From: Gemmatirosa kalamazoonensis
Lineage (GTDB): Bacteria > Gemmatimonadota > Gemmatimonadetes > Gemmatimonadales > Gemmatimonadaceae
Direction: 5' to 3'
DNA: 64,000 nucleotides
Assembly: GCF_000522985.1 (NCBI RefSeq)
Contig: NZ_CP007128.1
Span: 2,588,220 to 2,652,219, forward strand
Below the pieces are notes generated by a model. That model made no database searches, was not told the DNA's origin, and was given only the letters and a program-made list of their open reading frames with translations. Below, piece by piece: positions 1 to 64,000 of the stretch. Positions within the stretch are counted from its first letter, which is position 1. Each line of letters opens with the position of its first letter. The translations under genes and the position numbers were made by a program.

Positions 1-2
1 AC

Positions 3-905
3 GTGCGCGGCTTCTGGAAGGGAGACCCGGGGCAGGTGCCCGCGCTCGCGTCGCGCCTCTCCGGCTCGGCCGACATCTACAAGTGGTCGCAGCGCTCCGC
101 CTACGCGAGCGTGAACTTCGTCGTCGCGCACGACGGCTTCACGCTGCACGACCTCGCGAGCTACGAGGGGAAGCACAACGAGGCGAACGGCGAGGGCAAC
201 CGCGACGGCCACGATCACAACATCAGCCGCAACTGGGGCGTCGAGGGCGACACGGACGATCCGGCGATCCTCGACATGCGCTACCGCAGCATGCGCAACT
301 TCCTCGCGACGCTCGTGCTGTCGCAGGGCGTGCCGATGCTCGCGCACGGCGACGAGATCGGTCGCACGCAGCGCGGCAACAACAACGCCTACGCGCAGGA
401 CAACGAGATCTCGTGGCTGGACTGGGACCTCGACGACCGCCGCCGCGCGCTGCTCGACTTCACGCGGCGCGTGGTCTCGATCCGGCAGGCGAACCCGGTG
501 CTGCGCCGCCGCACGTTCTTCCGCGGCGAGGTGGTGTCGCACGAGGGCATCAAGGACCTCACCTGGCTGCGCCCCGACGGGGCCGAGATGTCGCAGCCGG
601 ACTGGGATTTCGCGGGCGCGCGTGCGCTCGGCATGCTCGTGCACGGCGAGGCCACCGACGAGACCGACGACCGCGGGCGGCCGATCCGCGGCGACACGAT
701 GCTGCTGCTCGTGAACGCGTCGGACGGCACGGTGGAGTTCGCGCTGCCCACGCTCGACTCGGGCGAGTGGACGGTGCTCGTCGACACCGCGGAGGGCGAG
801 GTCGCCGTCGTGGAGATGCCCGTGCTTCCCGTGCTGCCGTACTCGCTCGTGCTGCTGCGGCAGGGGCGGGAGCGGCGCATCGGGGAGCCGGGTCCGTCGG
901 CGTGA
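3..905 (+). CDS. glgX: Glycogen debranching enzyme GlgX, C-terminal part (5' end outside window)
   Basis: This is the last 300 residues of a GH13 isoamylase-type debranching enzyme that hydrolyses alpha-1,6 branches of phosphorylase-trimmed glycogen in the cytoplasm. GH13 conserved region IV is visible as VVAHDGFTLHDL, followed by the GlgX-typical KHNEANGEGNRDGH, then MLAHGDEIGRTQ and NNAYAQDN. A C-terminal beta-sandwich region closes the protein. The catalytic Asp and Glu of regions II and III would lie upstream of base 1. Family members have about 700 residues, so just over half is missing. The reading frame is open to the window edge, so the GTG at base 3 is not a real start. It converges on the diguanylate cyclase gene, with only 29 bp between the stop codons and one GTTAGGC motif inside that gap. 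Confidence 0.93.
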   Translation: MRGFWKGDPGQVPALASRLSGSADIYKWSQRSAYASVNFVVAHDGFTLHDLASYEGKHNEANGEGNRDGHDHNISRNWGVEGDTDDPAILDMRYRSMRNFLATLVLSQGVPMLAHGDEIGRTQRGNNNAYAQDNEISWLDWDLDDRRRALLDFTRRVVSIRQANPVLRRRTFFRGEVVSHEGIKDLTWLRPDGAEMSQPDWDFAGARALGMLVHGEATDETDDRGRPIRGDTMLLLVNASDGTVEFALPTLDSGEWTVLVDTAEGEVAVVEMPVLPVLPYSLVLLRQGRERRIGEPGPSA

Positions 906-934
906 CGCGACGGCCTCGGCCCGCGCGTTAGGCG

Positions 935-2110
935 CTACGCGATGACGAGCCGCGCGGCGGCCGGAGCGGACGTCGCCTGAGGCTCGACGCGCTCGTCCTC
1001 CATGCCGCGCGCGTGGCGCACCCACCGTCCGCGCCCGCGCGCCTTCGCCCGGTACATCGCGACGTCCGCGTCGTGCAGCACGCGCGCCGCAGCCGCGGCG
1101 ACGTCCTCGGCACGCGCAATGCCCACGCTCGCGCCGACGCACACCTCGCGCCCCTGCAGAGCGAACGGCGCGGCGATCGACGCGACGATGCGGCGCGCGA
1201 CCGCGATCGCGTCCTCGTCGTGCCGCACGCCGCCGAGCAGCACGGCGAACTCGTCGCCGCCCAGTCGCGAGACCGTGTCGCAGCCGCGCGTCGCGTTCAG
1301 CAGCCGCGCCGCGACCTCGACGAGCAGCGCGTCGCCCGCCGCGTGCCCCATCGAGTCGTTGACGCCCTTGAAGCCGTCGAGGTCGAGCAGCAGCACCGCG
1401 ACGCGCGCGTGGTCGCCGGCGGCGCGGGCCTCGGTCACCGCGCCGTCGAGGCACTCGAGGAACCGCGCCCGGTTCGCGAGCCCCGTGAGCGCGTCGTGAT
1501 ACGCGAGCCGCGCCAGTGCCGCGCTCGCGCTCTCGGCCCGCGCCTGCGCGGTGGCGCGGATGTTCTCGAACACGAACAGCAGCAGCGCCGTGCAGAGCAC
1601 GAGCCCCGCGTGGCTCCCCATCGTGAGCGTGTGCGCCCAGGCGGCGGGGTAGTCGACCGGGAACGTCACGCCGCTCGCCTCGGCCGCGCGGAACGCGCCG
1701 ACCGTGAGCACGCTGAGCGCGGCCCACCCGGCCGCCTCGCGCCGGCCGAGCAGCAACACGGCGAAGATGGGCGGCATGATCAGCCACGGCGTGGCGAGCG
1801 ACTCCAGCCCGCCCTCGTGGCACATGAGCGCCGCGATCGTGGCGTACAACACGCAGGTCAGGGTGTGGCCGGCGGCGCGGAGCCACGGCCGCAAGCGCAG
1901 CATCGCGAGCCCGATCGACGCCGCGCCGGCGCCCGCAGCGAGGACGATCGCGCCGCTCCGGAAGCCCACCACGGCCGCGTAGAACGCGGCGTAGCCCGCG
2001 GCCGTCACGACGAGCACCATCGAGAGCTGCACCGTGAGGCGCGCGCGGCTCAGGATCGCGCTGTCGTCGCGCAGCGACGCGGAGATGAGCGGGTCGGACC
2101 AGGAGCGCAT
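935..2110 (-). CDS. Membrane-bound diguanylate cyclase (GGDEF)
   Basis: This protein makes cyclic di-GMP from two GTP. Residues from about 20 to 190 form about six hydrophobic helices, a MASE-like integral membrane sensor of unassigned type. A short linker leads into a C-terminal GGDEF domain. The active-site motif LGGDEF has its GG at residues 284-285, and the product-inhibition site RxxD (RGCD) sits five residues before it, so the enzyme looks catalytically intact and feedback-inhibited. There is no EAL domain. The frame is open 17 codons further upstream to a TTG, but the ATG at 2110 is preferred because it places a short hydrophilic stretch before the first helix. The gene is monocistronic and convergent with glgX. 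Confidence 0.9.
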   Translation of the reverse strand: MRSWSDPLISASLRDDSAILSRARLTVQLSMVLVVTAAGYAAFYAAVVGFRSGAIVLAAGAGAASIGLAMLRLRPWLRAAGHTLTCVLYATIAALMCHEGGLESLATPWLIMPPIFAVLLLGRREAAGWAALSVLTVGAFRAAEASGVTFPVDYPAAWAHTLTMGSHAGLVLCTALLLFVFENIRATAQARAESASAALARLAYHDALTGLANRARFLECLDGAVTEARAAGDHARVAVLLLDLDGFKGVNDSMGHAAGDALLVEVAARLLNATRGCDTVSRLGGDEFAVLLGGVRHDEDAIAVARRIVASIAAPFALQGREVCVGASVGIARAEDVAAAAARVLHDADVAMYRAKARGRGRWVRHARGMEDERVEPQATSAPAAARLVIA

Positions 2111-2319
2111 GCTCGGCGACGGCCGGGAGGAGGGCGCACCGACGGGCGCACCGCGTGGCAAGGACGCCCGGACACGCCGCGAGGCAACGCGCCGAGCGCG
2201 GCCGCGTGCACTGGCTGCGTGTCGACGGGCCGGCGCGCATTACCATTCGGCGCGGCCGCGACGGCACGAGCGAGATCGTCCGCACGATCGGCGACGCGGC
2301 GACCCCCTGACCCGAGCGC

Positions 2320-3432
2320 ATGCGCATGTCCCGGATGTCCTGGTTCGCCACCCCGCTCCGCCGTCTCGTCACGTTAGGCACCGTCGTCGCGCTCGGCGCC
2401 TGCGCCACCGCGTCGGGCGGTGGGAGCGCGCCCGGCGGCTTCTTCTGGCCCGCACGCCCCGCCGGCGCCGTGCACACGCTCATGCCGTCGCCGACGACGG
2501 TGGTGGTCGGCGGCTACGATCCCGCGGCGGCGCCGGTGCTCCGCGTCGCGTCGGGCGAGGAGGTGATCGTCGGCGCGGTGTCGACCTGCGGCGCCCGCCT
2601 GCTGCGCCCCGGCGTCGACACCGGCACCATCGAGCCGGCGTGGCGCGCGATCAACGCCGCGGTGCGCGACTCGACGCTGCGCCGCGGCCCCGGTGGCCAC
2701 ATCCTCACCGGTCCGATCCACGTCGAGGGCGCGGATTCCGGCGACGTGCTCGAGGTGCGCATCGAGCGCGTGGATCTCGACCTGCCGTGGGCGTGCAACT
2801 CGTTCGGCCCGCGCAGCGGCTTCCTTCCCGAGGATTTCCCGGGCCAGTCGAAGAGCCGCATCGTGCCGCTCGACCGCGCGCGCATGGTGGGCGTCTTCGA
2901 CTCGTCGGGCATCGAGATCCCGCTGGGGCCGTTCTTCGGCTCGATCGGCGTCGCACCCCCGCCGGCGCGGGGACGCATCAACAGCGCACCCCCGGGCATC
3001 CACGCCGGGAACCTCGACAACAAGGAGCTCGTCGCCGGCACCATCCTCTACATCCCGGTGCACACCCGCGGCGCGCTCCTCGAGATCGGCGACGGCCACG
3101 CCGCGCAGGGCGACGGGGAGGTGGACATCACCGCGCTCGAGACGGCGCTCCGCGGCCGCTTCCAGCTCGTGGTGCGCAAGGACATGCACCTCACCTGGCC
3201 GCGCGGCGAGACGCCGACGCACTGGATCGCGATGGGCACCGACAGCAACCTCACGGTCGCGACGAAGACCGCCGTGCGGGAGGCGATCGCGCTGCTCGTC
3301 GACGTGCGGCACATGACGCGCGAGGACGCCTACATGCTCGTGAGCACGGGTTGCGACGTCCACGTGACGCAGCTCGTCGACGGGACGGTGGGGGTGCACG
3401 TGATGATCCCGAAGCGGCTGTTCACCAAATGA
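2320..3432 (+). CDS. Acetamidase/formamidase-family lipoprotein
   Basis: This belongs to the FmdA/AmdA family (PF03069), whose members hydrolyse formamide or acetamide to ammonia and the acid. Family signatures seen are GPIHVEGADSGDVLEV, GIHAGNLDNKEL and EIGDGHAAQGDGEV, which contain the conserved Asp, His and Glu metal-site residues. The N-terminus has a lipoprotein signal (hydrophobic stretch then LGAC), so the enzyme is probably anchored in the periplasm, unlike the classical cytosolic members. The length of 370 residues is usual for the family plus a signal. ATGs at 2326 and 2335 are alternative starts. One Leu-Gly pair in the signal peptide is coded TTA-GGC by a GTTAGGC motif. The natural substrate is unknown. 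Confidence 0.87.
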   Translation: MRMSRMSWFATPLRRLVTLGTVVALGACATASGGGSAPGGFFWPARPAGAVHTLMPSPTTVVVGGYDPAAAPVLRVASGEEVIVGAVSTCGARLLRPGVDTGTIEPAWRAINAAVRDSTLRRGPGGHILTGPIHVEGADSGDVLEVRIERVDLDLPWACNSFGPRSGFLPEDFPGQSKSRIVPLDRARMVGVFDSSGIEIPLGPFFGSIGVAPPPARGRINSAPPGIHAGNLDNKELVAGTILYIPVHTRGALLEIGDGHAAQGDGEVDITALETALRGRFQLVVRKDMHLTWPRGETPTHWIAMGTDSNLTVATKTAVREAIALLVDVRHMTREDAYMLVSTGCDVHVTQLVDGTVGVHVMIPKRLFTK

Positions 3433-3435
3433 CGC

Positions 3436-3715
3436 GCTGCGTGGCTGCGTGGCTGCGTGGCTGCGTGGCTGCGTGGCTGCGTGGCTGCGTGGCTGCGTGG
3501 CTGCGTGGCTGCGTGGCTGCGTGGCTGCGTGGCTGCGTGGCTGCGTGGCTGCGTGGCTGCGTGGCTGCGTGGCTGCGTGGCTGCGTGGCTGCGTGGCTGC
3601 GTGGCTGCGTGGCTGCGTGGCTGCGTGGCTGCGTGGCTGCGTGGCTGCGTGGCTGCGTGGCTGCGTGGCTGCGTGGCTGCGTGGCTGCGTGGCTGCGTGG
3701 CTGCGTGGCTGCGTG
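3436..3715. repeat. Perfect tandem array, 35 x GCTGCGTG
   Basis: Exactly 280 bp of the octamer GCTGCGTG repeat without a single mismatch. It starts four bases after the acetamidase stop codon. Because 8 is not a multiple of 3, the array reads as the same eight-residue peptide period in every forward frame with no stops, which creates long spurious open frames on both strands. Perfect identity points to recent expansion by slippage. It ends in the hairpin described next. Confidence 0.97.
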
Positions 3716-3752
3716 GGTGTCGGGACGTCACGCAGCCACGCAGCCACGCAGC
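3692..3752. terminator. Long hairpin between convergent genes, probable bidirectional terminator
   Basis: The last three octamers (3692-3715) are followed by 13 unpaired bases and then three exact inverted octamers CACGCAGC (3729-3752). This gives a perfect 24-bp stem. It ends two bases before the stop codon of the M28 peptidase gene and serves both convergent transcripts. There is no T-run, so action as a Rho-independent terminator is inferred from position and stem strength only. The array to its left looks like an expansion of its left arm. Confidence 0.7.
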
Positions 3753-3754
3753 GA

Positions 3755-5242
3755 TCACGGCGTCGTCCCCGCGCGGGGGAACCCGCCCTCCCGCGTCGCC
3801 GCCTGGTACGCGAACGACGCCAGCACCACCGCGGCCTGCTTCAGCCCTTCCGCCGGCACGCGCTCGGCGAAGTCCATGTTCGTGTGGTGCACGCGCGTGT
3901 CGTACTCCGTGTAGTCCTGGATCGTGTTGAACCCCGGCAGGCCGAGCGCGGTGAACGAGAGGTGGTCGGTGTTGCCGATCTTCTCCATGACATTGCGGCG
4001 CGCGCCGAGGTCGCGGAACGGCGCGAGCCACTCGTCGAGCACCGCCTTGGCCGCCGCGTTGCCCTCGGCGTACCAGCCGTAGATCGGCCCCGTGCCCGGA
4101 TCGTTGTTGAGGTACACGTAGAACTTCTCGCGCGCGCGCGCGTTCGCGTCGCCGGCGTAGTGCTGCTGCGCGTAGGCGCGCGAGCCCAACAGCCCCTGCT
4201 CCTCGCCGCCCCAGATCGCCGCCCGGATCGTGCGCCGCGGGCGGGCGCCCGTGACCTTGAGGATCCGCATCGCCTCGATCAGCTCCGCGACCGCGTCGGC
4301 ATTGTCGGCCGCGCCGGTGGCGGAGTGCCACGAGTCGATGTGCGCGCCCAGCAGCACGACCTCGTCGGCGACCGCGGGGTCGGTGCCCGGGATCTCGGCG
4401 AGCACGTTGTAGCCGTTCGTGTCGGCGGTGAGGTACCGTGCGCGGACCTCGACGCGGAGCCGCGCCGGCACGCCGTCGCGCAGCATGCGCACGAGCAGGT
4501 TGTACTGCTCGGCCGACACGATGAGCGACGGCACCGCGTTCGCGGGCGTGCTCGCGCGGCTGCCGAGCACGAACATCGTTCCCTCGCTGCCCTCGGTCGG
4601 ACGGAGCACCGCGGCGGCGCCGAGGTCGTGCAGCGTCTGCTGGAACGTGGCGCGCGGCAGCGGGCCGGTCGCGTTGTTCGCGCGCGGCGCACCGATCGGC
4701 ACCGGCTGGTCGTGCTCCGTCGGCTGCAGCCGGTCCTTCGTGATGAACACGTCCTGCGGGCGCGTCGCGAGCACGATCCGGCCGCGGATCGCGGCGGCGT
4801 GCGCGCGCACGGAGTCCGGCGGGAGGTCGCCTATGTAGACCGGCGTACCTTCGATGACGCGCGTCGTCGGCGGCGACCACGCTTCGGCGAACGCGATGAG
4901 CGGCAGATAGCGTGGCGCGATGAGCTCCGCCGTCTGCCCGTCGAGCGACCAGCCGCGCCCGAACGGCCACGCCTCGAGGTGCACGTTCGCGAGGCCGTAG
5001 CCGCGCAGCGTGGCGGCGGCCCAGTCGACCGACTGACGGAACGCCGGCGACCCCGTGAGCCGCGGGCCGATCACCGTCGTGAGATGGTCGAACAGCTCGA
5101 GCGCGTGCGAGCGATTCATTCCCTCGTCGCGGATGCGCGCGAGCGCGGTCGCGTCTTGCGCGCCGGCGCCGCACGGGGCGAGCACGAGCGCTGCGGCGAG
5201 CGCGTGGTGCCTCATCGAGAGTCGCGTGAGATGTCTTTTCAT
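3755..5242 (-). CDS. Secreted M28-family zinc peptidase
   Basis: This is a di-zinc aminopeptidase or carboxypeptidase-like enzyme of family M28. It has a signal peptide at residues 1-28 ending in GAGAQ, then an N-terminal and PA-like insert region, then the peptidase core. Visible metal-site motifs are LLGAHIDSW (His, Asp), GAADNADA (bridging Asp), WGGEEQGLLGS (catalytic Glu pair), YLNNDPGTG (Asp) and VHHTNMD (His). All expected ligands are present. The length of 495 residues fits secreted Gemmatimonadota members. A second Met at residue 10 is an alternative start. It is divergent from susC1 and probably acts with the SusCD system on peptides or glycoprotein fragments. A decayed second copy lies at 10950-11135. 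Confidence 0.93.
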   Translation of the reverse strand: MKRHLTRLSMRHHALAAALVLAPCGAGAQDATALARIRDEGMNRSHALELFDHLTTVIGPRLTGSPAFRQSVDWAAATLRGYGLANVHLEAWPFGRGWSLDGQTAELIAPRYLPLIAFAEAWSPPTTRVIEGTPVYIGDLPPDSVRAHAAAIRGRIVLATRPQDVFITKDRLQPTEHDQPVPIGAPRANNATGPLPRATFQQTLHDLGAAAVLRPTEGSEGTMFVLGSRASTPANAVPSLIVSAEQYNLLVRMLRDGVPARLRVEVRARYLTADTNGYNVLAEIPGTDPAVADEVVLLGAHIDSWHSATGAADNADAVAELIEAMRILKVTGARPRRTIRAAIWGGEEQGLLGSRAYAQQHYAGDANARAREKFYVYLNNDPGTGPIYGWYAEGNAAAKAVLDEWLAPFRDLGARRNVMEKIGNTDHLSFTALGLPGFNTIQDYTEYDTRVHHTNMDFAERVPAEGLKQAAVVLASFAYQAATREGGFPRAGTTP

Positions 5243-5310
5243 GGAGCGAAGTTAGGACGCGGGCGACCGCTCGGCGATCGGGCCGGGGGCGTGCACGCAT
5301 TTCGTCGTGC

Positions 5311-5339
5311 TTGACAACCGGTCCCGGACGCCGTAATTG
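5311..5339 (+). promoter_or_regulatory. Sigma-70-type promoter candidate for susC1-susD1
   Basis: A perfect -35 TTGACA (5311-5316), a 17-bp spacer and TAATTG (5334-5339) as the -10. It is the only consensus-like pair found in the 529-bp gap upstream of susC1. If used, the transcript has a leader of about 425 nt. The bases TTGACAAC recur at 11243-11250 upstream of susC2. Confidence 0.5.
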
Positions 5340-5771
5340 AGACGCGACGCCGAGAAACGCGTGGGATCCGACCGGAGATCTCGCCGCGCGCTCGGCGCCA
5401 CACGCGCTGTCGTGACGCGCGTGCGGTGCGTGAAGTCTGCGCCGTCGATGCGCAGTTGTGCCAGGAAGACGTTCGGTCGCTCGAAGCCTCACCGCCGGTC
5501 TGAGGCTGGCGCGAGATTCGGATCGTCGCAGGCACCGGAGAGCATCCGCATCCCCATCAGGTCGGCCACTCGTCGGCCTTTTGATCGACGGATAGTTGGA
5601 ACGTTCCACATCGCTCCATGACGGACGACGCCCTGCGACGCTTCGGGATGCCACGCCCGTGCGCCGCACCACGCGTCGACCCGCGCGCCCTGCCGTAGAT
5701 CGCGACGCAGTGTCCGAAGGCTGCCGGACGAGCCCGAGCGACCACGCAACCGCACCAACGGGAGGATCGTT
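5340..5771 (+). other. Long untranslated leader of susC1 with a 12-bp palindrome
   Basis: About 430 bp with no convincing gene on either strand. It contains the perfect palindrome TGGAACGTTCCA at 5597-5608, which has the central CG of LacI-type operators, although no LacI gene is in view. It ends with a strong ribosome-binding site GGAGG (5761-5765), six bases from the susC1 ATG. No riboswitch class was recognised. Confidence 0.5.
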
Positions 5772-8700
5772 ATGGAAACGATGCTGCTGGCGAGGCAACC
5801 GCGTCGGGGTAGCCGCCGGTTCCGTCTCCGAACGGCGGGGCTTGGCGTGGCCCTGCTCGGCGCGACCGCGCTCACATCCGGGCAAGTCGCGGCGCAGCGA
5901 ATCCGCGTCGCCGGCACGGTGACGTCCGCGGGCGGCGCGCCGCTCGGCGGCGCACAGGTGCGCGCCCTCGGGTCGGACACCGCCGCGCTGACGAACGCGC
6001 AGGGGCGCTACGCCATCACCGCGCCCGGGAACGGGACGCTGCAGATCACGTTCATCGGCTTCCGTCCCGTCGAGGTGCCGATCAACGGTCGCACGACCGT
6101 CGACGTCTCGCTCGAGCGCCTCGCCGTCCTCGAGCAGGTGCTCGTGACCGGCTACACACAGCAGCGCCGTGCCGAGATCACCGGCGCCGTCGCGACCGTG
6201 AACACGCAGGCGGTCGAACGGCAGACCACCGCGAGCGTCGTGCAGCGTCTGGCCGGCAACGTGTCCGGTGTCCAGGTCGAGGCCAGCGGCTCGCCCGGCT
6301 CGCGCAGCACCGTGCGTATCCGAGGCGTCAGCTCGTTCCAGAACAACGACCCGCTCTACATCGTCGACGGCACCCCGGTCCAGGACAGCTACGTCAACTG
6401 GCTCAACGCGGACGACGTCGAGTCGGTCCAGGTCCTCAAGGACGCGTCGTCGGCCTCGATCTACGGCGCACGCGCCAGCAACGGCGTCGTGATCATCGAG
6501 ACCAAGAAGGGGCGCGCGGGACAGGGCGTGTCGCGCGCCACCCTGCGCGTGCGCACCGGCCTCGCGACCCCGGTGCGCGGCTACGACGACATCCTCATTC
6601 AGAGTCCGCTCGACTACTTCCAGGTCGTCAAGCAGAGCTACCTCAACGCGGGCTACAAGCTCGCCGACATCCAGAGCGCGGTCTACGGGCGCAACCTGTA
6701 CGGCGACCCGAATAGCCCGTCGGTCCCTCAGTACATCTACTGCGGCTCGAACACGACCTGCAGCAACGTCGACGTCAGCAAGTACGGCTATCCGAACAAC
6801 CTGATCGTGCCGGGCAGCGCGGGGACCAACTGGTGGAAGCAGGTCTTCGGCACGGGTAAGGTCGGCGACTACAACCTGGATGTCGCGGGCGGCGGCGTCG
6901 GCAACACGTACAACCTCTCGTTCAACTACTTCGATCAGATCGGGACCGCGCGCTTCAACCGATACCAGCGCGGCAGTATTCGGGTGAACACCTCCTTCAA
7001 CCGCGCGAAGTTCTTCACCGGCGAGAACATCGCGCTCTCCGGCGACCGCGGCACGGGCGGCCTCCCGAACGACCCGGGCGGCTATGCCGAAGACGGCATT
7101 CTCGGCAAGAACGTGCTGATGCAGCCGGTCATCCCCGTGCGCGACATCCAGGGCAACTTCGCGTCCGGCAAGGCGCAGGGGCTCGGCAATCAGAGCAACC
7201 CGCTCAAGCTCGCGTACGAGCACCGCGACGACGTCGGCAAGAACGGCCGCATCTTCGGCAGCGCCTTCGCCGGCTTCGACGTGACGCCCAAGCTGAACCT
7301 GCGCTCCACGCTCGGCCTCAACGTGGGGCAGGGCTCGTTCGCCGGGTACAGCCCGCCGCTACCCGAGAACTCCGAGCCGACGTTCAACAACGGCATCAAC
7401 GAGAACAACAGCAGCTTCCAGAACTTCACCTGGAGCAACACGGCGCGGTACTCGGCGAACCGCGGACCGCACACCCTCGGCCTGCTCATCGGCCAGGAGG
7501 TCATCCGCGGGTCCAGCCGGTTCATGACCGGCTCGCTCGGTAGCCTCATCTCCACCGACATCGCGTCCCGCTACATCCAGGACGCCCTCGGCGACGCGTC
7601 CACGAAGTCGGTATCGAGCAGCGGCTCGCGGAACGCACTGGTGTCCTACTTCGGGAAGGCCGACTACAACCTTCTCGATCGCTACCTCGTGAGCTTCACG
7701 GTGCGCCGCGACGGCTCGTCCAACCTCGGGCGCGCGAATCGGTGGGGTACGTTCCCGGCCGCCGGACTCGGATGGCGGCTGTCGCAGGAGCCGTTCTTCC
7801 CGAAGGACAACGCCATCTTCTCGGACGTGCGGCTCCGCGCCGGATGGGGCGTGACCGGGAACCAGCAGATCCCCTCGGGCCGCATCGTGTCGACGTTCGG
7901 CGGCGATCGCGGCGACGTGTACTACGACATCAACGGCTCGAACAACAGCATCGTCGCCGGCTTCCGCCAGACGCAGCTGGGCAACGCGAACCTGAAGTGG
8001 GAAGAGAACCGGTCCACCAACGTGGGCGCCGATCTCTCCCTGTTCAGGAACAACGTCGACCTCGTGGTCGACGTCTGGCAGCGGAAGACCAACAACCTGC
8101 TGTTCGACCCACGTCTCCCGGGGACCGCGGGCCTCGCCGCGCCGCCCATCCAGAACGTCGGGCGGATGCAGAACACGGGATTCGACCTGTCCGTCGGCCA
8201 TCGCGGCGCGAGCTGGAGCGCGACGCTCAACGGCAGCCACTACAAGAACAAGATCCTCGCGATCGGCGGCAGCGGCGACTTCTTCTACGGCCCGATCGCG
8301 ACCCGGTTCGGCAATCAGGTCATCAACAAGATCGGCCAGCCGATCGGCGCGTTCTACGGCTACGTCGCCGACGGGTTCTTCAAGGACGCGGCGGACGTCA
8401 CGGCGTCGCCGAAGCAGGACGGCGCGGCGCCTGGCCGCATCAAGTTCCGCGACACCAACGGCGACGGGCAGATCACGCTGGCCGACCGCACCATCATCGG
8501 CAGCCCGCACCCGGACTTCACGGGTGGCCTCGACCTGACGTTCCGTCGCGGCGCGTTCGAGCTCGGGGGCACGATCTTCGGCACGTTCGGCAACAAGATC
8601 TTCGACGTGCAGAAGGAGTTCTACGTCTTCCGCGACTTCTCGACGAACGTCCGGAAGGACCTGCTCGCGAACTCGTGGACGCCGGTCGACGCCACCGTGC

Positions 8701-9062
8701 CGCGCGCCCAGTACACGACGAACAACCCGAACCCGAAGTATCCGATCCTCGACATCAACGACACGTACAGCCGCGCCGTCAGCAGCTACTACGTGGAGAG
8801 CGGCTCGTACGTGCGGATGACGAACCTGCAGCTCGCGTGGGACGTGCCGCAGCGCTACGCGCGGTGGCTCGCGAGCGCGCGCGTCTACGTGCAGGCGGAG
8901 AACCTGTTCACGATCACCGGCTACAACGGCCTCGATCCCGCGCTTCCCGCCGCGAACGTGACCGGCGCCGCGGGCGACATCCGCGACCAGTACCGCGGCG
9001 TCGACCGCGGCTCGTATCCGAGCAGCCGCACCTTGAGCGTCGGCATCATCACCTCGTTCTAA
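5772..9062 (+). CDS. SusC/RagA-family TonB-dependent outer-membrane transporter, copy 1
   Basis: This is an outer-membrane beta-barrel that imports oligomers bound by its SusD partner, using TonB energy. It has a signal peptide of about 40 residues ending at QVAAQR, then a carboxypeptidase-D-like regulatory domain (VAGTVTSAGGAPLGGAQV to FIGFRPVEV). A TonB-box-like stretch EQVLVTGYT comes next, and the plug domain follows with SusC signatures SGSPGSRSTVRIRG, DPLYIVDGTPV and SSASIYGARASNGVV. The barrel ends in an aromatic residue (IITSF), as expected for BamA recognition. The length of 1096 residues is normal. The start is fixed by GGAGG six bases upstream. susD1 follows after 25 bp. It is closely similar to susC2 along its whole length. 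Confidence 0.95.
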   Translation: METMLLARQPRRGSRRFRLRTAGLGVALLGATALTSGQVAAQRIRVAGTVTSAGGAPLGGAQVRALGSDTAALTNAQGRYAITAPGNGTLQITFIGFRPVEVPINGRTTVDVSLERLAVLEQVLVTGYTQQRRAEITGAVATVNTQAVERQTTASVVQRLAGNVSGVQVEASGSPGSRSTVRIRGVSSFQNNDPLYIVDGTPVQDSYVNWLNADDVESVQVLKDASSASIYGARASNGVVIIETKKGRAGQGVSRATLRVRTGLATPVRGYDDILIQSPLDYFQVVKQSYLNAGYKLADIQSAVYGRNLYGDPNSPSVPQYIYCGSNTTCSNVDVSKYGYPNNLIVPGSAGTNWWKQVFGTGKVGDYNLDVAGGGVGNTYNLSFNYFDQIGTARFNRYQRGSIRVNTSFNRAKFFTGENIALSGDRGTGGLPNDPGGYAEDGILGKNVLMQPVIPVRDIQGNFASGKAQGLGNQSNPLKLAYEHRDDVGKNGRIFGSAFAGFDVTPKLNLRSTLGLNVGQGSFAGYSPPLPENSEPTFNNGINENNSSFQNFTWSNTARYSANRGPHTLGLLIGQEVIRGSSRFMTGSLGSLISTDIASRYIQDALGDASTKSVSSSGSRNALVSYFGKADYNLLDRYLVSFTVRRDGSSNLGRANRWGTFPAAGLGWRLSQEPFFPKDNAIFSDVRLRAGWGVTGNQQIPSGRIVSTFGGDRGDVYYDINGSNNSIVAGFRQTQLGNANLKWEENRSTNVGADLSLFRNNVDLVVDVWQRKTNNLLFDPRLPGTAGLAAPPIQNVGRMQNTGFDLSVGHRGASWSATLNGSHYKNKILAIGGSGDFFYGPIATRFGNQVINKIGQPIGAFYGYVADGFFKDAADVTASPKQDGAAPGRIKFRDTNGDGQITLADRTIIGSPHPDFTGGLDLTFRRGAFELGGTIFGTFGNKIFDVQKEFYVFRDFSTNVRKDLLANSWTPVDATVPRAQYTTNNPNPKYPILDINDTYSRAVSSYYVESGSYVRMTNLQLAWDVPQRYARWLASARVYVQAENLFTITGYNGLDPALPAANVTGAAGDIRDQYRGVDRGSYPSSRTLSVGIITSF

Positions 9063-9087
9063 CCGAGCGCCCACCAGGAGCGAGACG

Positions 9088-10869
9088 ATGAACATCTTCA
9101 CGAAGCATCCGGCGCTCTGTAGGACGGCGCTCGCGCTTGCCGCCGTGGCCATCACGTGGGGTTGCAAGGACCTGCTCGAGACGAGCGCAACGCCGCAGGG
9201 AGCGCTGAACGAATCGACGCTCGCGAACTTGACCGGTGTCGAGGGGAGCCTGATCGCCGCGTATCGTGCGCTCGATTGCACCGACTCGAACTTCGCGTTC
9301 GGCGGTTGCTCGGCCAGCAACTGGGGCCTGGGCAGCGTCCCGAGCGACGACGCGTACAAGGGCTCGGAGGCGCAGGACTTCCCCGACATGACCGACATCG
9401 AGAACTACCACTGGGGCTCGTCGGGCGTCGAGGGGATCCTGAACAACAAGTGGCAGCAGGTCTACGAAGGCGTCGTGCGGGCGAACTCCACGCTGCGTCT
9501 GCTGAAGGAAGTGCAGACCTCCAACCCGGCCGCCGTCAGCGCCGATGCCGCGAAGGGCATTCAGGGCGAGGCGATCTTCCTTCGGGCGCACTACCACTTC
9601 GAGGCGTGGCGCGTCTGGGGGAACATCGGGTACTACCGCGAGGACGACCACGACTTCCAGAAGCCGAACCTCACGAGCGACCAGGTCGCCGCGGAGCTCC
9701 TGAAGGATCTCGATCAGGCCATCTCGCTGCTTCTGTCCACGCCGCGCAACGGCCAGGTCGGTCGCGTCACGAGCTGGACGGCCAAAGCGTACAAGGGGCG
9801 CGTGCAGGCCTACGCGGGTCAGTGGGCCGAAGCGCTGAAGACGCTGCAGGACGTCAAGAACAACGGGCCGTACGCCCTGGAGCCGAGCTACGACCGCGTC
9901 TGGACCGGCTTCAAGGAGTTCGAGAACGGCAAGGAGACGATTCTCGCCTACCAGGCTTCCGCGAACGACGGCGATCCGAACGGGAACAACGCCAACACCG
10001 GCGAGCGGCTGAACTTCCCGCACTCGGGGAGCCACTTCGGCTGCTGCGGCTTCCACCAGCCGTCGCAGAATCTGGTGAACTTCTTCCAGGTCGACGCGAA
10101 CGGGCTCCCGCTATCGCTCTCGAGCCCGAGCACGTGGAACGCGCGCAACGACAACCTGGATGCGAAGGCCTCGGCCAACGTCGCGCTCGATCCTCGGCTG
10201 GATTGGACGGTCGGGCGCGACGGCGTCCCGTACAAGGACTGGGGACCGCACGACCCGACGTGGATCCGCGCCCCAGGCTTCTCGGGTCCGTACAGCCCGA
10301 AGAAGATGCAGCACGAGAAGGCCAGCGGCGCCGAGAGCAACGTGGGCTGGGTTCCCACGCAGCTCAACTCGGACAACATCCACCTCTACCGGTACGCCGA
10401 CCTGCTGCTGATGCTGGCCGAAGCGGAAGTGGAGTCGGGGTCGCTCGAGAACGCGCGGGCGATCGTGAATCAGATCCGCACGCGGGCCGGGGCGAAAGCG
10501 CAGGGGCCGGGCACCGACCGCGCGTCGATCGCCGTGCCGCTCAACGACCCGTCGATCACGTGGGCGAAGTACAAGGTCGGGCTGTACACGCAGCCGTGGA
10601 CCGACAAGAACGCGGCGCGCGACGCGGTCCGTACGGAGCGCCGGCTCGAGCTCGCGATGGAAGGGCAGCGCTTCTTCGACCTGCGGCGCTGGAAGATCGC
10701 CGAGCAGGTGCTGAACGCGTACGTGGCGGTGGAGAAGAACCGTCGCTCGTACATCGCCGCCGCGGAGCCGTTCACGTCGAGGCACCTCCTGTATCCCATC
10801 CCGCAGGTCCAGATCGAGCTGAGCAAGGCGGGATCGACCTCCAACCTGAAGCAGAATCCCGGGTGGTGA
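9088..10869 (+). CDS. SusD/RagB-family substrate-binding lipoprotein, copy 1
   Basis: This is the surface lipoprotein lid that binds the ligand for SusC1. The signal peptide ends in TWGC, with the lipid-bearing Cys at residue 26. TPR-like helices of the SusD fold follow, with family motifs GEAIFLRAHYHFEAWR, TSWTAKAYKGRVQAY, RYADLLLMLAEAEVE and, near the end, FFDLRRWK. It closes on KQNPGW, a common SusD terminus. Its 593 residues fit the family. AGGAG lies seven bases before the ATG. The shared NFPHSGSHFGCCGFHQP segment is identical in SusD2 and probably lines the binding site, which suggests that both pairs recognise related ligands. Confidence 0.95.
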   Translation: MNIFTKHPALCRTALALAAVAITWGCKDLLETSATPQGALNESTLANLTGVEGSLIAAYRALDCTDSNFAFGGCSASNWGLGSVPSDDAYKGSEAQDFPDMTDIENYHWGSSGVEGILNNKWQQVYEGVVRANSTLRLLKEVQTSNPAAVSADAAKGIQGEAIFLRAHYHFEAWRVWGNIGYYREDDHDFQKPNLTSDQVAAELLKDLDQAISLLLSTPRNGQVGRVTSWTAKAYKGRVQAYAGQWAEALKTLQDVKNNGPYALEPSYDRVWTGFKEFENGKETILAYQASANDGDPNGNNANTGERLNFPHSGSHFGCCGFHQPSQNLVNFFQVDANGLPLSLSSPSTWNARNDNLDAKASANVALDPRLDWTVGRDGVPYKDWGPHDPTWIRAPGFSGPYSPKKMQHEKASGAESNVGWVPTQLNSDNIHLYRYADLLLMLAEAEVESGSLENARAIVNQIRTRAGAKAQGPGTDRASIAVPLNDPSITWAKYKVGLYTQPWTDKNAARDAVRTERRLELAMEGQRFFDLRRWKIAEQVLNAYVAVEKNRRSYIAAAEPFTSRHLLYPIPQVQIELSKAGSTSNLKQNPGW

Positions 10870-10919
10870 TCGGCGCGGCGGCTGTCGCCGACGCCTAACG
10901 ATCGACAGCACGAATCGGC

Positions 10920-10954
10920 GGCCACCATCGTCCACGGTCCGGACGATGGTGGCC
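10920..10954 (+). terminator. Hairpin after susD1
   Basis: A perfect 14-bp stem (10920-10933 with 10941-10954) around a 7-base loop lies 50 bp after the susD1 stop. No T-tract follows, so it may be a processing or RNA-stabilising stem rather than a full intrinsic terminator. It sits at the same place, relative to susD, as the canonical terminator after susD2. Confidence 0.7.
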
Positions 10955-11135
10955 GTGTCGCGTACACCGCCCGCCCGTCGGTCGAGCCCGCGCACTCTCG
11001 GCTCCGAGCGGACCGAGTCGGCGGAGCGGTCGCGTATGTACACCGGCGTACCCACGGGTTGACGGGCGGCGCGCCCGTGAGCGGTGGGACGATCGCCGTC
11101 GTGGGGTGGTCGAACAGCGGGGCGTGACGCGCGCC
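10950..11135 (-). pseudogene. Relic of a second M28 peptidase gene (5' part, frameshifted and deleted)
   Basis: On the minus strand, two pieces match the intact M28 gene at 3755-5242. LFDHPTTAIVPPLTGAP corresponds to LFDHLTTVIGPRLTGSP of the intact protein. GTPVYIRDRSADSVR corresponds to GTPVYIGDLPPDSVR, and DGRAVYATRP in another frame corresponds to RGRIVLATRP. About 70 residues between the first two pieces are deleted and the reading frame is broken. The relic is divergent from susC2 exactly as the intact gene is divergent from susC1. The similarity was found by eye; an alignment would settle its limits. Confidence 0.8.
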
Positions 11136-11626
11136 ACGCCGATCGGCGCGCGGGAGTGACCGCTCGATCGGTGCCCGGGTCCCCGAGGAGATACGGTGCG
11201 CGTGCGAGGACGCGGCGGCATCTCGGCCTTCTTTACGCGTCCTTGACAACGATTGCACCGAGCGGAGATTCGCCTCGACCGTTGACAGAGTATCCCGGGG
11301 CCGCCCCGCTCGGGACGCGCGCCGCGAAGTCCGGGCAGCCGAAGTGGAGCCTCACGTCGCTGCCTGCGTCGCTGTCTGCGTCGCTGCGTCGCTCGGTCGT
11401 TCCCTGGTCCGTTAGGCACTTTCCCCCCGTGGTTGGAGGCTGACTCGATGACCCGTCTACGGCAGGCACCCCAGAGGCCGCCCCCCGGCATCGACCGGGC
11501 CCCCCCGCGACGACGACGCGTCGTCCTCGCCGCGTCGTCGTCGCACCGCTGACGGATTGTTAGGCAGGGCCTGTGGGCCACCGGACGCGCCCCAGGTCGA
11601 ACAGCTGCGCCACTGGGAGGATCGCC
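11136..11626 (+). other. Leader region of susC2, no gene seen
   Basis: It holds the start of the M28 relic's upstream flank, TTGACAAC at 11243-11250 (same as in the susC1 promoter, but with a poor -10), a second TTGACA at 11282-11287 and two GTTAGGC motifs (11411, 11559). A short imperfect run of CTGCGTCGCTG-type repeats lies at about 11354-11397. The bases just before the ATG (GGGAGGATCG) match those of susC1. No open frame here resembles a protein. Confidence 0.5.
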
Positions 11627-14600
11627 ATGGAGACGATGCTGTCTGGAAGACAAGCACGCTCGCACCGACGTCCTCACCGCCTGCTGTCCGGGTTGGTGAG
11701 CCTATTGCTTCTGCTGTGCGTGAGCGCCCCCGCGTTCGCCCAGCGCCTTCGCGTCACCGGCATCGTCACCTCGCAGGGCGGACAGCCCATCCGCGGGGTG
11801 CTCGTGCGCGTCGCCGACTCGGACTCCGGCACGACCACGAACGAGGCAGGCCGCTACACGGTCACCGCCCCGGCGAACGGGACGCTGCTGTTCACGGTCA
11901 TCGGCTACCGGCCGACCACCGCGCCGGTGAACAACCGCACGACGGTCGACGTGACGATGGAGCGCCTCGCCGTCCTCGAGCAGGTGCTCGTCACCGGCTA
12001 CACCGAGCAGCGCCGCTCCGAGGTCACCGGCGCCGTCGCGACGGTGAACACCCAGGCGCTCGAGCGGCAGAGCGGCGCGAGCGCGCTGCAGCGCCTCGCC
12101 GCGAACGCGCCCGGCATCACGGTCGAGAACAGCGGCTCGCCCGGCTCGCGCAGCACCGTGCGCATCCGCGGCATCAGCTCGTTCCAGAACAACGATCCGC
12201 TCTACATCATCGACGGGACGCCGGTCCAGGACTCGTACGTCAACTTCCTGAACCCGGACGACATCGAGTCGATCCAGGTGCTGAAGGACGCGTCGTCGGC
12301 CTCGATCTACGGCTCGCGCGCCAGCAACGGCGTGGTGATCATCGAGACCACGAAGCGCGGCGCGAACGGCCCGCCGCGCGCCCGCCTGCGCGTCCGCAGC
12401 GGCATCGCGACCCCGGTGCGCGGCTACGACGACATCGTCCTCACGAACGCGATCGACTACTTCAACGTCGTGAAGGCGAGCTACGTCAACGCGGGCTACA
12501 AGGTCTCCGATTTCCAGCAGGCCGTCTACGGGCGGAACCTGTACGGGGACCCGAACAACCCGCAGGTGCCGGCGTACATCTGGTGCGGCTCGAACACGTC
12601 GTGCACGAACGTCGACCCGTCGGCGTACAGCTACCCGAACAACCTGATCATGCCGGGCAGCGCCAACACCAACTGGTGGAAGGCGGTGTTCGGCACGGGC
12701 CACGTCGGCGACTACAACCTCGACGTCTCCGGCGCGGGCACCGGGCACACGTACGCCGTGTCGATGAACTACTTCGACCAGAAAGGAACGGCGGCGTACA
12801 ATCGGTATGATCGCGGCAGCGTGCGCGTGAACACGTCGTTCAACCGCAGCAAGTTCTTCGTCGGCGAGAACGTCGCGCTCTCCGGCGACCGCGCCAACGG
12901 CGGCGTCGGGAACGACGCGTTCGGCGAGGGCGGCATCCTCGGGAAGAACATCCTGTCGCAGCCGGTGGTGCCGATCTACGACATCAACGGCAACTTCGCG
13001 TCGGGCAAGGGGCAGGGGCTCGGGAACAACACCAACCCGCTCAAGTCCGCCTACGCGGCGCGCAACAACGTGTCGAAGAACGCCCGCATCTTCGGGAACG
13101 TGTACTCCGGGTTCGACGTCACGCCGAAGCTGAACCTGCGCACCCAGCTCGGCATCAACATGGGCCAGGGGTCGTTCAACGGCTTCAACGACATCACGCC
13201 CGAGAACTCCGAAGCGGTCTTCATCAACTCGATCAACGAGAACCAGAACTCCTTCACGAGCTGGACGTGGAGCAACACGGCGCGCTACTCGCTGTCGTAC
13301 AAGGCGAGCACGCTGAACCTCCTCGCCGGTCAGGAGGCGAACCGCGGCACGAGCCGGTTCATGAGCGGGTCGCTGAATGGCCTGATCAACACGAGCCTCG
13401 ACTCGCGCTACATCCAGGACGCGCTCGGTGACGCGAGCACGAAGAACGTCTCCAGCTCCGGCTCGCGCAACGCGCTGCTCTCGTATTTCGGCAAGGCCGA
13501 CTACACGCTGCTCGACCGCTACCAGCTCAGCTTCACGGTGCGGCGCGACGGGTCGTCGAACCTCGGGCCGGACAACCGGTGGGGCACGTTCCCGGCGTTC
13601 GGCGCCGGCTGGCGCCTTTCCGAGGAGCCGTTCCTGAAGGGGAACAACACGATCAGCGACATGCGCCTCCGCTTCGGCTGGGGCGTCACGGGCAACCAGC
13701 AGATCCCGTCGGGCCGCATCGTCTCGTCGTTCGGTGGCAGCCGCGGCGACACGTACTACGACATCGGCGGCAACAACACGTCGGTCGTCGCCGGCTTCCG
13801 GCAGACGGCGCTCGGCAACGCGAACCTGAAGTGGGAGGAGAACCGGTCGACGAACGTCGGTCTCGACCTCGGGCTCTTCAACCAGCTCGACGTCACGTTC
13901 GACGTCTACAAGCGCAACACGAACAACCTGCTGTTCGCGCCGCAGACCCCGGGCGCGGCCGGCATCGCGAGCCCGCCGATCGTCAACATCGGCGCGATCA
14001 AGAACACCGGGTTCGACTTCTCCGTCGGGCACCGCGCCACGAACTGGTCGGTCACGTTCAACGGCAGCCACTACAAGAACGAGATCGTCCGCATCGACGG
14101 CAACAGCACGTTCTTCTACGGCCCGAACGGCGAGCGCTTCGGCAACCCGGTCATCAACGAGATCGGCCAGCCGATCGGCGCGTTCTTCGGCTACAAGACC
14201 GCCGGCTTCTTCAAGGATGCGGCCGACGTGAAGAGCTGGGCGACGCAGGACGGCGCGGCGCCCGGACGCATCAAGTTCGTCGACACGAACGGCGACGGTA
14301 AGATCACGCTCGACGACCGCGTCGTCATCGGCACGCCGCACCCGAAGTTCACCGGCGGCCTCGATTTCACGGTGCGCCGCGGCGCGTTCGAGCTCGGGAG
14401 CACGGTCTACGGCACGTTCGGCAACAAGATCTTCGACATCCAGAAGCAGTGGTACATCTTCCGGAACTTCTCCACGGACGTGCGCAAGGATCTCCTCGCG
14501 AACTCGTGGACGCCGGTGGATCCGAGCGTGCCGCGCGACCAGTACACGACGAACAACCCGAACCCGAAGTATCCGATCCTCGACACGAACGACAACTTCA

Positions 14601-14893
14601 GCCACGCGCTGAGCGACTTCTACGTCGAGAACGGCTCCTACGTGCGGATGACGAACCTGCAGCTCGCGTGGGACGTGCCGCAGCGCTACGCGCGGTGGCT
14701 CCAGAACGCGCGCGTGTACGTGCAGGGTGAGAACCTGTTCACGATCACCGGCTACAACGGCCTCGATCCGGCACTCGCGCCGGTCGCGACGAGCGGTGCC
14801 GCCGGCGACATCCGCGACCAGTACCGCGGCGTCGATCGTGGCACGTATCCGTCGAGCCGCATCTTCAGCTTCGGCATCATCACCTCGTTCTAA
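11627..14893 (+). CDS. SusC/RagA-family TonB-dependent outer-membrane transporter, copy 2
   Basis: Paralogue of susC1 with the same order: signal peptide ending in SAPAFAQR, carboxypeptidase-D-like domain, EQVLVTGYT, plug with SGSPGSRSTVRIRG and DPLYIIDGTPV, and a long barrel ending in IITSF. It has 1088 residues. The start ATG at 11627 is chosen over an in-frame codon 54 bases earlier because GGGAGG lies six bases before it and the next residues (METML) match SusC1. Divergence from copy 1 is spread along the gene and is greatest in the signal peptide and in parts of the barrel loops. Together with susD2 it forms a two-gene operon ending at the strong terminator at 16732. Confidence 0.95.
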   Translation: METMLSGRQARSHRRPHRLLSGLVSLLLLLCVSAPAFAQRLRVTGIVTSQGGQPIRGVLVRVADSDSGTTTNEAGRYTVTAPANGTLLFTVIGYRPTTAPVNNRTTVDVTMERLAVLEQVLVTGYTEQRRSEVTGAVATVNTQALERQSGASALQRLAANAPGITVENSGSPGSRSTVRIRGISSFQNNDPLYIIDGTPVQDSYVNFLNPDDIESIQVLKDASSASIYGSRASNGVVIIETTKRGANGPPRARLRVRSGIATPVRGYDDIVLTNAIDYFNVVKASYVNAGYKVSDFQQAVYGRNLYGDPNNPQVPAYIWCGSNTSCTNVDPSAYSYPNNLIMPGSANTNWWKAVFGTGHVGDYNLDVSGAGTGHTYAVSMNYFDQKGTAAYNRYDRGSVRVNTSFNRSKFFVGENVALSGDRANGGVGNDAFGEGGILGKNILSQPVVPIYDINGNFASGKGQGLGNNTNPLKSAYAARNNVSKNARIFGNVYSGFDVTPKLNLRTQLGINMGQGSFNGFNDITPENSEAVFINSINENQNSFTSWTWSNTARYSLSYKASTLNLLAGQEANRGTSRFMSGSLNGLINTSLDSRYIQDALGDASTKNVSSSGSRNALLSYFGKADYTLLDRYQLSFTVRRDGSSNLGPDNRWGTFPAFGAGWRLSEEPFLKGNNTISDMRLRFGWGVTGNQQIPSGRIVSSFGGSRGDTYYDIGGNNTSVVAGFRQTALGNANLKWEENRSTNVGLDLGLFNQLDVTFDVYKRNTNNLLFAPQTPGAAGIASPPIVNIGAIKNTGFDFSVGHRATNWSVTFNGSHYKNEIVRIDGNSTFFYGPNGERFGNPVINEIGQPIGAFFGYKTAGFFKDAADVKSWATQDGAAPGRIKFVDTNGDGKITLDDRVVIGTPHPKFTGGLDFTVRRGAFELGSTVYGTFGNKIFDIQKQWYIFRNFSTDVRKDLLANSWTPVDPSVPRDQYTTNNPNPKYPILDTNDNFSHALSDFYVENGSYVRMTNLQLAWDVPQRYARWLQNARVYVQGENLFTITGYNGLDPALAPVATSGAAGDIRDQYRGVDRGTYPSSRIFSFGIITSF

Positions 14894-14920
14894 CCGAGCG
14901 CCGACACCAGGAGCGAGACG

Positions 14921-16699
14921 ATGAATCGCAAAAAGCAACGAGTGGTGTTGTTCACGGCGCTCACGGTCCTCTCCGCGGCCGGCGTGTACGGCTGCAAGGA
15001 CTTCCTGAGTGCCGCCTCTTCGCCGCAGGGCACGCTGAACGCGGCCACGCTCACCAACAAGACGGGCGTCGAGGGCAGCCTCATCGCCGCGTATCGCACG
15101 CTGGACTGCACCAACAGCGACAACGGCAACTGGGGGTGCGCCGCCAGCAACTGGGTGTGGGGGAGCGTCACCAGCGACGACGCGTACAAGGGCTCCGAGG
15201 CCAGCGACCAGCCCGAGGTCACCGACATCGAGCTGTATCACTGGGGCACCGCGAACTCCGAGTCCTACCTGAACGTCAAGTGGCGCGCGATGTACGAGGG
15301 GGTCAACCGCGCGAACGCGACGATCCGTCTGCTGAAGGACGTCCAGAAGTCGAACCCGAGCGCGCTCCCCGCCGCCGAGGCGAAGAGCGTCGAGGGTGAG
15401 GCACTCTTCCTCCGCGCCCACTACCACTTCGAGGCGTGGGAGATGTGGGGGAGCATCCCCTACTACCGCGAGACCGACACCGACTTCCGCAAGCCGGCCG
15501 AGGCGAGCGACGCGGTGATCGCCGACATCCTCAAGGATCTCGACGCGGCCATCGCGCTGCTCCCCGCCACGCCGTGGAACGGGCAGGTGGGGCGCGCCAC
15601 GAGCTGGACGGCGAAGGCCTACAAGGGTCGCGTCCAGGTCTACGCGGGCCAGTACGCGGCGGGGCTGGCCACGCTGCGCGACGTGCGGGCCAGCGGGCCG
15701 TACGCGCTCGAGTCGAGCCTCGACCGCGTGTGGACGGGCTTCAAGCAGTACGAGAACGGCAAGGAGACGATCCTCGCGTTCCAGGCGTCGGTGAACGACG
15801 GCGAGGGCGACGCGGCGAACTCGAACTACGGCGAGCGGCTCAACTTCCCGCACTCGGGGAGCCACTTCGGCTGCTGCGGCTTCCACCAGCCGTCGCAGAC
15901 GCTCGTGAACCACTACCGCGTCGACGCGAACGGGCTGCCGCTCGCGCTTTCCGACCCGAACGGCTACAACAACGCCGACGCCACGTTCACGGCGGCCGTG
16001 TCGAAGAACGTCGCCGTCGACCCGCGCCTCGACTGGACGGTCGGGCGTGACGGCGTGCCGTACAAGGACTGGGGCCCGCACGATCCGTCGTGGATCCGCG
16101 CGCCCGGCTACGGCGGCCCGTACAGCCCGAAGAAGAACGTCCACGAGAAGGCGAGCGGCTCCGAGGCCAGCGTGGGCTGGGCGCCGGCGCAGCAGAACGG
16201 CGTCAACATCCACATCTACCGCTACGCCGACCTGCTGCTGCTGCTGGCCGAGGCGGAGGTCGAGGCCGGGTCGCTCGAGAACGCGCGCGCGATCGTGAAC
16301 CAGATCCGCCAGCGCGCCGCGGCCGGCGTGCAGGGTCCGGGCACCGACGCGAGCACGATCTCGGTGCCGATCAACGACTCGCGCATCACGTGGGCGAAGT
16401 ACCAGGTCGGCCAGTACACCGCGCCGTGGACGAACCAGCAGCAGGCCCGCGACGCGGTGCGCGAGGAGCGCAACCTCGAGCTGGCGATGGAGGGGCACCG
16501 CTTCTTCGACCTGCGCCGGTGGAAGATCGCCGACCAGGTGATGAACGCGTACCTCGCGAAGGAGAAGACGCGCCGGACGTACCTCGCGGCCGCGGAGCCG
16601 GTGGCAGCGCGCCACCAGCTCTATCCGATCCCGAACATCCAGATCCAGCTCAGCAAGGTGAACGGCGCCGAGACGCTGAAGCAGAACCCGGGCTGGTGA
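14921..16699 (+). CDS. SusD/RagB-family substrate-binding lipoprotein, copy 2
   Basis: This is the surface lipoprotein partner of SusC2. The signal peptide ends in VYGC, followed by KDFLSAASSPQGTLN, close to the SusD1 equivalent. Family motifs are GEALFLRAHYHFEAWE, TSWTAKAYKGRVQVY, RYADLLLLLAEAEVE, FFDLRRWK and terminal KQNPGW. It has 592 residues. AGGAG is positioned before the ATG as in susD1. The SGSHFGCCGFHQPSQ segment is conserved with SusD1. The intergenic distance from susC2 is 27 bp. The ligand is not deducible; the neighbouring GH20 enzyme suggests N-acetylhexosamine-containing glycans. Confidence 0.95.
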   Translation: MNRKKQRVVLFTALTVLSAAGVYGCKDFLSAASSPQGTLNAATLTNKTGVEGSLIAAYRTLDCTNSDNGNWGCAASNWVWGSVTSDDAYKGSEASDQPEVTDIELYHWGTANSESYLNVKWRAMYEGVNRANATIRLLKDVQKSNPSALPAAEAKSVEGEALFLRAHYHFEAWEMWGSIPYYRETDTDFRKPAEASDAVIADILKDLDAAIALLPATPWNGQVGRATSWTAKAYKGRVQVYAGQYAAGLATLRDVRASGPYALESSLDRVWTGFKQYENGKETILAFQASVNDGEGDAANSNYGERLNFPHSGSHFGCCGFHQPSQTLVNHYRVDANGLPLALSDPNGYNNADATFTAAVSKNVAVDPRLDWTVGRDGVPYKDWGPHDPSWIRAPGYGGPYSPKKNVHEKASGSEASVGWAPAQQNGVNIHIYRYADLLLLLAEAEVEAGSLENARAIVNQIRQRAAAGVQGPGTDASTISVPINDSRITWAKYQVGQYTAPWTNQQQARDAVREERNLELAMEGHRFFDLRRWKIADQVMNAYLAKEKTRRTYLAAAEPVAARHQLYPIPNIQIQLSKVNGAETLKQNPGW

Positions 16700-16731
16700 T
16701 CCCGTAGCTCGGCACGTAAGGTCGTAAGGTC

Positions 16732-16777
16732 ACGGCGGCCATCACCGAGCAGTCCGGCGATGGCCGCCGTGCTTTTT
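16732..16777 (+). terminator. Intrinsic terminator of susC2-susD2
   Basis: A 12-bp stem (16732-16743 with 16759-16770), which can extend inward past one mismatch by three more pairs, is followed at once by GC and then TTTTT (16773-16777). It is the clearest Rho-independent terminator in the window. A small direct repeat GTAAGGTC lies just before it. The GH20 gene starts 46 bp later and so probably has its own promoter or depends on read-through. Confidence 0.9.
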
Positions 16778-16822
16778 CCCGTCATGGACCATCGCCTCCA
16801 CCTCGCCGCACCTTCGCACCGC

Positions 16823-18541
16823 ATGCCCCGCACCCGTCACGCACTCGCTTCGTTAGGCGCCGTCGTCGCGCTCGCGGCGTGCAGCTCCGCGCTCGTGCCG
16901 ACGCCGCCGCCGCGCACCGCGCCCACCCCGCCACCCGCGCGACCGGCGGGGCCGCCGCCCGCGCCGAACCCCAACGACCCGAACCGGATCCCGCTCCAGG
17001 GGCAGGCACCGATCGCCACGCTCGGCGTGCACCGCATCGTGCCGGCGCCGGTCTCGGTGACCGCGGACTCCGGGGCGCCGTTCACGGTGACGCGCGCCAC
17101 GACGATCGTCGTGCCGGCGGCGAACGCGGACGCGGAGCGCGTCGGGCACATGCTCGCCGCGCTGCTCCGGCCGTCCACCGGCTTCCCGATCACCGTGAGC
17201 GCGGCCGGCGGCGCGGTGCCTAACGGTTCCGTCGTGCTGCGGCTCGACGGCGCGGCGGACCTCGGCGCCGAGGGGTACACGGTGCAGGTCGCGGCCGACT
17301 CGGTGCGCCTCACGGCGTCGAACCCCGCGGGGCTGTTCTACGCCGTGCAGACGCTGCGGCAGCTGCTGCCGGCGGCCGTCGAGTCGGAGCTGAGCGGCAA
17401 CTTCCGCCCCGCGGCGTGGAGCGTGCCCGCGGGACGCATCACCGACCGGCCGCGCTTCGCGTGGCGCGGCGCGATGCTCGACGTGGCGCGCCACTTCTTC
17501 ACCGTCGACGAGGTGAAGCAGCTCGTCGACATCCTCGCGCTCTACAAGCTCAATACGCTGCACCTCCACCTGACCGACGATCAGGGATGGCGCATCCAGA
17601 TCCGTCGGCGGCCGCGGCTCACCCAGGTCGGCGGGAGCAGCGAGGTGGGCGGCGGCCCGGGCGGCTTCTACACGCAGGCGGACTACGCCGACATCGTGCG
17701 CTACGCGCAGGACCGCTTCGTGACCGTGGTGCCGGAGATCGACATGCCGGCGCACATCCACTCGGCGATCGTCGCGTACCCGGAGCTCGGCTGCGGGCGG
17801 CAGATCCCGGACACGTCGCTCAACGCGCCGATCCAGGGGCTCTACGTCGGCACGCGCGTCGGCTTCAGCGCGCTGTGCTACGACAAGAAGTCGACGTACG
17901 ACTTCGTCGACGACGTCGTGCGCGAGCTCGCGGCGATGACCCCCGGGCCGTTCCTCCACCTCGGCGGCGACGAGGTGGCGGTGCTGAACCACGCGCAGTA
18001 CGCGTACTTCGTGGAGCGCGTGCAGGAGATCGTGCGGCGTCACGGCAAGCGCATGGTCGGATGGGACGAGATCGGGCAGGCGAAGCTGCTCCCGGGCACG
18101 ATCGCGCAGATGTGGCGCATGGACACGACGATGGCCGCGGTGAAGCAGGGCGCGAAGCTCGTCATGTCGCCCGCGGCGAACGCGTACCTCGACATGAAGT
18201 ACACGCCGGCGACCGAGACGGGGCTGCGGTGGGCGGCGTTCGTGGAGCTGCGCAACGCCTACGACTGGGATCCGGTGACGCGCTTCCCGCACGTCACGGA
18301 GAGCGACGTGCTCGGCGTCGAGGGGCCACTCTGGTCGGAGACGGTCATGAACATCACCGCCGCCGAGTACCTCATCATGCCGCGGCTTCCCGCGCTCGCC
18401 GAAGTGGCGTGGACGCCGCAGTCGTCGCGCGACTGGGAGAGCTTCCGCCAGCGCATCGCCGGACACGCGACGCGCTGGCGGTACCTCGGGATCAATTTCT
18501 TCCCGTCCCCGCAGGTGCCGTGGGAGCCCTCGGTGCCGTAG
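16823..18541 (+). CDS. GH20 beta-N-acetylhexosaminidase lipoprotein
   Basis: It removes terminal N-acetylglucosamine or N-acetylgalactosamine by substrate-assisted catalysis. It has a lipoprotein signal ending in LAAC and a Pro-rich linker (residues about 25-60), then the GH20b-like N-terminal domain and a TIM barrel. Barrel motifs are WRGAMLDVARHFF, LHLHLTDDQGWR, VPEIDMPAH and HLGGDEV, with the catalytic pair Asp383-Glu384. It has 572 residues from the chosen ATG. An in-frame ATG further upstream (16760) lies inside the preceding terminator stem, so 16823, which opens a clean signal peptide, is preferred. Its last 50 bases overlap the end of the convergent FG-GAP gene. Confidence 0.92.
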   Translation: MPRTRHALASLGAVVALAACSSALVPTPPPRTAPTPPPARPAGPPPAPNPNDPNRIPLQGQAPIATLGVHRIVPAPVSVTADSGAPFTVTRATTIVVPAANADAERVGHMLAALLRPSTGFPITVSAAGGAVPNGSVVLRLDGAADLGAEGYTVQVAADSVRLTASNPAGLFYAVQTLRQLLPAAVESELSGNFRPAAWSVPAGRITDRPRFAWRGAMLDVARHFFTVDEVKQLVDILALYKLNTLHLHLTDDQGWRIQIRRRPRLTQVGGSSEVGGGPGGFYTQADYADIVRYAQDRFVTVVPEIDMPAHIHSAIVAYPELGCGRQIPDTSLNAPIQGLYVGTRVGFSALCYDKKSTYDFVDDVVRELAAMTPGPFLHLGGDEVAVLNHAQYAYFVERVQEIVRRHGKRMVGWDEIGQAKLLPGTIAQMWRMDTTMAAVKQGAKLVMSPAANAYLDMKYTPATETGLRWAAFVELRNAYDWDPVTRFPHVTESDVLGVEGPLWSETVMNITAAEYLIMPRLPALAEVAWTPQSSRDWESFRQRIAGHATRWRYLGINFFPSPQVPWEPSVP

Positions 18542-21500
18542 CTACCTGCGCGTGCGCCGCGTGCGGCGCGGCGCGGAACAGCAGCGGCTGGTCGTCGTTC
18601 CGCGCCACCACGTACGCGGCGCCCGAGCGGGTGCGTAGACGCGCGATGTCGCGCACCTGCCCAGGCGCCATGAAGCCACTCTCCGACGCGCGCACCGGCG
18701 TGAAGTGGCCCGCGCCATCGCCGCGCAGCAGCAGCCCGTAGCTCGCCGCGGCGCGCCCGATCTCCGGCTTGAAGCCGTCGAAGTTGCCGCCGAGGAGCAG
18801 GTCCGTCTTGCCGTCGCCGTCCACGTCGGCCGCGGCGATGCCGTACACGGTGGACACCTGCGCCTCGCGCGGCAGCGGCACGAGCGTGAACCGCCCATCG
18901 CCGTCGTTGTGCACGAGCACCGACGCGAACGTGCGCGCCGTGCGCACGAGCGCCGTGGACAGCTCCGCCGGCGTGAAGATGGAGTCGACGGTGGCGCTCG
19001 CGTACTTCTCGTAGGTCAGGTAGCGCGCCTTCAGCGGCGGGATGGCCCGGATCAGATCGTCGCGAAGCGGCAGCGGCCACCGCTTGCCCTGGTGCCAGTA
19101 CGTCACGACCTGCTCGGCGAAGCCGTTCTTGTCGAAGTCGGCGACGTACATCGTCACCGGCTGCGCGTCGGTCGCCTGCAGGCGCGTGTTGAGCCCCAGA
19201 TTGCCGACGACGAAGTCGACGCGGCCGTCGCCGTCGAAGTCGCCGGCCACGATGCGGTTCCACCAGCCCTCGGTGTTCGCGAGCCCCGGCACGGCGAGCG
19301 GCGCGAGCCGTCCGCCGCCGGCGTTGCGGAACACCGTGATCGGCATCCACTCGCCGACGACCACGAGGTCCGGCTTGCCGTCGCGGTCGACGTCCTGCCA
19401 CACCGCGTCCGTCACCATGCCGACGTGCGCGAGCTGCGGTGCGAGCCGCTCGGTGACGTCGGTGAAATGTCCGGTGCCGTCGTTCTGCAGCAGCATCGAG
19501 CGCGGCGCCTCGCCGTAGTGGCCGGGGACCACGCGCCCGCCCACGAACAGATCGAGATCGCCGTCGCCGTCGTAATCGATCGCGACGACGTGCGAGCCGG
19601 CGTTCGTCTCCGGCGGCAGCGCGTCAGGCGGCGCCTTGCGGAATTTCCCGTGCCCGACGTTGAGGTAGAGACGGTCCTGCAGCGCGGGCGCCCCCTCGGG
19701 GAAGTCGCTGCCGCCGCTCACGACGTACAGGTCGGGCTTTCCGTCGCCGTTCGCGTCGAAGAACAGCGCGCCGACGTCCTCCGACGCGGCGTCCGCCTCG
19801 AACAGCGCCGAGTCGCTCGGCACGAAGCGACCGTCGGGGCGCTGGAGCAGGAGGCGCCCGGCGCGATCCTTCGCGCCGCCGAGGTACACGTCGTCGAGAC
19901 CGTCGCCGTCGACGTCGCCCACCGCGAGTGCCGGCCCTTCGGTGGAGAGCAGGCGCGGCATCAGCCGCTCGCGGTCGAAGTCGACGAACTCGTTCTCGCG
20001 GTGGCGGAACGGCAGCGCGAGCGTGTCCGCCTCCGCCACGAGCACGGGGGCGCGCGGCGGCGTGGCGAGCGGACGCGCGGGCGTACGCGCGGGCGTTCGC
20101 TCGCCGGCGCGCGCGTCGGCGTGGCGCATCGTTAGGCGGCGGTCGGCGGCGGCGCCGGCGAGCGTCGAGACACGGCCGTCGGGCCATTCGACGGTGAGCG
20201 TGTCGACGACGGCGTGGGGGCCGAGGCCGAACGTGAGCACCGGGTCGACGCTGGACTGGAAGCCGCGCGTCGCGAACGCCTCCTGCACGAGCTGCTCACC
20301 GCCCACGCGCAGCGTGACGCGCGCGCCGACGCCGAACCGGTTCTGCCCCTCGCCGTCGAGGCGCACCTGCAGGAAGTGGTTCTCCTTGTGCAGCGTGCGC
20401 GCGTTGTTGCGGTAGACGAACGCCTCGCCGTCGGTGTTGTTCACCACGAGGTCGGGCGCGCCGTCGCCGTCGAGATCACCGTACGCCGCGCCGTTCGAGA
20501 AGCTCGGCGTGTCGAGGCCCCAGGCGGCGGCCTGCTCGGTGAACGACAGGCCACCCTCGTTGTGGAAGACCGCGTTCGGGATCGGCGTCTGCGGCATCGC
20601 CTTCGTGAGCGCCATGTAGTCGGTGCCGGGGCGCGGACCGCCTGTGGGCCGCGCCGGCATGCGCGCCTGCTCGTTCGCCTGGAACGCGATGAAGTCCTGC
20701 GACGTCGCGTCGCGCGCGAGGCCGTTCGTCACGAAGATGTCCTTGCGTCCATCGAGGTCGAGATCCTCGATGAGCGCCGTCCAGCTCCAGTCCGTGCGCG
20801 CGACGCCCGCCATCTGCCCGACGTCGCTGAACGTGCCGTCGCCGTTGTTTTGCTGCAGCATGTCGCGCATGAGCTGGTGGTGGTACCCGTGCCGCACCTT
20901 CGACTGGTAGATGTCCCACCCGTCGAACGCGGACGTGGTACGCAGCCGGTGCTCGTCCGACGGCAGCATGTCGGTCGTGTAGACGTCGGGCCAGCCGTCG
21001 TTGTCGACGTCGGCGATGTCGAGCCCCATGGAGAACTGGCTCAGCACCGGCATGGCCTTGTCGAGCTGCTCGTCGAACGTGCCGTCGCCCTTGTTGACGT
21101 ACAGGTAGTCGCGCTCGAAGAAGTCGTTCGAGATGTAGACGTCGGGCCACCCGTCGCGGTTCACGTCGCCGACGGCGATGCCCAGGCCGAACGCGTTCTC
21201 CGGGCTGAAGATGCCGGCGCGCTCGGTGACCTCGGTGAACCGGCCGCCATCGTTCCGGTACAGCTTCGCGCCGCCGTATTTGTCCGGCGTCATGCGCGCG
21301 TAGAAGATGCCGAACCCGGTGACCGGGCGCGGCGAGTTGTTGATGACGAGGAGATCGAGGTCGCCGTCGCGATCGTAGTCGAAGAACGCGGCCTGCGTGG
21401 ACCATCCCTCGTCGGCGACGCCGTACTCCTTCGCACGCTCGGTGAAGTGGGGCACGCTGTCGGAGCCGGCGCCCTCGTTGATCCACAGCTCGTTCGCGCG

Positions 21501-21989
21501 GCGCGCGGGCGCCCCCGGGCCGGCCTTCGAGACGTAGATGTCGAGCCGTCCGTCGCCGTTCACGTCGGCGAACGTGACGCCCGTCGTCCACGCGTCGGCG
21601 GCGCTCTTCAGCCCCGACTTCGCGGTGACGTCGCGGAACTGGAACTTCCCCTCGTTGAGGTAGAGCCGCGGGCCGCCCTGGTTCGCCGTGAGCACGACCT
21701 CGGGGAGGCCGTCGCCGGTGAGGTCGCCGATCGCGACGCCGCCGCCGTTGTAGAAGTTGCGGTAGACGAAGACGTTCAGCTCGGGCGACTCGACGACCCG
21801 GTTCTCGAACCGGACGCCGGTATAGCTCGACGGGAGCCGGGTGAAGAGCCGGCCGTCGACGGGCGGCAGCGAGCCGCGGTGAACCACTTCGGGGGAGCCG
21901 CACGCCGCGGCGAGGGCGGCGGTGGCGAGGAGCAGCGCGCGGACGCGCGTGATCGGACGGACGAACCGGGAGTGCTGCCGGAGAGACAT
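18492..21989 (-). CDS. FG-GAP/VCBS-repeat lipoprotein with ASPIC-UnbV domain
   Basis: This is a large cell-surface protein of about 1165 residues. It has a lipoprotein signal ending in LAAAC. Many beta-propeller-type repeats follow with calcium-loop motifs of the form DxDxDGxxD, for example DVNGDGRLD, DYDRDGDLD, DVDNDGWPD, DLDLDGRKD, DVDGDGLDD and DFDGDGRVD; about a dozen are visible in two groups. Between the groups lies an ASPIC/UnbV domain (NRFGVGARVTLRVGG to TVEWPDGR). Such proteins often accompany SusCD loci and probably bind calcium and glycans or proteins at the surface; no enzyme activity is evident. The ATG at 21989 is chosen over an upstream in-frame codon because it opens directly into the signal peptide. 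Confidence 0.9.
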   Translation of the reverse strand: MSLRQHSRFVRPITRVRALLLATAALAAACGSPEVVHRGSLPPVDGRLFTRLPSSYTGVRFENRVVESPELNVFVYRNFYNGGGVAIGDLTGDGLPEVVLTANQGGPRLYLNEGKFQFRDVTAKSGLKSAADAWTTGVTFADVNGDGRLDIYVSKAGPGAPARRANELWINEGAGSDSVPHFTERAKEYGVADEGWSTQAAFFDYDRDGDLDLLVINNSPRPVTGFGIFYARMTPDKYGGAKLYRNDGGRFTEVTERAGIFSPENAFGLGIAVGDVNRDGWPDVYISNDFFERDYLYVNKGDGTFDEQLDKAMPVLSQFSMGLDIADVDNDGWPDVYTTDMLPSDEHRLRTTSAFDGWDIYQSKVRHGYHHQLMRDMLQQNNGDGTFSDVGQMAGVARTDWSWTALIEDLDLDGRKDIFVTNGLARDATSQDFIAFQANEQARMPARPTGGPRPGTDYMALTKAMPQTPIPNAVFHNEGGLSFTEQAAAWGLDTPSFSNGAAYGDLDGDGAPDLVVNNTDGEAFVYRNNARTLHKENHFLQVRLDGEGQNRFGVGARVTLRVGGEQLVQEAFATRGFQSSVDPVLTFGLGPHAVVDTLTVEWPDGRVSTLAGAAADRRLTMRHADARAGERTPARTPARPLATPPRAPVLVAEADTLALPFRHRENEFVDFDRERLMPRLLSTEGPALAVGDVDGDGLDDVYLGGAKDRAGRLLLQRPDGRFVPSDSALFEADAASEDVGALFFDANGDGKPDLYVVSGGSDFPEGAPALQDRLYLNVGHGKFRKAPPDALPPETNAGSHVVAIDYDGDGDLDLFVGGRVVPGHYGEAPRSMLLQNDGTGHFTDVTERLAPQLAHVGMVTDAVWQDVDRDGKPDLVVVGEWMPITVFRNAGGGRLAPLAVPGLANTEGWWNRIVAGDFDGDGRVDFVVGNLGLNTRLQATDAQPVTMYVADFDKNGFAEQVVTYWHQGKRWPLPLRDDLIRAIPPLKARYLTYEKYASATVDSIFTPAELSTALVRTARTFASVLVHNDGDGRFTLVPLPREAQVSTVYGIAAADVDGDGKTDLLLGGNFDGFKPEIGRAAASYGLLLRGDGAGHFTPVRASESGFMAPGQVRDIARLRTRSGAAYVVARNDDQPLLFRAAPHAAHAQVATAPRAPTAPAGTGRN

Positions 21990-22109
21990 TCGCCGTGCAG
22001 GGGGGAGGGGTTCGGCGGGGAGAGCCCGGTCCAAGATGTCCCCGGGACGGGGCCGCGCAACCTCGTATGCCTTCCCGCGCGCGGTGTCCGCGCGCGGCGT
22101 CCGCCCGCC

Positions 22110-22139
22110 TTGACAGCCCGATGGACCGGGTCGTAGTCT
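22110..22139 (+). promoter_or_regulatory. Promoter candidate for the TIM-barrel glycosidase-like gene
   Basis: TTGACA (22110-22115), an 18-bp spacer and TAGTCT (22134-22139). The expected transcription start is about 25 bases before the ATG at 22172, a normal short leader. An in-frame ATG inside this promoter (22121) is therefore unlikely to be used. Confidence 0.6.
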
Positions 22140-22171
22140 GCCGACTCACCAAGTCATCGGATGACTTTGCG

Positions 22172-24982
22172 ATGCCGCCGCGTGTTCTCTCCTGCACGAT
22201 CCCGATCGTCCTCGCTGTGGCGCCGCTCGCCGCGCAGCAGCCGTCGCCGTCGGCGACGCTCGAGCTGCGCAACCACCACGAGCTTCCCTACCGGGGACCG
22301 GTGGAGCTGCGCGTCGACCTGCCCGACGGCCTCTATCGCGGCGACCACGCCGTCGCCGTCGTCCGCGGCGACACCGCCCGCATCGTGGCCGACCTATCGC
22401 CGAAGAGCGCGCTGCGCCTCGCCCGCGTCGGTCCGGCGCCGACCGGCGCGGAGCCGTTCGGCGGCCCGCTCGCCGTGACCACCAGCGGCCCGCGCGTCTC
22501 CCTGGCGTGGGACGGCCGCGAGCTCGGCACCCTCGACCTGGGCCTCGTCGTCGTCCCCGGCACGACCGCGGACGCCGACACCGCCGAGCGTCGCTTCGCG
22601 CCGCTGCCGGTGACGTGGACACGCGACGCCGACGGTACGCTGCGCGCGAGCGCGGAGCAGGACGGTTATCGCGTGGCGCTCACGCTCGCGGCGTACGGCG
22701 GCGGGTGGGTCGACGCGCGCGCACAGCTCACGCGCATCGCGCCGCGCGGCGAGAAGGCGTACGTCGCGCTCGTGCGGCGCCTCACCACGCCCGGCGCCCA
22801 CGACGCGCGCATGCGCTTCAACGGACGCGTCGTCGCCGGCGACCGCGAGCCCGACGCGTGGGACCGCGACTTCTGGTACACGCGCGCCGTGGACTGGACG
22901 GCGTGGCGCGCGGGCGACCTGTCGCTGCTCGCGGTGAACGGCTTCACGCCGGTGCCGACGATCCGCGCGCCGAAGGGCGACTGGAACGAGGGCAGCCACT
23001 TCTACGTGTGGGAGCGCGCGCGCCGCGATGGCGACCGCGTCGACCTGGTCTCCGAGATCGAGGGGCCCAACGCGAAGCAGGCGCAGCGCGGCGCGATGGC
23101 CGTCACCCCGTACGCGCCGATCGAGCAGGGCGACTCGCTCGTGCTGCGGTGGCGGCTCGCCGTCGCGCCGCAGCCGGCGACGGGCTGGGAGGAGAGCCAG
23201 CTGCGCGGGTTCACCGGCTACCGCACGGCGACCCGCGCCGGCACCGCGTCGGCGGTCGCGGACCTCGGCGTGCCGTACGTGACGTTCGGCACCGCGTACT
23301 TCCCGTACTCCACGCTGGCGGAGAACCTCGACTTCTATCGCACGCCGGGGCTCGACCGCGAGACGTTCTGGGGCATCTCGCCGAAGATGTGGGCGAACTG
23401 GCGCGCGTACGCGCCGCGCATGAAGAGCGACCTGCGCATCGCGCGCGCGATGGGCTTCGACGTCATCCGGCTGCATCACGTGGAGCTGCTCCAGTCGCTC
23501 GACCGCCCGCAGGCGCTCGCGTTCCTCGACTTCTTCACGGGCGAGCTGCGTACGTTGGGCCTGCGGCTCATGCTCGACACCGAGGGACCCACGGACTGGA
23601 TCACGACCGTGGTGGAGCGCTACCGCGACGTGCTCACGCGCGTGGAGCTGGAGAACGAGATCCTCATCGACGGCGTGACGCCGGCGCGCCCCGCGCGGTG
23701 GACGGCCGAGTACCGCGCGGCGAAGGCCGCGGCGCCGAACGCGCAGGTGTTCCTCACGAGCGCCGGCAACCACGGCCAGCTCGAGCGCGCCGCGGCGCTC
23801 GGCGTGCCGTTCGACCGCGTGGGGCTGCACGCGTACAAGCACGGGCCCCAGTGGATGGAGACGTACTCGTCGCACATGCTCGGCGCGGCCGACGTCGCGC
23901 ACGCACACGGCACCGCGGTCACGCTCGGAGAGTTCAACTGGAAGAACCTCACCGAGCTCGCGCCCGACTCGCAGCGCATCGCGGCCCGCGACGTGTACGA
24001 GACGGTGCTCGGCCCGCGCGCGATCCCGGAGGTCATCGAGTTCCAGTTCCACGAGACGCTCACGTTCAACCCCGCGATCAGCGGCACGAACACCCGCCAC
24101 TACGAGCCGCTCGCGCTCGACCGGCGGCTGAAGGTCTCGGGCGAGGAGTTCGAGCGCGTCATCCGCGAGTACGGCCGCCCCGACGCCGCCGTGCGCCTGC
24201 TGCCGACGACGGTGCGCGAGGCGCGGCTGACGAACGGCGCGGCGACGGCGGAGTTCACGGTGACCAACGCGAGCGACCGTGCCCGCACCGTGACGCTCGC
24301 GCCGGAAGCGTACGACGGGCTCACCACGCGGCTGCTCACACCGTCGCGCGTGACGCTGCGCCCGGGCGAGACGCACACCGGCCGCGTGGCGATCCGCCTG
24401 TCGACGGGCGCGATGCCGGGCACGTATCACCACTTCGTGCGCGTGACGTACGACGAAGGCACGCACTACGGCTGGGGCGTGGTGTCGAACCCCGGCGTGC
24501 CGACGTTCGCCGCGCCGGTGCTCGGCGAGCGCGTGAGCTACCCGCAGGGCGCCGACGTCGTGCGGCGCGCGGGGTGGACGCGGCCGCTCGCCGTGACGTT
24601 CGCCGACGACGCGACGGCGCTGGAGCTGGAGTCGGCCTACCAGGTGGCCGGCACGCTGCAGGCGGCGACGGGCGTGCCCGTGTGGCTGTCGCGCGCGAGC
24701 GATCTGCCCGACTCGCTGCGCGCCCGCGGCCTGGTCGTCGCGTTAGGCACCGCGCCGGGCGTCGCGGAGGCGAAGCACGGCGTCGTGCGGCTCGACGAGT
24801 CGGGCGGCGCCCAGCGGCTGCTGCTCACCGGCATCGACAAGGACGGCGTGCACGCGGCGGCGGCGGAGCTGATGCTGCGCTTCTGGCCGAACGCGAAGGA
24901 CGCCGCGATGCGGCTCACGGGCAAGGAGCCGGGCAACGCGCTCGGCCACCCGGCGATGATCACGAATCCCAACCCGCCGTGA
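22172..24982 (+). CDS. Secreted TIM-barrel glycoside hydrolase-like protein of unassigned family
   Basis: An exported protein of 936 residues with a signal peptide ending in PLAAQQ. Residues about 25-380 look like beta-sandwich modules. The central part resembles a clan-A (beta/alpha)8 glycosidase: RLHHVELLQSLD, then ENEILIDG with Asn495-Glu496 at the usual acid/base position, and TLGEFNWKN with Glu587 at the usual nucleophile position. A C-terminal half with NPCBM- or CARDB-like beta domains follows (VTNASDRARTVTL, LRPGETHTGRV). I do not recognise a specific CAZy family. The start at 22172 is set by the promoter and signal peptide. It is divergent from the FG-GAP gene, with 182 bp between them. 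Confidence 0.72.
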   Translation: MPPRVLSCTIPIVLAVAPLAAQQPSPSATLELRNHHELPYRGPVELRVDLPDGLYRGDHAVAVVRGDTARIVADLSPKSALRLARVGPAPTGAEPFGGPLAVTTSGPRVSLAWDGRELGTLDLGLVVVPGTTADADTAERRFAPLPVTWTRDADGTLRASAEQDGYRVALTLAAYGGGWVDARAQLTRIAPRGEKAYVALVRRLTTPGAHDARMRFNGRVVAGDREPDAWDRDFWYTRAVDWTAWRAGDLSLLAVNGFTPVPTIRAPKGDWNEGSHFYVWERARRDGDRVDLVSEIEGPNAKQAQRGAMAVTPYAPIEQGDSLVLRWRLAVAPQPATGWEESQLRGFTGYRTATRAGTASAVADLGVPYVTFGTAYFPYSTLAENLDFYRTPGLDRETFWGISPKMWANWRAYAPRMKSDLRIARAMGFDVIRLHHVELLQSLDRPQALAFLDFFTGELRTLGLRLMLDTEGPTDWITTVVERYRDVLTRVELENEILIDGVTPARPARWTAEYRAAKAAAPNAQVFLTSAGNHGQLERAAALGVPFDRVGLHAYKHGPQWMETYSSHMLGAADVAHAHGTAVTLGEFNWKNLTELAPDSQRIAARDVYETVLGPRAIPEVIEFQFHETLTFNPAISGTNTRHYEPLALDRRLKVSGEEFERVIREYGRPDAAVRLLPTTVREARLTNGAATAEFTVTNASDRARTVTLAPEAYDGLTTRLLTPSRVTLRPGETHTGRVAIRLSTGAMPGTYHHFVRVTYDEGTHYGWGVVSNPGVPTFAAPVLGERVSYPQGADVVRRAGWTRPLAVTFADDATALELESAYQVAGTLQAATGVPVWLSRASDLPDSLRARGLVVALGTAPGVAEAKHGVVRLDESGGAQRLLLTGIDKDGVHAAAAELMLRFWPNAKDAAMRLTGKEPGNALGHPAMITNPNPP

Positions 24983-25011
24983 TGTCCTGACGTCCGTGCG
25001 GCGCGCGGGAG

Positions 25012-25665
25012 CTACTGGAACTGCGCGCGGAACTCGCGCAGCTCCTCGCGCAGCGCCGCGAGGTCGGCGCGCAGCTCGTCGACGCTGCGCTCGAGCGCCG
25101 CGACGCGGTCGTCGGCCGGAGGGCTGGAATCGTTAGGCGCGCTCTCCAGCGAGGCCGCGGCCGCGGCCTCGCCGCTCAGCAGGTGCGCGTAGCGGTCCTC
25201 GCGGCGGCCGGCGGAACGGGGGAGCCGCACCACGAGCGGCTCGGGCTCGCGCGCGGCGAGCGCGGCGAGCGTCGTCTCCACGTCGGCGAGGTCGGCGAAC
25301 TCCGCGAGGCGCGCCGTGCGCGCGTTCAGCTCCCCCGCTGTCTGCGCGCCGCGCAGCATGAGCACCGCGAGCACGGCGAGCTCGCGCGCGTCGAGGTTCA
25401 GCGCGTCGCGCAGGAGCACCTCGTACTTCGTGACGCGCGAGCCGGAGGGCTGGATGGCGCGCATCAGGCCACGCCGGCGCAGCGGCACGATGGCGCGCAT
25501 CACGCCGTCCTCGTCGAGCCGCATCACCGGGTCGCGGTTGGACGTCTGGTTGCACGCCGCGACGAGCGCGCTCATGGACAGCGGGTAGTTGTCGGGCGTG
25601 GTGATCTGCTTCTCGACGAGCGAGCCGAGGACACGCACTTCCTCGGCGGTGAGCGGTGGCTCCAT
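25012..25665 (-). CDS. yceH: YceH/DUF480-family protein
   Basis: A cytosolic protein of 217 residues made of two winged-helix-like domains. The family opening LTAEEVRVLGSLVEKQ and the downstream TTPDNYPLSMSALVAACNQ and SNRDPVM are characteristic. The function is not established in the family. The C-terminus carries an extra coiled-coil tail rich in Glu, Leu and Arg. The frame stays open 80 codons upstream, but the ATG at 25665 matches the family start and has a purine-rich GAGAGGAG eight to ten bases before it. The upstream extension would run through the arsR promoter. It is divergent from arsR with a 55-bp shared control region. Confidence 0.88.
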   Translation of the reverse strand: MEPPLTAEEVRVLGSLVEKQITTPDNYPLSMSALVAACNQTSNRDPVMRLDEDGVMRAIVPLRRRGLMRAIQPSGSRVTKYEVLLRDALNLDARELAVLAVLMLRGAQTAGELNARTARLAEFADLADVETTLAALAAREPEPLVVRLPRSAGRREDRYAHLLSGEAAAAASLESAPNDSSPPADDRVAALERSVDELRADLAALREELREFRAQFQ

Positions 25666-25684
25666 CGGCGGTCTCCTCTCGGTA

Positions 25685-25714
25685 TTGACGTAACAGTATT
25701 TATTGATATATAAT
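25685..25714 (+). promoter_or_regulatory. arsR promoter giving a leaderless transcript
   Basis: TTGACG (25685-25690), an 18-bp spacer and a perfect TATAAT (25709-25714). The -10 box ends only six bases before the GTG at 25721, which is where transcription would start, so the mRNA should begin at or next to the start codon. No Shine-Dalgarno sequence is present; the region is strongly A+T-rich in a G+C-rich window. Confidence 0.75.
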
Positions 25715-25718
25715 GCTG
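25694..25718. promoter_or_regulatory. Candidate ArsR operator
   Basis: The inverted repeat CAGTATT (25694-25700) and AATGCTG (25712-25718) matches at 6 of 7 positions around an 11-base A+T-rich centre. It overlaps the -10 box, so binding would block transcription. Its place between yceH and arsR means that it could also affect yceH. Confidence 0.55.
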
Positions 25719-25720
25719 CC

Positions 25721-26059
25721 GTGACCACCGCGACACGCTCCGCCCCCGACCTCGACCGCGCCGTGACGCTGTTCCACGCGCTGTCCGACGTCACGCGCCT
25801 GTCGATCCTCGACATGCTGCGCGGCGGCGAGCGGTGCGTGTGCGAGCTGCAGGACGAGCTCGACGCCGCGCAGTCGCGGCTGTCGTTCCACCTGCGCGTG
25901 CTCAAGGACGCCGGGCTGGTGGCCGACCGCCGCGAGGGGCGCTGGTCGTACTACAGCATCGTCCCTGACGCGCTGGCCGAGGTGCACGACCTGTCCGTCG
26001 CGCTGCAGCCGAAGAAGGGTGCGCTCCCCACGCTCCGGGCCGGGGCGTGCTGCCGTTGA
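25721..26059 (+). CDS. arsR: ArsR-family metalloregulator
   Basis: An arsenite-responsive repressor of 112 residues with a winged helix (LFHALSDVTRLSILDMLRGG, then AQSRLSFHLRVLKDAGLV as recognition helix) and a wing (RREGRWSYYSI). The metal-binding CVCEL motif carries Cys39 and Cys41, and a Cys pair near the C-terminus (GACCR) could give a further ligand. The GTG at 25721 is chosen because the in-frame TTG 18 bases earlier falls inside the promoter. It is the first gene of a four-gene run; arsM starts 20 bp after its stop. Confidence 0.9.
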   Translation: MTTATRSAPDLDRAVTLFHALSDVTRLSILDMLRGGERCVCELQDELDAAQSRLSFHLRVLKDAGLVADRREGRWSYYSIVPDALAEVHDLSVALQPKKGALPTLRAGACCR

Positions 26060-26079
26060 CCTCCTCTTTTCTTTTGCCC

Positions 26080-27000
26080 ATGTCATCAACATTTCTTGAT
26101 CAGATCAGGGCCGAGGTACAGGCGCGCTACGGCGCGACGGCCCAGCGTGTCGCGCAGGGCGCGGGTGCGTCGTGCTGCGGCCCCGCGGACGGCTCGAGCG
26201 GCTGTTGCGGGAGCTCGAGCGAGACGTGGGACCCGATCACGGCCGACCTGTACGACGCCGGCGAGACGGCGGGCCTCCCGGCCGAGGCGCTGCTCGCGTC
26301 GTTGGGCTGCGGCAATCCGACCGCGCTCGCGGAGCTGAATGCGGGCGAGGTCGTCCTCGACCTGGGCTCCGGCGGCGGCATCGACGTGCTGCTCTCGGCC
26401 CGGCGCGTCGGTCCCACGGGCAAGGCGTACGGGCTCGACATGACCGACGAGATGCTCGCGCTCGCGCTGGACAACGCAGCGAAGGCCGGCGCGACGAACG
26501 TCGAGTTCCTGAAGGGACACATCGAGGCGATCCCGCTCCCGTCCAGCACCGTCGACGTCATCATCTCGAACTGCGTGATCAACCTCTCCGGCGACAAGCG
26601 GCAGGTGCTGCGCGAGGCGTTTCGCGTGCTGAAGCCGGGCGGCCGGTTCGCGGTGAGCGACGTGGTCGTGCGCGAGGGGCTGCCCGCCGCGGTGAAGGAG
26701 AGCATGGCGCTGTGGACCGGCTGCGTCGCCGGTGCGCTCGAGGAGACGGAGTTCCTCGCGCTGCTGCGCGAGGTCGGCTTCGAGAACCCGAGCATCGAGC
26801 CGACGCGCATCTACACGCGCGACGACGCGGCGGCGCTGCTGCAGGGCACGGGGCTCGATCCCGCGCTCGCCGACCAGGTGGAGGGAAAGATCCTGAGCGG
26901 CTTCGTACGCGCCACCAAGCCGGGTCGCCGTCTGACGCCGTTAGGCACCGCCGCGAAGTCCACGCGCGCCTGCGGCTGCGACGACGGCTGCTGCACCTGA
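26080..27000 (+). CDS. arsM: Arsenite S-adenosylmethionine methyltransferase ArsM
   Basis: It methylates As(III) with S-adenosylmethionine to volatile or less retained methylarsenicals. It has 306 residues. The Rossmann methyltransferase motif is VVLDLGSGGGIDVLLSAR, and family motifs are SNCVINLSGDKRQVL, VLKPGGRFAVSDVV and WTGCVAGALEE. Arsenic-binding Cys residues are visible in SNCVI and WTGCVA. The N-terminus carries a CC/GCC cluster (ASCCGPADG, GCCGS), and the C-terminus ends in CGCDDGCCT, typical of bacterial ArsM. The ATG at 26080 is used. The sequence just before it is pyrimidine-rich with no Shine-Dalgarno, so translation may depend on coupling or an unstructured leader. One Leu-Gly is coded by a GTTAGGC motif. 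Confidence 0.94.
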   Translation: MSSTFLDQIRAEVQARYGATAQRVAQGAGASCCGPADGSSGCCGSSSETWDPITADLYDAGETAGLPAEALLASLGCGNPTALAELNAGEVVLDLGSGGGIDVLLSARRVGPTGKAYGLDMTDEMLALALDNAAKAGATNVEFLKGHIEAIPLPSSTVDVIISNCVINLSGDKRQVLREAFRVLKPGGRFAVSDVVVREGLPAAVKESMALWTGCVAGALEETEFLALLREVGFENPSIEPTRIYTRDDAAALLQGTGLDPALADQVEGKILSGFVRATKPGRRLTPLGTAAKSTRACGCDDGCCT

Positions 27001-27029
27001 CGCCTGACGATACCACGGAGGATCCTTCC

Positions 27030-27473
27030 ATGACCGCCACGCTGCGCACCGCACGTCCCGACGATCTACCCGCCGTCACGCGTCTGCTGCAGGATTCCGC
27101 GCTGCCGCTCGACGGCGTGGCCGAGTCGCTCCCCGGCTTCGTCGTCGCCGAGGCCGAGGGCGCGCTCGTCGGCGTGGCGGGCCTGGAAGTCTGCTGCGAG
27201 CACGCGCTGCTCCGCTCCGTCGCCGTCGACGAGGCGTGGCGCGGACACGGCATCGGCCGCGCGCTCGTGGCGCGCGTCGTCTCCGACGCCGAAGCGCGCG
27301 GCATCCACGCGCTCTACCTGCTCACCACCACCGCCGACCGGTACTTCCCGAGCTTCGGCTTTCGGCAGATCCCGCGCGACGAGGTGCCCGACGACGTGCG
27401 CGCGACCGCGGAGTTCCGGAGCGCGTGCCCGGCGTCGGCGACGGTGATGACGCGCGCGGTGCACGCCGCGTGA
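27030..27473 (+). CDS. arsN2: ArsN2-type GNAT acetyltransferase
   Basis: An acetyl-CoA-dependent N-acetyltransferase of 147 residues. It shows the GNAT core LRSVAVDEAWRGHGIGRALV, with the R/Q-x-x-G-x-G/A acetyl-CoA loop as RGHGIGRA, and the ArsN2-like ALYLLTTTADRYFPSFGF. Family members lie in ars operons; some acetylate organoarsenicals, but the substrate of this subgroup is uncertain. GGAGG (27017-27021) lies eight bases before the ATG. It overlaps arsC by four bases (GTGA), so the two are translationally coupled. Confidence 0.88.
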   Translation: MTATLRTARPDDLPAVTRLLQDSALPLDGVAESLPGFVVAEAEGALVGVAGLEVCCEHALLRSVAVDEAWRGHGIGRALVARVVSDAEARGIHALYLLTTTADRYFPSFGFRQIPRDEVPDDVRATAEFRSACPASATVMTRAVHAA

Positions 27474-27964
27474 CCAACGCGCCGCCGCCGTTCCGCGTGC
27501 TGGTGCTGTGCACCGGCAACTCCGCGCGAAGCCAGATCGCCGAGGCGCTGCTCGCCGTGCGCGGCGCCGGGCGCGTCGCGGCGGCGAGCGCGGGATCGCG
27601 CCCGGCCGCGCGCGTGAACCCGTACGCCGTCGAGGTGCTGCGCGACCACGGGATCGCGTGGGAGGGCCGCACGCCGAAGAGCATCGACGACGTTGCGGAG
27701 GAGCGCTTCGATCTCGTGATCACGGTGTGCGACAACGCGCGCGACGCGTGCCCTCACTTCCCCGGGGCGACGGCGCAGGTGCACTGGGGGCTCCCCGATC
27801 CGGCGGAGGCGGTGGGCGCGCTCGCGGCGCGACGCGCGTTCCGGGAGACGTACGACGCGCTCGCCGCGCGCGTCGACGCGCTGCTCGCGCTGCCGCTCGA
27901 GCATCTGGAGCCCGCCGCGCTCCGCGAGCGCGCGCAGGCCGTGCACTCGGCGCCGGGTGCCTAA
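27470..27964 (+). CDS. arsC: Arsenate reductase, thioredoxin-coupled LMW-phosphatase type
   Basis: It reduces As(V) to As(III), the substrate of ArsM. It has 164 residues with the phosphatase-like P-loop CTGNSARSQ (nucleophile Cys14) and the redox pair Cys87 and Cys94 in VCDNARDACP. The spacing is the same as in the Staphylococcus-type enzyme that uses thioredoxin. The Asp of LPDP follows the HWGLPDPAEA signature. It starts with GTG inside the arsN2 stop codon. The end is unusual: its TAA (27962-27964) and the TAG of the convergent amidase gene (27961-27963 on the other strand) are both formed by one GCCTAAC motif, a 4-bp overlap. Confidence 0.94.
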   Translation: MTNAPPPFRVLVLCTGNSARSQIAEALLAVRGAGRVAAASAGSRPAARVNPYAVEVLRDHGIAWEGRTPKSIDDVAEERFDLVITVCDNARDACPHFPGATAQVHWGLPDPAEAVGALAARRAFRETYDALAARVDALLALPLEHLEPAALRERAQAVHSAPGA

Positions 27965-29541
27965 CGGCGCGGCGGCGCCGCGAACCGGCGCGACTGGCGC
28001 TCGTAGGCGTGCGCGAATGCGAGCACGCGCGCGTCGTCGCCGGGCAGCCCGACCACCGACAGGTTGAGCGCCGGCATCCCGTCGGCACCGAGCCCCGCGG
28101 GCACCGAGACCTCGGGCAGCCCGAGCCAGTTGCCGTAGCCGAGCGCGGTGCGCACGTCGGGCCACGGGTCGACCGCGCGCGGCGCGTTGAACGGCATCGT
28201 CGGGTACACCATCGCCGCGACGCCGGCGGCACGCATCGACGCCGCGAGCGACGCGACGACCGCCGCGCGCGACCGCGCGAACGAGACACCCGCCGGATCC
28301 TCGGCGATCGGGCGGTCGAGCAGCGGCTCGCACGCCTCGAACGTCGCCGGCAGCACGTCGTAGAACGCGCGATACGCCGCGTAGCCGCGCCGCACCGCCG
28401 CCCGTGCGTCGTCGGTCCTGCCGGCGAAGTAGCGGAGCAGCGCGTTCGCCGTGGGAGCCGGGGACCGCGAGTCGGGCGCGACGTCGCCGCGCCTACGTGC
28501 CGACTCCGCGAACGCATCGCGATAGTCGATGCGCGTCACGGCCGGCTCGAACGAGTCGACGACGGCGCCCGCCGCGCGCAGGTCGGCCAGCGCGCGGTCC
28601 CACATCGCGACCGCCTCGGCGGTCATCTGCGCGCGCGGAACGTGCGCGTCCACGATGCCGAGCCGCGCGCCGGCGAGCGCGTCGTCGCGCAGGTGGGCGA
28701 GAGGCGCGGGATTCCACGCCTCGGCGCGCGCGAGTGGATCCGACGGATCCGCACCGGCGATCGCGGCGAGCAGCAGCGCGGCGTCGGCCACGCTGCGCGC
28801 GAGCGGTCCGTGCGTGTCGAGGTACGGCCACGTCGGGATCACGCCCGTGCGCGGCACGAGCCCGAACGTCGGCTTCATCCCCACCACGCCGGTGAACTGC
28901 GCGGGGATGCGGTTCGAGCCGCCGTCGTCGGTGCCTAACGCGGCGAACGCCATCCCCGTCGCCACCGCGACCGCGGAGCCGGCGCTCGAGCCGCCGGGCG
29001 TGCGCGTGCCCGTCGCGTCGTGCGGGTTCAGCACCTGGCCGGTGTGGCTGCTCGTGCCGTTGCCGTGGTACGCGAAGTCGTCGGCCGCGGTCTTGCCGAG
29101 CACCACCGCGCCCGCCGCGCGGAGCCGCGCCACCTCGAGCGCGTCGCGCGTGACGATCTCCGGGAACAGCCGCGCCCACTCGGCGCTCGATCCCGTCGTC
29201 GGCATGCCGGCGACGTCGTAGATCGCCTTCGCGAACACGGGGACGCCGTCGAGCGGGCCACGCGTGCGTCCGCCGCGGCGCCGCGCGTCGGCGGCGCGCG
29301 CCTCGTCGAGCGCCGTGTCGGCGAGCGCGTCGATCGCGCGAAAGGTCGCGCCGTCGCGTCGGCACCGCTCCAGCGCGCGCGCGGTGACCTCGGCCGCGGT
29401 CCACGCGCCGCGGCGACGGCCCGCGTGGTAGTCGGCGACGGTGCCGTCGAGCGGGTCGCTCGCCATCGCCGCCAAGCGCGTCGCGGGGAGCGCGACGAGC
29501 GCGGCGAGCTGCGCGAGGGCTTCGCGTCGGGTGGGGGACAT
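27961..29541 (-). CDS. Exported amidase-signature enzyme
   Basis: Amidase-signature family hydrolase of 526 residues with the Ser-cisSer-Lys triad visible: Lys105 in VPVFAKAIYDVAG, cis-Ser185 in TRTPGGSSAGSA and nucleophile Ser209 in DDGGSNRIPA. The N-terminus TRREALAQLAALVALPA has an Arg pair and a hydrophobic stretch, probably a Tat signal, so it acts outside the cytoplasm. The substrate is unknown; no gatB or gatC is near. The start is the ATG at 29541. The frame runs open far upstream through the next gene, but that region is unlike any amidase. A GCCTAAC motif lies at 29566-29572, just upstream of the start. Confidence 0.9.
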   Translation of the reverse strand: MSPTRREALAQLAALVALPATRLAAMASDPLDGTVADYHAGRRRGAWTAAEVTARALERCRRDGATFRAIDALADTALDEARAADARRRGGRTRGPLDGVPVFAKAIYDVAGMPTTGSSAEWARLFPEIVTRDALEVARLRAAGAVVLGKTAADDFAYHGNGTSSHTGQVLNPHDATGTRTPGGSSAGSAVAVATGMAFAALGTDDGGSNRIPAQFTGVVGMKPTFGLVPRTGVIPTWPYLDTHGPLARSVADAALLLAAIAGADPSDPLARAEAWNPAPLAHLRDDALAGARLGIVDAHVPRAQMTAEAVAMWDRALADLRAAGAVVDSFEPAVTRIDYRDAFAESARRRGDVAPDSRSPAPTANALLRYFAGRTDDARAAVRRGYAAYRAFYDVLPATFEACEPLLDRPIAEDPAGVSFARSRAAVVASLAASMRAAGVAAMVYPTMPFNAPRAVDPWPDVRTALGYGNWLGLPEVSVPAGLGADGMPALNLSVVGLPGDDARVLAFAHAYERQSRRFAAPPRR

Positions 29542-29612
29542 CGCGGCGTGAGCGTGTGGGGTGGCGCCTAACAATACCGCGCCGCACCGCGCCGCACACG
29601 CCACGATCGCCG

Positions 29613-30533
29613 TCAGGCGCCGTTCACCGCGACCGTCAGCGCCGCCTTGAGGCCGTTCGTCACGTCGCCGGTCACCGTCGCGATCTGCAGCTGCGCGCCG
29701 TCGCTGAAGACGTTGTCGCTCGCGAGCGAGATCCCGGCGAGGTTGCGCACGCTCGACTCGTAGCCGCTCGTCGCGTACGCCAGGTCGCAGGCCGCCTTCG
29801 GCAGCGCGAGCTGCGACGTCGCCACCTTGTTGCGCACGCTCGTCGCCGCGGTGAGGCTCGGGTAGATCTCGAAGTGGACGTGCGGCCAGCGTCCGGCGTA
29901 GCAGCCCGGGAAGATCGACTGGAACGTGAGCTTGCCGCTCGCGTCGGCCGCCTGCACGCCGCGCAGGTAGTTCTGGTTCGTCGCGCCGGCCGAGTAGAGC
30001 GAGTACAGCCCCGCGCGGTCGCAGTGCCACAGGTACACCGCGCGGTTCGCGAGCACCTCGCACGTGCTGGCCGAGACGAGCGTGAGCTCGATCGTGAGCG
30101 GGATGCCGGCCGCGGTGCCCGAGAGCCCGGCGAAGCTCGAGCGGATGTCCTGCCGCACGACGCCGGTGAGGTTCAGGACGTTCGGCCCGTTCGAGCTGTC
30201 GCCCGGGTACGGCCCCGCGGTCTCCTCCGGGATCTTCGTCGGGCACGCCGCGCTCGTGCTGGTGCTCCCGGCGCTCGTGCCCGTGCTCGCGCCGGTCCCG
30301 GTCGACGATCCGGCGTCGGTGCCGGTGAGGTCGGACGTGGCGCAGCCGAGCAGGCTCAAGGCGCCGAGGCTGGCCCCGAGGCCGGCGCTCCACTTGGCCG
30401 CCATGCGCAGGGCGCGGCGACGGCCCATCGTGCCGCCGGTCGCCAGCAGGTCGCGATGCAGGCCGCCGTGGTCGTCGTGGTCGTCGTCGTGGTGGTGCGC
30501 GGGGACGACCAGGGAGATGGGGCGCTGGCTCAT
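29613..30533 (-). CDS. Tat-exported intradiol ring-cleavage dioxygenase-like lipoprotein
   Basis: A 306-residue member of the intradiol dioxygenase superfamily, whose non-haem Fe(III) enzymes open catechol-type rings. Family features are EETAGPYPGD, VYLWHCDRAGLYSLYS, GCYAGRWPHVHFEIY (Tyr and the HxH iron ligands) and DNVFSDG. The N-terminus has a His/Asp-rich stretch (HHHDDDHDDH), then GRRRALRMAAKW and a hydrophobic segment ending in LLGC, that is a Tat-type lipoprotein signal. A Gly/Ser/Thr-rich linker follows. Exported family members are common in soil bacteria and their substrates are mostly unknown. ATG 30533 is chosen; upstream in-frame sequence does not resemble protein. Confidence 0.85.
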   Translation of the reverse strand: MSQRPISLVVPAHHHDDDHDDHGGLHRDLLATGGTMGRRRALRMAAKWSAGLGASLGALSLLGCATSDLTGTDAGSSTGTGASTGTSAGSTSTSAACPTKIPEETAGPYPGDSSNGPNVLNLTGVVRQDIRSSFAGLSGTAAGIPLTIELTLVSASTCEVLANRAVYLWHCDRAGLYSLYSAGATNQNYLRGVQAADASGKLTFQSIFPGCYAGRWPHVHFEIYPSLTAATSVRNKVATSQLALPKAACDLAYATSGYESSVRNLAGISLASDNVFSDGAQLQIATVTGDVTNGLKAALTVAVNGA

Positions 30534-30749
30534 GGCGGTGATTCCTCGGGTGGGGCGCGACGCGGGGTCGCGGCTCGTCGCGTCGTACGGGAAAGAGACA
30601 CGCTCCCGGTCCGCGCTCCCCGACGCCGCGGCGCGAACGGCACGTGGGCGTTCCGAATGGCACGTAGGGCCGGAGTTGCGGCCGGTCCCCGCGACCTTCA
30701 CCGTTCCAATGGGGTAGCAACCGCGTCCCGACCCGATGCCCGTGCTCCC

Positions 30750-31301
30750 GTGAACCGACGCGTCCTGCAGGTACTGCCCGTCGGCGCCGTGCTTCTCGTG
30801 ACAGCGGCGGCGCCGTCGCGCGCGACGGGCCCGCTGCACGGCAGTGGGTGCGCGCCGTCGGCGTGCGAGCTGGAGCCCCCGACGCCCGAGGAGGTCCACG
30901 CGATCGTCGCCGAAGCCGACCGCCTCGTCGCGCGCTACGCCATGGACACGACGTCCATCGGCCGGCAGTGCCTCGCGCTCGGCACGACCATGCGCGCCCG
31001 CATCGACGAGGTGCGCATGCTGCCGGTGATGTGGCGCGCGCCCGACACCGAGGGGTCCCTCGCCGCCGTCACCGGCGATGCGCACCGCGTGGAGCCCGTG
31101 CCGGGCGCCGGGCGGGTGCACATCGCGCGCGGCTTCGACTCGCTGAACCCCGAGCGTGGGATTCCCGCCATCGTGGAGACCGCCCGCCACGAGTTCGCGC
31201 ACCTGAACGGCATGGGTCGGCGCGAGATGTGGGGGCTCGACGACGGCGCGCGGCTCGCCGCCGCGTGCGCGCCCCCTGAGGAGCGCGAGGCCGGACGCTA
31301 A
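30750..31301 (+). CDS. Small exported protein with an HExxH zinc motif
   Basis: 183 residues from a GTG start. It has a signal peptide (LPVGAVLLVTAAAPSRA), a Cys-containing mature N-terminus (SGCAPSACELEPP) and, near the end, ETARHEFAHLNGM with HEFAH, the zinc-binding motif of gluzincin-type metallopeptidases. A Glu/Asp-rich stretch after it (GRREMWGLDDGARLAAAC) could give the third ligand. I do not recognise a family. The upstream neighbour is divergent. Spacing of 39 bp to the next gene leaves little room for a terminator. Confidence 0.6.
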   Translation: MNRRVLQVLPVGAVLLVTAAAPSRATGPLHGSGCAPSACELEPPTPEEVHAIVAEADRLVARYAMDTTSIGRQCLALGTTMRARIDEVRMLPVMWRAPDTEGSLAAVTGDAHRVEPVPGAGRVHIARGFDSLNPERGIPAIVETARHEFAHLNGMGRREMWGLDDGARLAAACAPPEEREAGR

Positions 31302-31373
31302 ACGCACGCTGTACGTAAACGCGCGACGGCGCCATGTTGCGTGGCCCACTCGCCGCACCCGCCGCCCCGCCTC

Positions 31374-33776
31374 ATGGCCTCGCTCGCCCGCACCGAACCC
31401 GTCGTCCCCGGCCTCTCCCGGGAGCCCGCCGCGCACGACGAGATCTACCGCGCCATCTTCGACGCGTCGAACGACGCGATCTTCGTCCACGACATCGAGA
31501 CCGGCGCGGTGCTCGACGCGAACCGCCGCGCGAGCGCGTTCACCGGCGCCACGCTCGACGCGCTGCGCGCGAACGGGCTCGCGTACATCGCCGCCGTGGA
31601 GCCGTTCACGCTGGAGCGTGCGCGCGAGCACCTGCAGCGCGCCGCGGCGGGGGAGCCGCAGCGGTTCGAGTGGCGCATGCGCGCCGCCGGCACCGACCGG
31701 CTCCGCTGGGTGGAGGTGACGCTGCAGCGCATCACCATTCGCGGCGTCGACCGGCTGCTCGCGCTCGTGCGCGACATCGAGGAGCGCAAGGCGGCCGAAG
31801 AGGCGCTGCAGGCGAGCGAGGAGAGCTACCGCACGATCTTCCAGGGCGCCGCCGACGGGATGTACCTGCACGACCCCGAGACCGGCGCGCTGCTCGACGC
31901 GAACGACGCCGCCATCGCGCAGCTCGGCCGCTCGGTGGAGGAGCTGAAGGAGCTCGGGTGCATGTTCGCGCAGGACGTCGGCTACACGCCGGAGCGCGCG
32001 CTGCCGTACTTCCAGCGCGCGCTCGCCGGCGAGTCGCCGCGGTTCGAGTGGGGGAACCGGCACAAGGACGGGCGGTTCTTCTGGATGGAGACGACGCTCC
32101 GCCGCGTCACCATCCGCGGGCGCGACCGCCTGCTCGCGACGGCGCGCAACATCGACGACCACAAGGCGGCCGAGGAGGCGCTGCGCCGCGCGTACGAGGA
32201 GATGGAGCGGCGCGTGGCCGAGCGCACCGCGGAGCTGGCGGAGCGCGAGGCGTACTACCGGAGCCTGATCGAGAACACGTCGGACCTCGTCACGTTCGCC
32301 GACGCGGCGGGCACGGTGCGCTACCACAGCCCGTCGCTGCAGCGGATGCTCGGCTACCCGTCCGACTCGCACGTCGGCCGCAACGCGTTCGAGATCATCC
32401 ACCGCGACGACGTCGAGGCGACGCGCGCCGGGTTCGCGGATCTCGTCGCGCATCCCGGCACGACGGGGGTGCTGATCTACCGGCTGCGCCACGCCGACGG
32501 CACGTGGCGCACCGTGGAGAGCATCGCGCGCACGGTGGATCCGGCGTCGGCCGAGTCCGGGCTCGTGATCAACACGCGCGACGTCACCGAGCGTCGGCTC
32601 GCCGAGGCCGCGCTCGCGCGCGCGAAGGAGGAGGCGGAGCGCGCGAACGCGGCGAAGAGCGAGTTCCTGTCGCGCATGAGCCACGAGCTGCGCACGCCGA
32701 TGAACTCCATCCTCGGCTTCGGCCAGCTGCTCGCGCGCGCCGAGCTGCCGCCGCAGCACGCGAAGGGCGTCGGCCACATCGTGAAGGCGGGGCGGCATCT
32801 CCTGCATCTCATCAACGAGGTGCTCGAGATCTCCCGCATCGAGGCCGGGCGCGAGAGCTTCTCGCTGGAGCCGGTGGCGCTCGGCGCGGTGGTGCATGAG
32901 GCGCTGGGGCTCGTGCGGCCGCTCGCCCAGCAGCACGGCGTCGCGCTGCTCGACGCGGGCGTGCCTAACGAGACGTCGGCGGGCGAGGTATGCGTGGTCG
33001 CCGACCGGCGGCGGCTCGTGCAGGTGCTGCTCAACCTCCTGAGCAACGCGATCAAGTACAACCGACCCGGCGGCTCGGTGCGGCTCGCGTGCGCGCCGAA
33101 CGCCGCGGGCGGGTGGAGCGTGCGCGTGCAGGACAGCGGGCGCGGCATCCCGGCCGACCGCGTCGACCAGCTCTTCACGCCGTTCGCGCGGCTCGGCGCG
33201 GAGCAGACCGACGTGGAAGGGACGGGGCTCGGGCTCGCGCTGTCGAAGCGGCTGTGCGAGGCGATGGGCGGCGCGCTCGCGCTCGAGGCGAGCGGCGCGT
33301 TCGGCAGCGTGTTCCGCATCGACCTGTGCGCGGCGCCGCATCCGCTCGAGCGCCTCGAGGACACCGGCACGTGGGCGGCGATGTCCGCCGAGGGGGGCGA
33401 GGCGACGCTGCTGTACGTCGAGGACAACCTCGCGAACCTCAGCCTCGTCGAAGCGATCCTGCTGTCGCGCCCCGGGTGGCGCATCATTCCCGCGCTGCAG
33501 GGTCAGCTCGGCGTGGAGCTCGCGCGCGAGCACATGCCCGACGTCATCCTGCTCGACCTGCATCTCCCCGACATCCCGGGCGCCGAGGTGCTGCGTCGAC
33601 TGCGCGCCGACGCGCGCACGGCGACGATCCCCGTCGTCGTGGTGAGCGCGGACGCGACGGCGAGCTCGCTCGAGCGGCTGCGCCAGGCGGGCGCCGACGC
33701 GTATCTCACGAAGCCGCTCGACGTCGACGAGTTCCTGACGGTGGTGCAGCGGCATCTGCCGAGCGCCGCGCGCTGA
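31374..33776 (+). CDS. Hybrid histidine kinase: three PAS, HisKA, HATPase, receiver
   Basis: A soluble sensor kinase of about 800 residues. It has three PAS domains in a row (YRAIFDASNDAIFVHD, YRTIFQGAADGMYLHD, YRSLIENTSDLVTFAD), with a helical linker before the third. The H-box is MSHELRTPMNSILGF with the phospho-accepting His. ATP-binding boxes are LLSNAIKYN, DSGRGIP and GTGLGLALSK. A C-terminal receiver has LLYVEDN, the phospho-acceptor in LLDLHLPD and the Lys in TKPLD. No transmembrane helix or HPt domain is seen and no response regulator is adjacent, so its output is unknown. An in-frame GTG 33 bases upstream is an alternative start. Confidence 0.92.
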   Translation: MASLARTEPVVPGLSREPAAHDEIYRAIFDASNDAIFVHDIETGAVLDANRRASAFTGATLDALRANGLAYIAAVEPFTLERAREHLQRAAAGEPQRFEWRMRAAGTDRLRWVEVTLQRITIRGVDRLLALVRDIEERKAAEEALQASEESYRTIFQGAADGMYLHDPETGALLDANDAAIAQLGRSVEELKELGCMFAQDVGYTPERALPYFQRALAGESPRFEWGNRHKDGRFFWMETTLRRVTIRGRDRLLATARNIDDHKAAEEALRRAYEEMERRVAERTAELAEREAYYRSLIENTSDLVTFADAAGTVRYHSPSLQRMLGYPSDSHVGRNAFEIIHRDDVEATRAGFADLVAHPGTTGVLIYRLRHADGTWRTVESIARTVDPASAESGLVINTRDVTERRLAEAALARAKEEAERANAAKSEFLSRMSHELRTPMNSILGFGQLLARAELPPQHAKGVGHIVKAGRHLLHLINEVLEISRIEAGRESFSLEPVALGAVVHEALGLVRPLAQQHGVALLDAGVPNETSAGEVCVVADRRRLVQVLLNLLSNAIKYNRPGGSVRLACAPNAAGGWSVRVQDSGRGIPADRVDQLFTPFARLGAEQTDVEGTGLGLALSKRLCEAMGGALALEASGAFGSVFRIDLCAAPHPLERLEDTGTWAAMSAEGGEATLLYVEDNLANLSLVEAILLSRPGWRIIPALQGQLGVELAREHMPDVILLDLHLPDIPGAEVLRRLRADARTATIPVVVVSADATASSLERLRQAGADAYLTKPLDVDEFLTVVQRHLPSAAR

Positions 33777-33794
33777 CGGCGCGCTGTATCGGAT

Positions 33795-33822
33795 CGTTAC
33801 AGGCATCGTAACGCTCCGTTAC
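33795..33822. promoter_or_regulatory. CGTTAC inverted and direct repeats
   Basis: CGTTAC (33795-33800), 7 bases, then GTAACG (33808-33813), then a third CGTTAC (33817-33822). It lies between the kinase stop and the next gene and looks like a protein-binding site or a short stem. Nothing further can be assigned. Confidence 0.35.
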
Positions 33823-33970
33823 GGGGCGGCGGTGCGGCGCGACGGCGTCGCGCCGGCGTAAGCGGCGCCTGGGCAAAGCGTTAGGCGCGGGAGCGGGGGC
33901 GGGGGGCACGTGGGCTGCCTTGCGAGGGCACGTCGACGTCCGCCCCGTGCCTCTCCCACGAGACCCCGCC

Positions 33971-34881
33971 ATGCCCCGACACCTGCTGTCACTCGCGCTG
34001 CTCGCCGGCGTGCTCGCCGCGTGCAGCGATGCCACCGCTCCGTCGTCCACGCTCGCTCCGGGCGGCATCTCGCGCTCCGGTGGCTCCGGCGGCGGTGGAG
34101 GCACGAGCGGCGGTGGCGGCGGTGGCGGCAGCAGCGTCAGCGGCATCGGGATCCTGCCGACGACCGCGCCCGCGCCGGACGTGCTGCTCCGCGAGTCGTT
34201 CGGCCCGGCCCCGACCTGCTGCGACCCGCCGGCGGGAAGGGCACGGCGAAGGCGACCTCGCTGCACACGACGATCAACGGCTTCTGGGTCGAGTATCCGG
34301 GCAGCGGCAACGCGTCGTGGATCGCCCCCGAGACGGGGCAGACCTGGAAGTTCTGTGGCGGGAGCGACGACCCGTACGAGCTCACCTCGCCGCTCCAGAC
34401 GCAGTACAACGGCTGCGTGGCGTCCGAGTGGTTCGACCCGCCGACGTCGTACCCGACCGCGCTCATGCCGATCACGTTCACGCTGCCGAGTGCCGGCTAC
34501 GAGCTGAGCATGGAGGGGTATCCGGCGCCGATCGCCGGCGCGTACGTCGCCATCGGCTTCACGAGCTCCGGCGCGGTGACGAGCAACCTCACGACGTCCG
34601 GCGCGCTGTGGCTCCGCGTCACCGACCCGACGCGGTTCGGCTTCCCGCTGCACTACGAGCTGCGCGCGGGCAGCCTCGCCAGCGGGCGCGTCATCGCCTC
34701 GGGCGACGCCGGGGCATCGGGGTGGAACCGGATGGCGATCCGCTACGCGCCGGCCGCCGGCACCGTCACGCTCACGAACGACGGCGTGGTGATCGGCACG
34801 TACGCGTTCACCATGCCGACGCCGAAGTACCTCGCGTTCGAGGGGGTCGGCATCCTCGACGACCTGGTGCTGCGGCAGTAG
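33971..34881 (+). pseudogene. Lipoprotein gene interrupted by a one-base frameshift
   Basis: The first part, from ATG 33971, encodes a lipoprotein signal (LLSLALLAGVLAAC), a Gly/Ser-rich linker and then LLRESFGPAPTCCDPPAG. The frame then becomes implausible Arg-rich sequence. In the frame one base earlier, good protein sequence runs from PAGGKGTAKATSLHTTING to LAFEGVGILDDLVLRQ and stops at 34881. The switch lies between about 34213 and 34245 in a G/C-rich stretch. The combined product would be about 303 residues, a secreted beta-rich protein of a type I do not recognise (LamG-like fold possible). It is either a real mutation or a base error. Confidence 0.7.
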
Positions 34882-34955
34882 CACGTGCCCTCGGGTGGCG
34901 GGCGATTACGATTCGGCATCGTCGAACCGCGAACGCACCACCGGAGGGAGCGCAG

Positions 34956-35996
34956 ATGAGACGGGTCACGTTCCTCGCCAGCTCGGCCGCCCTCGTCATT
35001 GGCGCCGCGGCCGGCGCCTCGATCGCGCAGCAGGTGCAGCAGCCGCAGCCCTACGTCGTCGGCAACCCCGTCGGGCTCCCGGTCACGCCGGGGCCCGGCG
35101 GCGCGTTCGAGGCGGTGTCGCCGAACGTGAAGATGTACGGCGCGATCTACTCCGCCGAGAGCTGCTCGTACGATGCGACCCGCGGCGTCATCGTGGTGCC
35201 GAACCGCGGCGTGCCTCAGAACGTGCAGACGAACAACGCGTGGGTGTCGTTCATCAACCACGACGGCTCGGTGCACACCGCGCGGTGGATCGGCGTCCAG
35301 AACCCCGGCGATCGCGCGAGCCTCGCGCCGCCGCTCGTGCTGAACGAGCCGTACGGCAGCGACATCGCGAACGGCATGCTGTACGTCGCCGACCGTGACG
35401 GGGGCACGACGCCGAACGAGCCGAGCGTCGCCGTGATCCGGCGGTTCGACATGCGCACCGGCGCGCCGGCCGGCGAGATTCGCGTCGAGCGCGCGGCGTG
35501 GCTGAACGACATCGCCGTCGGCACCGACGGGACGATCTACGCCACGGTGACCGGCGCCGGCGGCACGAACCCCGATCCGACGACGTGGCAGGTGCTGCGC
35601 GTCGCGCCCGACGGCGCGGTGTCGGTGTTCGTGCAGGGCGCGCCGCTGCGGCAGCCGAACGGCATCGCGTTCGACCCGCAGGGCAACGTCGTCGTCGTCA
35701 ACATCGGCACCGCGGACGTGCTCACGTTCTCGCGCGCCGGCCAGCTGCTGAAGACCGAGACCGCGGCGCAGTCGGGCAACGACGGCCTCGTGATCATGCC
35801 CGACGGCACGAAGTACGTCAGCAGCGTCGTGAACGGCGGCGTGTCGCGCATCCGCGCCGGCCGCGCCGCGGAGCTCATCGCGCGCAACATCCCGAGCGCG
35901 GCGTCGATGTGCTACGATGCGGGCGCGAACCAGCTCGTGATCCCGATGAACCCGAACAACGGCCTCGCGTTCGTGCGGCTGGAGCCGGGCCGTTAG
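34956..35996 (+). CDS. Exported SMP-30/NHL-like beta-propeller protein
   Basis: 346 residues with a signal peptide ending in ASIAQQ. Repeated strand patterns such as AWLNDIAVGTDGTIYATV, QPNGIAFDPQGNVVVVN and NDGLVIMPDGTKYVSS are typical of SMP-30/gluconolactonase-type propellers, in which Glu, Asn and Asp bind a divalent metal. LNDIAV and PNGIAF match the metal-site blades. Possible activities are lactonase or pure binding; the substrate is unknown. GGAGGGAG precedes the ATG. The stop codon TAG is formed by a GTTAGGC motif (35992-35998). Confidence 0.75.
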   Translation: MRRVTFLASSAALVIGAAAGASIAQQVQQPQPYVVGNPVGLPVTPGPGGAFEAVSPNVKMYGAIYSAESCSYDATRGVIVVPNRGVPQNVQTNNAWVSFINHDGSVHTARWIGVQNPGDRASLAPPLVLNEPYGSDIANGMLYVADRDGGTTPNEPSVAVIRRFDMRTGAPAGEIRVERAAWLNDIAVGTDGTIYATVTGAGGTNPDPTTWQVLRVAPDGAVSVFVQGAPLRQPNGIAFDPQGNVVVVNIGTADVLTFSRAGQLLKTETAAQSGNDGLVIMPDGTKYVSSVVNGGVSRIRAGRAAELIARNIPSAASMCYDAGANQLVIPMNPNNGLAFVRLEPGR

Positions 35997-36042
35997 GCCG
36001 GGGAAGTTGCGCCGCCGGCGCGGCGCGATTGACAGACGGAGC

Positions 36043-36067
36043 GTGTGTCACTTGCGTACGTACACAC
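36043..36067. promoter_or_regulatory. Candidate Rrf2 autoregulatory operator
   Basis: Perfect inverted repeat GTGTGT (36043-36048) and ACACAC (36062-36067) with a 13-base centre, directly upstream of the Rrf2 gene. TTGACA at 36029-36034 is a plausible -35 box; no good -10 was found. Autoregulation is common in this family; binding here is inferred. Confidence 0.45.
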
Positions 36068-36081
36068 TCCACGCCGCGCCC

Positions 36082-36525
36082 ATGAACACGCGCTTCGCCG
36101 TCGCCGTCCACATCCTCACGTTCCTGCAGACGCAGGGCGGGGAGCCCGCCACGTCGGAGCTGATCGCGTCGAGCGTGAACACCAACCCGTCGCTGATCCG
36201 GCGGCTGCTCTCGCAGCTCGCGCGGGCGGGGCTCACGACGTCGCAGCTCGGCACTGGCGGCGGCGCGCTGCTCGCCACGCCGGCCGACCGCATCACGCTG
36301 CTCGACGTCTACCGCGCGGTCGACGAGGCGCGCGACGTCATCCCGCTGCATCCCACGCCGAACCCGCGCTGTCCGGTGGGGCGCAACATCCACGCGGCGC
36401 TCGAGGGGCGCATCGAGGCCGCGGAGCGGGCGCTGGAGCGGGAGCTCGCGCGCACCACCATCGCCGAGCTGGCAGGCGACGTCGCGCGCCGCGCGCGCGG
36501 CGCACGGCGCGCCGGCGCGCGCTGA
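36082..36525 (+). CDS. Rrf2-family transcriptional regulator
   Basis: 147 residues with the Rrf2 winged helix at the N-terminus: FAVAVHILTFLQ, then SELIASSVNTNPSLIRRLLSQLARAGLTTS and the Gly-rich wing GTGGGALLA. Only one Cys (PNPRCPVG) is in the region where IscR and NsrR carry three cluster ligands. It is therefore more like the YwgB/SaiR-type regulators that sense by thiol chemistry than an Fe-S sensor. The adjacent amidohydrolase gene is convergent, so its targets are not obvious from context. Confidence 0.88.
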   Translation: MNTRFAVAVHILTFLQTQGGEPATSELIASSVNTNPSLIRRLLSQLARAGLTTSQLGTGGGALLATPADRITLLDVYRAVDEARDVIPLHPTPNPRCPVGRNIHAALEGRIEAAERALERELARTTIAELAGDVARRARGARRAGAR

Positions 36526-36582
36526 TTCACCAGCCCCCTCCTGGTTCCCGCACCCGGGGTCGGTGTTCCGGCAGCCCTCGCG

Positions 36583-38319
36583 TCAGTGTCCCTCGCGCCA
36601 CCCGCGGCCGCGCAGCACGCGCCCCGGCTTCGCGCCGGTCGCCCGACCGTCCGCCACCACCGGCACGCCGTTCACCAGCACCCACGGCACGCCGGTCGAG
36701 AGCTGGTGCGGGTTCTCGTACGTCGCGTGTTCGGCGATGCGCGCGGGATCGAACACGACGAGGTCCGCGTAGAAGCCCTCCCGCACGATCCCGCGCTGCT
36801 CGAGCGACAGACGCGTCGCGACTGCGGACGTCGCCTTGCGCACCGCGTCCTCCAGCGGGATCACGTGCTCGTCGCGCACGTACTGGCCCATGATCTTCGG
36901 GAAGTTGCCGTACGCGCGCGGATGCGTGAGCGTGCCCTTCGAGCTGTCGGGATCCTGGCCGGCGGCGTCGGTGCCGAACTTCATCCACGGCTGCTGGAGC
37001 TGCAGCCGCACGTTCTCCTCACTCATGAGGAAGTACACGGTGCCGATGCGCTGCCGCTCGGCGATGAGCAGGTCCATCACCGCGTCCGGCCAGTCCTTGC
37101 CTAACGCGCGCGCCACCTCGCCGAGCCGCTTGCCCATGAACGGCATGTCCTGCGGCTGCCGCAGGCCTAACAGCAGCACGTTGTCGGGCGTCGCGAGCAG
37201 GCAGAGGTTCTCCCACGCCGTCTGATCGCTCAACATCTCGGCCTTGATGCGTGCGCGCGTCGTGGGATTCTGCAGGTTCTCGAGCAGCTTCCCGTTCTCC
37301 GACGCCCACGGCGGCGTGCACGCGGAGAGCCCCGTGCCGCCGGCCGTATACGCGTACATGTCCGCCTGCACGTCGAGCCCCGCGCGGCGCGCGGAGTCGA
37401 TCTTCGCGATCGCCTGCGCGGCCTTGCCCCAGTTGCGCTTGCCCGCCGCCTTGAGGTGGTAGATCTCGACGGGCACGCCGCCGTCGCGGCCGATGCGGAT
37501 CGCCTCGTCCATCGCCTCGAGCAGCTGGTCGCCCTCGGAGCGCATGTGCGTGATGTAGATGCCGCCGTACGGCGCCATCGCCTTCGCCATCTCGATCAGC
37601 TCACCGGTGGTCGCGTAGTTCCCCGGCGGGTAGATGAGCGCCGACCCGATGCCGAACGCGCCGTCCTCCATCGCGCGACGCGTGACCACGCGCATGGTGT
37701 CGAGCTCCGCGGGCGTCGGCGTGCCCTGCGCCTCGCCCTTCGCGTACACGCGCACCGTCGACGCGCCGACGAACGAGCCGACGTTCGGCGACGAGCCGTG
37801 TCGCTCCATCGCGTCGAGCCACGCGCCGAAGCCGTGCGCGCCGGCGAACACGCTCGTCGAGTCGGCGCCGCGGCTGCCGAGCGCGAAGTTGCCCGCCTGT
37901 CGCGTCGCGGGGTTGAGCGGCGCGGGGGTGCCGCCCTCGCCCATGATCTCCGTCGTGATCCCCTGCGTGATCTTTCCCACCGAGCGGCCGTCGCCGTTCC
38001 CGATGAAGTTGCCGTACGAGCCGCTCTGGATGTCGATGAAGCCGGGCGCCACGACGAGCCCGCGCGCGTCGATGCGGCGGCGCGCGGACGCGCCGTGCAG
38101 CGTGCCGACGGGCGCGATGCGCGCGATGCGGTCGCCGACGACGCCGACGTCGCCGTAGAACCACGCCGCGCCGGTCCCGTCGACGATGCGTCCGTTCTCG
38201 ATCACGACGTCGTACGACCCGGGCGCGGCGGCGGAGACCGGTGGCTGGGTGGCACGTGGTGCGCACGCCGCGAGCAGCGCGAGCGTGACGAGCGATGGGA
38301 GCGGGAGTGGTCGGCGCAT
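36583..38319 (-). CDS. D-aminoacylase-like amidohydrolase lipoprotein with altered metal site
   Basis: A TIM-barrel amidohydrolase of the N-acyl-D-amino-acid deacylase group, 578 residues, with a lipoprotein signal ending in LLAAC. Recognisable parts are VVIENGRIVDGTG, APGFIDIQSGS, ITQGITTEIMGEGG, YITHMRSEG and IYHLKAAG (the two His of the tight metal site), FGTDAAG (catalytic Asp) and the C-terminal beta domain ADLVVFDPARI. The usual HxH after PGFID is replaced by QSG, and the usual Cys in the VVGNCG position is replaced by Glu. The metal site is therefore non-standard. Two GCCTAAC motifs fall in frame as Leu-Gly. The ATG at 38319 opens the signal peptide. Confidence 0.85.
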   Translation of the reverse strand: MRRPLPLPSLVTLALLAACAPRATQPPVSAAAPGSYDVVIENGRIVDGTGAAWFYGDVGVVGDRIARIAPVGTLHGASARRRIDARGLVVAPGFIDIQSGSYGNFIGNGDGRSVGKITQGITTEIMGEGGTPAPLNPATRQAGNFALGSRGADSTSVFAGAHGFGAWLDAMERHGSSPNVGSFVGASTVRVYAKGEAQGTPTPAELDTMRVVTRRAMEDGAFGIGSALIYPPGNYATTGELIEMAKAMAPYGGIYITHMRSEGDQLLEAMDEAIRIGRDGGVPVEIYHLKAAGKRNWGKAAQAIAKIDSARRAGLDVQADMYAYTAGGTGLSACTPPWASENGKLLENLQNPTTRARIKAEMLSDQTAWENLCLLATPDNVLLLGLRQPQDMPFMGKRLGEVARALGKDWPDAVMDLLIAERQRIGTVYFLMSEENVRLQLQQPWMKFGTDAAGQDPDSSKGTLTHPRAYGNFPKIMGQYVRDEHVIPLEDAVRKATSAVATRLSLEQRGIVREGFYADLVVFDPARIAEHATYENPHQLSTGVPWVLVNGVPVVADGRATGAKPGRVLRGRGWREGH

Positions 38320-38378
38320 GGCGGCTACCCTAGACCTGGGTCCCGCCGCGCGCAAGCCGCCTCGCCGGTCCGGCGTGC

Positions 38379-40346
<1,968 letters not shown>

Positions 40347-40492
40347 GCGGGTATTACGACTCAGTGCCGGGTACGTTTCCCGGCGCGAGCATCATGCCTG
40401 CCCGCGCGCCGCTGGCGAGACGGGGCGCCGCGCCTATCTTCGCGCTCGCCGACCGGCAGAGAAGAAGCACCTCGCTACCAGGGAGACGCCCG

Positions 40493-40888
40493 ATGGCCCA
40501 CGCGCTCATGTACCACGGCGGCTTCGACCGCAACCATCCGCTGCTGAAGCCCGGCGCGAGCACCTTCCAGGGCTCCGACGGCAGCGAGCGCGTGCTCCCG
40601 CCGTGGCCCGCCGAAGCCCGTGGCGCCCGCATCGGCTACATGGAGCGGAGCGGCAAGAAGTTCGTCGCCGTGCGCGTGCTCGACGACCAGGCGGACGTCG
40701 TGCTGGCGCACCCGGTGCTCATCGACGAGACGCGCCACCTCGGCTACGGCAAGCGCTTCGGTGCCGAGCCGACCATCATCCAGGACGAGACGGCGCGGGT
40801 GCTGCTCGAGGACCTCATCGAGCGGAACCCGGAGCAGCGCGCGGAGCTGATCGCGATCCGGCACCGCGCGCTGCATCCGACGCGTTAG
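40493..40888 (+). CDS. Conserved-looking hypothetical protein, 131 residues
   Basis: A small soluble protein of unknown family. It starts MAHALMYHGGFDRNHP, has a Gly/Ser-poor middle (ERSGKKFVAVRVLDDQADVVLA) and ends with a helical Arg/Glu-rich stretch (LLEDLIERNPEQRAELIAI). It has no signal peptide, Cys or membrane segment. GGGAG lies eight bases before the ATG; the frame is open 43 codons further upstream, but that stretch lacks protein character. It is divergent from the kinase gene. The TAG stop is formed by a GTTAGGC motif (40884-40890). Confidence 0.7.
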   Translation: MAHALMYHGGFDRNHPLLKPGASTFQGSDGSERVLPPWPAEARGARIGYMERSGKKFVAVRVLDDQADVVLAHPVLIDETRHLGYGKRFGAEPTIIQDETARVLLEDLIERNPEQRAELIAIRHRALHPTR

Positions 40889-41013
40889 GCGCGCCCATGG
40901 GGCGGTAGGGGCCCACCGCGGGAGAAAAAAGGCGTCCGGCGCTCAAGTCGGCGAGGGGTCGTGCCGATCCTCACCGTGCGCCGATTCCCTTCCAGCGACG
41001 CCTCTCCCGACCC

Positions 41014-43431
41014 ATGAAAGAACGCACTGCCCTCCGCCGCGCCGCGGTCGCCCTGTCGGTCCACGCCGCGCTCTCGCTGACTGCCTGCGGTGGCGGGGCG
41101 GGCGATGCGCCGGCAGCCCCGTCGGCCCCGGTGACGCCGACGCCTCCGGCGCAGCCGACCGCCCTCGCGCTGCGCGTGCCGGTGGACACGGTGCGCCCGG
41201 GCGCCGTCGTGCGCATCGTGATCCCGGGCGGCGGCGCGCCGAACGGAGCGAGCGGCACGCTCGGCTCGGCCGCCTTCCAGGCGGCGCGCGTGGACGACAG
41301 CACGCTCGTCGGGCTGGTCCCCGACCTCGCGCCGGCAGTCCACACGCTGCGCCTGACGCTCGGCGCGCGCGCCGGCGAGGCGAGCGTCACCGTGCTGCAG
41401 GCGCCGACGATCGCCGATCCCGTCGCCGCGGTGAGCGCGCAGCTCGACGCGATGACCACGAGGTTCGCCGCGAGCACGCCGCCTGACGGCTTCAGCGCCG
41501 CGGAGTGGTCGCGCCTGCGCGCCGTCGCCGACAGCGTCGGGCGCGACCTGCGCGCGCGCATGGCGTCGGCGACGCCCGCCGAGCGTCTCGCCGTGGCGCG
41601 TCTGTTCGCGTCGGCGGGCGCATCGTCCGGCTCGACGTCGTTCGCGGCGCTGAAGGCCGGGCCGGTGCTCACCGCGGCCTGCGCGCGACAGATCGCCAGC
41701 GCGGCCGCGCCCGTGCAGGCGGTGTACGTCGGCCTCGGCGCGATGGTCGGCGGCGCGGCGTTCGGGCTCACGCCCGCGGGTGCCGCGCTGTTCGGCGTCG
41801 CGGGCGCAGCGGTCTACCTGCAGTTCATGCCCGACGCCGTCGCCAACGTCGCGCGGCTCCCGGAGGCGTGCTACGTGGGCGAGCGCATCGAGGCGAAGCC
41901 GCTCGCGACGGACGTCCTGGAGAGCGGGCGAGTGGTGGCCGTCGACGTGCTCGAGTGGGCGCGCAGCATGAGTGGCGCCGAGGCGCGACAGGGCGCGGCC
42001 GCGACCGTGACCGACGGCATCGACCGCGTCTACGCCGCCGTCGCGGCGCTTCCGTCGTCGGTCGCCGGCGCGATCACGAAGCTCCCGCTTCGCCTCTCCA
42101 CGCTGCCGGTGACGGCCGCCGCGGCGCGGGCCCTCGACCCGCAGCGCGTGCGGCTCGTGAGCGTGTCGCCGTCGACCGTGAGCGCGACGGTGAGCGCGGC
42201 GAGCGGCGGGCTGACGTTCACGGCGACGACGGGGGCCACGACCGACACCCGCTTCACGGCGACGCTCGCGCACACCGACGACCCGACGCTGCAGACGACT
42301 GTCACGGGCACCGTGCGGCCGACGCCGCCGATCGTCGTGAAGCTGAACCTCGAGTCGGCGACGATCACCGGGCTGCAGAACACGCTGAAGCTGACCGCGA
42401 CGGTGACCGGCACGACCGATACGGGCGTGAACTGGTCGTCGAGCGACGTGAGCATCGCGACCGTCGCGTCGGACGGCACGGTGCTCGGCAAGGCTTCCGG
42501 CACGGTGACCGTGCGCGCGACGTCGGTGGCCGACCCGAGCCGGTCCGCGACGGCGCGCATCACGGTCACGTCGGGGATCGGCATCACGCTCTCGCCCACG
42601 TCGGCGACCGTCGTCGCGGGCACGACGAGGCGGTTCACCGCGACGCTCACCGGCACGAACTCCACCGGCGTCGTGTGGAGCTCGTCGAACCCCGCCGTCG
42701 CGACGGTGACCGCGGCGGGTGACGTCACCGGGCTCGCCATCGGCACGACGACGATCACCGCGACGGCGGCCTACGACCTCTCGGTCTCCGCGACCGCCAG
42801 CGTCCTCGTGTCGTCCGCGGGCGTGTCCGTGAGCATCGCGCCGTCGAGCGTGACGCTGCAGGTCGGGCAGACGCAGGCCCTCACCGCGGCCGTCACCGGC
42901 GCCACCGTCACGTCGGTCATCTGGACGACGAGCAATGCGGCGGTCGCGTCGGTGGACGGCCTGACGGGCGTCGTGACGGCGCGCGCGAACGGCACGGCGA
43001 CGATCACCGCGCGCTCGATCTACGACGTCACGAAGACCGGCACGGCGACCATCACCGTCGGAAGCACCGGTGGCGGGACGACGCCACCGCCGTCGGGCGG
43101 CACGTCGACGTCGGACGCGCAGTGCGACGCCACGTGGAAGCCCGTCCTGACCGGCGTGAAGGAGTGGAGCGAAGCCTCCACCACCAGCGACGTGAAGCGC
43201 TTCGGGTGGTCGTTCACCGCGCAGGGGTTCGTGACCGCGACGGTCTACTACGCCGACGGCGACGTGAGCCCGCGGTCGTACCCGTACCGCCTCGTCTCCC
43301 AGGCGACGTCGCCCACAGGCTGCGCGATCGACGTGGGCGGCGGCGAGGCGGTGTTCGCGATCCGCGGCTACACGAACGGCGCGCTGCAGATGCAGGCGAG
43401 CGGGCAGGCGGTGCGAACGCTGACGCGGTGA
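41014..43431 (+). CDS. Surface lipoprotein with three Big_2-type immunoglobulin-like domains
   Basis: 805 residues. It has a lipoprotein signal ending in SLTAC and a Pro-rich spacer, then an N-terminal IPT-like beta domain and a helical region (about 130-350) with a hydrophobic Gly/Ala-rich stretch (AMVGGAAFGLTPAGAALFG). Bacterial Ig-like group 2 domains follow, seen as VNWSSSDVSIATVASDGTV, VVWSSSNPAVATVTAAGDV and VIWTTSNAAVASVDGLTGV. After a Gly/Pro linker a small C-terminal domain closes the protein. Big_2 domains serve adhesion or act as spacers. No enzyme domain is seen. It is convergent with the next gene across 33 bp containing one GCCTAAC motif. Confidence 0.85.
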   Translation: MKERTALRRAAVALSVHAALSLTACGGGAGDAPAAPSAPVTPTPPAQPTALALRVPVDTVRPGAVVRIVIPGGGAPNGASGTLGSAAFQAARVDDSTLVGLVPDLAPAVHTLRLTLGARAGEASVTVLQAPTIADPVAAVSAQLDAMTTRFAASTPPDGFSAAEWSRLRAVADSVGRDLRARMASATPAERLAVARLFASAGASSGSTSFAALKAGPVLTAACARQIASAAAPVQAVYVGLGAMVGGAAFGLTPAGAALFGVAGAAVYLQFMPDAVANVARLPEACYVGERIEAKPLATDVLESGRVVAVDVLEWARSMSGAEARQGAAATVTDGIDRVYAAVAALPSSVAGAITKLPLRLSTLPVTAAAARALDPQRVRLVSVSPSTVSATVSAASGGLTFTATTGATTDTRFTATLAHTDDPTLQTTVTGTVRPTPPIVVKLNLESATITGLQNTLKLTATVTGTTDTGVNWSSSDVSIATVASDGTVLGKASGTVTVRATSVADPSRSATARITVTSGIGITLSPTSATVVAGTTRRFTATLTGTNSTGVVWSSSNPAVATVTAAGDVTGLAIGTTTITATAAYDLSVSATASVLVSSAGVSVSIAPSSVTLQVGQTQALTAAVTGATVTSVIWTTSNAAVASVDGLTGVVTARANGTATITARSIYDVTKTGTATITVGSTGGGTTPPPSGGTSTSDAQCDATWKPVLTGVKEWSEASTTSDVKRFGWSFTAQGFVTATVYYADGDVSPRSYPYRLVSQATSPTGCAIDVGGGEAVFAIRGYTNGALQMQASGQAVRTLTR

Positions 43432-43464
43432 GCGCCTAACGGCTTGTCCTCGTCGATTCGTGGG

Positions 43465-44703
43465 TCAGCAGCCGAGGACCGCTTCGATGCGTGCGGCCTC
43501 GGCGAGAAGGCGGTCGGCAGTGGCGGCGGCGATCGCTTTCCCTCGCTGTGCGCGCACCTGGTTCGCGAACGCTTTGAGACTGCCGCACGACGTCGATGCG
43601 AGCTTCGCGGCGAGGGCGGTGGTCAACCCGCCGTCGAGGCCGAGCGCGCCCACCGCGGCCTGCAGGTTGGCGAGCTGCGTCGTCGCGCCGATCACCGTGA
43701 CGGCGCGCTGCTGTGAGCCACCGTTGCCCGCCGCGTCCGTGACCGTGCAGGCGATCGTCGTCACGCCGATCGCGAACGTGGTGCCCGACGCGGGAGTGCA
43801 GCTCGGCGTGCCGACGCCGGGCTGGTCGTCGTGGGCCACCGCGGTGTACGTCACCACCGCGCCCGACGGTCCCGTGGCGTTCACCACGTTAGGCGCCACC
43901 GTCGGCGTGGTGAGCGCGATGTCGATCGTCGGCGCGACGTGGTCCGTGGGCCCGCTCGTGACGGTCAGCACGTGCGTGCTCGAGACGTAGCGGAACGTCA
44001 CGAGGTCGCCGTTCGCGTGCACGGTGAACGGGATGTTCGCGCCGTCACGCACGCCGCCCTGGCCGTAGTTCTCGTCCCACGCCTCGCCGATGGCGGCCTT
44101 GGTCTCGTAGCTCCCCGCCGGTATCGCGCTCGTCGAGAAGTCGTACGTTCCGTCGCCGTCGGGGTCCTGCAGCCACGAGCGCAGACACCCGGGATCCCAA
44201 TCGCCCGCGCAGCCGAGCGTGTGCTGGAAGCTGCCCGGGGCGCTGACGATCACGGAGCCGACGTCGTCGGTGATCCAGTGCGACTTGTGGTCGTAGTAGA
44301 ACTTCACCGAGCGCGCCGTGGCGACGGCGAGCGGGATGTTCGCGCCGCCCAGCTGCGCGTGGAGTCCGTAGTTCTCGTCCCAGGCGCCGTTGAGCGCCGC
44401 CTTGTACTCCCACGATCCGGCCGGCAGCGTCCACGTGCCCTGCCAGACGTCGTCCCCCGCGTCGTACGTGAGGTGCGTGACGGCGCAGGCCGGATCCCAG
44501 TCGCCGGCGCATCCGAGCTCCGACTGGAAGGAGCCGGCTACGGTGACCGACGTCGGGTTTGGTGTCAGCATCGTGCTCGGCCGCCCTGCGGGTCGGTCGA
44601 GGCGTCCGGGTGCGCTCGTCGGATCGTGACAACCGGCCGCGAGCAGCAGCGACAGGGCGACCGCGCGAATGCCGCGCGAGGGCGGAAGGCTCGTGGTGGG
44701 CAC
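43465..44703 (-). CDS. Lipoprotein with two pullulanase X25-type domains and a HYR domain
   Basis: 412 residues with a lipoprotein signal ending in LLAAGC. Two related beta modules follow: GSFQSELGCAGDWDPAC to ALNGAWDENYG, and GSFQHTLGCAGDWDPGC to AIGEAWDENYG. These match the X25 domain of bacterial amylopullulanases, found beside starch-binding modules. A HYR-type domain follows (DHVAPTIDIALTTP to IACTVTDAAGNG), then a helical tail ending in Cys. Without a catalytic domain it is probably a surface alpha-glucan-binding protein, which is an inference from the module type. Confidence 0.75.
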   Translation of the reverse strand: MPTTSLPPSRGIRAVALSLLLAAGCHDPTSAPGRLDRPAGRPSTMLTPNPTSVTVAGSFQSELGCAGDWDPACAVTHLTYDAGDDVWQGTWTLPAGSWEYKAALNGAWDENYGLHAQLGGANIPLAVATARSVKFYYDHKSHWITDDVGSVIVSAPGSFQHTLGCAGDWDPGCLRSWLQDPDGDGTYDFSTSAIPAGSYETKAAIGEAWDENYGQGGVRDGANIPFTVHANGDLVTFRYVSSTHVLTVTSGPTDHVAPTIDIALTTPTVAPNVVNATGPSGAVVTYTAVAHDDQPGVGTPSCTPASGTTFAIGVTTIACTVTDAAGNGGSQQRAVTVIGATTQLANLQAAVGALGLDGGLTTALAAKLASTSCGSLKAFANQVRAQRGKAIAAATADRLLAEAARIEAVLGC

Positions 44704-44783
44704 GGGACGCTCCTGAGCGAAGGTGCGAGGGCAGTGCCGAAGGTACGAGGGCGCTGCCGAAGCTGAGAGGCCCCCGACCGCTC

Positions 44784-44966
44784 GTCAAGTCGAGCGCGCG
44801 CGACGCGCCGCTCGCGGGCCTCGCACAGGTACGCGCCGGGCGTGCTGATGCCGAAGTGCCTGCGGAATGCCCGCGCCAGGTGCGCTGGGTCGACTCCGGC
44901 GACGGCCGCGAGGTCGGCGATCGACGCGGTGGTGTCGCCGCGGTTCACATCCCACGACTGGCCCAA
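44784..44966 (-). pseudogene. Relic of an AraC-family regulator (first helix-turn-helix)
   Basis: In this frame SIADLAAVAGVDPAHLARAF, followed by RRHFGISTPGAYL and RVARARL, matches the first helix-turn-helix and linker helix of AraC-family DNA-binding domains. The second helix-turn-helix is missing after RARLDERSG, and no sensor domain precedes it. The piece is about 48 residues of a normal 100-residue domain. It lies in the 458-bp gap between the X25 lipoprotein and padR genes and is probably dead. Confidence 0.65.
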
Positions 44967-45065
44967 CGGCCCGACCGGTCAGAGGTCGGCGGTGATGCCG
45001 GCCTTCGTGACGTTGCCGTTCATCCCGTGCCACCCAGCGTGCGGGGCTGCGTCGCCGTCGCGCCC

Positions 45066-45141
45066 GACGGCGACACAGCGGCAGCGGCTTCTCTTGACGG
45101 CTACAGGAGCGCGCTGCATCTTCCTCTAGACGGCGACAGGA
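45066..45141. promoter_or_regulatory. Three direct repeats GACGGC(G/T)ACA upstream of padR
   Basis: Copies at 45066-45075, 45096-45105 and 45129-45138, about 30 and 33 bp apart; the last two extend to 13 bases with one mismatch. The spacing is close to three helical turns, so the copies lie on one face of the DNA. The middle one overlaps TTGACG (45094-45099), a possible -35 box. They are good candidates for PadR autorepression sites. Confidence 0.5.
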
Positions 45142-45161
45142 ACCCCCGCACGGAGCCGCTC

Positions 45162-45497
45162 GTGACCATCCGCCCACAGAGCGACGCCCTCCGCGGCTCG
45201 CTCGACCTGCTCGTCCTGAAGACGCTCTCGCTCGAGCCGATGCACGGCTGGGGGATCAGCCAGCGCGTGCAGCAGATCTCCGACGGCGTGCTCGAGGTCA
45301 ACCAGGGCTCCCTCTACCCCGCGCTCCAGCGGCTCGAGAAGGAGGGGCTGATCACGAGCGAGTGGGGCACGACCGACAACAACCGGCGGGCGCGCTACTA
45401 CCGCCTGACCGCCGCCGGACGCGGCGCGCTCGGCGCGGAGCTCGACAACTGGCGCCGCTTCGCCGCCGGTCTCGAAGCCGTCCTCCGCACGACCTGA
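45162..45497 (+). CDS. PadR-family transcriptional regulator
   Basis: 111 residues from a GTG start. PadR winged helix: LRGSLDLLVLKTLSLEPMHGWGI, then LEVNQGSLYPALQRLEKEGLITSEW and the wing RARYYRLTAAGR. It belongs to the short subgroup usually found directly before ADOP permease genes, and the first such permease starts 33 bp after its stop. It probably represses the operon through the repeats upstream. A 3'-end scar of this gene is repeated at 48305-48337, before the second permease. Confidence 0.92.
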   Translation: MTIRPQSDALRGSLDLLVLKTLSLEPMHGWGISQRVQQISDGVLEVNQGSLYPALQRLEKEGLITSEWGTTDNNRRARYYRLTAAGRGALGAELDNWRRFAAGLEAVLRTT

Positions 45498-45529
45498 TCG
45501 GCCCCCTTCGGTCCCCCTCGGAGTCCCGC

Positions 45530-48289
45530 ATGAGACTGACCCACGCCGCGCGCACGCGCCTGCGTCTCCTGTTCGCCCGGCGCGACGCGGAGTCGCGCAT
45601 GAACGAGGAGTTCCGCTTCCACCTCGAGATGGAGGCCGACCGGCTCGTGCGCGACGAGGGGCTCGAGCCGCAGGAAGCGCGGCGCCGGGCACGGCTCGCG
45701 TTCGGGTACATGGAGCGGCACAAGGAAGAGATGCGCGACGGCCGCGGCCTCAGGTGGCTCGGCGGCCTGTCGCTCGACCTGAAGCTCGGGTTCCGGATGC
45801 TCGTGAAGTACCCCGGGCTGACGGTCGTCGGCGGGCTCGCGATGGCGTTCGCGATCTGGGTCGGCGCCGTCGTCTTCCAGGTCGTGATGCTGTTCGTCGA
45901 TCCCACGCTGCCGCTGCCGGGGGGCGACCGCGTCGTGTACCTGCGGAACTGGGACGTGCAGGCGAACGAGAAGGAGCCGCGCGCGCTGCACGACTTCGTC
46001 GTCTGGCGCCAGGCGATGCGGTCGGTGACCGACTTCGGGGCCTGGCAGGACGTCGTGCGCAACCTCAAGGGGCGTGACGGCGAGGCCCGCCCGGTGCAGG
46101 TCGCGGCGATCACTGCGTCGGGGTTCCGCGTCGCCGCGACGCGGCCGCTGCTGGGGCGCGTCCTCGTGCCGGCGGACGAGCACATCGGCGCGCCGCCGGT
46201 GGTGGTCCTCGGCCACGCCGTGTGGCGGGCGCGCTTCGCGGCCGACTCCACGATCGTCGGGCAGAGCGTCCAGCTCGGGGACGTGTACGCCACCGTGGTG
46301 GGTGTGATGCCGCCCGACTTCAGGTTCCCAATCGCGCACGACGCGTGGACGCCGTTCCGCCCGGCCGCGCGCGACGACGCGCCGCGACGCGGCCCCGCGA
46401 TCACCATCTTCGGGCGACTCGCCCCCGGCGCGACGCTCGACGACGCGAAGGCCGAGCTGGCCGTGCTCGGGCAGCGCGCGGCCAGGGACCTGCCGGCCAC
46501 GCACGAGCACCTGCAGCCTCAGGTGATGCCGTACGCGCAGATGATCGGCGGGGCGCCGTCGGCGGCGGAGGAGGGCGCGGTCGTCGCGCTGACCCAGATC
46601 TTCGCGTTGATGCTCCTCGTGCTCGTCTGCGGCAACGTCGCGCTGCTGCTGTTCGCGCGGGCGGCGACCCGCGAGAGCGAGATCATCGTTCGGAGCGCCC
46701 TCGGCGCGAGCCGCCGCCGGATCGTGCTGCAGCTGTTCGCCGAGGCGCTCGTGCTCGGTGGGGTGGCGGCCGGCGTCGGGCTCGCGGCCGCCCAGATCAC
46801 GCTGCGGCAATGGGCGCTGCCGTTCCTGAAGATGAACTACGATCAGCTCCCGTTCTGGTTCGACCCGCGTGTCACACCCGCCACCGTGCTCTACGCTGGC
46901 GTGCTCACCGTCCTCGGCGCCGCGATCGCGGGCGGGCTCCCCGGGCTCAAGGTCACACGCGGCATCGGCTCGCGCCTGCGAGCCGGCACGACCGGCGGCG
47001 GCGGCCTACAGTTCGGCGGTGTCTGGACGGCGGTGATCGTCGCGCAGGTCGCGGTGACCGTCGCCTTCCCGGGGCTCGTCCTGGTGGAGGGGCGGGAGCA
47101 ACAGCGGATCCGCTCGTACGACGCCGGGTTCGCGGCCGACGAGTACCTGACCGTGAAGCTCGACCGGGAGGCGACGCCCGGGGTGGACGCGGCGGGCGAC
47201 GCGGCGGCCGCCGCTGCCTACCGCGCGCGACTCGGGATGCTGGTCGAGACGCTGCGTCAGCGCGTCGCGGCCGAGCCGGGGGTTGTCGGCGTCACGTTCG
47301 TGGACCAGCTCCCGCGCACGAACTACGACTACTACCGCATCGGCCTGGACGACTCGGCGTCCGCCCCGGCGGGTGCAGCCGCAGCACGGCAGCCGCGGCG
47401 CTATACGAAGGTCGCGTTCGTGGATCCGTCGTACTTCGACGTGCTGCGGGCGCCGATCCTCGCGGGCCGGGGCTTCCAGGCGGCCGACCTCGCCCCCGGC
47501 GCGAGGGTGGCGATCGTGGACCAGGGCTTCGTGGACCAGGCGCTCCAGGGGCGCAACCCGATCGGTCGGCGGGTGCGGGTCGCCGAGAACGGCATCCAGC
47601 CCGATGGCCCGGGCGCCGACTCGCTCCCCTGGCTCCAGATCGTGGGCGTCGTGAAGAACCTCGGCATGATCGGCGCGGCGGAGACCACCCGCGAGATCGG
47701 GCTCTACCGGCCGGCCACGCCGGGGAGCGGCTTCCCGCCGCAGATGATGATCCACACGCAGGGCGAACCCATGGCACTCGTGCCGCGCGTCCGCGCGATC
47801 GCCGGCGCGCTGGATCCGACGCTGCGGCTCTCGCAGATCCAGCGCGCGGACCAGGTCGCCGACGACCTGCTGTGGATGCTCGGGATGTGGCTGCGCACGA
47901 CGCTCGCCATGACGGCCGTCGCCCTGTTGCTGTCGCTCGCGGGCATCTACGCGGTGCTGTCGTTCACCGTCGCCCGACGCACGCGCGAGATCGGCGTGCG
48001 CGTCGCGCTCGGCGCGCCCCAGCGCACCGTCCTCGCAGCGATCTTCCGGCGGCCGCTCACGCAGGTCGGCCTCGGCATCGCCGCCGGTGCCACCCTCGTC
48101 GCGCTCGGGGCACTGGGGCTGGCTCGCACCTACCAGTTCCAGGACTGGCCGAAGGGACTCTCGTTAGGCCAGATCGCGCTGCTCGTCGTCTACGCGGCGT
48201 TCATGCTGGGGGTGTGCCTGCTCGCCTGCGTCGTTCCCACGCGGCGCGCGCTGCGGGTCGAGCCGATCGTGGCGATGCGGGTCGACTAG
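45530..48289 (+). CDS. ADOP-family (FtsX/MacB-like) permease, copy 1
   Basis: An ABC-type permease of the acidobacterial duplicated orphan permease family, 919 residues. The N-terminal prefix domain (RMNEEFRFHLEMEADRLVR) is followed by a first transmembrane helix and a periplasmic MacB core. The first three-helix FtsX block is ALMLLVLVCGNVALLLFAR, the second MacB core follows, and a last FtsX block contains LLSLAGIYAVLSFTVARRTR, ending in VPTRRALRVEPIVAM. No cognate ATPase gene is adjacent, which is usual for the family. The role is unknown; stress or antimicrobial export is presumed. Cotranscription with padR is likely. Confidence 0.92.
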   Translation: MRLTHAARTRLRLLFARRDAESRMNEEFRFHLEMEADRLVRDEGLEPQEARRRARLAFGYMERHKEEMRDGRGLRWLGGLSLDLKLGFRMLVKYPGLTVVGGLAMAFAIWVGAVVFQVVMLFVDPTLPLPGGDRVVYLRNWDVQANEKEPRALHDFVVWRQAMRSVTDFGAWQDVVRNLKGRDGEARPVQVAAITASGFRVAATRPLLGRVLVPADEHIGAPPVVVLGHAVWRARFAADSTIVGQSVQLGDVYATVVGVMPPDFRFPIAHDAWTPFRPAARDDAPRRGPAITIFGRLAPGATLDDAKAELAVLGQRAARDLPATHEHLQPQVMPYAQMIGGAPSAAEEGAVVALTQIFALMLLVLVCGNVALLLFARAATRESEIIVRSALGASRRRIVLQLFAEALVLGGVAAGVGLAAAQITLRQWALPFLKMNYDQLPFWFDPRVTPATVLYAGVLTVLGAAIAGGLPGLKVTRGIGSRLRAGTTGGGGLQFGGVWTAVIVAQVAVTVAFPGLVLVEGREQQRIRSYDAGFAADEYLTVKLDREATPGVDAAGDAAAAAAYRARLGMLVETLRQRVAAEPGVVGVTFVDQLPRTNYDYYRIGLDDSASAPAGAAAARQPRRYTKVAFVDPSYFDVLRAPILAGRGFQAADLAPGARVAIVDQGFVDQALQGRNPIGRRVRVAENGIQPDGPGADSLPWLQIVGVVKNLGMIGAAETTREIGLYRPATPGSGFPPQMMIHTQGEPMALVPRVRAIAGALDPTLRLSQIQRADQVADDLLWMLGMWLRTTLAMTAVALLLSLAGIYAVLSFTVARRTREIGVRVALGAPQRTVLAAIFRRPLTQVGLGIAAGATLVALGALGLARTYQFQDWPKGLSLGQIALLVVYAAFMLGVCLLACVVPTRRALRVEPIVAMRVD

Positions 48290-48304
48290 GCCGACCCGAG
48301 GATC

Positions 48305-48337
48305 GTCGAAGCCGACCTCCGCACGACCTGACCGGCC
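48305..48337 (+). repeat. Scar of the padR 3' end between the two ADOP genes
   Basis: The bases TCGAAGCCGACCTCCGCACG and the following ACCTGACCGGCC correspond, with a few differences, to the last codons, stop and following bases of padR at about 45474-45506. They stand in the same position before copy 2 as the padR end does before copy 1. This marks the left end of the duplicated unit. Confidence 0.8.
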
Positions 48338-48370
48338 ACTCTCGGACCCTCGCATGAGACTGATCCACGC

Positions 48371-48385
48371 CGCGCGCGCGCGCGC
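48371..48385. repeat. (CG)7 tract breaking the N-terminus of ADOP copy 2
   Basis: Alternating CG from 48371, 15 bases. It lies within the codons that follow the ATG at 48354, the counterpart of the copy 1 start. As it stands, that frame stops after about 22 codons; loss of one CG unit restores the reading HAARARLHLLFARRDAESR and joins the long frame. Confidence 0.8.
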
Positions 48386-48424
48386 CTGCATCTCCTGTTC
48401 GCCCGGCGCGACGCGGAGTCGCGC

Positions 48425-51118
48425 ATGAACGAGGAGTTCCGCTTCCACCTCGAGATGGAGGCCGACCGGCTCGTGCGCGAGGAGGCGCTCGAGCCGCAGG
48501 AGGCGCGGCGCCGGGCGCGCCTGGCGTTCGGGTACATGGAGCGGCACAAGGAAGAGATGCGCGACGGCCGCGGCCTCAGGTGGCTCGGCGGCCTGTCGCT
48601 CGATCTGAAGCTCGGGGTCCGTCTGCTCGTGAAGTACCCCGGGCTGACGATCGTCGGCGGACTCGCGATGGCGTTCGCCATCTGGGTCGGCGCCGTCGCC
48701 TTCGAGATGGTGATGCTGTTCGTCAGTCCCACGCTGCCGCTGCCTGGGGGCGACCGCATCGTGCACCTGCGAAACTGGGACGTGCAGGCGAACCAGGCGG
48801 AGCCGCGCGCGCTGCACGACTTCGTCGTCTGGCGCCAGGCGATGCGGTCGGTGACCGACTTCGGGGCCTGGCAGGACGTCGTGCGCAACCTGAAGGGGCG
48901 TGACGGCGAGGCCCGGCCGGTGCAGGTCGCGGCGATCACCGCGTCGGGGTTCCGCGTCGCCGCGACGCGGCCGCTGCTGGGGCGCGTCCTCGTGCCGGCG
49001 GACGAGCACATCGGCGCGCCGCCGGTGGTGGTCCTCGGCCACGCCGTGTGGCGGGCGCGATTCGGGGCTGACTCGGCGATCGTCGGACAGACGGTGCAGC
49101 TCGGGGACGCGTACGCCACGGTGGTCGGCGTGATGCCGGACGGCTTCCGGTTCCCCGTCGCGCACGACGCGTGGACGCCGTTCCGCCCGACCGCGCGCGA
49201 CGACGCGCCGCGGCGTGGGCCCGACATCACCATCTTCGGGCGGCTCGCCCCCGGCGCGACGCTCGACGACGCGCGGGCCGAACTCGCGCGGCTCGGCCAG
49301 CGGGCGGCCAGGGAGCTGCCGGCCACGCACGAGCACCTGCAGCCCCAGGTGATGCCCTACGCGCAGATGTTCGGCGGAGGGTCGTCGATGGCCGAAAAGC
49401 TCGGGGTCTTGGGGCTGTTGCAGGCCTTCGTGCTGATGCTCCTCGTGCTCGTCTGCGGCAACGTGGCCCTCCTGCTGTTCGCGCGGGCGGCGACGCGCGA
49501 GAGCGAGATCGTCGTGCGGAGCGCATTGGGAGCCAGCCGCGGTCGGATCGTGCTGCAGCTGTTCGCCGAGGCGCTCGTGCTCGGCGGGGTGGCGGCCGCC
49601 GTCGGGCTCGCGGGCGCCCACGCCGCGCTGCGCCAGGTGGGGCGGCCGTTCCTCGAGGCGACCTTCGGGAGCGTCCCCTTCTGGATCGACCCGCGCCTCC
49701 TGCCCGCGACGGTGCTCTACGCGTGCGCGCTGACGCTCGTCGCCGCGGCGATCACCGGCGCGATGCCCGGCCTCAAGATCACGCGCGGCATCGGGTCGCG
49801 CCTGCGCGGGGGCACCGCCGGCGGCGGCACGGTGCGGTTCGGCGGCGTGTGGACGGCGGTGATCGTCGCGCAGGTCGCGGTGACCGTCGCCTTCCCGGCG
49901 ATCACCCTGCTGGAGGTGCGGGAGGTGCGCCGGATCCAGACGTACGACGTCGGGTTCGCGGCCGACAGGTACCTGTCGGTGCAGCTCAGCAGGGAGGCGG
50001 CGCCCGAGCCGGAGGCGGAAGCCGACACGCTGGCGGCCGCCGCCAAACGCGCGCGATTCGGGACGCTGGTCGAGGCGCTGCGGCAGCGCGTCGCGGCCGA
50101 GCCGGGGGTGGTCGGCGTCACGTTCGCGGACCGGCTGCCGCGGATGAACCACAGCTACCACCGGGTCTTCCTGGACGACTCGGCGTCCATCGCCGCGGCG
50201 GGCGACCGGCTCGGGAAGAATGCGTACCGCTACACGAAGATCGCGTACGTGGACCCGTCGTACTTCGACGTGCTCGGGGCGCCGATCCTCGCGGGGCGGG
50301 GCTTCCAGCCCGCCGACCTCGCCCCCGGCGCGAGAGTGGTGATCGTGGATCAGGGGTTCGTCGACCAGATGCTGCTCGGTCGCGACCCGATCGGCCTGCA
50401 GCTGCGGATCAACCTCGGCACGACGCCGATCGCGGGGCCGCAGGTCGATTCGCTTCCGTTCTACCAGATCGTGGGGCTCGTGAAGGAGCTCGGGATGGAC
50501 GAGGTGGAGGAGCCCGACCGCGGGATCGGGCTCTACCTGCCGGCCGCAGCCGGGAGCGCCTTCGAGCCCTACTTGCTGGTCCACACGCGGGGCGACCCGA
50601 TGGCGTTCGTGCCGCGCGTCCGCGCGATCGCCGGCGCGCTGGACCCGACGCTCGAGCTCTCGAAGGTCCAGCGCATGGACCGGATCGCGGACGACCTGGT
50701 GTGGACCTGGGAGATGTTCCTGCGCGCGACGCTGGGGATGACCGGCGTCGCCCTGCTGCTCTCGCTCGCCGGCATCTACGCCGTGCTGTCCTTCACCGTC
50801 GCCCGACGCACGCGCGAGATCGGCGTCCGCGTCGCGCTCGGCGCGCGCCGGCGCACGGTCATCACCGCGGTCTTCCGGCGGCCGCTGACGCAGGTCGGCA
50901 TCGGCATCGCGGTGGGTGCCGCCCTCATCTACGTCGGCGCAGACATTCTGTCTCGCACGGAGTTCCGGAACGCGCCGATCGCGCTCTCGTGGGGCCAGGT
51001 CGCGCTGCTCGTGGTCTACGCGGCGTTCATGCTGGGGGTATGCCTGCTCGCCTGCGTCGTCCCGACGCGACGGGCGCTCGGCATTCAGCCGACGGAGGCA
51101 TTGCGGGATCAATCCTGA
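48425..51118 (+). CDS. ADOP-family permease, copy 2 (N-terminus frameshifted)
   Basis: Tandem paralogue of copy 1, nearly identical in the first 300 residues and more divergent in the second half. The same architecture is present: prefix domain, MacB core, FtsX block (LMLLVLVCGNVALLLFAR), second core and last FtsX block (LLSLAGIYAVLSFTVARRTR). 897 residues are counted from MNEEF at 48425. The original start is probably ATG 48354, cut off by the (CG)7 tract. The internal ATG at 48425 has GGAG about seven bases before it and keeps all but some 23 residues, so a product may still be made. Confidence 0.88.
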   Translation: MNEEFRFHLEMEADRLVREEALEPQEARRRARLAFGYMERHKEEMRDGRGLRWLGGLSLDLKLGVRLLVKYPGLTIVGGLAMAFAIWVGAVAFEMVMLFVSPTLPLPGGDRIVHLRNWDVQANQAEPRALHDFVVWRQAMRSVTDFGAWQDVVRNLKGRDGEARPVQVAAITASGFRVAATRPLLGRVLVPADEHIGAPPVVVLGHAVWRARFGADSAIVGQTVQLGDAYATVVGVMPDGFRFPVAHDAWTPFRPTARDDAPRRGPDITIFGRLAPGATLDDARAELARLGQRAARELPATHEHLQPQVMPYAQMFGGGSSMAEKLGVLGLLQAFVLMLLVLVCGNVALLLFARAATRESEIVVRSALGASRGRIVLQLFAEALVLGGVAAAVGLAGAHAALRQVGRPFLEATFGSVPFWIDPRLLPATVLYACALTLVAAAITGAMPGLKITRGIGSRLRGGTAGGGTVRFGGVWTAVIVAQVAVTVAFPAITLLEVREVRRIQTYDVGFAADRYLSVQLSREAAPEPEAEADTLAAAAKRARFGTLVEALRQRVAAEPGVVGVTFADRLPRMNHSYHRVFLDDSASIAAAGDRLGKNAYRYTKIAYVDPSYFDVLGAPILAGRGFQPADLAPGARVVIVDQGFVDQMLLGRDPIGLQLRINLGTTPIAGPQVDSLPFYQIVGLVKELGMDEVEEPDRGIGLYLPAAAGSAFEPYLLVHTRGDPMAFVPRVRAIAGALDPTLELSKVQRMDRIADDLVWTWEMFLRATLGMTGVALLLSLAGIYAVLSFTVARRTREIGVRVALGARRRTVITAVFRRPLTQVGIGIAVGAALIYVGADILSRTEFRNAPIALSWGQVALLVVYAAFMLGVCLLACVVPTRRALGIQPTEALRDQS

Positions 51119-51185
51119 ACCCCAACCTGTTTCCCGCGACGGTCGTCAGCGACGTGCGCCGGCTGCGTTACGGCGTCGTCGGACC

Positions 51186-51409
51186 CCAACACGACGGCCG
51201 TGTTGCGCTTCAGCCCGCGCAGCTTCGCGCGCTTCATCGGCGAGCCCCTGAACGCGGCCGGGAACTCCGGCTGCCACATGCCTAACAGCTCGCGCGCCAG
51301 CTGCCGCGCGTCCTTGCCGCCTAACGCCTCGCGCGCCGCGTACGGCGAATCGTTAGGCAGCGCGCGCGCGAACCGCCCGTTCCACGGGCACACGTCCTGG
51401 GAGCAGTGG
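51186..51409 (-). pseudogene. queG: Fragment of queG 3' part, copy A
   Basis: On the minus strand, CSQDVCPWNGRFA, LPNDSPYAAREAL, LARELLGMWQPEF and AFRGSPMKRAKLRGLKRN match the C-terminal part of epoxyqueuosine reductase, from its second Fe-S cluster motif (CPWN) onward. It is cut at both ends: the 5' boundary is just before SQDVCPWN and the 3' boundary just after TAVVLG. The remaining 900 bases or so of queG are absent. It contains three GTTAGGC motifs in 80 bp. It lies directly downstream of the LysR gene and is in the same orientation as copy B at 62513. Confidence 0.85.
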
Positions 51410-51442
51410 CGGATCGTCGCCCCGCGGGTCGCCACGCCCGGC

Positions 51443-52417
51443 TCAGCGCCCCCGTGGGCGCGCGGCACGCCCGGCTGGCTTCTCCCTGGTCGGCGTCCGG
51501 CCGCCCGGCTGCCGGCCCCGGGCGGCGTCCCGCGCTCCGCGCAGGTGGTCGATGAGCGCGCGCAGTGCCGGCGAGGCATGCCGGCGCTGCGGGTAGTACA
51601 GGTAGTAGCCCGCGAACGGCTCGCAGAACTCCGTCAGGACGGCCACGAGCTCCCCGCGCGCGAGTTCGTCGCGCACCTGGTCCTCGTACACGATGGTGAG
51701 TCCCAGCCCGTCGCGCGCGAGGCGGATGTTGACCGCCGAGTCGGTGGAGAGCACGCGTCCCGGGGCGGCGACCGCCACCTCGCGGCCGGCCTCGGTGAAC
51801 TCCCAGCGGTAGGCGGGCGCTTCGGGCACGGGGTGCCAGTTGAGGCACTCGTGCTCGACGAGGTCGCGCGGGTGCTGCGGCGTGCCGCGCCGTGCGAGGT
51901 ACGCCGGTGAGCCGACGACCGTCATGCGGATGTCGCCCGTGACGGGGACCGCCACCATGTCGCGGTCGATCACCTCGCCGAGCTGGATGCCGGCGTCGAA
52001 GCCCGCCGCCACGATGTCCACGACCGCGTCGCTCACCACCACGTCGAGGCGCACGTGCGGGTGGCTCGCGAGGAAGTCGGCGAGCGGCAGTCGCGCGAGC
52101 ACCGGGTCCGCCGTCGTTCCGATGAGGAGCCGGATCGTGCCGCGCGGCGCGTCGCTCAGCTCACCCACCGCGGCGACGGCGGCGCGCACGTCCTCCAGCG
52201 CGGGACGCACCGCGGCGTAGAGGCGCTCGCCCGCCGCCGTGAGGTGAACGCTGCGTGTCGTGCGCTGGAGGAGCACCACGCCGAGCCGTCCTTCGAGCTT
52301 CCGGAGCGTCTGACTCACGGCCGAGGCGCTTACGCCCAGGCGCTCGCCGGCGGCGCGGAAGCCTCGCGCCTCGGCCACCGCGACGAACACGGCCATCGCA
52401 TTCAGGTCGTCGGACAT
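51443..52417 (-). CDS. LysR-family transcriptional regulator
   Basis: 324 residues with the LysR helix-turn-helix at residues 1-60 (MAVFVAVAEARGFRAAGERL, SASAVSQTLRKLEGRLGV) and a substrate-binding domain (IRLLIGTTADPVLARLPL to YYLYYPQRRHASPALRAL). The ending WEF, YYLYYPQRR and PALRAL matches the PA2877/DsdC-like group common beside oxidoreductase and efflux genes. An in-frame extension upstream is rejected because it runs across the MFS gene. It is divergent from the MFS transporter, and the 205 bp between them should hold the LysR site; no clear T-N11-A palindrome was picked out. Confidence 0.92.
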   Translation of the reverse strand: MSDDLNAMAVFVAVAEARGFRAAGERLGVSASAVSQTLRKLEGRLGVVLLQRTTRSVHLTAAGERLYAAVRPALEDVRAAVAAVGELSDAPRGTIRLLIGTTADPVLARLPLADFLASHPHVRLDVVVSDAVVDIVAAGFDAGIQLGEVIDRDMVAVPVTGDIRMTVVGSPAYLARRGTPQHPRDLVEHECLNWHPVPEAPAYRWEFTEAGREVAVAAPGRVLSTDSAVNIRLARDGLGLTIVYEDQVRDELARGELVAVLTEFCEPFAGYYLYYPQRRHASPALRALIDHLRGARDAARGRQPGGRTPTREKPAGRAARPRGR

Positions 52418-52622
52418 TGTGAAGTAATCCTTCACGGGTCGTGCAGCGCCGTCAAGTAGATCGACACACCGGTACCGGGTTGATTGGGAGGCAGGCGGGG
52501 TGACCCGCCCGACCCGAACCCGGAGCGCACCGTGAGCGATCATCTCGACCCACATCCGTCGATGTCCACCGGCCGTCGGGGCGTGCCGCCGACGGTCGCC
52601 GCGCGCACCGCCGAGCGCTGAC

Positions 52623-53906
52623 ATGGCCGCGCCAGCCATCCACGAGCGAGCGCTCGAGTCGGGCGCGACCGCTTCCCGTCCGGCCGGGGCGGCGGGCGCG
52701 ACCGAGTGGGGCGCGGTGTTCGCGCTCACGCTGTGCGTCGCCACGCTGATCGCGTCCGAGTTCATGCCGGTCAGCCTGCTCACGCCCATCGCCGCCGACC
52801 TGCAGATCAGCGAGGGACGCGCCGGCCAGGCCATCGCCGTCTCCGGCATCTTCGCCGTCCTCACGAGCCTCGGCATCTCGTCGGCGACGCGCGGGATCGA
52901 CCGCCGGCGCGTGCTGCTGGCGCTCGCCGCGCTGATGCTCGTCTCGGGGGTGATGGTAGCCCTCGCGCCGAACGCCGGCGTCTTCATGGCCGGCCGCGCG
53001 CTCGTCGGGGTCGTGATCGGCGGCTTCTGGTCCATGTCGGCCGCCACCGTCATGCGCCTCGTGCCGGAGCGGGACGTACCGCGCGCGATGGGGCTGCTGA
53101 ACGGCGGCAACGCGCTGGCGACCACGGTCGCGGCGCCGTTAGGCAGCTTCCTCGGCCAGTACGTCGGCTGGCGCGGCGCCTTCTTCGCCGTCGTGCCGCT
53201 CGCGCTGGTCACCCTCGGCTGGCTCTACGCGAGCCTGCCGTCGATGCCGTCGGAGCGCGCGGCCGGCGGCACCGTGTTCCGCGTCCTGCGCCGGCGGCAG
53301 GTGCCCGCGGGGATGCTCGCCGTCACGCTCTTCTTCCTCGGCCAGTTCGCGCTGTTCACCTACCTGCGCCCGTTCCTGGAGACGGTGACGCGCGTGAGCG
53401 TCTCGACGCTCTCGCTGCTCCTGCTGATCACCGGCGGCGCGGGATTGTTAGGCACCTGGCTGATCGGCCTCGCGCTGCGCTCGCGGCTCCACGGGCTGCT
53501 CGTCGCGATGCCGCTGGCGATGGCGGCCATCGCCGTGGCGCTCACGATCCTCGGCGGCGCTCCCGTCGCGGTGGGCGTGCTGCTCGCCGGCTGGGGCCTG
53601 ATCGGCACCGCCGCGCCGGTGGCGTGGTGGACGTGGCTGAGCCGAGTGCTCCCGGACGACGCCGAGGCGGGTGGTGGGCTGATGGTGGCCGTGGTCCAGT
53701 TGGCCATCTCCCTCGGGGCCACGGCGGGCGGCGTCGTCTACGACGCGAGCGGCTACCGGAGCACCTTCGCGCTCAGCGCGGCCGCCCTCGCCCTCTCCGC
53801 GCTGGTCGCGGGCGCGGCGCGGCGCCAGGCGCGCGGCGGGCGCAGGCCACAACACCGAGACGATGCGGAGTATCGCGCGCCTGATCGCGGCACCGCCGCG
53901 GCCTGA
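52623..53906 (+). CDS. MFS transporter, DHA1 family
   Basis: 427 residues with 12 predicted helices. It carries the DHA1 signatures FMPVSLLTPIAADLQISEG in helix 1-2 and ATRGIDRRRVLLALAAL in loop 2-3, the antiporter motif C-like GRALVGVVIGGFWSMSA and MGLLNGGNALATTVAAPLGS. It is close in pattern to the arabinose/purine nucleoside efflux group (AraJ, NepI). It is likely a proton-coupled exporter controlled by the divergent LysR. Two GTTAGGC motifs are in frame as Leu-Gly within membrane helices. Confidence 0.9.
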   Translation: MAAPAIHERALESGATASRPAGAAGATEWGAVFALTLCVATLIASEFMPVSLLTPIAADLQISEGRAGQAIAVSGIFAVLTSLGISSATRGIDRRRVLLALAALMLVSGVMVALAPNAGVFMAGRALVGVVIGGFWSMSAATVMRLVPERDVPRAMGLLNGGNALATTVAAPLGSFLGQYVGWRGAFFAVVPLALVTLGWLYASLPSMPSERAAGGTVFRVLRRRQVPAGMLAVTLFFLGQFALFTYLRPFLETVTRVSVSTLSLLLLITGGAGLLGTWLIGLALRSRLHGLLVAMPLAMAAIAVALTILGGAPVAVGVLLAGWGLIGTAAPVAWWTWLSRVLPDDAEAGGGLMVAVVQLAISLGATAGGVVYDASGYRSTFALSAAALALSALVAGAARRQARGGRRPQHRDDAEYRAPDRGTAAA

Positions 53907-53935
53907 CGCACAGCAGCAGTTCAGCGGAGGAAGCG

Positions 53936-55177
53936 ATGAGAGAAGCTCACGACGAGCATCGGATCGAACGACCCACGCCCGCGGGGCACTCGCGGCGCGA
54001 CTTCATCGTGTCGGCGGCAGCGGCGGCAGCCGCCGTGGCGGGGACTGGCGCGGCGAGCCTGCTACACGCGCAGAACGCGCAACCCACACCGAGAGGCAAT
54101 ACGCGCATGCCTAACGCGAATGTGAAGGGGCCGTACCCCGCTGAAGGCATGGCGGCCTACGCGCCGACCGGGCCGCACAAGCGCATGACGTTCCAGCGCC
54201 GCGCCCTCGGTCCCAAGGACGTGGCGATCAAGATCCACTACGGCGCCATCTGTCACTCGGACATCCACACCATCCACGAGGACTGGGGTCCGGTCACGTT
54301 CCCGCAGATCGTCGGGCACGAGATCACGGGGACGGTCGTCGAGGTCGGATCGAGCGCCAGCAAGTTCGCGGTCGGCGCGCGCGTCGGCGTCGGGACGATG
54401 GTGAACTCGTGCCGCGTCTGCGCGGAGTGCCAGGCCGGCCACGAGAACTACTGCCTCGCCGGCAACGTCCAGACGTACGCGTCGAAGGATCGGGACGGCA
54501 CGATCACCCAGGGCGGCTACTCGACGTTCATCGTCGTCGACGAGGACTTCGTCATCCGCGTTCCGGACGCCCTGGACCTCGCCGCGGCGGCCCCGCTGAT
54601 GTGCGCGGGCATCACCGTCTACTCGCCGCTCCGGCACTGGGGCGTGTCGGCCGGCAAGCGCGTCGCCATCGTCGGCATGGGCGGGCTCGGCCACCTCGCC
54701 GTGAAGCTGGCCTCCGCGTTAGGCGCCGAGGTCACGGTCTTCACGACGTCGCCGGAGAAGGCGAGCGACGCGAAGCGCTTCGGAGCGCGCAACGTGGTGG
54801 TCAACCGCGACGGCGCCGACTTCGCGCAGTACCGCCACGCGTTCGACTTCGCGTTGGACACCGTGCCCTACAAGCACGACCTGAATCGCTTCATCCCGAT
54901 GCTCAAGCGCGACGCCACGTACTGCCGTGTCGGCGTCGGCAACGTCGCCGACTCGAACGAAATCGGGCAGATGGGCCTCGTCATGTATCGGAACGCGCTC
55001 GCCGGATCGAACACCGGCGGCATCCGGGAGACGCAGGACCTGGTCGACTTCTGCGCGCTGCACCGCATCCAGCCGGAGATCACGAAGATCGCGATGGACG
55101 GGATCGACGACGCGTGGACGAAGGTCGTGGCCAAGCAGGCGCGCTACCGCTTCGTCATCGACGTGCAGGGGCGCTGA
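53936..55177 (+). CDS. Zinc alcohol dehydrogenase (CAD type) with a Tat signal
   Basis: 413 residues. The core is a medium-chain, zinc- and NADP-dependent alcohol/aldehyde dehydrogenase of the YahK/cinnamyl-alcohol group. Catalytic zinc ligands are Cys106, His128 with Glu129, and Cys223 (LMCAGITVYSPL). The structural zinc site is the Cys set 159, 162, 165 and 173 in CRVCAECQAGHENYC. The nucleotide loop is GMGGLGHLAVK. The unusual part is the first 60 residues: SRRDFIVSAAAAAAAVAG is a Tat twin-arginine signal with a cleavage-like LLHAQ, so the enzyme would be exported folded with its cofactor. GGAGGAAGCG precedes the ATG. Confidence 0.92.
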   Translation: MREAHDEHRIERPTPAGHSRRDFIVSAAAAAAAVAGTGAASLLHAQNAQPTPRGNTRMPNANVKGPYPAEGMAAYAPTGPHKRMTFQRRALGPKDVAIKIHYGAICHSDIHTIHEDWGPVTFPQIVGHEITGTVVEVGSSASKFAVGARVGVGTMVNSCRVCAECQAGHENYCLAGNVQTYASKDRDGTITQGGYSTFIVVDEDFVIRVPDALDLAAAAPLMCAGITVYSPLRHWGVSAGKRVAIVGMGGLGHLAVKLASALGAEVTVFTTSPEKASDAKRFGARNVVVNRDGADFAQYRHAFDFALDTVPYKHDLNRFIPMLKRDATYCRVGVGNVADSNEIGQMGLVMYRNALAGSNTGGIRETQDLVDFCALHRIQPEITKIAMDGIDDAWTKVVAKQARYRFVIDVQGR

Positions 55178-55225
55178 CCCGGCGCGTTCGGCGAGGCGAG
55201 AACACTCGAAGACATAGGAACCAGC

Positions 55226-55972
55226 ATGAGCAACAACATCGCAGGGAAGGTCGTCGTGATCACCGGTGCCAGCAGCGGCATGGGCGAGGCCGCGGCCCGT
55301 CACCTGTCCGCCCAGGGCGCCGCCGTCGTGCTCGGCGCGCGGCGCATCGAGCGCCTAACGGCGCTGGTCGACGAGATCACGGCCGCCGGAGGGAAGGCGC
55401 TCGCCGTGCAGACCGACGTCACCGACCTCACGCAGGTCCAGCGTCTCGTGGACGCAGCCGTCGCGACCTTCGGCCGGGTCGACGTGCTCGTCAACAACGC
55501 CGGCATCATGCCGCTCTCGCCCCTGGAGCGGCTGAAGATCGACGAGTGGGACCGGATGATCGACGTGAATCTCAGGGGCGTGCTCTACGGCATCGCCGCG
55601 GCGCTCCCGCACATGCAGGAGCAGAAGTCGGGGCACATCATCAACCTCTCGTCGGTCGCCGGCCACAAGCTGTTCGGCGGTTCCGCCGTCTACTCGGCGA
55701 CGAAGTTCGGCGTGCGTGCGCTGTCCGAAGGGCTGCGAATGGAAGTGAAGGCCGACAACATCCGCACGACGATCATCTCGCCCGGCGCCGTCAAGACGGA
55801 GCTGCTCGACCACATCAGCGAGACGGACGTCCAGCAGGCGAACCGCGACTACGTCGGACAGGTCGGGGTGCCGGCGGAGTCCTTCGCGCGGGTCGTCGCC
55901 TTCGCGATCAGCCAGCCGGAGGAGCTGGACATCAACGAGATCCTGTTCCGCCCAACGAGCCAGGAGCTGTAG
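55226..55972 (+). CDS. Short-chain dehydrogenase/reductase
   Basis: 248 residues, classical SDR. It has the cofactor loop TGASSGMG (residues 13-20), NNAG at 90-93, catalytic Ser142/143 (NLSSVAG), Tyr156 and Lys160 in YSATK. The C-terminus [16 protein letters not shown] is typical of the YdfG-like group of NADP-dependent 3-hydroxy/oxo reductases that lie beside aldo-keto reductase and cupin genes. It follows the dehydrogenase by 48 bp in the same direction and is probably cotranscribed. Substrate not deducible. Confidence 0.93.
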
Positions 55973-55998
55973 GACGTGTCGTGCACGGAGGTCGCAGC

Positions 55999-56394
55999 AT
56001 GACCAGCAGCCGCGGACCGGAGGATTCGCGAGTGTGGATGACCGTCGGCGAGCGTCGCTTCGCTATCACCCTGGACGACAACGCGGCCGCTCGCGCGTTC
56101 GCGGCGCAACTGCCGCTGACGCTGGACATGAGTGAGCTCAACGGCAACGAGAAGTACGCCGAACTGCGGGACGCGCTGCCCGCGACCGCGAGCCGGCCGG
56201 GGACGATCCGCCGCGGTGACCTGATGCTGTACGGCACGAACACCGTCGTCGTGTTCTACGAGACGTTCGACTCGTCGTACGCGTACACCCGCCTCGGCCG
56301 CGTCGACGATCCTGCCGACCTGCCGCAGACCCTCGGCCGGCGCGGCGTGCGGGTCGTCTTTTCCGAGAACGGACGTCGAGGACCAAGTGCCTAA
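55999..56394 (+). CDS. Cyclophilin-like fold protein
   Basis: 131 residues, cytosolic. WMTVGERRFAITLDDNAAAR, LPLTLDMSELNGNEKYAEL and GDLMLYGTNTVVVFYETF match the bacterial cyclophilin-like family (PF18050), which shares the isomerase fold but has no proven activity. Members often sit with SDR and cupin genes, as here. Its stop TAA is formed by a GCCTAAC motif that is at the same time read as Pro-Asn by the next gene, which starts eight bases before this stop. An upstream GTG (VVHGGRSM) is an alternative start. Confidence 0.85.
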   Translation: MTSSRGPEDSRVWMTVGERRFAITLDDNAAARAFAAQLPLTLDMSELNGNEKYAELRDALPATASRPGTIRRGDLMLYGTNTVVVFYETFDSSYAYTRLGRVDDPADLPQTLGRRGVRVVFSENGRRGPSA

Positions 56395-57196
56395 CGATGA
56401 GGGGAACGAGGCCCGCACGGCGGGACGCCCGCGCGTGATCTGCCACATGATGACGTCCGTGGACGGCCGCATCGTCGTCGAGGGCTGGCCGCTCTCGGGC
56501 GAGGGGAGCCGGCAGTACGAGGAGGTGCACGCGACATACGCGCCCGACGCCTGGCTCTGCGGGCGCGTGACGATGGAGCAGCACTTCGCCGCGGGCACGC
56601 GGTCCGACGCCGAGGTCGCGCGCACGTATGACGGCCCACCGCGCGCGGACTTCGTCGCGCCGGGAGCCGCGGGCGAGCACGCATCGTTCGCCATCGCCAT
56701 CGACGCGCGCGGGAAGCTCGTGTGGGAGTCGGGCGAGGTCGCGGAAGATCACGTCGTCACCGTGCTCTCCGAGCGCGTGTCCGACGAGTACCTGGCTGCG
56801 CTGCGCGAGCGCGGCGTGTCGTACCTGCTCGCCGGGCGCGACGACGTCGACCTGCCGGTCGCGCTGGAGAAGATCGGCGCCCGGCTCGGCGTCCGGACGC
56901 TCGTGCTCGAGGGGGGCGGCGGGATCAACGGCAGCTTCCTGCGCGCGGCACTCGTCGACGAGGTGAGCCTGCTGATCGCGCCCGTGGCGGACGGGCGGGT
57001 CGGCACGCCGGCCCTGTTCGACGTGGCGGGCGAAGACGCCGTGCCGTGTCGGCTCACACTCGAGGACGTGGAACGCCGCGCCGACGAACTGCTCTGGCTC
57101 CGCTACCGCGTCCAGCCGCACGGGGAGTCGACCCGACGTCCGCGTACACGACGACCGCCATACGCCGAGGGAAGATTCCGATGCAGACCAACGTGA
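56387..57196 (+). CDS. RibD-C/dihydrofolate reductase-like reductase
   Basis: 269 residues of the RibD C-terminal/DHFR-like family, NADPH-dependent reductases. [13 protein letters not shown] is the N-terminal substrate strand, [12 protein letters not shown] the following helix, and [28 protein letters not shown] the family-specific NADPH loop and helix. It starts at a GTG overlapping the previous stop by eight bases, which suggests coupling. It runs 16 bases into the next gene and its last 30 residues are Arg-rich, so the natural end may be extended. The true substrate in this subgroup is unknown. Confidence 0.88.
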
Positions 57197-58071
57197 CGAG
57201 TTCCACGCGCCGCGTGCTGAGGGGATGGGCCGCCGTGCTCCTGACGCTCTCGCTCGCTGCGACGGCGCGCGTCGGCGCGCAGACCAGGACACCGGCCGAC
57301 TCGCAAACCATGAGGATCTCGCGCCGCGCCGAGCGGCCGGCGCAGGCGGGGCCGGCCGCGACCTTCACCGGCGTCGTGCGGGTCGTGCCGCTCCGCGACG
57401 CGACGCCGCCGTCCCGCGTCTCCGCCGCCGCCGTCGCGTTCGAGCCGGGTGCGCGCTCGGCCTGGCACACGCACCCGCTTGGGCAGCTGCTCGTGGTGAC
57501 GTCGGGCACCGGCCGCGTCCAGCAGTGGGGCGGCGCCGTCGAGGAGATCCGCGAGGGCGACGTCGTGTGGACGCCGCCCGGCGTGAAGCACTGGCACGGC
57601 GCCGCGCCTAACGCCGCGATGACGCACACCGCTATCCAGGAGGCGGTCGACGGCCGGAACGTCGACTGGCTCGAACAGGTCAGTGATACGCAGTACAGGA
57701 TTCCCCCAACACGGAGCAGCACGCGCATGTCGGCAGACAGCATCGTCACGGCGAGCACGCCGAGCCCGGGCCCGTACGCGGACATCGCCCCCGCCCTCGA
57801 CCAGCTCACCCAGCAGGTGCTCTTCGGCCAGGTCTGGGAGCGGCCCGGCCTCTCGAAGCGCGACCGGAGCCTGATCACCGTCGCGACCCTCGTCGCGAAC
57901 TACCGCACGAACGAGCTGCCGTTCCACCTCAAGCGGGCACTCGAGAACGGGGTGACGAAGGACGAGCTCACGGAACTCATCACGCACCTCGCGTTCTACG
58001 CCGGGTGGCCGACGGCCAACACCGCCGTCGAGATCGCGCGGAAGGTCTTCGCCGACACTTCCGCGAAGTGA
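57181..58071 (+). CDS. Exported cupin-carboxymuconolactone decarboxylase fusion protein
   Basis: 296 residues. It has a signal peptide ending in ARVGAQ, a cupin barrel with metal motif [18 protein letters not shown] and the second motif [10 protein letters not shown], and then a carboxymuconolactone decarboxylase-like helical domain ([20 protein letters not shown] to [16 protein letters not shown]). The thiol pair of AhpD-like members is absent, as in true decarboxylase-type members. The two domains are often separate neighbours in similar clusters; here they are fused and exported. The cupin part is closely related to the next gene. Confidence 0.9.
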
Positions 58072-58103
58072 GGCGGGGACACGAACACACACGGAGCACC
58101 ATC

Positions 58104-58532
58104 ATGGACATCACGCGCGCCGGCACGAAGCCCTCTGTCAAGGGGCCGGCGGACTGGTTCACCGGTACGGTGCGCATCGACGCCCTCTTCGACGCGAACG
58201 CCCCGGCGCGCGCCGCGGGTGGCGCCGTCACGTTCGAGCCGGGCGCGCGCACGGCGTGGCACACGCACCCGCTCGGGCAGACGCTGATCGTGCTCTTCGG
58301 CCGCGGCCTCGTGCAGCGGGAGGGCGGCCCCGTCGAGGAGATCAGGCCAGGCGACGTCGTGCGGTTCTCACCGAACGAGAAGCACTGGCACGGTGCGTCG
58401 CCCGACACGGCCATGCAGCACATCGCCATCCAGGAGGCGCTCGACGGGAAGGCGGTCGAGTGGTTGGAGCACGTCACCGACGCGCAGTACGGGCAGTACG
58501 GAGAGTCGCGTGGCCCGTCCGCTGCGCGCTGA
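58104..58532 (+). CDS. Single-domain cupin
   Basis: 142 residues with no signal peptide. Metal motif [18 protein letters not shown] and second motif [20 protein letters not shown]; His and Glu ligands are in place. It aligns with the cupin half of the preceding fusion protein over its whole length ([36 protein letters not shown]), so one arose by duplication of the other. It is probably cytosolic. It ends 23 bases inside the start of the next gene. Confidence 0.92.
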
Positions 58533-59769
58533 CCTGCGGGCGCGCGCCGAGGCGCCGCGCCACGAACGCGCCGAGGCGACACCGGCGCCCATGATCGGCG
58601 CGCTGGCGCCGATCATGGCGGTGGTGCTGGTCGCGTATCTGATCATCGGGCTCGCGATGCCGGTGCTGCCGCTCTACGTGCACCAGCAGCTCGGGCTCAG
58701 CACGTTCATGGTCGGCATCGCCGCGGGCGTGCAGTTCGCGGCGGCGTTGCTCTCGCGCTTCTGGGCGGGCACCTACGCCGACACGCGGGGTGCGAAGCGC
58801 GCGATGGTCGTCGGCCTGTCGATGGGCGCGGCCTCGGGGCTGCTCTATCTCCTCTCGCTGCGCGTCGCGCACACGCCATCGACCAGCATCCTCGTGCTGC
58901 TGATCGGCCGCGTGTTCCTCGGCGGCGCGGAGAGCTTTGTCATCACCGGCGCGCTGAGTCATGGGCTCGCGCTCGGCGGTCCGCGCAACGCGGGCAAGGT
59001 GATCGCGTGGGTCGGCACCGCGCTCTGGGCCGCGTACGGGGCGGGCGCGCCGGTGGGCACGTTGCTCTACGACCGCTTCGGCTTCGTCTCGACCGCGCTC
59101 GCTACGACGGCGCTGCCCCTCGTGGCGCTGCTCGTCGTCGCGCCGCTCCGGTCACTCCCGCCGTCGGCGCGCGAGCGCCCGTCGATCCGCCGCGTGTTGG
59201 GCGCGGTCGCCGTTCCCGGCCTCGGCATGGCGCTCACCGCGGTGGGCTTCGGCGCGATCAGCACATTCGCCTCGCTGCTGTTCGCCGAGCGCGGGTGGGA
59301 CGCCGCGTGGGTCGCGTTCACGGTGCTCAGCGCCACGTTCATCCTCGGGCGCGTGGTCTTCGGACATCTCCCCGACCGAGTCGGCGGCGCGCGCATCGCG
59401 CTCGTCTGCGCGCTGATCGAGGCCGCGGGGCTGGCGCTCATCTGGCTCGCCCCCACGGCGGCGGTGGTGTTCGTCGGCGCGGCGGTCACCGGCGTCGGCT
59501 ACTCGCTCGTGTATCCCGGCTTCGGCCTCGAGGCGGTGAGCCTCGCGCCGCCGGAGGCCAAGGGACTCGCGATGGGGGCGTTCACGGCGTTCCTCGACCT
59601 CTCGTTAGGCATCGCCAGCCCGGCGCTCGGCCTGATCGCCGGCCGCGCAGGGCTGGGCTCGGTGTTCCTCGTCAGCAGCGTCGTCACGCTGGGCGCGGTG
59701 CCGGTGGCGAGGCGACTGCAGCGTGGGCCCGCTCACGCCGCTCATCCCATGAGACCGTCGCCGTCCTGA
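58510..59769 (+). CDS. MFS transporter, YhhS-like
   Basis: 419 residues with about 12 helices. [20 protein letters not shown], followed by [37 protein letters not shown] and [18 protein letters not shown], fits the YhhS/DHA1-like efflux group. The start is taken at GTG 58510, which has GGAGAG five bases before it and overlaps the cupin gene by 23 bp; the ATG at 58591, directly before helix 1, is an alternative. It is likely the last gene of the run that begins at 53936. The exported compound is unknown. One TTA-GGC motif is in frame. Confidence 0.88.
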
Positions 59770-59857
59770 AGATCCCGTCGGCCGAACAGATGGCGACTCG
59801 CGCCCCGTAGAGCCGCTGAAGCTCGGGCCGTTCATCACCACACACTCACTGAGCCTC

Positions 59858-61513
59858 ATGACCAGCCGCGCTCCTCTCCTCCTGGCCCTCGCGTTCATGA
59901 CGCCGCTCGCGGTGGCGCTCGCGCAGCCGAACGGCGCTTCGAACGGCGCGACGAACGGCGCGCCGCGCGCGCAGACGAAGAACGGCGTCGTGCAGGGGCT
60001 CGCCCTGCCGAGCGGGGTGCGGTCGTTCCGCGGCATCCCGTACGCCGCGCCGCCGGTGCGCGAGCTGCGCTGGCGGCCGCCGCAGCCGGCGACGAGCTGG
60101 CAGGGCGTGCGCCTCGCCGACCGGTTCGCGAACCAGTGCATGCAGGCGCGCCCGTTCGGCGACATGATGTTCCGCAACGCCGGCGTGAGCGAGGACTGTC
60201 TCTACCTGAACGTCTGGTCCCCGCCGAACGCCGCGCCCGGGGCCCGGCTGCCGGTGCTGTTCTACATCTTCGGCGGCGGCTGGATCGCCGGCGACGGCTC
60301 GGAGCCGCGCTACGACGGCGAGAGCATGGCGAGGCGCGGCATCGTCGTCGTGACGCTGAGCCACCGGTTAGGCATCTTCGGCTTCTTCTCGCACCCCGAG
60401 CTTGCCGCCGAGTCGCCGCAGCACGCGGCGGGCAACTACGGGTACATGGACCAGACCGCGGCGCTGCGTTGGGTGCGCGACAACGTCGCGCAGTTCGGCG
60501 GCGACCCGGCGCAGGTCACGATCGCCGGCGAGTCGGCCGGCTCGTTCGCGGTGAGCGCGCAAATGGCGTCGCCGCTCGCGAAGGGCTTGTTCGCGCGCGC
60601 GATCGGCGAGAGCGGCGCCCACTTCGGCACGTCGGCGGCGGTTCCCACGCGCGAGGAGTCGGAGCGCAACGGCGTCGCGTTCGCGGGCCGCGTCGGCGCG
60701 ACGTCGCTCGCCGGGCTGCGCGCGCTCTCCGCCACCGAGCTGCTCGAGCTCTCCGGGCGCCCGGGCATGCCGCGCTTCCCGGCGAACGTCGACGGGCTGT
60801 TCTTCCCGAAGGCGCCGGAAGCGATCTACGGCGCGGGCGAGCAGGCGAAGGTGCCGCTGCTCGCCGGCTGGAACTCGGAGGAGGCGAACGGCCGCGGGCT
60901 CGTTCGCGGCGAGCCGACGGCCGACAGCGCGCGCGCGGTGTTCGCGCGGCTGTTCGGCGCCCGCGCGGCGGACGCCGAGAAGGCGTACCCGTTAGGCTCG
61001 GCGGACGAGATCGCCCGCTCACTGACCGACCTCGCGAGCGACCGCTTCACCGGCTTCGCCACGTGGAAGTGGCTGGAGGAGCACGCGCGCACGAGCGGGC
61101 AGCCGGTGTACCGCTACCTGTACGCGCGCCCGCGGCCCGCGCCGGTGGAGGCGGGTGTCACCGCGAACCTCGCCGGCGGCGTCACGCGCGGCGGCCCGGG
61201 GAGCGCCCCGCCGCCCGCGCGCGGCGCCGTGCACTCGGCGGAGATCGAGTACGCGTTAGGCAACCTGCCGCTGAACAAGGTCTTCGGGTGGACGCCCGAC
61301 GACTTCAAGGTCTCCGAGACCATGCAGGGCTACTTCGCGAACTTCATCAAGACCGGCGACCCGAACGGCGCGGGTCTGCCCGCGTGGCCGCGCGGCGGCG
61401 TGACGAACGGCCAGGTGCAGCGCATCCGCATCGACGTCGAGACGCGTGCCGAGGCCGAGCCGCGCGCGCGATACCAGTTCCTCGATCAGCCGGCGGCAGC
61501 CACGAGGCCGTGA
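59858..61513 (+). CDS. Exported type-B carboxylesterase
   Basis: 551 residues, alpha/beta hydrolase of the carboxylesterase type-B family. Signal peptide ending in AVALAQ. Signatures: FRGIPYAAPPVRELRWRPP, EDCLYLNVW and FGGGWIAGD (oxyanion hole), the nucleophile elbow GESAGS with Ser226, an acidic residue in NSEEANGRG and the His in VHSAEIEYALGN. Triad and length are normal. It acts on carboxylic esters in the periplasm or outside; members hydrolyse a wide range. Three TTA-GGC motifs are in frame, including one in the YALGNLP loop after the catalytic His. It starts 88 bp after the MFS gene. Confidence 0.93.
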   Translation: MTSRAPLLLALAFMTPLAVALAQPNGASNGATNGAPRAQTKNGVVQGLALPSGVRSFRGIPYAAPPVRELRWRPPQPATSWQGVRLADRFANQCMQARPFGDMMFRNAGVSEDCLYLNVWSPPNAAPGARLPVLFYIFGGGWIAGDGSEPRYDGESMARRGIVVVTLSHRLGIFGFFSHPELAAESPQHAAGNYGYMDQTAALRWVRDNVAQFGGDPAQVTIAGESAGSFAVSAQMASPLAKGLFARAIGESGAHFGTSAAVPTREESERNGVAFAGRVGATSLAGLRALSATELLELSGRPGMPRFPANVDGLFFPKAPEAIYGAGEQAKVPLLAGWNSEEANGRGLVRGEPTADSARAVFARLFGARAADAEKAYPLGSADEIARSLTDLASDRFTGFATWKWLEEHARTSGQPVYRYLYARPRPAPVEAGVTANLAGGVTRGGPGSAPPPARGAVHSAEIEYALGNLPLNKVFGWTPDDFKVSETMQGYFANFIKTGDPNGAGLPAWPRGGVTNGQVQRIRIDVETRAEAEPRARYQFLDQPAAATRP

Positions 61514-61758
61514 CCGCGTCCCCGATCTCGCTCCGCGCGCGCTGAGCGCGGGGCGGCATCGTCCGCGCACCTTCGGGGCCGCCGCGCGAAGGGGCCGCGC
61601 GTGCGCAGACGCTCGTCGCCTTCGCTGGATGCCCCACACGCTGCGCGGCGACGCCGCTCGCTGCGACCGTCGACGACTTCGCGAATCGACACCGGACACA
61701 CACCACGACGACGGACGAGGGGACGGATGCGAGAACTCCCACCGCGGGCGGTGCGACC

Positions 61759-62499
61759 GTGACGCGCATCCTCGTGACCGGCTCCGCGGACGGGCTCGGA
61801 CGCCTCGCCGCGGAGTCGCTCCTGTCCGCCGGCCACGAGGTAGTGGTGCACGGCCGCAACGGGGAGCGTGCCGCGAGCCTGCACACGCTCCTCGACCGCG
61901 GCGCGAACCTCGTGGTCGGCGACTTCACGGATCGCGAAGCGGTCCGACGCATCGCGGCCGAGCTGAACGCCGCGATTCCTCTCGACGCGGTCATCCACAA
62001 CGCCGGCGTCTGGAGCGGTCGGGCGGTCATGCCCGTCAACATCGTCGCGCCGTACTTGCTCACGGCCCTGCTCCGAACACCGCGGCGCCTCGTCTATCTG
62101 AGCAGCAGCTCGCACTTCGGCGGCCGTTCCTCGCTTGACCGGGTCGATTGGCGCGGGCGGCGCGCGGGCTCCTACGAGGACAGCAAGCTGTTCGTCACCA
62201 CACTCGCGGCGGCGGTGGCCCGCCTGCGTCCCACAGTGCTCAGCAACGCCGTCGATCCGGGCTGGGTCCCTACGCGGATGGGCGGCCCCGCTGCGCCGGA
62301 CGATCTTGAGCTCGGCCACCGCACGCAGGAATGGCTCGCGGCGAGCGACGATCCTGAGGCGTTGACGAGCGGCGGGTACTGGTACCACCGCGAGCGCCGC
62401 CCGCCGCACCGCGCAGTCCACGACCTCGCGTTCCAAGACCGCCTGCTGCGGGCGTTGGCGGAGGAGACGGGCACCACGTTCGACGAGGCGACGGACTGA
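61759..62499 (+). CDS. SDR-family oxidoreductase
   Basis: 246 residues from a GTG start. The cofactor loop TGSADGLGRLAAESL binds NAD(P); NAG in VIHNAGVWSGR, Ser in YLSSSSHFGG and the YxxxK pair in SYEDSKLF are present. The tail SNAVDPGWVPTRMGGPAAPDD is typical of the group annotated as daunorubicin C-13 ketoreductase-like or WW-oxidoreductase-like SDRs. The 245 bp before it (61514-61758) contain no recognisable gene or promoter. It is convergent with the queG fragment that follows. Confidence 0.9.
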   Translation: MTRILVTGSADGLGRLAAESLLSAGHEVVVHGRNGERAASLHTLLDRGANLVVGDFTDREAVRRIAAELNAAIPLDAVIHNAGVWSGRAVMPVNIVAPYLLTALLRTPRRLVYLSSSSHFGGRSSLDRVDWRGRRAGSYEDSKLFVTTLAAAVARLRPTVLSNAVDPGWVPTRMGGPAAPDDLELGHRTQEWLAASDDPEALTSGGYWYHRERRPPHRAVHDLAFQDRLLRALAEETGTTFDEATD

Positions 62500-62512
62500 T
62501 TGCAGAGGGGCG

Positions 62513-62846
62513 CTACCGCGGAGCCAGGCGCGCGAGCACCCACGCGGCGTGCTCGCGCACGAGCGGCTCGGGGTCGTCGAGCGCGCGCGTGAGCACGTCG
62601 ACGTCGTCCGCGGTGCCGACGTTTCCGAGCACCACCGCCGCGTTGCGCTTGAGCCCGCGCAGCTTGGCGCGCTTCATCGGCGAGCCCTTGAACGCGGCGC
62701 TGAACTCGGGCTGCGACATGCCTAACAGCTCCCGCGCGAGCTGACGCGCGTCCTTGCCCGCGAGCGCCTCGCGCGGCGCGTACGGCGAATCGTTAGGCAG
62801 CTCCTTGGAGAACCTGACGTTCCACGGGCACACGTCCTGGGAGATG
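62513..62846 (-). pseudogene. queG: Fragment of queG 3' part, copy B (with native 3' end)
   Basis: On the minus strand, SQDVCPWNVRF to AWVLARLAPR, about 108 residues, matches the C-terminal region of epoxyqueuosine reductase, the cobalamin and Fe-S enzyme of the last step of queuosine synthesis. It includes CPWN, GSPMKRAKLRGLKRN, AAVVLGNVG and the HEAT-like end ALDDPEPLVREHAAWVLARL. The Cys that should precede QDVCPWN is Ser here. Everything upstream is missing: similarity to copy A ends at 62843, the same base of the gene as in copy A (51403). An in-frame start exists only as GTG at the CPWN motif. No function is expected. Confidence 0.88.
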
Positions 62847-62894
62847 TGCCGACAAACCCGTTTCGCGATCCCGCTCCGGACTGGCGCGCGAACT

Positions 62895-63893
62895 CTAAGG
62901 GAGAACAGGAGTTAGCTCCCGCATCCGGTCGGCGTCCCGCCGCGGCGGCTCTCCGAAGAGGCGCGCGTACTCGCGGCTGAACTGCGACGGGCTCGCGTAG
63001 CCCACCTCGTAGGCGATTGCCTCCGCCGTCGTCCCGCCGGACAGCAGGCGGCTGCGCGCCTCCTGGAGGCGCAGCTGCTTCTGGTACTGGATGGGGCTCA
63101 CGCCGGCGACGGCGCTGAACTGCGCGTGCAGCGCCGAGGGGCTCATGTTGACCCGCCTCGCCAGCGCCTCGACCCGCAGCGGCTCCGCGTAGTGCGCCCT
63201 GATCCAGGCGATGGCCCCGGCCACCCGCCGGAGCCGCCCGTCCCCAATCGCCATCTCCGCCAGGCGGCCCTGCTGCTCGCCCTGCAGCAGCCGGTAGTGG
63301 AGCTCCCGCCGGAGGAGCGGCGCGAGCACCGGGATGTCCTCCGGCGCGTCGAGCAGCCGCACCAGCCGCACGAGCCCGTCGAGGAGCGGCGCCCCCACCG
63401 CGCTGACGAACAGCGCGCGGCCATCGTGGTCGCCGCGCGGCACCGGACGCTGCGTCTCGACGAGCAGCGCCGCGAGCTCCCGCGGGTCCACGCGCAGCGT
63501 CAGGCAGAGGTACGGCGCCTCGGGGCGCGCCTCCACGACGTTGCCCACCGCGGGCAGCTCCAGTGACACGGCCAGGTACTGCGACGGGTCGTAGACGTAG
63601 GTCTCACCCCCGACCGTCACCTGCTTGCGGCCCTGCGCCACGACGTAGACGGCCGGTTGCTGCAGCACGGGCGCCGGCTCCGTCGGGTTCGAGAAGCGCC
63701 AGAGCGTGAGCTCGGGGATCGCCGTCTCGTGCCCGCCATCAGCCCCCGTCCGCCGCTCGAGGAGCACCGCGAGCTCGGCGCACAGCGCCGCGACGCGCGT
63801 CGCGTCCTGCGCCGCTGACCCCGCGGTACCCGCGGCGCCGGCCCGTGGGCCGGCTGTCACGGCTGACGCCTGGGAGGTCGGTCGATTCGCCAT
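62895..63893 (-). CDS. AraC-family regulator with AraC_N domain
   Basis: 332 residues. The N-terminal AraC_N/cupin-like part (PF06719) runs from VYVVAQGRKQVTVGG and YDPSQYLAVSLELPAVG to the DPRELAALLVE region. The C-terminal double helix-turn-helix contains RVEALARRVNMSPSALHAQF, SPIQYQKQLRLQEARSRLL and AEAIAYEVGYASPSQFSREY. This type often controls neighbouring oxidoreductase genes. It ends 49 bp from the queG fragment, a layout repeated by the LysR gene and queG copy A. The 107 bases after its start contain no recognisable feature. Confidence 0.92.
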   Translation of the reverse strand: MANRPTSQASAVTAGPRAGAAGTAGSAAQDATRVAALCAELAVLLERRTGADGGHETAIPELTLWRFSNPTEPAPVLQQPAVYVVAQGRKQVTVGGETYVYDPSQYLAVSLELPAVGNVVEARPEAPYLCLTLRVDPRELAALLVETQRPVPRGDHDGRALFVSAVGAPLLDGLVRLVRLLDAPEDIPVLAPLLRRELHYRLLQGEQQGRLAEMAIGDGRLRRVAGAIAWIRAHYAEPLRVEALARRVNMSPSALHAQFSAVAGVSPIQYQKQLRLQEARSRLLSGGTTAEAIAYEVGYASPSQFSREYARLFGEPPRRDADRMRELTPVLP

Positions 63894-64000
63894 GCCCGCA
63901 TGGTAGACCGACGGCCGGAGTGGTTCCAGCAGCGTGGAGGAATGGGCAACGAATCGCGACGATCCGGCAGGTAGTTCGCCTAGGTCGGCCCGTAGGTTCC

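Follow-up and report, generated by a model that had tools for sequence, protein, structure and literature searches.

The closest described counterparts of the protein considered here are families GH5 (PF00150) and GH10 (PF00331) of clan GH-A, and with GH5 it appears to share an Arg on strand 2, Asn-Glu on strand 4, His-x-Tyr on strand 6 and Gly-Glu-Phe on strand 7. The nearest described regulators are UxuR and ExuR, which are FCD-type GntR uronate regulators, and the nearest gene arrangement is the SusC/SusD-type polysaccharide utilization locus. Against these we set a gene from a 64,000-nucleotide stretch of the Gemmatirosa kalamazoonensis genome (the window), the features of which are collected in Table 1. 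A fold prediction, a residue match, conserved synteny and a pair of operators were computed, and we consider it likely that the gene encodes a displaced clan GH-A glycosidase, outside the curated families, of a GntR-controlled locus for a glucuronate-containing glycan. The clan itself is ordinary in its working, the family is unassigned and the regulon is well supported.

Table 1 Features of the glycosidase gene and its upstream site (window positions).
Feature	Position	Strand	Remarks
Palindrome AAGTCATCGGATGACTT, predicted FCD-type GntR operator	22151..22167		Ends 4 bases before ATG
Predicted exported clan GH-A glycosidase gene (P0001)	22172..24982	+	Intact ORF, 936 aa + stop
Signal-peptide-like start, about residues 1-22	22172..22237	+	Read from the sequence by eye
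N-terminal beta-rich region, residues 27-355	22250..23236	+	Strands in full-length model, moderate confidence
Predicted catalytic (beta/alpha)8 barrel, residues 356-682	23237..24217	+	Model of residues 356-775, VIA-align, hhalign
Glu496 codon, predicted acid/base	23657..23659	+	Invariant in 8/8; aligned with the Glu of Asn-Glu in GH5/GH10
Glu587 codon, predicted nucleophile	23930..23932	+	Invariant in 8/8; aligned with the strand-7 Glu of GH5 (VGEFG)/GH10 (TELD)
Ig-like domain, residues 683-775	24218..24496	+	Model pLDDT mostly >90; weak Pfam Ig-type matches
C-terminal alpha/beta stretch, residues 776-936	24497..24979	+	Secondary structure in full-length model; weak BcsB match

Gene, domains and distribution of the family

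A longer alternative frame opens at GTG 21995, but the ATG at 22172 is preferred because the signal-peptide-like sequence begins there and because the palindrome lies inside the longer frame. Judged by its sequence the protein is probably exported, and its cellular place is probably the periplasm. The first-pass annotation had remarked on large flanking domains, and these are indeed present: the beta-rich N-terminal part spans about 330 residues, and the barrel is followed by an Ig-like domain and then by an alpha/beta stretch at the C-terminus. Weak Pfam matches fall on the last two, to FixG_C on the Ig-like domain (4 of the 8 family members, best E 0.00098) and to BcsB on the C-terminal stretch (2 of 8, best E 0.0031).

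Searches of 179 genomes of the organism's own taxonomic family found full-length homologues as 8 genes in 7 genomes, including the window's own, with one genome (G397) contributing two. The eight sequences have 936-1010 residues, the relatives are 51-58% identical to the window protein, and all seven fall within the Gemmatimonadaceae. A single-sequence search of the phylum matched 4 of 395 genomes, and seven of the 11 genomes matched in a profile search gave short weak matches. A match in an eighth genome, G421, was excluded from the family (74 residues only, containing stops), as were the N-terminal-region matches in L012 and L016, which were read as beta-propeller/amidohydrolase proteins. 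L002, a contig of a 'Gemmatimonadetes bacterium' MAG, is the same as G397:C259 in reverse complement, and L024 and L002, likewise reverse complements of each other, are counted once. Distribution beyond the Gemmatimonadota was probed by six exact peptide patterns: in a collection of 84,980 species they matched 15 stretches, one of them a relative. A plasmid search for relatives gave no match, and no literature on this glycosidase family was among the matches listed.

Predicted barrel and predicted catalytic residues

The absence of a recognised family, claimed from the first reading, holds for Pfam, NCBIfam and PDB sequences. No Pfam glycosidase matched the window protein at E up to 10 or any of the 8 members at E up to 1, the profiles for GH5 and GH10 gave no significant match to either the window protein or the eight members, and the only Pfam matches of the window protein were three sub-threshold ones, Ig-like or unrelated. 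As a single-sequence query the protein matched neither an NCBIfam model nor a PDB sequence with an E value of 10 or less. Profiles of the N-terminal and C-terminal regions reached best E values of 0.5 and 0.32 against the PDB, which we regard as chance.

An AlphaFold2 model of residues 356-775, made from 8 sequences (pLDDT 74.5, pTM 0.80), predicts a TIM barrel, as the first reading had supposed, with eight strands alternating with helices, followed by the Ig-like domain; parts of this model (261-294) have pLDDT below 50. The full-length model, made from 5 sequences, is of moderate quality (pLDDT 59.9, pTM 0.45). In VIA-align, the best 50 of 997 chains aligned with the 356-775 model were GH5_18/GH5, GH1, GH39 and GH113-type enzymes, which we take to be members of clan GH-A, at Z 18.3-19.9, the top among the matches listed having Z 19.9 and an rmsd of 3.4 over 262 residues. 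Foldseek gave low TM-scores (0.42 with an rmsd of 16.5 in the top row), with non-clan folds also among the matches listed; GH157 and GH158 PDB chains are present in its list and absent from the profile sequence search of the PDB. With the full-length model, unrelated barrels (PdxJ) reached Z 14.9, against a best of 17.3. On these models the fold alone would indicate a barrel, and it is the residue pattern that would narrow it to clan GH-A.

That pattern is where it had been placed from the letters alone. Glu496 closes the triplet E494-N495-E496 in ENEILIDG, Glu587 follows T584-L585-G586 in TLGEFNWKN, and the two are 91 residues apart. In the model of the barrel, strand 4 comprises model residues 133-138 and strand 7 residues 227-235, so that Glu496 (model 141), which follows an Asn, lies just beyond strand 4 and Glu587 (model 232) within strand 7; model and alignments thus agree with the clan GH-A pattern proposed earlier. 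All eight sequences share R433, H435, H436, D469, E471, E494, N495, E496, H553, Y555, K556, H557, E587, N589 and K591. We caution that Glu conservation by itself is weak evidence, because 11 of the 23 Glu in the barrel region are invariant across the 8 sequences; position and fold decide.

An hhalign comparison of the eight-sequence barrel profile with GH10 (18 sequences) and GH5 (16 sequences) gave probabilities of 93.2% and 92.5%, compared with 0.10-1.07% for controls (GH20, UroD, GH115, UxuA, UxaC and SDR), 0.13% for DUF4838 and 20.6% for GH2 (4 sequences). In the GH5 alignment R433 falls on the strand-2 Arg, N495-E496 on the Asn-Glu of YNEP, H553 and Y555 on His-x-Tyr, and E587 on the Glu of VGEF; in the GH10 alignment E496 falls on the Glu of VNEA and E587 on that of TELD. 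The aligned positions are presumably the catalytic and family residues of GH5 and GH10. The profiles used 18 of 28 GH10 rows and 16 of 20 GH5 rows, leaving out weak rows (L075, L076, L086 and L104-L107) and seven further GH10 rows (L079-L084 and L087). Size-matched draws of three sequences were uneven (22.7-90.3% for GH10, 1.5-88.7% for GH5), and with single sequences the values often fell to control level and were at most 76%; the outcome varies with profile depth but favours clan GH-A, as far as such profiles can tell.

An alternative interpretation places the protein, as a far-diverged member, within a clan GH-A family already described, be it GH5, GH10 or one of the CAZy families that have no Pfam model; it would then amount only to a new subfamily. 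The hhalign probabilities of about 93% to both families, with the catalytic residues in register, speak for this, as do matches of the family profile to two xylanases in an hmmsearch of PDB sequences, which are partial and weak (E 0.012 and 0.022; the remaining match is a channel protein). We nevertheless consider it unlikely, though the strongest of the alternatives, because no Pfam glycosidase matches any of the eight members at E up to 1 and because GH5 and GH10 score alike, which is in keeping with a branch of its own within the clan.

A predicted shared operator and the locus on contig C3

With as many as 3 mismatches allowed, the AAGTCATCGGATGACTT site is the only one in the window, where 0.05 would be expected, and in the 7.48 Mb genome AAGTCATCNGATGACTT occurs at two places, both exact, with none further at up to 3 mismatches; a reversed-pattern control over the same genome gave 0 sites. 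One site lies 4 bases before the glycosidase ATG and the other 6 bases before a gntR gene on contig C3, and through this shared palindrome the window gene is linked with the C3 locus. At all eight family loci there is a site with at most one mismatch to AAGTCATNNNATGACTT (6 exact, 2 with one mismatch). Six relative genomes contain 12 sites at that tolerance, 7 of which precede family genes or operons; the five others (G396 C185, C237 and C317; G411 C536; G126 C11) have neighbours without a coherent picture, and a UxuA-like frame, recognised by reading, adjoins the G396 C317 site. A looser pattern adds 3-mismatch sites at window position 17888 and in L008. No literature on this palindrome was among the matches listed. 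As judged from these sites, a GntR regulon that would join the window gene and the C3 locus through repressor binding is well supported.

The gene order in relatives accords with conserved synteny. A gntR gene lies directly upstream of the family gene in 6 of the 7 relatives, often with an overlap of 1-4 bases, the window and L026 being the two family loci without an adjacent gntR. Directly downstream, all seven relatives have a SusC-like frame by reading (two broken frames in L026, truncated by the contig end in L002), followed by SusD in six, the L002 contig ending first. By Pfam, L006, L007 and L008 have GntR and FCD domains, three relatives have GH2 and two have DUF4838. Contig C3 of the window genome carries gntR, SusC, SusD, DUF4838 and GH2 genes and lacks this glycosidase gene: at the place that it occupies in relatives, gntR and SusC are only 88 bases apart. 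The loci of five of the seven relatives were compared with C3 by BLAST and all match: GntR is 56-66% identical, SusC 53-73%, SusD 59-74%, DUF4838 49-56% and GH2 54-70%. SusC/SusD thus stand beside the family gene in five relatives by BLAST and in the other two by reading, but not at the window site.

DUF4838 looks like a constant partner (by Pfam in L006, L027 and the C3 locus, L030; by BLAST in L025), and a single paper mentioning it was found. A corrinoid methyltransferase cluster (L031:6556-12743; G000:C3:924555-930742) adjoins the C3 locus and has genes for a URO-D/MtaA-like methyltransferase, a B12-binding corrinoid protein, an activase-like protein and a homocysteine methyltransferase-like protein; speculatively, its substrate could be a methylated sugar, for instance 4-O-methyl-glucuronate, from which it would remove the methyl group.

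The first-pass annotation had instead connected the gene with the SusCD/GH20 block that it borders, and cooperation with that block on N-acetylated glycans is the second alternative. The block (5772-18541) lies on the same strand, with one opposite-strand FG-GAP gene between, but its two SusC proteins are only 28-30% identical (BLAST) to the SusC beside the family gene in five relatives, whereas the C3 SusC is orthologous to them, and the only two copies of the operator precede the glycosidase gene and the C3 locus. On the strength of the operator and of how far SusC and SusD have diverged, we reject this partnership, which we hold to be very improbable. The clan GH-A pattern, the predicted barrel and the lack of a recognised family therefore stand from the earlier interpretation, and the link to the block and the N-acetylated substrate drawn from it do not.

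Three observations concern the surroundings of the gene. The block itself, two tandem SusC/SusD pairs followed by GH20 on the plus strand, is a separate, putative N-acetylhexosamine locus. The FG-GAP/UnbV_ASPIC protein (1165 aa, 18492-21989, minus strand) is encoded divergently from the glycosidase gene, and its gene starts about 160 bases from the palindrome and may share the operator. At 2374-3747 a short tandem repeat, which reads as 'AATQPRSH' many times in a minus-strand frame, is probably an intergenic repeat array.

Substrate, role and comparison with known systems

D-mannonate oxidoreductase genes score above the NCBIfam cut-off at the C3 locus and in G093, as does a glucuronate isomerase gene in G093; mannonate dehydratase-like genes in G126 and G093 are below the cut-off. 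A GH115 gene lies about 2 kb from gntR in G093, and the window genome has two glucuronate isomerase genes, both away from the C3 locus. A glucuronate-bearing glycan fits as the target of the locus, and the evidence points to such glycans in place of N-acetylated ones; the dehydratase scores and the position of the isomerase genes count against this. The enzyme is likely to act in the periplasm as an exo-enzyme that trims imported oligosaccharides. As to activity, beta-glucuronidase is our single best guess, a tentative one that we would expect to be wrong rather oftener than right; it is a speculation that the invariant basic residues R433, K556, H557, K591, R642 and H643 could hold a carboxylate.

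Under the favoured reading, a retaining clan GH-A glycosidase is probable: the exported, probably periplasmic enzyme would cleave a beta-glycosidic bond with retention, with Glu587 on strand 7 as the nucleophile and Glu496 at the end of strand 4 as the acid/base, and with Arg433, Asn495, His553 and Tyr555 in what would be their usual supporting places in the clan. By descent and regulation the gene would belong to a polysaccharide locus under a GntR repressor of the FCD type with AAGTCATCNGATGACTT as its binding site, in which SusC/SusD would import oligosaccharides, the GH2 and DUF4838 proteins would break down the glucuronate-containing glycan, and the released uronate would enter the fructuronate-mannonate route; in the window genome the gene may have moved out of the locus and kept its operator. 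That the protein has kept the fold without being catalytic, and instead binds glycans or serves as a scaffold, as its large accessory domains might suggest, is hard to credit given that six positions matching supporting and catalytic residues of GH5 are invariant in all eight members.

We lean, by a small measure, towards seeing in these proteins the first members of a new clan GH-A family, so far of one taxonomic family of the Gemmatimonadota, specific for glucuronate-containing glycans and part of a split regulon in which an operator in trans would keep the relocated gene connected with its locus. Intact clan GH-A machinery without a curated model would make them immediate candidates for a CAZy family of their own, and since the conserved locus and the operator predict the substrate class, the regulator and the partner enzymes, activity is testable on a short list of glycans. 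The physical neighbourhood is misleading here, and it was the predicted binding site of the regulator that recovered what appear to be the true partners.

Measured against the described systems, the protein resembles GH5 in the residues set out at the beginning and in the presence of GH5_18 structures near the top among the VIA-align matches listed, but it differs in having no Pfam match, in its strand-3 and strand-8 residues (by reading) and in the large beta region before the barrel and the domains after it. With GH10 it shares the highest hhalign probability, both Glu in register and PDB matches labelled xylanase, although those matches are partial and weak and, again, Pfam gives none. The regulator is like UxuR/ExuR in its GntR and FCD domains and in the D-mannonate and glucuronate genes nearby, whereas its palindrome and its set of targets differ. 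The order in relatives (gntR, glycosidase, SusC, SusD, glycosidases) is that of a SusC/SusD-type polysaccharide utilization locus; unlike such a locus, it is predicted to be under FCD-GntR control, and in the window genome the enzyme gene stands apart from the locus and appears to be joined to it by the operator.
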